A stretch of DNA of 29,239 bases from a virus: IMG/VR virus record IMGVR_UViG_3300048996_000110, positions 1 to 29,239 of that record; one strand, 5' to 3'. Position numbers and translations under genes: made by a program. The notes under the pieces are model-generated. The model saw only the letters and a program-made list of their open reading frames with translations, was not told where the DNA came from and made no database searches. Below are positions 1-29,239 of this stretch, one piece after another. Within the stretch, counting starts at the first letter, position 1. Each line of letters begins with the position of its first letter.

Positions 1-162
1 GAGCAGCCGGTGGTTTCACCGCGTCTTGATGTCAGGCGCTGGGTCACGATCCGCACCGGCCATCAACATCGCGGAATCACCTATGACGGTCGCACGCGAT
101 ATGAGGCAACTGCCGAAGAGATCGAACTTCTCACCCTCTACAACGCCTTGGTCGATTCCTGA
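1..162 (+). CDS. Partial phage tail-module protein (C-terminal end)
   Basis: The frame is open from the first base and ends in TGA at 160-162, leaving the last 53 residues of a gene that starts before the window. The tail includes RWVTIRTGHQHRGITYDG and a Glu/Leu-rich end. The stop overlaps the ATG of the next gene, as expected inside a phage structural operon. I do not recognise the family from this fragment. From its place just before a gpZ-like gene and the tape measure it is probably a small tail or head-tail protein (inference). Confidence 0.5.
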   Translation, partial: EQPVVSPRLDVRRWVTIRTGHQHRGITYDGRTRYEATAEEIELLTLYNALVDS

Positions 163-767
163 TGGCCAGACGCAGCTCGACCTTTGTTCGTGCCTACCAC
201 GAGGATGTCGTGCGCCGCCTGCGCACGCATTTGGAGGGATTCAGCGAGGAACAGCTGCAGCGCGCCGCCATGCGCGCTCGTGTTTCCTTGGTCCGAAAGG
301 TACAACCCACGGCGAAGCGCAACATTCGTTCGCGCTATGGCGTCCGCGCCAGCGCGCTGAACGACAAGTTCAAGACCGTCGAAGGCCGTAGCCGCGGCGG
401 CGATCCCTACCTCGGGATTTGGGCGTCCTCCAGGAAGATCAATCTGATCGAGTTCAATGGTCGGTGGCGCGGACGCCGAAGCCAGGGGGCGACTGCGGCC
501 ATTCGCGTAGGCGAGGTGAAAACCTACGTATCAGCCTTCATCGGAACCGTGCAGGGCGTACGTGGCATCCGCGTGCGCAGCTTCGAGAAGGGCGCTTCCG
601 GCAAACGCGTGGGGCGCGGCCCGCTGCGGATGCTTCGCGGACCTTCGCCGCTTGAGATGTTGCTGGGTGACGACATGACGAATGGTGCTGCTGTGAGCGG
701 CGAGCTCCTCACGATCTATCAAGCCGAGATCGAGCGCCAGCTGAAGCTGGTGCGGAGGAAACTGTAA
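162..767 (+). CDS. Minor tail protein Z-like (gpZ family)
   Basis: A 201-residue basic protein. Its N-terminal half carries an Arg/Lys-rich helical segment (residues about 30-60) followed by the RSRYGVRASALNDKF stretch, which resembles the prophage minor tail protein Z family of lambda-like siphophages. Members act in tail completion or at the head-tail interface. The length is close to the lambda Z family (about 190 aa). The start ATG overlaps the upstream stop, and its own stop overlaps the ATG of the tape measure gene, so it is translationally coupled on both sides. The family assignment rests on remembered motif style and gene position, not on an alignment. Confidence 0.55.
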   Translation: MARRSSTFVRAYHEDVVRRLRTHLEGFSEEQLQRAAMRARVSLVRKVQPTAKRNIRSRYGVRASALNDKFKTVEGRSRGGDPYLGIWASSRKINLIEFNGRWRGRRSQGATAAIRVGEVKTYVSAFIGTVQGVRGIRVRSFEKGASGKRVGRGPLRMLRGPSPLEMLLGDDMTNGAAVSGELLTIYQAEIERQLKLVRRKL

Positions 768-3700
768 TGGCGGTCAATCGCTACGAAGAAGCCATCCGGC
801 TGTTCGTCGAGACTTCAGGCGACAAGGAACTCGGCGACCTGGTCGCGCAGTTGGTGAAGCTGGGCGCCGGCGCCGACACCAGCGCCGGGAAGGCCCAGGC
901 TTTGGTCGCCGAGCTAGACAAGCTTGCGACCACCAGCAAGAACATCAAGCAGTTCACGACGCTCAAAGCGTCGATCGCCGAGACCGGCGAAGCTCTTGAT
1001 GCCGCCAAGATCAAGCTGGCCGGTCTGGGCAGCGAGTTCGATCGCGCCGACAAGCCGACCAAGGCGCTGGAGAAGTCGCTTGCTCGGGCTTCGAAAGAGG
1101 TCGAAACACTGTCGAAGCAGCAGAATCGCCAACAGGCTGAACTAACCCGCACGACCAATGCGCTACGCACCGCCGGTGTCGACACCAACAAGCTCGGAGA
1201 CGCCTACACCAAGCTGCAGGGCGAGTTCGCCGGCTTCACGAGCCGCGCCGGCACCGCTGCCACGGCGATGCAGACCACGGCCAAGTCCGGCAAGGCCGCG
1301 GCCGCCAGCGTTACGCAGCTCGATCACGCCGCGTCGTCCAGTTCCAAGTCGCTCGCTGCGATCGCCACTCGTCTGACCCTGATTTCCGGCGCGGCCACCG
1401 CGGCCGTGCAGGGCCTGGCAGCGATCACCGGCGCGACCCTGTTCACCGGCGCCATCAGATCGGCCAGCACGCTGGAAGAGGCGCTGTCGCAGGTACAAGC
1501 GGTTTCGGGCGCAACCGCTGAGGAAATGGAAAAGCTGAAAGAGGCGGCGGAGCGCGGCGGCGCTGCAACGTCGTTCAGCAGTCTGGAGGCAGCGCAAGGC
1601 CTGGGCGAACTGGCCCGTGCGACCGGCAGCGCCCAAGCCGCGATCGCCGCGCTGCCGGCGACGCTGAACCTGGCGCAGGCCGCCGGGATCGGTGTCGCAG
1701 AAGCGGCGCAGTTCATCACCACCACCTTGACGCAGTTCGGCCTGGGCGCTGAGCAAGCGTCGCGGGTATCCGATGTCCTAGCCAAAGCCGCGAATACCAC
1801 CACGGCCGACGTGCAGGGGCTGGGCAACGCCCTAAGCTACGCCGCGCCTCTGGCCAAGCAACTTGGCCTAGACACCGAGCAGACGGTCGCAATCATTGGT
1901 GCGCTTGCGGACCAGGGCTTCCGTGGCGAACGCGCCGGTACCGCGCTGCGCAACGTCTTCACCGAGATGCAGGATCCGGCCAGCGCGTTCTCCAAAGCCT
2001 TGCGGGACTTGGGTATCGAGTCGACGGATTTCAATACCGTGATCGAACAGCTGGCAGCCAATGGCGCCAAGGGCCAGGAGGCGCTGCTCAAGCTGGATGC
2101 TGCCGCACGGCCCGCGATTCTGTCACTGGTCAATAGCGGCGGCAACGCGTTGCGCTCGTTGGATACGGACCTGCGCAACGCCAGCGGCGCCGCAGAAGAA
2201 ACCGCTCGCGTCATGCGAGACAACCTGCCTGGCGCGGCCGAGGCTATCAAGGATACGTTCGACCGTACGCGACGCTCGCTGGTCGAGCCGTTGCTTGAGC
2301 CATTGCGGGACGAACTGTTTGCACTCTCCAATGAACTGGAAGCCTTCGCTCAGTCGCCGGAGTTCGAAGAAATCAAGGTCGCCTTGCGCGATCTGTTCAT
2401 TGACGGTGCAGCAGCGGCGAAGGAACTGCTTCAGAACGTCGACTTCCAACAACTTGCGCAGGACATCAAGACATTCGTTGGCGATGCCAACACTACGATC
2501 ACCGACTTCAAAGAGAATCTGTCGACGGTCGTTTTGGCGGTCGAACTCATCGGCAACAGCTTCCAACTGATCTTCAATATCGTGCAGGCAGCAGTGCTTG
2601 GGTTAGCCGCACTGATCGCTAAACTCGTCAGCGCGATGGCCGAGCTCACCAGTGCGGTCCAGGCGCCGGCGCGAAATCTGCTGGAATTCGTCGGGATCCT
2701 CGACGAGGGGCAGGGGTCTCTGTCCGAATTCGCCGGCGGCATGAATGCTGTGGCGGAGGAGTTCCGGGCGAGGTTCGCAAAAAACGCACTCGAAGCCGGC
2801 GACGCCGCTTTGGCGTTGGCGAACGCCGGCAAAGAGGCCGGCGACAAAGCCGCGGCCGGAATAGAAAAGGTGGCTACGGCAAGCAAGCACGCCGCCGATG
2901 CGTCCAAGGATCTTGCCGAAGCCGCGGAGACGGCCGACCAGGCGCTGCAGCAACAAGCTGTGGGCGCCGCCGCCGCGGCTTCGGCAACCGACAAAGCCGC
3001 AGCCAAGGCTGCAGCAAATGCCGACCGGCTCAAGAAAGCGTTCGCGGATCTGAAGCTGACGTCGCAGAGCGATCTGAAGGACGCCGCGGAATCGGCCAAG
3101 CGTAATTTCGACATCATCAATGAGGCTTTCAGCAGCGGCGATGCCAGCATCGAGGATCAGCGGCGGGCCTTCGCTGCGTACGCGCAAGCCTTACGCGCGT
3201 CAGTGGCCGACAGTGACGCCTCGGTCAAGCAGCGTGTTGAAGGCGAGCTCATGGTCCGGGAATCCATCCTGGGCGTCTCCAGCGAGCTTAAGGACATGGG
3301 CGCGACCGGGCGCCGAGCAGGCAATGAAGTCGCTCGAGGTGCCGACGAAGCGGCCGGATCACTCAGTAGCGTCGCAGCAGCTGCAGGCGCTGCGGCGGGC
3401 AGCACCGCTGACTTGGCTCAAAGCGCTAGCGCTGCGACCCAGTTCATGGGCACGGCCAGCAAACAGGGGCAGCAGTTCGGGTTGACGCTGTTCTCAATTT
3501 CAAAAGCCGCAGGCGACGCTTATCGCAGCATCAGCCCGCTGTCGCCCTTCTTCATCGACGAAGTCAACAGCGTCACGCGCGAAATTCGCCGCCAAGGCGA
3601 GGCTGCTGTCGCGGCCGCCCAACAGTTGGAGAAACTGAACGCCCAATACGACGACACAGCCGGTATCAAGGCCGAACTGGCAAAGCGCTTTGACTTCCTG

Positions 3701-4042
3701 GGTGAGGCCGAGATTTCGCGCCTGGCGCAGGCGTACAAAGCGACCGCAGACAATCAGAAGCGCGCTGCCGACGAAGCCCGCCGCAACCGTCAAGAAACCG
3801 AAGCGCAGGCCAATGCTGCGCGCTCCGCAGCGCAGGCGCAGCGTCAACAAGACGCCGCGACGCCCACTGAAGATCCGCCGCTAGTCATCGAGCTGCGGGC
3901 TCCAAAAGAGCCTGAGGGCGGTCGGCAATACTCGGCGCAGGAAGAGGCGGAACTGGATCGCTTGGCTGCCCGCATCGCGCCGCGGCTGCTTCAGCGAATT
4001 GAGCGCAACCGCAATATCAGCATCCGCAGGAAAACTCGATGA
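767..4042 (+). CDS. Phage tail tape measure protein (TP901 type)
   Basis: A 1091-residue Ala-rich protein, the typical length and composition of a siphophage tape measure, which sets tail length and is ejected with the DNA. Residues about 30-190 are coiled-coil-like. Residues about 224-415 match the TP901 core domain: they begin with the STLEEALSQVQAVSGAT pattern and include IGALADQGFRGERAGTALRN. A hydrophobic stretch near residues 588-630 is the likely membrane-inserting segment. Long Ala/Glu/Lys helices follow (about 680-900), and the C-terminus is basic and Arg-rich. It overlaps both neighbours by a few bases. The family call is solid. No frameshifted chaperone gene (G/GT type) is visible directly upstream in the window. 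Confidence 0.92.
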   Translation: MAVNRYEEAIRLFVETSGDKELGDLVAQLVKLGAGADTSAGKAQALVAELDKLATTSKNIKQFTTLKASIAETGEALDAAKIKLAGLGSEFDRADKPTKALEKSLARASKEVETLSKQQNRQQAELTRTTNALRTAGVDTNKLGDAYTKLQGEFAGFTSRAGTAATAMQTTAKSGKAAAASVTQLDHAASSSSKSLAAIATRLTLISGAATAAVQGLAAITGATLFTGAIRSASTLEEALSQVQAVSGATAEEMEKLKEAAERGGAATSFSSLEAAQGLGELARATGSAQAAIAALPATLNLAQAAGIGVAEAAQFITTTLTQFGLGAEQASRVSDVLAKAANTTTADVQGLGNALSYAAPLAKQLGLDTEQTVAIIGALADQGFRGERAGTALRNVFTEMQDPASAFSKALRDLGIESTDFNTVIEQLAANGAKGQEALLKLDAAARPAILSLVNSGGNALRSLDTDLRNASGAAEETARVMRDNLPGAAEAIKDTFDRTRRSLVEPLLEPLRDELFALSNELEAFAQSPEFEEIKVALRDLFIDGAAAAKELLQNVDFQQLAQDIKTFVGDANTTITDFKENLSTVVLAVELIGNSFQLIFNIVQAAVLGLAALIAKLVSAMAELTSAVQAPARNLLEFVGILDEGQGSLSEFAGGMNAVAEEFRARFAKNALEAGDAALALANAGKEAGDKAAAGIEKVATASKHAADASKDLAEAAETADQALQQQAVGAAAAASATDKAAAKAAANADRLKKAFADLKLTSQSDLKDAAESAKRNFDIINEAFSSGDASIEDQRRAFAAYAQALRASVADSDASVKQRVEGELMVRESILGVSSELKDMGATGRRAGNEVARGADEAAGSLSSVAAAAGAAAGSTADLAQSASAATQFMGTASKQGQQFGLTLFSISKAAGDAYRSISPLSPFFIDEVNSVTREIRRQGEAAVAAAQQLEKLNAQYDDTAGIKAELAKRFDFLGEAEISRLAQAYKATADNQKRAADEARRNRQETEAQANAARSAAQAQRQQDAATPTEDPPLVIELRAPKEPEGGRQYSAQEEAELDRLAARIAPRLLQRIERNRNISIRRKTR

Positions 4043-4455
4043 GCGATTACATCCTCGACGGCATCGAGCTTCCCGATGATATGTGGTGGTCGGACGAGTT
4101 CACTGCTTGGAAGGTCGGGCAGAACGTCCGGGCGTCCCTGACGGGTGCCAACATCGTGCAAGAGGGCGCCTTGCAGGCGGGCCGGCCGATCACGCTGGAA
4201 ACCCAGCAGATGGGCAACGCGTGGATATCGCCGGTGACGCTGGACGTGCTGCGGGCGCTGCAAACGAGCGAGCAGGTGGCGGGCGCATCGCCCTTCGTGC
4301 TCACGCTTCCAAACCACAACTCCGGCACGCGGACCTTCGACGTGATCTGGCGCCGCACCAACGGTCCGGCAATCGAGGCGCGGCCGATCAGCTTCGCCAT
4401 TCCCCAACTGGACGGCGACTTCTACGCCGTCACGCTCCGCCTCATGACGGTGTAA
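4039..4455 (+). CDS. Conserved-looking small tail protein, unknown
   Basis: A 138-residue acidic protein whose ATG overlaps the tape measure stop (ATGA). It starts MSDYILDGIELPDDMWW and has alternating beta-type segments ending in DFYAVTLRLMTV. Genes directly after the tape measure in siphophages encode distal tail or tail-tip proteins, so a tail-tip role is inferred from position only. The strong frame, length and tight spacing to both neighbours support a real gene. I do not recognise a named family. Confidence 0.7.
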   Translation: MSDYILDGIELPDDMWWSDEFTAWKVGQNVRASLTGANIVQEGALQAGRPITLETQQMGNAWISPVTLDVLRALQTSEQVAGASPFVLTLPNHNSGTRTFDVIWRRTNGPAIEARPISFAIPQLDGDFYAVTLRLMTV

Positions 4456-4458
4456 CCA

Positions 4459-7400
4459 ATGACCATTTCCGCCCTCGATATCAAGCTACGCAAGTCCCAG
4501 CGCCTGACCGACAATCCGGATGGCGGCGGTCGCATGGTCCAGGCCGAGATCGTCGACGGACAGATGAACAATCTGTTTCCGGATATCGGTGATGAAGAGC
4601 GCACGACCGGCCGCAGCACGCTTCGCAAGATGTTCGTTCACGTCGATACGGCCGACACCGAAGTGCTGAAGGATGCGATCGGCGTGATCGTGGATCCGCC
4701 GGTCGACAGTCACATGCACATGTCCATGTTCTCCACGGGTAGCTACAGCGACGTGCGAGAACAGGCCAAGAACCGCGTCGAGAGCTACATTACCAAGGGA
4801 GTCGAATCGCGTTTCATTCTGCTGGGCGATCATTTCATTGGCCAGCAGGCGCTGAGCCTGTATTGCATGAAGGACGCGCCGACGCCGGAGATCAACGATA
4901 CATTCTGCCTGGCCACTAACCGAGTCGGTTACACACCGAACGAACAATACATGCGGGTGCGCAGCATCCTGTCGCGTACGACGCAGACGTTTTACGACGA
5001 ACAGGGCGCGTTCGAACGCGACGTCGTAATCGTCGAAACGGTGACCGCGCTCCTCTACGACTTCTTCGGCCAGGAAGCGGTACGGTTGACCTCGCTGAAG
5101 CCGCCGACTCGCGTCCATGAGACGAACGTGATCGATGCTGCCAGCTATTTCACAGTCAAACGATTGACAGAGGCGGCCGAACCAGGCGATCTATCGGTCC
5201 AGGTCGATTCACCATACGTGCCGATCGTGCCGTCGACTCTTGCCGAAACGCCGGTCGTGGACGTCCTGGCCGGCATGGGCGTCGTCAGCTATGTGCGCGC
5301 CGGCGACGTCGATGCGCTGACGCTGAATTACAACAGCGTTTTTGCCGCTGGCGTGGCAGTCACGCGCTTCCTGGGCAGCTCGCTGGAGCGCGGATCCGTC
5401 AAAGTCACCGCCGGCGCCGTGGCGCTGACGGACGACGGCAGCGGCAATCTGGTGGTGGTCGGGTTATCGCCGTGGTCAGGAACGATCGACTACGGCGCCG
5501 GCAGCGTCGCGATCTCTAACGAGAACGGCATCAGCTCCACGGCGATCAGCGTGCTGGCCACGCCGGCCGGGCCGATTGTCGACCAGGGCTACACGCAGCG
5601 GATCGATATCACCGCGGGTAACCAAGGCTACAACTACATCTTCCAGTTGAAGCCGTTACCCAGTCCCGGTACGGTAACGGTGGACTATCGAGCCCTCGGC
5701 AAGTGGATCCGTCTCACGGATAACGGCACCGGCCAGCTCGTGGGTCGGCCTGGCCAAGGCAGCGGTACCGTCAATTACGCCACCGGAAGCGTCGTGTTGA
5801 CCACTGGCGCGCTTCCCGATGTCGACAGCGCGGTGCTATGCAACTTCGGTACCGGCATCGTTACCGAGCGCCGAAATGGCGACCCTGACATCGAGCTGCC
5901 GTATTTGAACTTCCTGCTGCCGGACGAAGACATTACGCCCGGCACCTTGGAAATCACCTGGACTGTCGCGGCGGCGCCAGTGGTAGCCACTGACGACGGT
6001 GGCGGCGTGCTCAAGATCGGCGTGACGCCTGTGGGCACCATCGTGTATGCAACGGGCGAAGTTGGCATTCGACCGACCACGCTCCCAGATGCCGGCACGC
6101 TGATCAGCAGCGAATACGAATGGGCGGCGAAGAGCACAGAGAGCTTCAATCCGACGCCTGACGGTGGCGGCATTGTCGATTTCACCTTGACCGATGTGCC
6201 AGCACGTCCGGGCTCGCTGCAGCTGACTTGGCAAGTCAGCCTTCAGTCGAGCGACGTGGGCACGGCACCGGTGTCGGTGATTCTCCGTGCTAAGGACGAC
6301 GGCGCTGGCGATCTGTTCATCACGTCCGGCGCGGCGATCACAGGTTCGGTCGGCACGATCAATTACACCAGCGGCGCCGTCAGCCTGAAGGCTGGCCAAC
6401 ATGGCCAAGCAGTGTTTTCGCCGACGTTCCAGCTCGTCGCCGGTGCCTACGGTCTGGTCGATGGCGATGTCGAAACCAAGACGCTGGTGTTTGCCAATGC
6501 TGGGCTTATCACCGCCGCTTACCAGGAGGCGAGCGCCGTCGACACAGCAGGTGAGGCGGAGATTGAATTACCGCCGGTCGCGATCGATCTGACGCCTGGC
6601 ATCATCACCCCGGCCGTGCCCGGCAGCATTCGGTTCACGTTCCGTGGTCGAACTTACGTCGATCGCAATGGCTCGTTGTACTACGGGATCGATCCGCTGA
6701 ACGGCGCTGGCACCTACGCAGGCAGCATCGACTACGCGACGGGAAAAGCAGTGTTGGCTCTCTGGCAAGCCGGCGGAACCAACGACGTCACCGTCCATGC
6801 GTTGCTGACGCGCATGTTTGATCCTGGCATCGCGGAGTTGAGCTTCCGCACGCCGGGCGCTCCATTGCGTCCTGGCTCCTTCACGTTGCGCGCTACCACG
6901 CTGGAAGGCGAGCAGGTCACGGGCACCGCTGACATCAGCGGGAACCTGACCGGAGATCTCATGAAGGGTCTCGTCGATTGGGAAACCGGCCTGGTCAAGG
7001 TGCGCTTCGGCGAGATGGTGCCGGCCGCGGGCAACGAAGGCGAGGATTGGTACGACCCGGACACCGTGGTCGGCGCCGACGTTTGGATGCCGCACCTGAT
7101 GATCGCGAGCAGCGTGTTCCTGGGCACGGTGGTGTATCGGTCCATTCCGCTTTCACCGATCGTGGTCGGCCTGGATCCGGTGCGTCTGCCGAGCGACGGC
7201 CGCGTGCCGGGCTTCAAAGCCGGCCAGACCGTGCTGATACACCACTCGGCCAGTACCGAAGTCGCGTCACCTACCGCCGGCGACCTGGTCAACCTGGGCC
7301 GCGAGCGCATCGCGCAGATCGAAGTGCGAGACAGCTTGGGCGAGCCGATCGAAAGCATCTGGTACACGGCGGATCTGGATGCCGGCGAATTGACTTTCAG

Positions 7401-8046
7401 CGACCCGCTCAATCTTGCCGCTTATACGCTGCCGGTGATCATCCGCAACCGCATCGACGACCGCCGACTGGTCGCCGCAGTGCAGATCACCGGCGAGATC
7501 GAACTCAACAGTGGACTGTCGCACGACTTTCCGGCCGACGAGACGATGATCAGCACCGCATTGCGGCTGGGCGAAGCGAACGGTTCACTGGATCTGCAGG
7601 CGCGGGTGCAGGGGCTATTCGACCAGAACACGTGGACGAACATCTGGTCCGATGCCTTGAGCGGTAGCGCGGCGCCGGCGACGTACAACGAGACCGACTT
7701 TCCGCTGATCGTCGATAACGGCAACGCGATCACTGAACGGTGGGCCTTGGTCTTCACTAACTCGTCCACGTTCAACGTGATGGGCGAGACCGTCGGCACG
7801 ATCACCACGGGCAGCATCAGCGCCGATTGCGCGCCGACCAATCCGCGCACCGGCGAGTCATATTTCACGATCGACAAAGACGGCTGGGGTATCGGATGGG
7901 CCACCGGCAATGTCGTCCGCTTCAACACGATCGGCGGACTCGCGCCGGTGTGGATGATCCGCACGACACTGCCGGGTACGCCTGAGACCGTGGTCGATTC
8001 CTTCCGCTTTCAAGTCATTGGCAACAGCGCCGGAGAAACGCCATGA
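4459..8046 (+). CDS. Large repeat-containing tail/baseplate protein
   Basis: A 1195-residue protein starting 3 bases after the previous stop. The N-terminal ~210 residues look like a separate domain. From about residue 320 to 860 it carries at least six diverged repeats of roughly 90-120 residues. Each has a turn such as TDDGSGNL, TDNGTGQL, TDDGGGVL or AKDDGAGDL, followed by a strand motif of the form GTIDYATGSV. This looks like a string of beta-sandwich modules, suited to a tail-tip or central fibre protein (inference). The C-terminal ~280 residues contain no such repeat. The gene lies between the tape measure and the hub-like protein, where baseplate genes usually sit. The exact family is unknown to me. 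Confidence 0.75.
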   Translation: MTISALDIKLRKSQRLTDNPDGGGRMVQAEIVDGQMNNLFPDIGDEERTTGRSTLRKMFVHVDTADTEVLKDAIGVIVDPPVDSHMHMSMFSTGSYSDVREQAKNRVESYITKGVESRFILLGDHFIGQQALSLYCMKDAPTPEINDTFCLATNRVGYTPNEQYMRVRSILSRTTQTFYDEQGAFERDVVIVETVTALLYDFFGQEAVRLTSLKPPTRVHETNVIDAASYFTVKRLTEAAEPGDLSVQVDSPYVPIVPSTLAETPVVDVLAGMGVVSYVRAGDVDALTLNYNSVFAAGVAVTRFLGSSLERGSVKVTAGAVALTDDGSGNLVVVGLSPWSGTIDYGAGSVAISNENGISSTAISVLATPAGPIVDQGYTQRIDITAGNQGYNYIFQLKPLPSPGTVTVDYRALGKWIRLTDNGTGQLVGRPGQGSGTVNYATGSVVLTTGALPDVDSAVLCNFGTGIVTERRNGDPDIELPYLNFLLPDEDITPGTLEITWTVAAAPVVATDDGGGVLKIGVTPVGTIVYATGEVGIRPTTLPDAGTLISSEYEWAAKSTESFNPTPDGGGIVDFTLTDVPARPGSLQLTWQVSLQSSDVGTAPVSVILRAKDDGAGDLFITSGAAITGSVGTINYTSGAVSLKAGQHGQAVFSPTFQLVAGAYGLVDGDVETKTLVFANAGLITAAYQEASAVDTAGEAEIELPPVAIDLTPGIITPAVPGSIRFTFRGRTYVDRNGSLYYGIDPLNGAGTYAGSIDYATGKAVLALWQAGGTNDVTVHALLTRMFDPGIAELSFRTPGAPLRPGSFTLRATTLEGEQVTGTADISGNLTGDLMKGLVDWETGLVKVRFGEMVPAAGNEGEDWYDPDTVVGADVWMPHLMIASSVFLGTVVYRSIPLSPIVVGLDPVRLPSDGRVPGFKAGQTVLIHHSASTEVASPTAGDLVNLGRERIAQIEVRDSLGEPIESIWYTADLDAGELTFSDPLNLAAYTLPVIIRNRIDDRRLVAAVQITGEIELNSGLSHDFPADETMISTALRLGEANGSLDLQARVQGLFDQNTWTNIWSDALSGSAAPATYNETDFPLIVDNGNAITERWALVFTNSSTFNVMGETVGTITTGSISADCAPTNPRTGESYFTIDKDGWGIGWATGNVVRFNTIGGLAPVWMIRTTLPGTPETVVDSFRFQVIGNSAGETP

Positions 8047-9047
8047 GCCTTACCGCTTCTATTTACTCCAGCACCGATGCTGGTGCGCCAGCCCTGTCCG
8101 GCACCGCAGGTTCGCTCACGGCCTTGCTGGACGCGATTCTCGTCGACGGTTACGGATCCGGCCCCGGCTTGAAATCGGGGCTTGGGTGGACGAAGCCGTA
8201 TAGCGGCACCAACAAGCGTGTCTATCGAAACAACCCCACCACCGGTACGGGGTACCACGTGCGGGTCGACGACAGCGCGGCGATCGGAAATGCCAGACAC
8301 GCCTTGGTGCGCGCCTACGAGACGATGAGCGATGTCGATACGGGAACCGGCCCTACGCCAACCGTTGCCCAGCTAGCGAATGGAATTATTTATCCCAAGT
8401 CGACTCTGTTAAGCAGCACCGCGCGTCCGTGGTGGGTGATCGGCAATGAGCGTTCGGTGTACCTGTTTATCGATATCAACGCTCTCGGTATGGATTTTGC
8501 CCAGCCATTCTTTCTCGGCGACTACGTCTCTCTCCGCCCAGGCGACGTTCACAACTTCATGCTGTCACAAGCCCCGCTCGCCACATGGAGTGGATCAAGC
8601 AGCGACACGGTGACGTACATGTTGAACGTAGCCGGCGCCGGATTTGGTACGGCGCCTGTATCCAGTGGTGCCATGGGATACACCGGCCGGAACTACGCGC
8701 AAGCACCAGGTCCGGTTCTGCTGAATGGCTCCGGTACTCCGGCACTTACGACATCGAATATTTCTCACGGGTCATCCGGGGCTATCTATCCATTCGCAGT
8801 GAACAATGGATTGCTTTACGACCATGCCTATTTGAACGAGTTCGTAAACGGTCCGCGCGGTTATCTGCCGGGCTTGTATTCGCCGCTACACAACAGGCCG
8901 TTTACCGACCAGTACCAGTTCACCGATATCGTAGGTCAGCCCGCCGGCACCACGTTTGTTGCGAAGAACTTCCGGTCGCGCGTGTCGACGGGCGGCTTCG
9001 GCCAGTCGGATGGCCAGGTGCTGTTCGATACTTTCAACAACTGGTGA
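8043..9047 (+). CDS. Tail-associated protein, unknown
   Basis: A 334-residue Gly/Ser/Thr-rich protein whose ATG overlaps the upstream stop (ATGA). It begins MSLTASIYSSTDAGAPALSG and ends in an aromatic tail (LFDTFNNW). Composition suggests a beta-rich virion surface protein. Position in the tail operon makes a tail-tip or receptor-contact role plausible, but nothing in the sequence proves it. It shows none of the Asn-codon/VR signature of the DGR targets elsewhere in this window, so it is not a mutagenesis target as far as I can see. Confidence 0.7.
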   Translation: MSLTASIYSSTDAGAPALSGTAGSLTALLDAILVDGYGSGPGLKSGLGWTKPYSGTNKRVYRNNPTTGTGYHVRVDDSAAIGNARHALVRAYETMSDVDTGTGPTPTVAQLANGIIYPKSTLLSSTARPWWVIGNERSVYLFIDINALGMDFAQPFFLGDYVSLRPGDVHNFMLSQAPLATWSGSSSDTVTYMLNVAGAGFGTAPVSSGAMGYTGRNYAQAPGPVLLNGSGTPALTTSNISHGSSGAIYPFAVNNGLLYDHAYLNEFVNGPRGYLPGLYSPLHNRPFTDQYQFTDIVGQPAGTTFVAKNFRSRVSTGGFGQSDGQVLFDTFNNW

Positions 9048-9053
9048 CGGCCC

Positions 9054-9446
9054 GTGCTTAACGCCATCCTGATATCCCTCGTGCGGACTGCTCATTGGAG
9101 CGAGATCCCGCCGTGGGGTTTGTATGAATTCAAAACGACCAGCTTCCAGGCCCGCAGTTTCATTTATCGTGGCTTCGGTTATTTCGCAGGCGAAGCGCCG
9201 GCCACGTCCGATCCCGAAGACCCTGATGGGCGCGCTAAGAAGGTCAATGTGCCGAGCGTCGTCCGTATCGGCATCTTCGAACGTGGCAGCATGATCTGCG
9301 TGGCCGACACGGTCAGCAAGCCTGATGGCACGTGGCGAGTCGAGTATTTGAACCCCGATATTTTCTACACGGTGATCGGCTTCGATGATGCCGGCCTGGT
9401 TAATGCTGCGATCCAAGACTGGGTCCAGCCGGCCGCGATGGTTTGA
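9054..9446 (+). CDS. Small tail-module protein, unknown
   Basis: A 130-residue protein with a GTG start 6 bases after the previous stop. Segments such as TWRVEYLNPDIFYTVIGFDD resemble the repeated beta-strands of small carboxypeptidase-regulatory-like or Ig-like folds seen in tail proteins, but I cannot assign a family. The next gene starts 3 bases downstream, also with GTG. Confidence 0.65.
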   Translation: MLNAILISLVRTAHWSEIPPWGLYEFKTTSFQARSFIYRGFGYFAGEAPATSDPEDPDGRAKKVNVPSVVRIGIFERGSMICVADTVSKPDGTWRVEYLNPDIFYTVIGFDDAGLVNAAIQDWVQPAAMV

Positions 9447-9449
9447 TGC

Positions 9450-11273
9450 GTGCCTGCACCCTCCGGAAATTACGTTGGCTTGAACCTGGGTCCGCTCGCC
9501 ACCGCGGGTGGTGGCTACGTCGGGCTCAATCTTGGCGTCGAGTGGGACGACGAGGTCATCGAGCCGCCGGAGCCAGTGATTCGTGGCCTTCGTGCTACCG
9601 CAGGCTTCCCTTGGGGTTCATCGCCGCGCCTGCGCAATTCTGTTGTTGCAGTTTGGGGGCGTGCTCCACTGCTGCGCCGGCAGACCCGTCTCGGATGGGG
9701 GCGCGCTGCGCCGCTGCAACGCGCACTGGATCTGGCATGGGGAACGTCGCCTCTACACAAGCGCACGGTGGCGCTGCCTTGGGGCAACCTACCTTTGCAG
9801 CGCATGACACGCACGCTGCCATGGGCGAGCCTGCCAACGGCAAAGCGCGATGTGCGGATGCCATGGCGGGCACGGCTGGCCAGGAAACAAGCCGCGACGA
9901 CGATGCCTTGGCACCATCCAGGCCATGCGCGCGTCGACGGCCGGATGACCTGGCGCGGCGAAATACCGACCACACGCGCCGACAAGTTATTCCGATGGCG
10001 GTACCCGGGCCTTGCCAAGCGCACTTGGCGACTGCCGTGGGGCTATGCCCGTTTGCTGCCGTGGATCGTGCGGCCGCCGGAAGAACCCGAACCGCCGGTC
10101 GATCCAGAATCGCCATTCCCGGCCGGCAATGTCGTCGGCCTCAACCTCAGTTGTCCGACCACCACCGTGCCCGGTGTGGTGCCACTCAATCTCGGCGTGT
10201 ACGCGTGTTACGCGGTGCGCCCGCGCCAGAGGACTTACATCGTGCTCAATTCCATTGCTGTCGTCCGGCTTCCTGATCGTACCCCGATCGAGGTCGACTC
10301 CATCGGTATCGCCGGCGGCGCCGATTCATGGGGTTGGTCGTTCGATCTGAATCTGTGCAAGCCGTCAGATCTTGCGCTGCTCAAACCGAACGTAAGCGGA
10401 CCGCGAGAGATCGAGGTCACGCTCAACGGTTACATCTGGACGGCTGTGGTCGAAAGCTATGGCAGCCGCAAAGAATTTGCTGCAGCAGGAGTGTCGGTCA
10501 GTGGGCGATCGCGCACAGCCGCGCTGGCATCACCCTATGCACCGTTGCGCTCCAAGGTGACGACTGAGGAGCGATTGGCGGCGCAGCTGGTCGACGAAGA
10601 GCTCGCCGATACAGGCTTCACCGCGACTTACGACACCGTCGACTGGGTAGTGCCGCCTGGTGCCTGGTACTACGACAGCACGTCGCCGCTGGATGCGATC
10701 AATCGCATCGCCGAGGCTAGCGGCGCTGTTGTGCAGTCGGATCCGGAGGACAAGGTATTGCGGATCCGGCCTCGCTACCCGGTCAGCCCGTGGCTATGGC
10801 CGGAAACCGCGCCGGATGCATCCATCGTCGATGACATCGTGCTCGGTCTCAGCATGCAGGTACGCAGCCAGCCGAATTATGACGCGGTCGTGGTGACCGG
10901 AGAGATCCAGGGCAAGGGCGTCACCGTTCGCGTCAAACGCGATGGCGAAGCCGGGAACCTGTACGCGCCGCAGGTGAGCAGTCAACTCATCAACACGGCG
11001 CCGGTTGGCACGGAGCGCGGGCGCAACATCCTGAGCGATCGCGGCGAGCAAGCCAGCTTCGATCTCGTACTGCCACTATTCGCGGCCCCGGTTATGCCGG
11101 GTCAAACCGGCCGCGTGATGCCGCTCGACCTGGTCGAGGTTGTCGAGGGCGAGGAGATCTGGCACGGGCTCTGCACGAACGTTCGGCTCGAGGCCCGCAT
11201 CGAAGGTACCGGCGGGAGCTGGGTGATCGAACAAACCGTCACGATCGAGAGGCATTACAGCGATGCGGACTGA
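9450..11273 (+). CDS. Hub-like tail protein with Trp/Arg tandem repeats
   Basis: A 607-residue protein with a GTG start. The N-terminus has two YVGLNLG motifs (residues about 8-28). Residues about 55-210 are a tandem array of ~11 units of 14-15 residues with the pattern W-G-x-x-P-L-x6-L-P (for example WGTSPLHKRTVALP and WGNLPLQRMTRTLP), strongly basic. A Pro-rich linker (PPEEPEPPVDPESPFP) follows, then VVGLNLS and VVPLNLG motifs. The C-terminal ~350 residues look like a baseplate hub: a SPLDAINRIAEASG segment precedes beta strands ending in GLCTNVRLEARIEG, reminiscent of late-control/gp27-like hubs (inference). The repeat composition is unlike any other gene here. Confidence 0.7.
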   Translation: MPAPSGNYVGLNLGPLATAGGGYVGLNLGVEWDDEVIEPPEPVIRGLRATAGFPWGSSPRLRNSVVAVWGRAPLLRRQTRLGWGRAAPLQRALDLAWGTSPLHKRTVALPWGNLPLQRMTRTLPWASLPTAKRDVRMPWRARLARKQAATTMPWHHPGHARVDGRMTWRGEIPTTRADKLFRWRYPGLAKRTWRLPWGYARLLPWIVRPPEEPEPPVDPESPFPAGNVVGLNLSCPTTTVPGVVPLNLGVYACYAVRPRQRTYIVLNSIAVVRLPDRTPIEVDSIGIAGGADSWGWSFDLNLCKPSDLALLKPNVSGPREIEVTLNGYIWTAVVESYGSRKEFAAAGVSVSGRSRTAALASPYAPLRSKVTTEERLAAQLVDEELADTGFTATYDTVDWVVPPGAWYYDSTSPLDAINRIAEASGAVVQSDPEDKVLRIRPRYPVSPWLWPETAPDASIVDDIVLGLSMQVRSQPNYDAVVVTGEIQGKGVTVRVKRDGEAGNLYAPQVSSQLINTAPVGTERGRNILSDRGEQASFDLVLPLFAAPVMPGQTGRVMPLDLVEVVEGEEIWHGLCTNVRLEARIEGTGGSWVIEQTVTIERHYSDAD

Positions 11274-11496
11274 CTTGTGGGATCAATTCCTTTCACTCAG
11301 CGGTGCTGCGGCGAGGATTCTCGTCACGGTTACGTCGCTCAACGCTGACGGCACCAGCAGCATGACGACGGCCGAGGGCGCCGCCATGCGGGCGATCGGA
11401 AAGCTGGACAAAACTCTTCCATACAACGCATGGGTTCAAGACGGTCGCGTCGTCGACGAAGCACCGAACCTGCCCATCGTCGAGGTCACCGTTTGA
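11263..11496 (+). CDS. Small phage protein, unknown
   Basis: A 77-residue protein that starts inside the last codons of the hub-like gene (11-base overlap) and ends at 11496. It contains LSLSGAAARILVTVTSLNADGTSS and ends VVDEAPNLPIVEVTV. Overlap and frame quality support a real gene that closes the tail operon. No family recognised. In related phages such positions hold small tail-tip or assembly proteins, which is inference here. Confidence 0.65.
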   Translation: MRTDLWDQFLSLSGAAARILVTVTSLNADGTSSMTTAEGAAMRAIGKLDKTLPYNAWVQDGRVVDEAPNLPIVEVTV

Positions 11497-11497
11497 A

Positions 11498-11628
11498 ATG
11501 AAAGACAGGGCGACCGCCGACGTGCGTCAACACGCCGGCGGCCGCCAGATCCACGTGTGTGAGCACGTGTCCCCAGCCCAAGGCCCTGCCACCTCCGCGG
11601 AGGCCGGCCGAGAATATCAGGACACGCA
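11498..11628 (+). pseudogene. Possible decayed com-like regulator ahead of dam
   Basis: This 131-base stretch holds no convincing intact gene. One frame starts MKDRATADVRQHAGGR and later reads HVSPAQGPATSAEAGREYQD. I read this as a possible relic of a Com-type zinc-finger regulator: those start MKDIRCxHCGR and end NHL-x-SPxPE, and they commonly sit just upstream of phage Mom/Dam genes. The cysteine codons and the middle of the finger are missing, so it would be non-functional. The segment also contains the palindromes CACGTG-N6-CACGTG at 11552-11569 and CCTCCGCGGAGG at 11592-11603, which could instead be regulatory. Low confidence. Confidence 0.25.
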
Positions 11629-12420
11629 ATGCCCAATCCCATCATTCCCTGGCCAGGCGGCAAACGACGCCTGCTCAAACACCTGTATCCTCACTTCCCG
11701 AAACACGAGTGTTACGTCGAAGCTTTCGCCGGCGGCGCGGCCGCGCTATTGCTGCGGCCGCAACCCGCGCCGGTCGAGGTGCTGAACGACATCAACGGTG
11801 ACCTGGTCCGACTCTACCGTTGTGTGCGCGTCCATCTGGACGAGTTCGTCCGGCAGTTTCGCTGGAGCCTGGTCTCCCGTGAAATGTACGAGTGGGAAAA
11901 GATGGCCAGGCCCGAGACATTGACCGACATCCAGCGGGCGGCGCGGTTCTACTACCTGCAGAAGCTTGCATTCGGCGGCAAGGTGCACGGTCAGAATTTC
12001 GGGTACGTGGCCAGCGGCGCAGGCCCGCGCCTGAATCTGTTGCGCATCGAAGAAGAGCTCAGCGCCGTACACCTCCGCTTGGCCAGCGTCATCATCGAAA
12101 ACGGGCCTTGGCACGAAGTGCTCGAACGCTACGATCGCGAAGCTACGCTCCACTACCTGGACCCGCCTTACTGGGAAACCGAAGGCTACGGGGTCGACTT
12201 CCCGTTCAGTGAATACGTGCGCATGGCCGACTTGATGCGGTCAGCGAAGGGACGGGTGGTGCTTTCGATCAACGACCATCCCGAGATTCGTCGCGTGTTC
12301 GCAGGATTCACGATCGTGCCAGTGCAGATTCGGTACACGATTGCGCGCGATCGAGGTGACGTCGCTGCCGACGAGCTCATCATCAAAAACTGGGACGATC
12401 GCCAGGCCCAGCTGCTTTGA
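11629..12420 (+). CDS. dam: D12-class DNA N6-adenine methyltransferase
   Basis: A 263-residue methyltransferase that transfers methyl from S-adenosylmethionine to adenine N6. Visible motifs: PWPGGK at residues 7-12 and EAFAGG at 31-36 (SAM binding), NDINGD at 53-58, and the catalytic DPPY at 178-181. The length is normal for the D12/Dam family. It is the last plus-strand gene before a convergent gene whose stop lies 9 bases away. Phage copies typically protect phage DNA from host restriction or alter packaging or regulation. Target specificity (GATC or other) cannot be read from sequence, so the symbol is by family only. Confidence 0.88.
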   Translation: MPNPIIPWPGGKRRLLKHLYPHFPKHECYVEAFAGGAAALLLRPQPAPVEVLNDINGDLVRLYRCVRVHLDEFVRQFRWSLVSREMYEWEKMARPETLTDIQRAARFYYLQKLAFGGKVHGQNFGYVASGAGPRLNLLRIEEELSAVHLRLASVIIENGPWHEVLERYDREATLHYLDPPYWETEGYGVDFPFSEYVRMADLMRSAKGRVVLSINDHPEIRRVFAGFTIVPVQIRYTIARDRGDVAADELIIKNWDDRQAQLL

Positions 12421-12429
12421 GCGCATGCT

Positions 12430-12696
12430 TTAGAAAGCTTCGTAGATGCCGACGACCTTGCCGTCCTGGATGGTGAAAGTCACCTGCTTCCTTTCCATGT
12501 GGTACTCCCAACGCTCGCCGAGCTTGGCGCCGAAACGGTTCTCGATCGGCTCGATGCGAGACGGTTCGCCGCCTTTGTTTCGCAAGTTGGCCACGCTATC
12601 GCCCACTGCAACAACGCCAGTTGGGAACGAATAGAGATCGCCGGCGATCGCGGCACTCATGGCTAAGGCCAGGCAGAGGATCACGAGGGTGCGCAT
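12430..12696 (-). CDS. DUF2845-like exported small protein
   Basis: An 88-residue protein. I chose the ATG at 12696 because it places a clean signal peptide at the N-terminus (MRTLVILCLALAMSAAIAGD) just after a weak AAGGA-like site. The longer upstream frame has no signal or domain. The mature part reads VVAVGDSVANLRNKGGEPSR and FGAKLGERWEYHM, the pattern of DUF2845 periplasmic proteins common in Xanthomonadaceae, which resemble small SmpA/OmlA-like folds. It is convergent with dam and next to cargo-like genes and attP, so it may be a lysogenic-conversion (moron) gene. Function unknown. Confidence 0.7.
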   Translation of the reverse strand: MRTLVILCLALAMSAAIAGDLYSFPTGVVAVGDSVANLRNKGGEPSRIEPIENRFGAKLGERWEYHMERKQVTFTIQDGKVVGIYEAF

Positions 12697-12785
12697 GCAT
12701 CTATCCTTGAGGCGGGTGCCGGGAAAGTGTAGCGCGCCAGCGGGTCCTGGGGTGGAAGTTGACCTTAGCCACTGGCGCAGACCAT

Positions 12786-13172
12786 TCAAGCGGGATCGTC
12801 GTATTCGGGATCAGTCGGCGGATCGTAATCGGGTTGCTTCCAGCGGAGCCAGCGGCGGTGCTTGACCCGCGCTCGGCATGGGGTCCCATCCACCCAGAGC
12901 ATTTTTTGGCCGCGGGTCCCGACACCTTCGTAAGTGAGGCGTTTTCTGGTGCTGGTCCAGTAGGCCCGCAGCCTGGCGTCGACCAGTTGGCCAGGCTCGC
13001 CCCAATCATCGGGTACACGTTCCTCCTCAAAGTCCACGATCGCATGCGTCTCCGGACGGCCGCCCTGGTAGCTGGCGTAGCCGTCGGAAAGGATCACGTC
13101 GTAGCGGGCGTCGCAGGCGGGCATGGGCCGGGGAGGGTAACGCCAGCCAGTCTCAAACCCTGGTAGACACAA
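12786..13172 (-). CDS. Hypothetical protein, unrecognised
   Basis: A 128-residue frame with a TTG start at 13172. An internal ATG at 13124 would give a 112-residue form starting MPACDARYDVILSDGYASYQ. Neither start has a clear ribosome site, so the start is uncertain. The protein is rich in charged and aromatic residues, has KRLTYEGVGTRGQKMLWVDG in its middle and ends in an acidic Pro/Asp tail. It lies between the DUF2845 gene (same strand) and the divergent DUF3606 gene. No family recognised. Confidence 0.5.
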   Translation of the reverse strand: MCLPGFETGWRYPPRPMPACDARYDVILSDGYASYQGGRPETHAIVDFEEERVPDDWGEPGQLVDARLRAYWTSTRKRLTYEGVGTRGQKMLWVDGTPCRARVKHRRWLRWKQPDYDPPTDPEYDDPA

Positions 13173-13230
13173 GCGGCAGTCGGCGTATCGTTAGATGGCC
13201 GCACTTCGCGGCATGTCTAGGAGGCCTTCT

Positions 13231-13410
13231 GTGACCGACAACCCTAAGAAAACCGGCGAGCCCGATCGCAGCCTAGTGTCGCTGTCACAGGACTACGAGG
13301 TCGCCTACTGGACTAAGCGTTTCGGCGTGACGGAGGCCAAGCTGAAGAAAGCCGTCGCCGCGGTCGGCAATTCGGTGGCCAAGATCGAGGCCTGGCTCAA
13401 GTCCAACTAA
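13231..13410 (+). CDS. DUF3606 family protein
   Basis: A 59-residue protein. I use the GTG at 13231 because a perfect AGGAGG lies at 13219-13224, 6 bases upstream. The longer frame from 13195 would place that site inside the gene. The sequence MTDNPKKTGEPDRSLVSLSQ followed by YWTKRFGV and AVAAVGNS matches the DUF3606 pattern (TDD-x-GPxDRxRI, YWTKxFGV, AVxxVG). The function of this family is unknown. It is the last gene before the attP region, divergent from the 128-residue hypothetical. Confidence 0.75.
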   Translation: MTDNPKKTGEPDRSLVSLSQDYEVAYWTKRFGVTEAKLKKAVAAVGNSVAKIEAWLKSN

Positions 13411-13413
13411 CGG

Positions 13414-13633
13414 CTCCGTAATAGGGCGCCTGCGACCTCATAAGATAGCGGGTTCCACGGATGCCTCTCCGTAAAAGTCGGCCAGCTAACTGTTTGAAAT
13501 ATAGGATGTGCGCTTGGGACTCTTAATCAATAGGTCCAAGGTTCGAATCCTTGACGGCCCACCAATCAGAACAAAGACTTAGGGCGCCTTAGGGTGCCCT
13601 TTTTCTTTGCCTCCGTAAAAATGCTCCGTAAAA
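13414..13633 (+). repeat. CTCCGTAAAA arm-type direct repeats around att core
   Basis: Copies of the decamer CTCCGTAAAA are at 13467-13476, 13611-13620 and 13624-13633, with a near copy (CTCCGTAATA) at 13414-13423. All are in the same orientation, two left and two right of the tRNA-derived core. Their position on both sides of the core fits arm-type binding sites for the tyrosine integrase encoded next door (inference). Confidence 0.6.
13581..13605 (+). terminator. Rho-independent terminator after the tRNA-Lys core
   Basis: Stem AGGGCGCC pairs with GGTGCCCT (one G-T pair) around a short loop, followed by five T residues. It lies 17 bases after the tRNA CCA, on the tRNA strand. After integration it could end transcription of the reconstituted host tRNA gene and keep it from reading against int. 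Confidence 0.65.
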
Positions 13634-14785
13634 TTAAGTTGCATCGGATGGTTTCACGCGCGGAACGCTGAGGTCATAGACCTTCATCATCTGCTCGGTC
13701 AGGCCGGCGGCGTCCTGCTTCTCGGCGCCGGTGCCGGCGGTGTCGGTGATGCCCTTACGCTTGAGGTCGTGCAGGCTGAAGCGCTGGGCTTCGGTGATCA
13801 CTTCCTCGTCAATGGCCAGGTGGATCAATCGCTGCCAGGCGCTGTCCAGGCCGGACTTCGATAGCGGCTCGCCGTCTTCGGAGATGAACACCACGCGGTT
13901 CTCCGCGTGTAACTGGTCCGGCTGGCGGCGGCGCTTGATGACGCCGGCGCGATAGGCCAGCGCGGCGTCCCACGCCGCCTGCAGGCGCGGATGCCATTGG
14001 ACCAGGTTGTTGCGACTGCCCTTGCGGCGATCGGTGCGCAGGCCTTCAGAGTCGCCCTGTGCTTCGACGAGCGTGTTGGTCTCGATCCCGCGCAGGCGGC
14101 ACAGGTAGCCGATCTCGGCCACCATCCACAGGTATGGGGGTACTGAGCCTTTGGAGTGGGCCGTACGGGCGCCCCGTTCGCGCGCCAGGCCGATCACTGC
14201 GTCGTACACCGCCGGCGGTGGCAGGCGCCGCCGCTTGCGTTCCTTGGCCTGCTCAATGCCCTTGGCTGGGTTGTGTTTGATGCCCAGGTGTGGGCCGGCC
14301 CATTTGAACGTACGGCGCAGGTAGCGCAGCACATGGTTCGCCTTCGACGGGTGGCCTTGCTTGACGATCTTCTCGTGGATCCGCTGGACATGCGGCTGGC
14401 CAACACGCACTACGGCGATCGTGCCGAACTTGATACCGATCGAGGTTGGGAAATCTTCGACGATCTTGCGGCAGACCTTGTAGTCGCGCTTGGTGGCTGC
14501 GGAGAATTCCTTGAAGCGAGTGCTGTCGTGGAACTTGGCCAGCATCCAGGCGATCGTGCCGTGCTCGGGGCCACCGTCGGCTTCTTCGACGTACTGGTGT
14601 AGCTCCGACAACCTGGCGCTGGGCCCGGCGATGGTCTCGCGGCTCGGCTTGCCTTCCTTGTCGACGAACATATACCAGCGGCCGCGGCCCGACGGATCCC
14701 AATAAACGCCCGCCGGCAGTGCGGCCTGGTCGATGTGAGCAGGGATCGAGGGATTGAATTTGCGAGAGCGGCCGCGTGGTGCCAT
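13634..14785 (-). CDS. int: Phage integrase, tyrosine recombinase
   Basis: A 383-residue site-specific recombinase. An N-terminal arm-binding-like part (residues about 1-75) and a core-binding SAM-like part (75-175) precede the catalytic domain. Probable catalytic residues are R232 (CRLRGIE), H339 with K342/R343 (LHDLKRKG) and the nucleophile Y370 (MMKVYDLS). The HDLK form instead of HxLR is seen in some phage integrases. The ATG at 14785 follows the excisionase-like gene by 3 bases, and the gene is last in the leftward early operon, pointing into attP. It should recombine the tRNA-Lys core with the host tRNA-Lys gene. Confidence 0.93.
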   Translation of the reverse strand: MAPRGRSRKFNPSIPAHIDQAALPAGVYWDPSGRGRWYMFVDKEGKPSRETIAGPSARLSELHQYVEEADGGPEHGTIAWMLAKFHDSTRFKEFSAATKRDYKVCRKIVEDFPTSIGIKFGTIAVVRVGQPHVQRIHEKIVKQGHPSKANHVLRYLRRTFKWAGPHLGIKHNPAKGIEQAKERKRRRLPPPAVYDAVIGLARERGARTAHSKGSVPPYLWMVAEIGYLCRLRGIETNTLVEAQGDSEGLRTDRRKGSRNNLVQWHPRLQAAWDAALAYRAGVIKRRRQPDQLHAENRVVFISEDGEPLSKSGLDSAWQRLIHLAIDEEVITEAQRFSLHDLKRKGITDTAGTGAEKQDAAGLTEQMMKVYDLSVPRVKPSDAT

Positions 14786-14788
14786 GGC

Positions 14789-14998
14789 TCAGATTAGCTC
14801 CGGCGGGTACTCGCCGCCATCTTCGTTCGCCGCCGGCAGGCCGAGGGCGCGATGCAACGCGGCCAGGGTGGTCCACACGCCGCCCCGGCAACCTTTGACC
14901 GGGATGCCATTGGACTCGTCCCAGCGCTCGACGTCGGCGCGGCGGTCGTAACCGCTGATCCTTTGTAGGTCGCTGAACTCGAGCACCGGGCCAATCAC
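14789..14998 (-). CDS. Excisionase-like DUF4224 protein
   Basis: A 69-residue protein with a GTG start that overlaps the upstream stop (GTGA). The segment EFSDLQRISGYDRRADVERW followed by GIPVKGCRGGVWTT matches the pattern of DUF4224 proteins, which are small winged-helix-like proteins typically encoded directly upstream of phage integrases. A directionality-factor (Xis) role is inferred from position and size. Read-through from the longer upstream frame was rejected because that part is antisense to the 66-residue gene's frame and has no domain. Confidence 0.6.
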   Translation of the reverse strand: MIGPVLEFSDLQRISGYDRRADVERWDESNGIPVKGCRGGVWTTLAALHRALGLPAANEDGGEYPPELI

Positions 14999-15195
14999 TG
15001 GGCCGCCTTCGCCGCCTTCTTGGCCTGGCGAATCCGCCGGCGCTGCTCGTTCCGCGCGAAGTGCAGCGCGGACTGTTCCAACTTCGTGCTGAAGGCGAGC
15101 TCGGTGATCACCTGGCCTAATTTCACATCGTCCAGATTGCGGATGGCTTCCCGAATCAGATCTGGCTTCTTGGCAGGAGCGCCCGCGATCTTCAT
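14995..15195 (-). CDS. Small basic phage protein, unknown
   Basis: A 66-residue protein, MKIAGAPAKKPDLIREAIRN at the start and a Lys/Arg/Ala-rich helical C-terminus (about residues 45-66). Its ATG overlaps the stop of the ParB-like gene upstream (ATGA) and its stop overlaps the GTG of the excisionase-like gene, so it is translationally coupled on both sides. No family recognised. Confidence 0.6.
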   Translation of the reverse strand: MKIAGAPAKKPDLIREAIRNLDDVKLGQVITELAFSTKLEQSALHFARNEQRRRIRQAKKAAKAAQ

Positions 15196-16073
15196 GAGCT
15201 TCTCGCCGACGGTGACGGCCCAGTTGCCGCACCATCGATTGCGGCCAGCAATAGCGCAACGGATGACCGGAACCGTTTGCGATCGCCGGCCGGGACAGCC
15301 TTGAGGGCGGCGCGGAAGTCGCTTTGCTGATAATCCAGTACTCGCTCGATCTCCGCTGCTACGCGAACAACGAAGCGGCTGGTGCTGGCCTTGATGTCAC
15401 GTGCTCTCCGCTGGATCGGCGTCCCGGTGGCTTCTGCGGCCAAGCGCTTGGCATGCTGGGTACGTGCGCCAACCGGGTAACGCAACAGAGCGCGATAAAT
15501 GTTTTTCTGCTTATCGGCAGGCAGCGTGGCCAGAACGATCGCTTCGGCAAAGCGCAGGCGCTTGTCATCAGCGACGTCAGGATGTAGAAGAAGCTGTAGG
15601 TCGCCGGAGAGCTGCTGCAACTGCAGGTATTGATAAACCCAAGCTTCGGACTTGCCGATCGATTCGACGAGCTCCTTCACTGCTTGGCCGCGAGACATTC
15701 CGGCTTCGACCGCCGCCTCCACTTGGTACTGCACGGCCGCCGAGATTTCCAAATGCGTGTGCCCTTCACGCATGAAGTTGCTGGCCAGCGACAGCAAGTG
15801 TTGGTCGGCATGACGCGCCAGTTCGCGTTCTTCTATGTCGACGCGAATAGTCGTGATGGTCGCCAACTTGCATGCGCGCCAACGACGCTCGCCGTCGATG
15901 ATCTCGTAGCGAGGTTTGGCGCCGGCGCCGCGCATGCGTACGGTAATGGGCTGGCGTTGCCCTACTTTTTTAATCGATGTGGCCAGCGTCTTGAGGGCCT
16001 GCTCGCTGAAGTGCGAGCGTGGCTGCTTTGGGTCAGGCCGGACATCGGTGACCGCTATGCGCGCGATGGTCAT
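15192..16073 (-). CDS. ParB/RepB-like DNA-binding protein (short)
   Basis: A 293-residue protein. Residues about 10-70 form a ParB N-terminal domain (RPDPKQPRSHF, then IIDGERRWRACKLA, the GERRxRA box). A second conserved block is LASNFMREGHTHLEISAAV and a helix-turn-helix segment is around IGKSEAWVYQYLQL. Its ATG overlaps the stop of the larger ParB-like gene upstream. There is no ParA gene in the window and the element has an integrase, so plasmid partition is unlikely. ParB-fold proteins in phages may be nucleases or regulators. The exact role is open. Confidence 0.8.
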   Translation of the reverse strand: MTIARIAVTDVRPDPKQPRSHFSEQALKTLATSIKKVGQRQPITVRMRGAGAKPRYEIIDGERRWRACKLATITTIRVDIEERELARHADQHLLSLASNFMREGHTHLEISAAVQYQVEAAVEAGMSRGQAVKELVESIGKSEAWVYQYLQLQQLSGDLQLLLHPDVADDKRLRFAEAIVLATLPADKQKNIYRALLRYPVGARTQHAKRLAAEATGTPIQRRARDIKASTSRFVVRVAAEIERVLDYQQSDFRAALKAVPAGDRKRFRSSVALLLAAIDGAATGPSPSARSS

Positions 16074-18106
16074 TTCTTGGCTGCCTTCTTCGGCGCCGGC
16101 TTTGCCGCCTTTTTGGCCGGCTTCTTTCGGTTCCCGCCTGGCCGCAGTGCCTTCGCTGGTTTTTTCGCGGGCTTGGCGGACTTCATTGGCTTGAACTTAG
16201 AAGGCGCCGCCTTCTTATCCGTAGATTTGGGCTGCACATTGGTCGGCTTCGTAGGCGATGCCGAGGCTGCCTTGTACTGCGAGCCGCGGAGTGGCTTCGG
16301 CAGCCAGCCCGTGCCGGCTAGTTTCTTTCCGGTCTCGGCGATCGCCCCATCTTTTTTGAGTACGAGGATGGCATCTCCCTCGACCTTCCCGGAGACTTCG
16401 GTAACGGCAGTGGCGAGCACGGCTTTGGGCACGAGCGTGAGGAAGGATTCCGGCGTGGGCTGCCACCACTTCGTCATGTCGACGCCGAACTGGTCGGCCA
16501 TGGCTGCGTTGCGGTCGCCATAGCCGTCGTACGTCAGCGCGATGGCCAGCGCCAGCAATTCCAGGCGCTTGGCCTCCGTCAGCTTACCGATCCAAGCGAA
16601 TATCTCAGAGGCCTTGCCGGGCAGACCGGACTTCTTCCAGCCATCGAGTCGCGCACCGAGCGCTTTGCGCGCCGGTGATTTGCCGACGTCACCGAACTTA
16701 CTGTCGATTAGGCTTCGCGCTTCGTCGTGGCGGTTTGTCGGACGCAAATGCAACGCCGATTCCGCCACGCTGTTGGTCATCACATCGCCGACCAGCTGCG
16801 CGATGAGCAGCAACATGGCTTGGCTTGGATCTGCGGCGATGTGCTCACGGATAGCGGCGGCCCGGTGCATTTCCAGACGGTTCACCATGTCCTGGCTGAG
16901 GGTTGCTTTCTTCGGTTTGTCACCGTCCTTCTTGGCGTTGGTGTCTTTGCCGGCGCGCTGACCAGGCCGAAGACGACCGCGTTCGATCTTCAAGCCGTGG
17001 TACTGATCGATGTAGATCAACACGCCTGTCTTAGCTTTGACGTTGTCGGGCCAGATCTCCGTGCTGTCACGCAGCTGCTGGCGTTTCTCGTACAGCGCAT
17101 CCTGCTCGGCGCCTAACACGCCTTCGTCATCGTCGCTATCGTCGCGATCCATTTCCTGGCGGATTGCCTTGAGCCTGGCATCGATCGCGTCGACGCGAGC
17201 CTGCTCGGCATCCGTCAGCGATCGGCGCTTTGGCTGATTGCCGCTATGCCCGTATTTGGACTGCTCGGAATAGTCGAGGACCAGGTGCGAATCCACCCAG
17301 GACCAGCCTGCCTGTCGTTCGACTTCGGCAGTCGCCTCGAGCTTGTCGAGTGCGAGCTTGTCCAGTAGCGCGGCATCGCCGAAGTAGACATCATCGGAGA
17401 ACATGTCACGCCGCACCGGTCCGCCGGCGGCTTGGTATGTGTCGGCGCCGACGAACTTCACCAACGGATTCTCTGGCCCGATTTCCTTCTGGGTGATGCG
17501 CTTACGGATCTCGCCGGCGCGGCGTGCCCAATCATCCTTCACGCCAAACCACGCCTTGTTCTGCGCCTTGCGATCGTCGGTCAGCGCCAGCGCCTGCAGC
17601 TGATCGAGCTTCATGCCGCCGTCCCGGAAAATCTTCAGCAGGGGCGGATCGACATTAGCCAGCTTCAAGCTGCGCGAAACAACGATCTCGGCCACGCCGA
17701 AATGTGCGGCGACCTCGGCGCGTGACTTGTTGGCATCGGCCATCGCCTTGAACGCATCGAACTCGTCGGCCACCGAGAGGCGCGTACGGATGAGGTTTTC
17801 CGCGGCACTGGCTTCCACGGCATCGCCGTTGGACACGACGCGACAGTCCACCAACAAGTCCGGCGCAACCTGCTTGCGCTCGGCAAGCAGCTGCAGGCCA
17901 GCCAGGCGTGTGCCGCCGGCGATGACCTCGAAGGAACCGTCTCCCGCGGAAGATGGCTCAACGGTGAGATTCTGCAAAAGCCGGTGGGCTTGCAGCGATG
18001 CGGCCATTGCTTCGACCGCTTCGGGGTCTCGCTGCCTGCGTGTATTACGCGGGGAGAGGCTCAGCTTCGAAAGCGGGACCTGGATGATGGCGGTTTGATC
18101 GTTCAT
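16070..18106 (-). CDS. Large ParB-like protein with Lys/Ala-rich tail
   Basis: A 678-residue protein. I use the ATG at 18106 with GAGGA upstream. The extra 96 residues of the longer frame are antisense to the RT and were rejected. Residues about 1-80 are a ParB-type domain (SPRNTRRQRDPEAVEAMAAS, then VIAGGTRLAGLQLL), with AENLIRTRLSVADEF and a helix-turn-helix (RAEVAAHFGVAEIVVSRSL) after it. The middle is charged and helical. The last ~60 residues are histone-H1-like, full of Lys, Ala and Pro (PAKKAAKPAPKKAAKK), suggesting non-specific DNA binding. It resembles plasmid-type ParB proteins but lacks a ParA partner here. Confidence 0.8.
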   Translation of the reverse strand: MNDQTAIIQVPLSKLSLSPRNTRRQRDPEAVEAMAASLQAHRLLQNLTVEPSSAGDGSFEVIAGGTRLAGLQLLAERKQVAPDLLVDCRVVSNGDAVEASAAENLIRTRLSVADEFDAFKAMADANKSRAEVAAHFGVAEIVVSRSLKLANVDPPLLKIFRDGGMKLDQLQALALTDDRKAQNKAWFGVKDDWARRAGEIRKRITQKEIGPENPLVKFVGADTYQAAGGPVRRDMFSDDVYFGDAALLDKLALDKLEATAEVERQAGWSWVDSHLVLDYSEQSKYGHSGNQPKRRSLTDAEQARVDAIDARLKAIRQEMDRDDSDDDEGVLGAEQDALYEKRQQLRDSTEIWPDNVKAKTGVLIYIDQYHGLKIERGRLRPGQRAGKDTNAKKDGDKPKKATLSQDMVNRLEMHRAAAIREHIAADPSQAMLLLIAQLVGDVMTNSVAESALHLRPTNRHDEARSLIDSKFGDVGKSPARKALGARLDGWKKSGLPGKASEIFAWIGKLTEAKRLELLALAIALTYDGYGDRNAAMADQFGVDMTKWWQPTPESFLTLVPKAVLATAVTEVSGKVEGDAILVLKKDGAIAETGKKLAGTGWLPKPLRGSQYKAASASPTKPTNVQPKSTDKKAAPSKFKPMKSAKPAKKPAKALRPGGNRKKPAKKAAKPAPKKAAKK

Positions 18107-18116
18107 GGTTTCCTCG

Positions 18117-19430
18117 TCAGTGATGGGTGGAGCGATGAGCGGCATCGATCCAGGGAAAGCGCGTCCGCAGCGATTGCTGCAGGCGGTAGCTGTTGGCGTG
18201 GCGAAAATGGCCTTCGTAGCTGGCCAGGACGGACTGCAGGCACCGGCGCTGGTCAGCCGTGGCGCGGACACGGCCGTGGTGGACGTGCTCGCCTTCCCAG
18301 CTGGCCAGCGCAGCGTTGAAGTGGGCGACCACGCGCCGGCGGACCAGCGTGTGGCTGGGGCGCACCACATAGCCCAGAAAGTCAATGCCATCACCCAGCC
18401 GGTGCAGACGGATGTCTGGCTTCAGCGATAGGCGCAGGCGATCGCGCAGGAAACTGACGATCTGATCCTGCCAGCGCAGCAGCTGCGCCCGGTCGTGGTG
18501 GACCAGCACGAAGTCGTCGACGTAGCGCAGGTACCGCTTGGCGCGCAGCGTGTGCTTGGCGAACTGATCGAGTGCGTCCAGGTACACGTTTGCGAAGAAT
18601 TGCGAGGACAGGTTGCCGATCGGCAGACCGCAGCCGGGGGCCGCGTTGGCCAGGCGCTTGTGCGGCGGCACCTGGGCCAACTCGTCAGGCGTGGCGCGCA
18701 CGTCGGCGCCGTTGCGCAGCGGATCGTGGCGCAGCAGTGCATGGGTCACGCGCTGTGCGTGCGGATCCAGCTGGTGGCGCAGCATGCGCGCCTTGAGCAT
18801 CGCCCACAATGTCGGCCGGTGGATGCTGTTGAAGAAGTTGTGGATGTCCAACTGCAGGTACCAGCCGTCTGGCTGCCCGCTGTTGATCTGTCGCACGAAC
18901 TGCTGAAGGCGCCTTACCGCGGCGTGGCTACCCTTGCCAACGCGGTTGGCATAGCTGTCGTGGATGAAGGTCGGCTCGTATAGCGCCTCCAGCTGCGGCA
19001 CCAGCCAGTGGTGCACCACGCGATCGGCGAAGTCCGGCGCGTGGATCTCCCGCGCCTTAGGCCGGATCGCGATGAAGCAGGTCGAGCGGCGCGGCGCCCA
19101 GGTGCCGGCCTGGATCTGCGCCTGCAGCGTGAGCAGCCCAGAACTCCAGCGGCTGTCGAAGCGCAGCTGGTTGTGACTCGGCACCTTCTGCCGGCGGGCG
19201 CGCCGCCAGGCCTCGTACAGCGATCTCAGCGGCACGCCCGCTGCTGGTGCATCCTGACACTCACCGACCCGGCGAACCGCCAACGCGAAACCGTCGTTGT
19301 TGCGGTGGTTGTTGTTGACGTTGCCGTTGTTGAAATTGACGTTCCACGCGGACGCCGACGAACCGGCTACCGCCTCCCTGCGCACTTGCGACATAGCCGG
19401 CCAGCCAAACGGGTAGGAAGGCGTCGTCAT
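18117..19430 (-). CDS. DGR reverse transcriptase
   Basis: An open frame of 437 residues whose ATG overlaps the avd stop (ATGA). The catalytic RT has LQLDIHNFFNS (residues 192-202, first catalytic Asp 195), GLPIGNLSSQFFANVYL (268-284, the Ser-Gln variant typical of DGR and group-II-like RTs) and LRYVDDFVLV (301-310, catalytic YVDD), followed by a short thumb. The RT proper starts near residue 66, where a GTG at 19235 is the only likely internal start (372 aa). The first ~58 residues are translated TR sequence. The product should copy TR RNA with errors at adenines and install the copy in the two VRs. Which start is used is unresolved. Confidence 0.93.
   Translation of the reverse strand: MTTPSYPFGWPAMSQVRREAVAGSSASAWNVNFNNGNVNNNHRNNDGFALAVRRVGECQDAPAAGVPLRSLYEAWRRARRQKVPSHNQLRFDSRWSSGLLTLQAQIQAGTWAPRRSTCFIAIRPKAREIHAPDFADRVVHHWLVPQLEALYEPTFIHDSYANRVGKGSHAAVRRLQQFVRQINSGQPDGWYLQLDIHNFFNSIHRPTLWAMLKARMLRHQLDPHAQRVTHALLRHDPLRNGADVRATPDELAQVPPHKRLANAAPGCGLPIGNLSSQFFANVYLDALDQFAKHTLRAKRYLRYVDDFVLVHHDRAQLLRWQDQIVSFLRDRLRLSLKPDIRLHRLGDGIDFLGYVVRPSHTLVRRRVVAHFNAALASWEGEHVHHGRVRATADQRRCLQSVLASYEGHFRHANSYRLQQSLRTRFPWIDAAHRSTHH
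19263..19373 (-). repeat. TR: DGR template repeat (TR)
   Basis: A 111-base repeat between avd and the RT core, read on the minus strand. It holds nine AAC codons, one AAT and one CAC where the VRs vary, giving the translated pattern WNVNFNNGNVNNNHRNND. It aligns without gaps to both VRs. Every difference lies at a TR adenine. At its 3' end (TR ends GGGTCGGT-GAG, VRs end GGGTCGGT-CAG) the repeats diverge, as expected for an IMH versus IMH* boundary. The invariant 3' part is GC-rich. Confidence 0.95.
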
Positions 19431-19864
19431 GGGTTGGCCCCCGTGGAGGCGGCGCAGGTACTCAGTGTCTGGGCACGCTGTGCGACGGCGCTATGGCCTT
19501 GCACACTCTGGCCCTTGGGATGCTGATGGTGCTTACGCCAGCCGCCCGCCTGCTTACCCAGATCGGTAATCAGGCGGACCAGATGCTCGAACTGGCGGAA
19601 GCTTGCGGTGGCATTCAAGAGCTTGGCCACCTGCAGGCGACGCTGTAGCTTGTCGATGGCCCAGACCAACTGCTCCACCCATCGCCGCTGATGCACGCGA
19701 TCGCGCCAGGCACGATCGGCGAGCTCGTAGACCGCCATCGCCTGGGTGCGAAGATCCGCTCCGATGTGATTGCGGTGATACGCAGCGAATCGACGCACTG
19801 CCTGCTCGATCTCTACGACCAGGCGCTCGGCTGCTTTGACGATGGGTGGTAGCTGGTAGGCCAT
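19427..19864 (-). CDS. avd: Avd-like DGR accessory protein
   Basis: A 145-residue helical basic protein starting MAYQLPPIVKAAERLVVEIE. Predicted four-helix bundle segments cover residues about 5-25, 35-60, 60-85 and 90-110, with an Arg/Trp/Gln-rich second half. This matches the Avd / 23S-intervening-sequence-like family that forms a pentameric barrel, binds RNA and partners the DGR reverse transcriptase. I use the ATG at 19864: residues upstream in the longer frame are antisense to the small gene next door. It lies directly between the targets and TR/RT, the classical avd position. The C-terminal ~35 residues are low complexity. Confidence 0.85.
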   Translation of the reverse strand: MAYQLPPIVKAAERLVVEIEQAVRRFAAYHRNHIGADLRTQAMAVYELADRAWRDRVHQRRWVEQLVWAIDKLQRRLQVAKLLNATASFRQFEHLVRLITDLGKQAGGWRKHHQHPKGQSVQGHSAVAQRAQTLSTCAASTGANP

Positions 19865-19869
19865 GGCGA

Positions 19870-20124
19870 TCAGCCGCGATAGCTGTCGGAGGGAGCGTCC
19901 TTCGACGGACCGCCGGTGCGTGCCGGACTCAGTTGCTCGGTCACGCCACCATCGACCACCTCCAACTGCTGGTGATCGATGTACTCGCCTTCGGGCAGCT
20001 TGCCATCGTTGATCGGCTGTTTTATGCAGTACTGCACGCAACCGTTGAGGTATTCGACACGCGCGGTCGCGATGCCGACGACACCGGTGACCACGTCACG
20101 CACCTTGTTTCCTAGCTGAATCAT
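19870..20124 (-). CDS. Small conserved-looking DGR-cassette protein
   Basis: An 84-residue protein with a good AGGAG site before the ATG at 20124. It starts MIQLGNKVRDVVTGVVGIAT and continues VEYLNGCVQYCI, a pattern of short beta strands reminiscent of small SH3/KOW-like barrels and of small proteins I have seen in phage genomes. The function is unknown. It sits between the second target gene and avd, 5 bases before avd. Whether it takes part in mutagenic homing or is just co-transcribed is open. Confidence 0.75.
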   Translation of the reverse strand: MIQLGNKVRDVVTGVVGIATARVEYLNGCVQYCIKQPINDGKLPEGEYIDHQQLEVVDGGVTEQLSPARTGGPSKDAPSDSYRG

Positions 20125-20156
20125 CTCGTTCTCCTGTGGTGAATCAAAAGGGCGAA

Positions 20157-20582
20157 TTACTGACCGACCCGGCGAACCGCCAACGCGAAACCGTCGTAGT
20201 CGCGGTGGCCGCTGCCGACGTAGCCGCCGTTGAAATAGACGCCCCACGCGGACGCCGACGAACCGGCCACCGCCGTCGTCGTCCAGTACCAGTCGTCCTT
20301 GATGTCGCGGAAGTAGTCGGTGTTGATCGCCGGTGACCTGCGCGTGCGGTCTACCAGAAGCTGCAGCTGCTCGACCGTCGGCAAGGACCAGTCGTCGTAG
20401 CCCCCGACCGTGCAGGCCTTGGCCGCGGCCTCGCATTCCTTCTGCGGGACGTCCTCGGCGACGTTGGTGGCGGTGAACATCAGGCCGTGGTCGGGCAGCA
20501 GCACCGCGACGTGCTGCTCCGTCGAATCGTCCGGCAGCATTTCTCGATTGGCGGCGACCTTGATCAGTTTGAGGTTCGACAT
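20157..20582 (-). CDS. DGR target protein B (DUF1566-like, ends in VR2)
   Basis: A 141-residue protein starting at the ATG at 20582, preceded by ACAGGAGA. The longer frame runs through the other target's VR and was rejected. It shows the DUF1566/Lcl C-terminal pattern (a C-type-lectin-like fold): GYDDWSLPTVEQLQLLVD, then YWTTTAVAGSSASAW, then GFALAVRRVG. The last ~38 residues are VR2. The ten AAY codons of the template here read G, Y, N, G, Y, G, S, G, D, Y. There is no signal peptide or membrane segment. By family knowledge the variable residues form the ligand-binding face. The ligand is unknown. Confidence 0.88.
   Translation of the reverse strand: MSNLKLIKVAANREMLPDDSTEQHVAVLLPDHGLMFTATNVAEDVPQKECEAAAKACTVGGYDDWSLPTVEQLQLLVDRTRRSPAINTDYFRDIKDDWYWTTTAVAGSSASAWGVYFNGGYVGSGHRDYDGFALAVRRVGQ
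20163..20273 (-). repeat. VR: DGR variable repeat VR2
   Basis: A 111-base copy of TR at the 3' end of target gene B. It has 14 substitutions relative to TR (13 in the variable codons and one silent GTA to GTG near the 5' end), all at TR adenines on the coding strand, and no indels. Confidence 0.95.
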
Positions 20583-20614
20583 TTCGTTATCTCCTGTGGG
20601 AATCAAAGGGCTAA

Positions 20615-21232
20615 TTACTGACCGACCCGGCGAACCGCCAACGCGAAACCGTCGTAGTCGCGGGGGGTGCCGCTGACGTAGCCGTAGCCGAAATGGACGA
20701 ACCACGCGGACGCCGACGAACCGGCTACCGCAGTGCTGGTCCAGTGCCAACGGGGTTTCACTTTCGGGAAGAGACTGATGTCGATCGCCGGGTCATAGCG
20801 GGTGTCGTCGACCAAGCCGGCAAGTTCAGCGCGGGTCGCCAGGCGCCAGTCGTCGTAGCCGAGCAGGCGCAACATCTTGCACCGCTCGATGCAGTGTTCC
20901 TGGGCGATGCCATCGTCGGCATCGTCTTGGCCACCGAGCGATTCGACGGCCCACATCAAGCTAGTCGCATGGTCGATCGTCGCGACGTGGTCGGTGCGCG
21001 TATCCGTTCCGGAAACGCGCGATCCATCGGCCAAAAGCTTGGTGAATCCTGGGTGCTTGGTTTCGATGAAAGCGGGGATCTGCTCGCCATCGACTGGACC
21101 GACCATCAGGCCTTGTGCAGTGACGTCGATCCCAATGGTCTTGGGCTTGTAGGTCTCGACGTGGATGGTTTCCTCGTGGGATTTGCCATCAATATCGGTG
21201 CGGCGAGTGATGCGGACGCTGAAGTCGGACAT
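20615..21232 (-). CDS. DGR target protein A (DUF1566-like, ends in VR1)
   Basis: A 205-residue protein with AGGAGA before the ATG at 21232. The N-terminal ~80 residues are beta-rich and specific to this target. Residues about 85-205 form the DUF1566/Lcl-type domain: ATSLMWAVESLGG, GYDDWRLATRAELAGLVDD, PRWHWTSTAVAGSSASAW and GFALAVRRVG. The last ~38 residues are VR1, where the ten template AAY codons read F, H, G, Y, Y, S, G, T, D, Y. A template His is Pro. It is followed by target B after 32 bases. No signal peptide or transmembrane segment is seen, so the place of action is unclear. Confidence 0.88.
   Translation of the reverse strand: MSDFSVRITRRTDIDGKSHEETIHVETYKPKTIGIDVTAQGLMVGPVDGEQIPAFIETKHPGFTKLLADGSRVSGTDTRTDHVATIDHATSLMWAVESLGGQDDADDGIAQEHCIERCKMLRLLGYDDWRLATRAELAGLVDDTRYDPAIDISLFPKVKPRWHWTSTAVAGSSASAWFVHFGYGYVSGTPRDYDGFALAVRRVGQ
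20621..20731 (-). repeat. VR: DGR variable repeat VR1
   Basis: A 111-base copy of TR at the 3' end of target gene A. It has 14 substitutions relative to TR, all at TR adenines (including CAC to CCC), and no indels. Confidence 0.95.
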
Positions 21233-21266
21233 GGTGTTCTCCTGGTGACGCGTGGGTTAGGGTGAG

Positions 21267-21875
21267 TTAGGCGGCTTTGTCGACAAGCGTGGTTGCGCAC
21301 TCTTCGAATGCCATGCGCGGCGATGCCACAACACCGATCGCGCCGCGCGGCCAGGTCGGACAACCCAGCACGACGAAGTGATGGCCGACCTTGGGTTCGA
21401 GCTCGCCGACTTCGTTCTGCAGCATCGGCGTGTAAGTGATGGATACGCCGTTGTTCTTGTAGGCCGCGGCACACACCTCGACCGGCAGGTAGTAGCGGTC
21501 ACCGGGCAACGGCAAGAGCCGCGGATTGCGTCCGAACGGCGCGACCACGTCAGCCCAGGACGACGGGCCGTATCGCACATCGCCGAGCGTCGAGAGCGTT
21601 CGGCGCACGGACTCGTAGGCTTCCAGGGCGTCACTGTCGGGCCGCACGCGCGAGATCAGGTCGTAGGCGTGCGCGGCGTTGCGGGTTTTCTGCTCGATGG
21701 CGCGGGTCAGTGTGTCGACCATCGATTGCGCGAGCTCGAGCTCGGTGCGATCGCGCTTCCACTCTTCGGCGCGGCGGCTGTACTCGGCCGCATTCACGGT
21801 GAGCCCGCTCGCGGCCTCGGCCTGTGCTACGGCGTCGAGGAAATCCGGGCCGCTGAACTGCTGGTAGTCGGACAT
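21267..21875 (-). CDS. Hypothetical early-operon protein
   Basis: A 202-residue protein. The ATG at 21875 has GGAGA upstream. The longer frame upstream is antisense to the next gene and was rejected. Residues about 10-100 look helical and charged (SRRAEEWKRDRTELELAQSM). The second half is beta-rich with Pro/Gly, including GDRYYLPVEVCAAAYKNNGV and VVASPRMAFEECATTLVDKA. No family recognised. It lies immediately upstream of the DGR targets in the same operon. Confidence 0.7.
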   Translation of the reverse strand: MSDYQQFSGPDFLDAVAQAEAASGLTVNAAEYSRRAEEWKRDRTELELAQSMVDTLTRAIEQKTRNAAHAYDLISRVRPDSDALEAYESVRRTLSTLGDVRYGPSSWADVVAPFGRNPRLLPLPGDRYYLPVEVCAAAYKNNGVSITYTPMLQNEVGELEPKVGHHFVVLGCPTWPRGAIGVVASPRMAFEECATTLVDKAA

Positions 21876-21886
21876 CGTCTTCTCCT

Positions 21887-22519
21887 TCAGACACCGCGTT
21901 TGGCGCTGATTCGGTATTGGGTGGCGCGGCCTTTGCCGCGTTGTACTTGGTGCCGGTCGTGGTCGTGCTGCAGAGGTTGCGAAGACTCCCCGTCGCGTAA
22001 CTTCTGGATGCGGCCGCCGCGCCGTAAGAAGGCGTCGATATCGGCGGCCAGCTTTCTGCTGGCGTGACGCTTCGGTGATTCGTGGTCGACAACCGTCGCC
22101 AGTGGCGCGCTGAAGTTCGTCGTCTGCGATCGGCTTGTGGCCTTGGCCGGAGTCAAGACAGTCGGCAAGGTCTTCTTGACCGCGGCCGGCGCGGGCTTGA
22201 CTGGCACGGCTACCGCTTTCGGGCGCGCATGTTTCGCCGCCGCCGCCTTGAGTGCGTCGGTTCTGGATGCCTGCTTGCCGGGGCGGGCAGGCGTGGTGCC
22301 GATCCGCCAACGCACGCCGCCCTGACCGGCGCCTTCGCGGACCACGGATCCGCCGCGATGCAGCGTGCCGAGCGTGGCGCACATGAGCGTGATGCAGCCG
22401 CCGGGCTCAACTGCGTCCAGGATCTCGCGTGCCGTCTTGGATGACTGCTGCTGCTTCAGGTGCTCTCGGATGCGCGCCGCCCGACCTGTGCGTTTTGCGC
22501 CATTTAGCTGCGCGCTCAT
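21887..22519 (-). CDS. Hypothetical protein with winged-helix-like N-terminus
   Basis: A 210-residue basic protein. Residues about 15-75 look like a small DNA-binding winged helix (REHLKQQQSSKTAREILDAV, then LGTLHRGGSVVREG). A long Ala/Pro/Lys linker (about 75-140) is followed by a basic C-terminal part (ASRKLAADIDAFLRRGGRIQ) ending in Arg/Lys. Its ATG overlaps the upstream stop. A regulatory or DNA-binding role is inferred. Confidence 0.65.
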   Translation of the reverse strand: MSAQLNGAKRTGRAARIREHLKQQQSSKTAREILDAVEPGGCITLMCATLGTLHRGGSVVREGAGQGGVRWRIGTTPARPGKQASRTDALKAAAAKHARPKAVAVPVKPAPAAVKKTLPTVLTPAKATSRSQTTNFSAPLATVVDHESPKRHASRKLAADIDAFLRRGGRIQKLRDGESSQPLQHDHDRHQVQRGKGRATQYRISAKRGV

Positions 22520-23127
22520 GCGTCACATCCCTTGCCGATGTCGCCAGGCTTGCCATCAGCAGTGAACACACGCCAGGGCACCCAGCCGCGCTGCGGGCAG
22601 TGAAAGCCCCAATCGCGGAGCGTCGGGCCGAACAGAAACAGCGTCCAGCACGGTGCGATGGGATCGCACTTGCTCACCAGCGGTGAGCCGTTGTCGACCA
22701 CCTGGCGTAGCAACTCAATGCGGTGGACGTGATCCAGCGACATGAAGCGCAGCGTGCCGGCGTCGAATTGCCGCCACTTATGAATGCCGCCTTTGTCGAT
22801 GGTGTGCTCGACGTATCCGCCGAACAGCATGAAGCTCACTGCCCATGATGGGTGGTCGTGCAAGGCCCGGTCATCGTCGTCGCGCAGGAATTGGTGCAGG
22901 TACAGGTTCGGCAGTAGTCGTGCGCACCTGACCACCAGACGCTGCCACCTGGTGCGCTGCATTTCCGGGACATGCTGGTACCACCCGCGCCATGGTGTGA
23001 CGTACCAGCGATTGAGGTAGGCGCCCTCGGGATTGTCCGCGCCGACGATGAAGTCGGGCGGACGCTTAAACGCAATGCGCTCGATGAAGTAGCCGAACCA
23101 ATTGGCGGCGGTGCGTGGGAATTTCAT
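22516..23127 (-). CDS. Cupin-like phage protein, unknown
   Basis: A 203-residue protein with aromatic and His-rich blocks: PNLYLHQFLRDDDDRALHDH, then SFMLFGGYVEHT and MSLDHVHRIELL. The spaced His residues and beta pattern suggest a cupin-like double-stranded beta helix with a metal site (inference). It ends WGFHCPQRGWVPWRVF. Similar uncharacterised proteins occur in phage early regions. The ATG overlaps the stop of a 35-residue gene upstream. Confidence 0.65.
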   Translation of the reverse strand: MKFPRTAANWFGYFIERIAFKRPPDFIVGADNPEGAYLNRWYVTPWRGWYQHVPEMQRTRWQRLVVRCARLLPNLYLHQFLRDDDDRALHDHPSWAVSFMLFGGYVEHTIDKGGIHKWRQFDAGTLRFMSLDHVHRIELLRQVVDNGSPLVSKCDPIAPCWTLFLFGPTLRDWGFHCPQRGWVPWRVFTADGKPGDIGKGCDA

Positions 23128-23231
23128 GCGCGCTCTCCCATCGCGAGCAACTCACGGTTGGTGAGCTCGGTCCGGTGCAGCGAGGCGGCCAGGGAGGACT
23201 TGAGCGAGAAGATCCGCAGGATGGATTTCAC
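23124..23231 (-). CDS. Tiny coupled gene, 35 residues
   Basis: GTG at 23231 overlaps the upstream stop (GTGA) and its TGA overlaps the next ATG (ATGA), so the frame exactly fills the gap between two genes. The product is 35 residues, MKSILRIFSLKSSLAASLHR followed by TELTNRELLAMGERA: amphipathic and basic. Exact coupling at both ends is the main evidence. No family. Confidence 0.5.
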   Translation of the reverse strand: MKSILRIFSLKSSLAASLHRTELTNRELLAMGERA

Positions 23232-23509
23232 GACTGCTGCGCTACGGTGGCGCGGGCGAGGGCGAGGGCAGCATCTAATGCAGCGCATGCATTGCGCCCT
23301 GCTTCGCCAGCTTCGTCGCCTGACGTGATCCCACGAAAGTTCTCTGCCGCCTCGATCAACTCCGCGAAAGGTGCGCGCTCAGCTGCGATCGCAGAGCGCA
23401 ACTGACCGATTAGACGCCCGGCAGCAGCGCGGTCCGGATACCCGATGCGAAATACGCCATGCAGCTCAACCTTGGATACGATCTCGTCAACCAACACACG
23501 GGCGCTCAC
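23228..23509 (-). CDS. Small early protein, unknown
   Basis: A 93-residue protein. I use the GTG at 23509, which overlaps the upstream stop (GTGA). The longer frame is antisense to the neighbour. It starts MSARVLVDEIVSKVELHGVF and is mostly helical and Ala-rich (residues 45-93). No family recognised. It is translationally coupled to both neighbours. Confidence 0.6.
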   Translation of the reverse strand: MSARVLVDEIVSKVELHGVFRIGYPDRAAAGRLIGQLRSAIAAERAPFAELIEAAENFRGITSGDEAGEAGRNACAALDAALALARATVAQQS

Positions 23510-23787
23510 GCCGCACCGTCCTTCGCCTGTTCGGCTTCGAGCAGCTGCGTGGCGATGGCGCGTCCTTCGTCCGTCAGGTCCGCGCGTGTCGTGCAGAGCG
23601 GCGCATCCAAGCGGACTAAGCCATCGCGCTCCAGGCTGTTGACGGTACGCTTGGTGAATACCGGGTCGGGTCTGGTGGCCGGGCAATAGAACCCGCCAGG
23701 CACGCGCGTCAGCGCGCCCGTTTCGTCGGCAAGCATGGCCAGGAGCGCTTGGCGCTGTTTCGGTGGAATGTCGTGTGCGTGTCGCAT
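23506..23787 (-). CDS. Small winged-helix-like protein
   Basis: A 93-residue protein, MRHAHDIPPKQRQALLAMLA at the start, then VFTKRTVNSLERDGLVRL and ADLTDEGRAIATQLLEAE. The helix-helix-strand order with a recognition-like helix (KRTVNSLERDGLV) and the LTDEGR end resembles MarR/winged-helix proteins. A DNA-binding role is plausible but unproven. It is the first gene after the internal terminator at 23802-23828. Confidence 0.65.
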   Translation of the reverse strand: MRHAHDIPPKQRQALLAMLADETGALTRVPGGFYCPATRPDPVFTKRTVNSLERDGLVRLDAPLCTTRADLTDEGRAIATQLLEAEQAKDGAA

Positions 23788-23801
23788 TAGAGCCTCGGCG
23801 G

Positions 23802-23828
23802 AAAAAACCCCAGCGAAGATCGCCGGGG
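23802..23828 (-). terminator. Strong intra-operon terminator on the PL transcript
   Basis: On the minus strand CCCCGGCGA pairs with TCGCTGGGG (9 pairs, one G-T) across a 3-base loop and is followed directly by six T residues. It lies in the 60-base gap between the third and fourth genes of the leftward operon. This is a textbook rho-independent terminator. Confidence 0.8.
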
Positions 23829-23847
23829 GATCAGGGAAGATGTCGGG

Positions 23848-24081
23848 TCAGGAAGTGGTGAGTGGCTGCCGCGCCCGAAGTTGATCGGCGCGATTGCGCC
23901 CCTCACGGATGGCCTGCAGCGTGTGACCAGGTGCGCGTAGCGCCCATGCGATTGCGGCGCGGATATTGCTGTCATCGCATCCTAGCTTTTGCGCGTAGGC
24001 GCGCACGGCTACGGCGACATCGGCGCTGTTCGAACGCGTTGCAGCCGCCGGCGGTGAGGTGGGTGTGGAAATCATCGGCAT
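23848..24081 (-). CDS. Small early protein, unknown
   Basis: A 77-residue protein with GGAGA before the ATG at 24081. The N-terminus is Ser/Thr/Pro/Ala-rich and residues about 22-65 are helical (VAVAVRAYAQKLGCDDSNIR, AAIAWALRAPGHTLQAIREG). No family recognised. It is the last gene before the internal terminator. Confidence 0.6.
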   Translation of the reverse strand: MPMISTPTSPPAAATRSNSADVAVAVRAYAQKLGCDDSNIRAAIAWALRAPGHTLQAIREGRNRADQLRARQPLTTS

Positions 24082-24092
24082 GGTCTTCTCCT

Positions 24093-24383
24093 TCAGGCCG
24101 CGGCGAGGAGCGAGCGTTCGGCGGCGACGCGCAGTCCGTGTAGGGACGCGAGCGGGACCAGGTCAGCAGGCGGGCCTTGCCACAGCCATTCGGCGACGCG
24201 CTTGGAATAGACCGGGCGCGTGGCCACGCCACAGCAGGCGCATTCGATGTGGAACTGGCGAGCGGGTTTGCCGAACAGGCGGTGGTCGACCTGTACTCGG
24301 CCGCGTGCTTCAACCAGGTGTGCGGTTCGTCCGCAAGCGGCGTGTACCAGCGGCTTCGATGGCGTGACGGGATGCATGATCAT
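24093..24383 (-). CDS. Small phage protein with possible Cys zinc site
   Basis: A 96-residue protein whose ATG overlaps the upstream stop. It contains HAACGRTAHLVEARGRVQVD and FHIECACCGVATRPVYSK. A single Cys and a CACC cluster about 30 residues apart could bind a metal (inference). The C-terminus is helical. No family recognised. Confidence 0.65.
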   Translation of the reverse strand: MIMHPVTPSKPLVHAACGRTAHLVEARGRVQVDHRLFGKPARQFHIECACCGVATRPVYSKRVAEWLWQGPPADLVPLASLHGLRVAAERSLLAAA

Positions 24384-24643
24384 TGCGGCCTGCTCCTGAG
24401 TTCGGAGCGGGCGGTGCGAGCGCGCCTGGTGGGCTCGAAGGTGGTGCCGGATCCGATGGGAAATGAAATGCCGGCATTGCTTGGCCAGTTGTTTACAGAA
24501 GGCGCGGTCGGAGCGCGCTCGTGCTTCGCGTTGCGTCGTTGAAGCCAGTCGATGCCCAGCCGCACGCCGACGATGGCGACGGTCGCTGCGATTAAGATGA
24601 TCGCGAGCAACTGGGCGGCTGAGAAATGCATCTGCTCAAACAT
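24380..24643 (-). CDS. Small single-pass membrane protein, first PL gene
   Basis: An 87-residue protein. I chose the ATG at 24643 after an AGGGAG site. Residues 13-33 (LLAIILIAATVAIVGVRLGI) form a clear membrane helix after a short N-terminus, followed by a basic cytoplasmic-type tail (LQRRNAKHERAP). It is the first gene of the leftward operon, about 100 bases after the PL start. The function is unknown. A superinfection-exclusion or host-takeover role would be a guess. Confidence 0.65.
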   Translation of the reverse strand: MFEQMHFSAAQLLAIILIAATVAIVGVRLGIDWLQRRNAKHERAPTAPSVNNWPSNAGISFPIGSGTTFEPTRRARTARSELRSRPQ

Positions 24644-24681
24644 CGGCGCGCTCCCTTGAAGAGAAGGGCGCCGGCGCGTCG

Positions 24682-24720
24682 AGCTGGTCAGGGGTAGGCC
24701 AGCTGGATGACCGCCGGTCA
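24682..24720 (-). promoter_or_regulatory. Two hairpins in the PL leader
   Basis: The untranslated leader of the leftward transcript holds AGCTGGCC-N7-GACCAGCT (24682-24704) and TGACC-GCC-GGTCA (24708-24720). They sit between the promoter and the first gene and could act in antitermination or leader control, but I see no match to a known nut site. Confidence 0.35.
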
Positions 24721-24748
24721 CCCGCCCCCGCGGAGGAGGCGAGCTAAC

Positions 24749-24764
24749 ATTAAGCCCGCTTAAT
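24749..24764. promoter_or_regulatory. Operator OL1 (perfect palindrome)
   Basis: ATTAAG-CCCG-CTTAAT, half-sites perfectly inverted, covering the -10 of PL. It is the best match to the operator consensus of this switch region. Confidence 0.7.
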
Positions 24765-24776
24765 TATTAATGTCAA
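24749..24776 (-). promoter_or_regulatory. Early leftward promoter PL
   Basis: On the minus strand a perfect TTGACA (-35, 24771-24776) and CTTAAT (-10, 24749-24754) are 16 bases apart. Both elements are covered by repressor operators. It faces the 19-gene leftward operon. Confidence 0.7.
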
Positions 24777-24787
24777 GCGCGCTTAAT
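24772..24787. promoter_or_regulatory. Operator OL2
   Basis: GTCAAG-CGCG-CTTAAT, the same N4 spacing with a diverged left half-site, overlapping the -35 of PL. Its centre is 23 bases from OL1, about two helical turns. Confidence 0.6.
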
Positions 24788-24795
24788 ATCACCGC

Positions 24796-24993
24796 AAGTC
24801 GGCTTGGCCTGGGGCGGCCCCAGCGGCAGCCTTGAGCGGTGGCCCGGACCGCCTGCCTTCGGGGCGGCCGCGCATCAGCGCGGCGCGACCGAGACGAGTA
24901 AAGAGGGTAGGGTGGGTTGCAGGCGGAAATACACGCCCATCGCGTGCAGGTGTCGCGTATTGCAAGCCGCAGGCGGGGCGCTGCGGCTTTTTA
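24796..24993 (+). ncRNA. Candidate structured plus-strand RNA
   Basis: This ~200-base gap has no credible gene but holds a run of hairpins on the plus strand: CTGGGG-CGG-CCCCAG (24809-24823), GCCGCGC-ATCA-GCGCGGC (24867-24884), CACGC-N5-GCGTG (24932-24946) and a terminator (24964-24993). A -10-like TAATAT lies at 24784-24789 next to OL2, but its -35 is poor. A short regulatory RNA made divergently from PL, similar in layout to lambda oop, is possible. There is no known family match. Confidence 0.3.
24964..24993 (+). terminator. Rho-independent terminator, plus strand
   Basis: AAGCCGCAG pairs perfectly with CTGCGGCTT around an 8-base loop and runs into five T residues on the plus strand. On the minus strand the same hairpin lies 7 bases after the 116-residue gene but has only two T residues, so it may also weakly end the repressor operon. 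Confidence 0.7.
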
Positions 24994-25000
24994 GATGCAC

Positions 25001-25351
25001 TCAGCGAGCCGGCGGGGCTTCTGCGGAATCGCAACCGTTCTGAATGCAGTCCTCCAGATGTCTCATGCGATCGAGTAGTTCCTCGACATCAGCATCTGGC
25101 ATTTGCGAAATGCTGGGAAAGCGCCGACTGTCCAGAAAGTGCTGCACTTCGTTTGGCCAGTTGTAACGCATGGCAATGCGATTGATCGTGCGAACAGCGA
25201 TATCCCTGGGGCCTTGGTCGGCGGCTGGTCTGGTGTTGAAGTCGTAGGCTTCGTAGGCTCGCCAAGCATCTTCGTTAGCCGCGAGCGCGGACGCTGGCCG
25301 CGGAATTGCCTCGCTCATCAGTTGACGCAAGCGTGAGACTTTGTCGTGCAT
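25001..25351 (-). CDS. Unknown protein downstream of repressor
   Basis: A 116-residue acidic helical protein with AGGGG before its ATG. It starts MHDKVSRLRQLMSEAIPRPA and has NRIAMRYNWPNEVQHFLDSR and ADVEELLDRMRHLEDCI. It lies 18 bases after the CI-like repressor gene and is probably expressed with it in the lysogen, so it may have a lysogeny, immunity or exclusion role (inference from position). No family recognised. Confidence 0.65.
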   Translation of the reverse strand: MHDKVSRLRQLMSEAIPRPASALAANEDAWRAYEAYDFNTRPAADQGPRDIAVRTINRIAMRYNWPNEVQHFLDSRRFPSISQMPDADVEELLDRMRHLEDCIQNGCDSAEAPPAR

Positions 25352-25369
25352 GTTGAAACCCCTGTGCGG

Positions 25370-25819
25370 TTATGCAACCGCTGCTTGGACGAAGCGCAGC
25401 ACCTTCGCCCGTGGCATTCCCTCCTCAAGTAAGTCGTAAGCGAGCTTCGCCGCTTCGGCCTGCTTGTTGGGTGGCAATACGTGATCTCGCTTGGCGAGCT
25501 CTTCGGTTACCAGCTGGAGGGCGATGGTCAGGTGTTCGGATTGCACAGGGTGAGACGCGTAGAAGGATGCGTCCTGGGCCACGCGCCAGGCCGGCATTAC
25601 GGCTTCATCGCCGAACAGCAGCGTTCGCGGATCCAGCCGCACTTCGTCAGCGATCCTGAATAGCTGAATCGCCTTAATGTGATCGGTCAGGACGTTGTCG
25701 TTTAGCCAGTTGTGGATGGTGGCCGGCGTAGTGCCGGCCGCCGACGCCAACTTGGGCGGGGTGAGGCCGGCGGCCAACATGGCCGCCTCCAGGCGGGTAC
25801 CGAGCGTGGGCTGAGACAT
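25370..25819 (-). CDS. CI-like phage repressor (XRE helix-turn-helix)
   Basis: A 149-residue protein. Residues about 8-60 form an XRE helix-turn-helix: LEAAMLAAGLTPPKLASAAG with the recognition helix in TPATIHNWLND. The rest (70-149) is helical. There is no LexA/S24 peptidase domain with Ser/Lys catalytic residues, so induction by RecA-stimulated self-cleavage is not expected. The gene is divergent from the Cro-like gene and its own start codon is covered by an operator, which suggests autoregulation. I see no good ribosome site before the ATG. It is the natural candidate to bind the ATTAAG-N4-CTTAAT operators. Confidence 0.85.
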   Translation of the reverse strand: MSQPTLGTRLEAAMLAAGLTPPKLASAAGTTPATIHNWLNDNVLTDHIKAIQLFRIADEVRLDPRTLLFGDEAVMPAWRVAQDASFYASHPVQSEHLTIALQLVTEELAKRDHVLPPNKQAEAAKLAYDLLEEGMPRAKVLRFVQAAVA

Positions 25820-25833
25820 AAAGCCAGCTTAAT
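25818..25833. promoter_or_regulatory. Operator at the repressor start
   Basis: ATAAAG-CCAG-CTTAAT, one mismatch from the consensus, overlapping the repressor ATG. Confidence 0.5.
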
Positions 25834-25863
25834 CCGTGAGTTAGTAAAAGGGCTTGATGCGTG

Positions 25864-25879
25864 ATACAGCGGGCTTGAC
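25864..25879. promoter_or_regulatory. Weak operator at the PR -35
   Basis: ATACAG-CGGG-CTTGAC, a diverged site with the same N4 layout, 22 bases from the perfect PR operator and overlapping the -35 of PR. A still weaker site (AGTAAA-AGGG-CTTGAT) lies at 25843-25858, so sites recur about every 21-25 bases. Confidence 0.4.
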
Positions 25880-25903
25880 CAAAACATTAAGACCACTTAA
25901 TGT
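25875..25903 (+). promoter_or_regulatory. Early rightward promoter PR
   Basis: TTGACC (-35, 25875-25880) and TAATGT (-10, 25898-25903) with 17-base spacing drive the Cro-like gene. The predicted start (about 25910) is only a few bases before the ATG at 25914, and there is no ribosome site, so the message is nearly leaderless. Confidence 0.6.
25886..25901. promoter_or_regulatory. Operator OR (perfect palindrome)
   Basis: ATTAAG-ACCA-CTTAAT inside the longer perfect inverted repeat ACATTAAG-N4-CTTAATGT (25884-25903). It covers the PR spacer and -10. Confidence 0.7.
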
Positions 25904-25913
25904 TCATCCGGCC

Positions 25914-26117
25914 ATGAGCACCCCTCTAACGAAAGCCCAGATCAAGACCCGGCTTGGGATCAAGACCGGCGTCGACCTTGCCCTTTGGTTTGAAGTCACG
26001 CCGGCGGCGATCAGCCAGTGGCACGACGACCAACCGATTCCGGAAGCGCGGTGGCTGTACGCGCAGTTGAAGCGGCCCGACCTGTTCGATGCGGCTGCCA
26101 AGAGCGAGGCCGCCTAG
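25914..26117 (+). CDS. Cro/YdaS-like DNA-binding protein
   Basis: A 67-residue protein. I use the ATG at 25914; the longer frame would include the promoter. It reads MSTPLTKAQIKTRLGIKTGV, then LALWFEVTPAAISQWHDDQP, with a helix-turn-helix around residues 20-42 of the Cro/YdaS kind (ALxxWFxVTxxAISQW). It is divergent from the CI-like repressor and first in the rightward operon. It probably competes for the same operators. Confidence 0.8.
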   Translation: MSTPLTKAQIKTRLGIKTGVDLALWFEVTPAAISQWHDDQPIPEARWLYAQLKRPDLFDAAAKSEAA

Positions 26118-26270
26118 ATGACAGTAATCAGGCAATGCCGGCTGAAAGAACACAGCCAGCACGACGCCAATGCCTTTGTCGGCATCGTAGGCGCGCAGCG
26201 CGGTGTAGCGGATCTGTTGGGTAGCAAACATGCGATCCATTCTCCAGCGAACCACGGAGGCTCCGCATGA
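26118..26270 (+). CDS. Possible small early gene, 50 residues
   Basis: An ATG directly after the Cro-like stop opens a 50-residue frame, MTVIRQCRLKEHSQHDANAF followed by VGIVGAQRGVADLLG, whose TGA overlaps the ATG of the next gene. Exact packing supports it. It lacks a recognised domain and the opposite strand also has an open frame, so confidence is modest. Confidence 0.35.
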   Translation: MTVIRQCRLKEHSQHDANAFVGIVGAQRGVADLLGSKHAIHSPANHGGSA

Positions 26271-26851
26271 AGCGCGGGTCTCATTTTCTGCCGCCGCGTC
26301 AGACTATCGTCTATGGCTACACGCGCCGCATGCTCGATGAAACAGCTACAAACGCGAACTCTTTCGCGCTGGTGGTCGCAGAACGCTATTTGGAGTCGGT
26401 TGCACCGGACGTGCGCCAGGTGAAGTTGAAGCTCGGTGAAGGTGATGCCCTGGCGCGAGCGATGAAGGACAACGGCCAAGTGCTGCGCCGGTATATGGAT
26501 GGCACCGTCAAGGTGCTCCCGGCCGATTTGGAGGACGCGTGGGTGACTGCGTTGCCAGAACCCTATCGATCTGACTGTGAACGCGACCTTGCGCGTCGCC
26601 GCGGACTGCTGTGCGTGCAGGTGGTCGATTCGACCGCCGATGCCGTCGTCAGCGTCGGGAAACTGACCAGCGATTTCAGCGAACTGCTGAATGCGATCGC
26701 GCCGGCGCTAGCCGATGGTCGTCTCGACGCAGCCGACGTCGTCCATGCGCGTCGGATCATCAACGAATCCGACGACATGATCAGCGGCGTGTTCGCCATA
26801 CGCCGAGCGTTGCAGGAACTGGTCAGTCAATCGGAGAACGCCAGTGCCTGA
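26267..26851 (+). CDS. Early regulatory protein, CII/YdaT-position
   Basis: A 194-residue protein with GGAGG before the ATG. Residues about 55-95 include LGEGDALARAMKDNGQVLRR and resemble the small DNA-binding domains of phage regulatory (CII-like) proteins. The C-terminal half is helical (VGKLTSDFSELLNAIAPALA). Position directly after a Cro/YdaS-like gene and before replication genes fits a CII- or YdaT-type regulator, but I cannot name the family with certainty. Confidence 0.6.
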   Translation: MKRGSHFLPPRQTIVYGYTRRMLDETATNANSFALVVAERYLESVAPDVRQVKLKLGEGDALARAMKDNGQVLRRYMDGTVKVLPADLEDAWVTALPEPYRSDCERDLARRRGLLCVQVVDSTADAVVSVGKLTSDFSELLNAIAPALADGRLDAADVVHARRIINESDDMISGVFAIRRALQELVSQSENASA

Positions 26852-27077
26852 TGCTATGGATCGCATTCAAGAATTCAACGACGACCACGTGGCTGACTCG
26901 CTGAAACGTCATCAAGCCCAGCGGCCGCCGAGAAGTGGTCTGACACATTGCGAAACGCTGGATTGCCGCGAACCGATAGGCGTGGAGCGCACTGCACAAG
27001 GCGCTCGGTTGTGCGACGACTGCCAGGAAGAGCACGACAAGCGCAGCAGTCATTTCGCTGCGTGGGCGAGGCGTTGA
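26844..27077 (+). CDS. TraR/DksA-type zinc-finger protein
   Basis: A 77-residue protein with a GTG start overlapping the previous stop. HCETLDCREPIGVER and then ARLCDDCQEEHDK give a four-cysteine finger (C-x4-C-x~17-C-x2-C) of the TraR/DksA/YbiI type found in many phages. The N-terminus (MDRIQEFNDDHVADSLKRHQ) matches the typical helical start. Relatives bind the secondary channel of RNA polymerase and change promoter use. The first pair's spacing (C-x4-C) is wider than the usual C-x2-C. Confidence 0.78.
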   Translation: MPDAMDRIQEFNDDHVADSLKRHQAQRPPRSGLTHCETLDCREPIGVERTAQGARLCDDCQEEHDKRSSHFAAWARR

Positions 27078-27080
27078 CGT

Positions 27081-27299
27081 ATGCCGCTGCGTCGCCACTA
27101 TGAGCGCCTTCCTTCTCGCCCGGGCAATGCCGCTTCACTGCGGGGCATGGCGGAAGCACAGCGAGCGCTGTATTCAACGGAGAGTTGCGTAGTGACCGGC
27201 GACGAGCAGTTGGCCGAGCGTGAGCAGTTGCATCGCGATGCCGACGCGCAACTGCGTCGTCAAGGCGAACTGCGTCTAAGATCGAAGGGCAGGGCATGA
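27081..27299 (+). CDS. Small basic protein, unknown
   Basis: A 72-residue Arg/Glu/Leu-rich helical protein starting 3 bases after the zinc-finger gene. Its TGA overlaps the ATG of the primase gene. It contains SVxT-less, mostly helical segments such as GDEQLAEREQLHRDADAQLR. No family recognised. Confidence 0.55.
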   Translation: MPLRRHYERLPSRPGNAASLRGMAEAQRALYSTESCVVTGDEQLAEREQLHRDADAQLRRQGELRLRSKGRA

Positions 27300-28342
27300 G
27301 TTCACCTGGCCGCATCGACACTCAGGCATTGCTCAAGGCAACTGACCTCGCCAGCCTGGTGGGTCGCTATGTCGATTTGAAAGGCAACGGCAAGGAACTC
27401 CAAGGCCTGTGCCCATTCCACAGAGAGCGCACGCCCAGCTTCACCGTCAGTCCGGCAAAGGGGTTCGTGCATTGCTTCGGATGTGGCGCGCACCACAACG
27501 CCATCGGCTTTCTGATGGCGCTGACGGGGTCCTCGTTTCGAGAAGCCTGCGAGCAGTTAGGCCACCGCGACTTCATGCCGGCAACGGTAGTGCAGAAGCC
27601 GGAGGGCGAGCGGCCGCGCGAAGGGATATGGATCCCGAGTTTGCCCGTACCCGATGACGTGCCTGACCTTGTGCGCGATGGCGGCCGCACCGTGCCGATC
27701 TGGAATCCCAAGCGCGGCAAGTACGCGACCTTCCGGCCATCGCGTGTGGATGCCTACCGTGATGCCGCCGGCAGGCTGCTCGGTTACGTGCTGCGAATTG
27801 AGTTCCCCGACAAGAAGATCACGCCCACGGTGACCTGGTGCATTGGGCCCGATGGTGCGCAGCAATGGTGTATTCGACCCTTCCCGATGCGGCGGCCGCT
27901 GTGCGGCCTGGATGATCTGGCCTCGAAGCCTGACGCACCCGTGCTTGTCGTGGAAGGCGAGAAGTGCCGTGCTGCCGCCGCGGCCGCGCTGCCGATGTAT
28001 GCCGTGGCCGCTTGGCCAGGCGGCAGCAAGGGCATCGCCTATTGCGACTGGCGGCCATTGGCAGGGCGCGACGTGGTGTTGTGGCCTGATGCTGACACGC
28101 CTGGCACGCAAGCCATGCTGGGCTGGGCCAGGCACAACGGATTCTACGAGAACGGCGTCGCGCAGCAAGCGCACGCCGTAGGCGCGAAGTCGATTCGCAT
28201 GATCGATACCAGTTCCAAGAGCGACGGTTGGGATATCGCCGATGCGCTCGGACAGGACGGTTGGACACCGAAACAGTTAGCAGTGTGGGCATCGCAACGC
28301 GTCGTTGGCGTGACCGTGCAGGCAGGGCAGGAATGTCGATGA
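27296..28342 (+). CDS. DNA primase with CHC2 finger and Toprim domain
   Basis: A 348-residue phage primase that makes RNA primers for DNA replication. The CHC2 zinc finger has C39-P-F-H42 and C60-F-G-C63 (LCPFHRERTPSF, VHCFGCG). The Toprim part has VVEGEK at 218-223 and LWPDAD at about 262-267, the metal-binding acidic motifs. The length is shorter than bacterial DnaG, as in phage P4-like or siphophage primases. The ATG overlaps the upstream stop and the TGA overlaps the helicase start. Confidence 0.9.
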   Translation: MSSPGRIDTQALLKATDLASLVGRYVDLKGNGKELQGLCPFHRERTPSFTVSPAKGFVHCFGCGAHHNAIGFLMALTGSSFREACEQLGHRDFMPATVVQKPEGERPREGIWIPSLPVPDDVPDLVRDGGRTVPIWNPKRGKYATFRPSRVDAYRDAAGRLLGYVLRIEFPDKKITPTVTWCIGPDGAQQWCIRPFPMRRPLCGLDDLASKPDAPVLVVEGEKCRAAAAAALPMYAVAAWPGGSKGIAYCDWRPLAGRDVVLWPDADTPGTQAMLGWARHNGFYENGVAQQAHAVGAKSIRMIDTSSKSDGWDIADALGQDGWTPKQLAVWASQRVVGVTVQAGQECR

Positions 28343-29239
28343 CCGCACGCGATAACGTGGTAGTGCCCTTCGCAGAGCAGAAGAATCGGCGCGGTGGTGG
28401 AGATGGCCCAGGGGGCGGCGATCGTGATGAGTCAGATTGGAAGCAGCTTCTGACCTATACGAAAGACGGCAACACGCAGGCCACGCTGCATAACCTGACC
28501 ACGATCCTTGAGAACGACGTCGGCCTCGAAGGGCTGATCGGCCTGGACGAATTCGCCAATCGTGTGACGCTGCACCGCGACCCACCATGGACGGGCGGCA
28601 GTCGCGATGAATTCACCGAATTGGATGGCGCCGAACTGGCGGCATGGCTAGGGCACCCAGCCGGCTACAAGATGGTAGTGAAGTCGTCGATGGTGTTGGA
28701 AGCAGTCGAAACCGTCGCGCGGCGCCACAAGTTCCATCCGGTCAAGGATTACCTAAACGGCCTGAAATGGGATGGCATTGCGCGCATCGACCGCTTGTTC
28801 ATCGACCACTGCAGCACGATGGATGACGCTTACCACAAACGGGTGGCTGCGATCTTCATGCTATCCGCCGCGGCACGCATCCTACGGCCAGGCTGCAAGG
28901 TCGACACCATGCTCGTGCTCGAAGGCGAGCAGGGCCTGGGCAAGACGCGTGTGACTCAGGCGTTGTTCGGTGGTGACCGGTGGTACATGGACGCGCAGCG
29001 CAGCCCGGCCGAGAAGGACTTCTATCAGGACATCGTGGGCAAGTGGGGCGTGGAGATCGGCGAGATGACGTCCTTCTCCAAGGCCGAGGCCAACAAGGTC
29101 AAGCAAACCCTATCTGCCACCTCCGACACCTATCGTCCCAGCTATGGGCGGTACAGCCGCACCTTCCCGCGCCAGTGCGTGTTCGTGGGCACGACCAACG
29201 AACACGAGTGGCAGCGCGACCACACGGGCGGCCGGCGTT
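28339..29239 (+). CDS. VirE-family replicative helicase, 3' truncated by window
   Basis: At least 300 residues, running off the window end. I use the ATG at 28339 (ATGA overlap with the primase stop, AGGA 7 bases upstream); an ATG two codons earlier is possible. The N-terminus is low complexity (GGGDGPGGGD). The virulence-associated E (VirE) type ATPase has Walker A GEQGLGKT at residues 196-203, preceded by HPVKDYLNGLKWDGIARIDR, a hallmark of this family. It also has GKWGVEIGEMTSFSKAEANK and ends in FVGTTNEHEWQRD. It pairs with the upstream primase as a phage replication module. Confidence 0.9.
   Translation, partial: MTARDNVVVPFAEQKNRRGGGDGPGGGDRDESDWKQLLTYTKDGNTQATLHNLTTILENDVGLEGLIGLDEFANRVTLHRDPPWTGGSRDEFTELDGAELAAWLGHPAGYKMVVKSSMVLEAVETVARRHKFHPVKDYLNGLKWDGIARIDRLFIDHCSTMDDAYHKRVAAIFMLSAAARILRPGCKVDTMLVLEGEQGLGKTRVTQALFGGDRWYMDAQRSPAEKDFYQDIVGKWGVEIGEMTSFSKAEANKVKQTLSATSDTYRPSYGRYSRTFPRQCVFVGTTNEHEWQRDHTGGRR

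Follow-up and report, generated by a model that had tools for sequence, protein, structure and literature searches.

A phage-borne diversity-generating retroelement with its template repeat inside the reverse transcriptase reading frame

The window, by which we mean the whole 29,239-nt stretch of viral DNA that was analyzed, carries a diversity-generating retroelement (DGR) made up of a reverse transcriptase (RT) gene, an avd gene, a template repeat (TR), and two target genes that each end in a variable repeat (VR) (Table 1). The cassette is a standard DGR of a known kind, and the phage is temperate. Its RT is intact and matches Pfam RVT_1 (1e-14) and the PHROG reverse transcriptase family (4e-95), with the motifs IGNLSSQ (SQ in motif 4) and YVDD. 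An RT outside the DGR clade would have counted against the original prediction, but the tree places it within: it groups with BPP-1 and the other DGR RTs, five RTs of group II introns are split off from them at 100% bootstrap support, and it forms a clade with its close relatives, also with 100% support. By sequence and by fold, its best PDB matches are the DGR RT structures 8ub7-8ubf, from a DGR RT-Avd-RNA complex. The AlphaFold model, with a core pLDDT of about 90, best matches the DGR ribonucleoprotein RT structures 8ub7 (E 8e-23) and 8ubd (E 7e-21). A group II intron or a retron/DRT as the source of this RT was considered and rejected: the NCBIfam matches of this sort are all below cut-off, and the tree separates the protein from group II RTs.

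Table 1. Features of the cassette, with positions in the 29,239-nt window
Feature	Position	Strand	Description
RT (DGR reverse transcriptase reading frame, 437 aa)	18117-19430	-	RVT_1, PHROG RT, DGR-clade tree, PDB 8ub7
Parts of the RT frame	core begins at about residue 66, at 19235	-	19-aa leader, TR-encoded segment, linker, core
TR 3' junction GAG (IMH*-like mark)	19260-19262	-	CAG in both VRs
TR (template repeat)	19263-19373	-	in frame of the RT ORF; same codon frame as the VRs
avd (145 aa)	19427-19864	-	PHROG Avd, NCBIfam DivGenRetAVD; stop overlaps the RT ATG as ATGA
Small hairpin	19437-19450	-	just 5' of the RT start; 3' arm with Shine-Dalgarno-like GGGG/GAGG
83-aa ORF	19870-20121	-	between target B and avd; PHROG 16275 (unknown function)
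Target B (141 aa), Lcl_C/DUF1566, C-type-lectin-like	20157-20582	-	Pfam PF07603 8.7e-19, obtained with the longer ORF 20157-20750 that contains target B
VR1 (variable repeat)	20163-20273	-	C-terminal end of target B
Target A (205 aa), Lcl_C/DUF1566	20615-21232	-	Pfam PF07603 2.7e-21
VR2 (variable repeat)	20621-20731	-	C-terminal end of target A

The neighboring Avd protein matches the PHROG family "Avd protein of DGR" (3.2e-17); its matches to NCBIfam DivGenRetAVD (1.9e-7) and Pfam bAvd (4e-4) lie below the curated cut-offs of those families. The adjacent Avd-like and YVDD RT genes that had been proposed from the sequence are thus borne out by PHROG, RVT_1, and the motifs, and we add that the avd stop codon overlaps the RT ATG. 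The targets had been called DUF1566-like and not classical Mtd, which is correct (Lcl_C, 9e-19 and 3e-21), but DUF1566 is already a common target domain and the choice is not unusual. The AlphaFold model of target A has a mean pLDDT of 86, and its best PDB match is the C-terminal domain of Legionella Lcl (8q4e, E 1.3e-3, probability 1.00), followed by C-type lectins. The 83-aa ORF is unrelated; it is present at 4 of 91 close loci and is no constant part of the DGR. With a TR, two VRs, RT, Avd, and two Lcl_C targets, the prediction of a complete DGR with two targets holds for the cassette; the 29-kb contig is itself probably partial.

TR, VR1, and VR2 are 111 nt each and align without gaps, as had been predicted. 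Each VR differs from the TR at 14 positions, and all 28 mismatches fall on the 23 adenines of the TR; its other 88 positions have no mismatch in either VR. VR1 has 11 A>G and 3 A>T changes, and VR2 has 6 A>G, 5 A>T, and 3 A>C. By our own arithmetic, the chance that all 28 would land on adenines is roughly (23/111)^28, or about 1e-19. With any base allowed at the adenines, the TR pattern occurs at exactly 3 sites in the 29-kb window and at none in 100 shuffles. The ten AAY codons of the original prediction are present and hold 20 of the adenines, the rest being in GTA, CAC, and GAC, and no adenine-substituted codon of the TR can become a stop. This gives a diversification capacity of about 9e12 amino acid combinations. 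The stop codon of each target lies directly 3' of the VR junction. A search 3' of the VRs for a stem-loop or inverted repeat as in BPP-1 returned a best stem score equal to that of shuffles; in its place, the VRs share a TAATTGGCC-T-rich motif. We did not treat a stem-loop of the BPP-1 type as defining a DGR, since the stem-loop after the VR is reported to be not strictly required (PMC12875486).

We then considered the same pattern in relatives, fetching 80 IMG/VR and 80 GTDB loci and taking as close those with an RT at least 57% identical. The closest number about 90, from phages as well as prophages, and their named hosts are chiefly Xanthomonadales (Stenotrophomonas, Xanthomonas, Pseudoxanthomonas, and Rhodanobacter). 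Differences away from adenines would speak against a DGR, and they are rare: in 180 TR-VR pairs from the close set, 2589 of 2644 mismatches sit at a TR adenine (A>G 1463, A>T 824, A>C 302, other 55). G>C accounts for 39 of the 55 exceptions, a class that fits a constant mark at the junction, GAG in the TR and CAG in the VR. The 3' ends set TR apart from VR (IMH* versus IMH) throughout the close relatives, with GT-GAG in 84/84 TRs and GT-CAG in 167/168 VRs. Relatives with an identical TR allow homologous VRs to be compared directly. In 151 such comparisons, which are pairwise counts and not independent, TR-adenine positions had changed in 2050 of 3486 cases (59%), against 6 of 11614 (0.05%) elsewhere in the repeat and 1734 of 22650 (7.7%) in the 150-nt flanks. 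The VRs change almost exclusively at adenines while their flanks drift, which indicates that they are overwritten again and again from the TR, and this pattern reads as the signature of real, repeated retrohoming in the lineage. Two VRs per locus is the usual number, although some loci have three or four. Those readable targets that we looked at are Lcl_C-like, and the remote ones among them lie at a distance of 4-6 kb.

These data bear on two alternatives. Three lectin-domain copies that arose by tandem duplication and drifted apart with no retroelement would fit two paralogous targets lying side by side, but the chance of this is negligible given 28/28 differences at TR adenines, a TR outside any lectin gene, an adjacent RT and Avd, the same pattern in about 90 loci, and its contradiction by the 180 TR-VR pairs and the identical-TR comparisons. 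A degenerate or inactive DGR, with the repeats as relics of past homing, is very improbable as well. In its favor, the contig comes from a virus collection, and an exact IMG/VR scan with the TR/VR block of this phage, adenines left free, matched no near-identical strain. The RT is intact, however, with its YVDD and IGNLSSQ motifs, and the VRs equal the TR exactly at non-adenine positions, yet flanks in relatives diverge by 7.7%. Such a combination requires repeated, recent conversion in the lineage.

The original prediction did not mention one point about the template: the RT reading frame contains the whole of the TR. The RT ORF starts with an ATG at 19430, 57 nt 5' of the TR, crosses the TR in the frame of the VRs, and reaches the RT core 28 nt past it, with the frame open all the way. 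The layout is kept in 77 distinct close relatives, defined as those with an in-frame ATG 44-72 nt 5' of the TR. All 77 show an ATGA in which this ATG and the avd stop codon overlap. From ATG to RT core, these relatives have 20 different lengths, ranging from 162 to 234 nt, and every one is a multiple of three. The frame of the RT is free of stops in 77/77; of the other two frames, one is open in 55 and one in 3. Among close loci with another spacing, one (L051) has no ATG at the usual distance but an ATGACG further upstream, and in four (L049, L061, L063, and L073) the distance from ATG to TR is about 25 nt. Among 54 DGR loci that are more distant, a stop-to-stop RT frame encloses the whole TR in 12, an upstream ATG is present in 5, and an ATGA in none, so that in this sample the template inside the RT with an ATGA overlap is a trait of this lineage.

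An ordinary DGR could give a similar picture if the open frame through the TR were incidental. The RT would then start at an internal GTG or TTG near the 3' end of the TR, and the leader would be kept only as RNA, for a reverse-transcription stop or TR-RNA structure. TTG or GTG codons do occur there in most members, and in most, including this phage, the RT could begin at such a codon within or past the TR. The TR-encoded extension (residues 1-62) is predicted to be disordered, with a pLDDT below 50 and no AlphaFold fold. The leader also evolves slowly at synonymous sites: in close pairs its pS is 0.034, whereas that of the RT is about 0.25-0.3. Synonymous change is depressed through the leader, the TR, and some ten to twenty codons beyond, to about codon 76, and recovers by about codon 86. 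Constraint at the RNA level thus accounts for part of the conservation of the leader, and since it ends soon past the TR, no long hidden spacer is visible. An incidental frame would nevertheless not be expected to keep the ATGA overlap in 77/77 or to hold all 20 lengths to multiples of three. Parsimony changes in the leader number 174 at codon position 3, against 112 and 113 at the other two positions. In three relatives (L058, L062, and L070) the TR lies in another frame, yet the RT frame has been compensated and remains open. No start codon is found between TR end and RT core in 58 of the 77 relatives, and four of the 77 have none from the TR start onward. A Shine-Dalgarno-like arm precedes the upstream ATG as well. 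We consider the incidental frame unlikely; the comparisons favor RT initiation upstream of the TR.

The arm belongs to the small hairpin next to the RT start. All five of its pairs are kept in 55 of 59 distinct sequences, and its outer pair shows compensatory G-C to A-U swaps across relatives. Its GGGG/GAGG is plausibly the ribosome site. Long RNA structure around the TR and RT start did not stand out, the folding energy being no lower than in shuffles (z = 1.08), and a search of the window returned no Rfam family. A non-coding structured spacer like the one between TR and RT in BPP-1 is absent here, where 28 nt lead to the core.

We conclude, with a probability of roughly 0.88, that this is a phage-borne DGR in which the TR doubles as coding sequence near the 5' end of the RT gene, with translation starting at the ATG that overlaps avd. 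The sequences themselves show the parts of the cassette, the adenine specificity, past activity in the lineage, and the open frame and its conservation. By analogy with BPP-1, a complex of Avd and RT would copy RNA of the TR region into cDNA, placing random bases opposite template adenines, and this cDNA would replace the matching end of either lectin-like target gene. The fixed GAG of the TR and CAG of the VRs would mark donor and recipients. The ten AAY codons would vary surface residues of the C-type-lectin fold with no risk of a stop codon, and the targets presumably bind something on a cell surface. Ribosomes that load at the site on the small hairpin and start at the ATG overlapping the avd stop would read across the template, and we infer that RT translation is coupled to that of avd. 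The RT would then bear a TR-encoded N-terminal tail, probably disordered. A more speculative scheme, which we rate as unlikely, is that one RNA serves as both avd-RT message and mutagenesis template. Ribosomes, coupled to avd translation, would have to cross the template; translation of the RT would compete with reverse transcription of the TR and make mutagenesis self-limiting; and, in contrast to the BPP-1 spacer, the RNA element used for priming would need to be either short or embedded in coding sequence.

As a DGR, this is one further well-supported case. The clade of about 90 loci, in which the RT gene contains the template and a long non-coding spacer is lacking, provides a test of how general the BPP-1 model of spacer priming is. 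These loci suggest as well that, in a temperate phage, lectin-only targets can be placed in the integrase/regulatory arm and not next to tail genes.

The cassette shares with that of the Bordetella phage BPP-1 (mtd-avd-TR-brt) a VR at the 3' end of the target, an avd, TR, and RT that follow one another in one direction, adenine-specific change, and an RT of the DGR clade. In BPP-1, however, the TR comes directly after avd and is separated from brt by a 144-nt gap, and the target is Mtd; here the TR is inside the RT frame, 28 nt from the core, and there are two DUF1566 targets. The BPP-1 spacer between TR and brt folds, recruits bRT-Avd, and primes cDNA (PMC12875486). Multiple VRs and DUF1566 targets recur in the DGR of Stenotrophomonas sp. 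SKA14, from a related host group. Six VRs, five of them in DUF1566 proteins, are published for it (PMC6642488), with two TRs reported, whereas our contig holds one TR and two VRs. DUF1566 is reported to be the most common named DGR target domain (PMC6642488).

Roux et al. state that the TR is "in most cases" intergenic (PMC8144416). A template inside the RT is known but uncommon, and we rejected the idea that it is unprecedented, since such layouts are described in PMC10612066 and PMC3521204. Burkholderia phage Magia and Pseudomonas phage VB_PaD_phPA-G share an Avd-like protein, an RT, the same order, and a TR in an open RT frame with our phage, and Magia a lectin-like target as well; their RTs are about 40% identical to ours and their annotation lacks the avd ATGA overlap. 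The Pseudoalteromonas phages ACA1 and ACA2 have, by their annotation, the same 4-nt overlap of avd stop and RT start. Their TR is described as being translated as an N-terminal RT extension, an arrangement the authors term uncommon (PMC10612066). They differ from our phage in a distant RT (32% identity), a P2-like phage, and an anti-receptor target. A TR overlapping the 5' end of the RT defines DiGReF structural group 3 (PMC3521204). At the sequence level, our locus has the whole TR in the RT frame and a start upstream of it, as in the ACA1 type and group 3. Group 3 is a class by annotation only, whereas the layout here is backed by comparative evidence, with the frame conserved over 77 distinct relatives.

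Four close relatives (loci L079, L046, L033 and L089) bear on where translation of RT begins. Their RT frames contain no ATG, GTG or TTG between the start of TR and the RT core, so initiation in these four, judged from the reading frame, must lie upstream of TR. A peptide like SAVSRLRNRLGDVD is common to Burkholderia phage Magia (locus L163, 4839-6122) and Pseudomonas phage VB_PaD_phPA-G (locus L173, 2773-4125). Sited in the open RT frame just upstream of TR in both phages, it hints at a second lineage that would have TR within the RT frame.

The first of the two ParB-like genes begins just past the RT stop; among the 91 close loci, no more than 4-7 have these genes. The 83-aa ORF is present in 4/91, and its position is not constant. 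Farther away, the 1195-aa protein is probably a tail-tip protein, judged by its position. The stretch 22516-23127 is also similar to genes named cysteine dioxygenase in Gordonia and Mycobacterium phages.

Selected features of the window
Feature	Position	Strand	Location or match
Tail genes	767-11273	+	
1195-aa protein	4459-8046		full-length match to PHROG 6128 (unknown function), 1377 bits
Dam-family adenine methyltransferase gene	11629-12420		between tail module and integrase
Integrase	13634-14785		
Two ParB-like genes in tandem	15192-18107		immediately downstream of RT
83-aa ORF	19870-20121		between target B and avd; PHROG 16275 (unknown function)
Protein	22516-23127		PHROG annotated cysteine dioxygenase, 5e-42
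CI-like repressor	25370-25819		

Within the region 13634-27000, the minus strand carries the DGR and both targets, flanked by the CI-like repressor and the integrase; it is the ParB-like genes, and not the tail genes, that adjoin the DGR. Small lectin-only targets in this repressor-integrase arm may be non-virion proteins. Phage Magia likewise has its DGR between RecT/regulator genes and the integrase.
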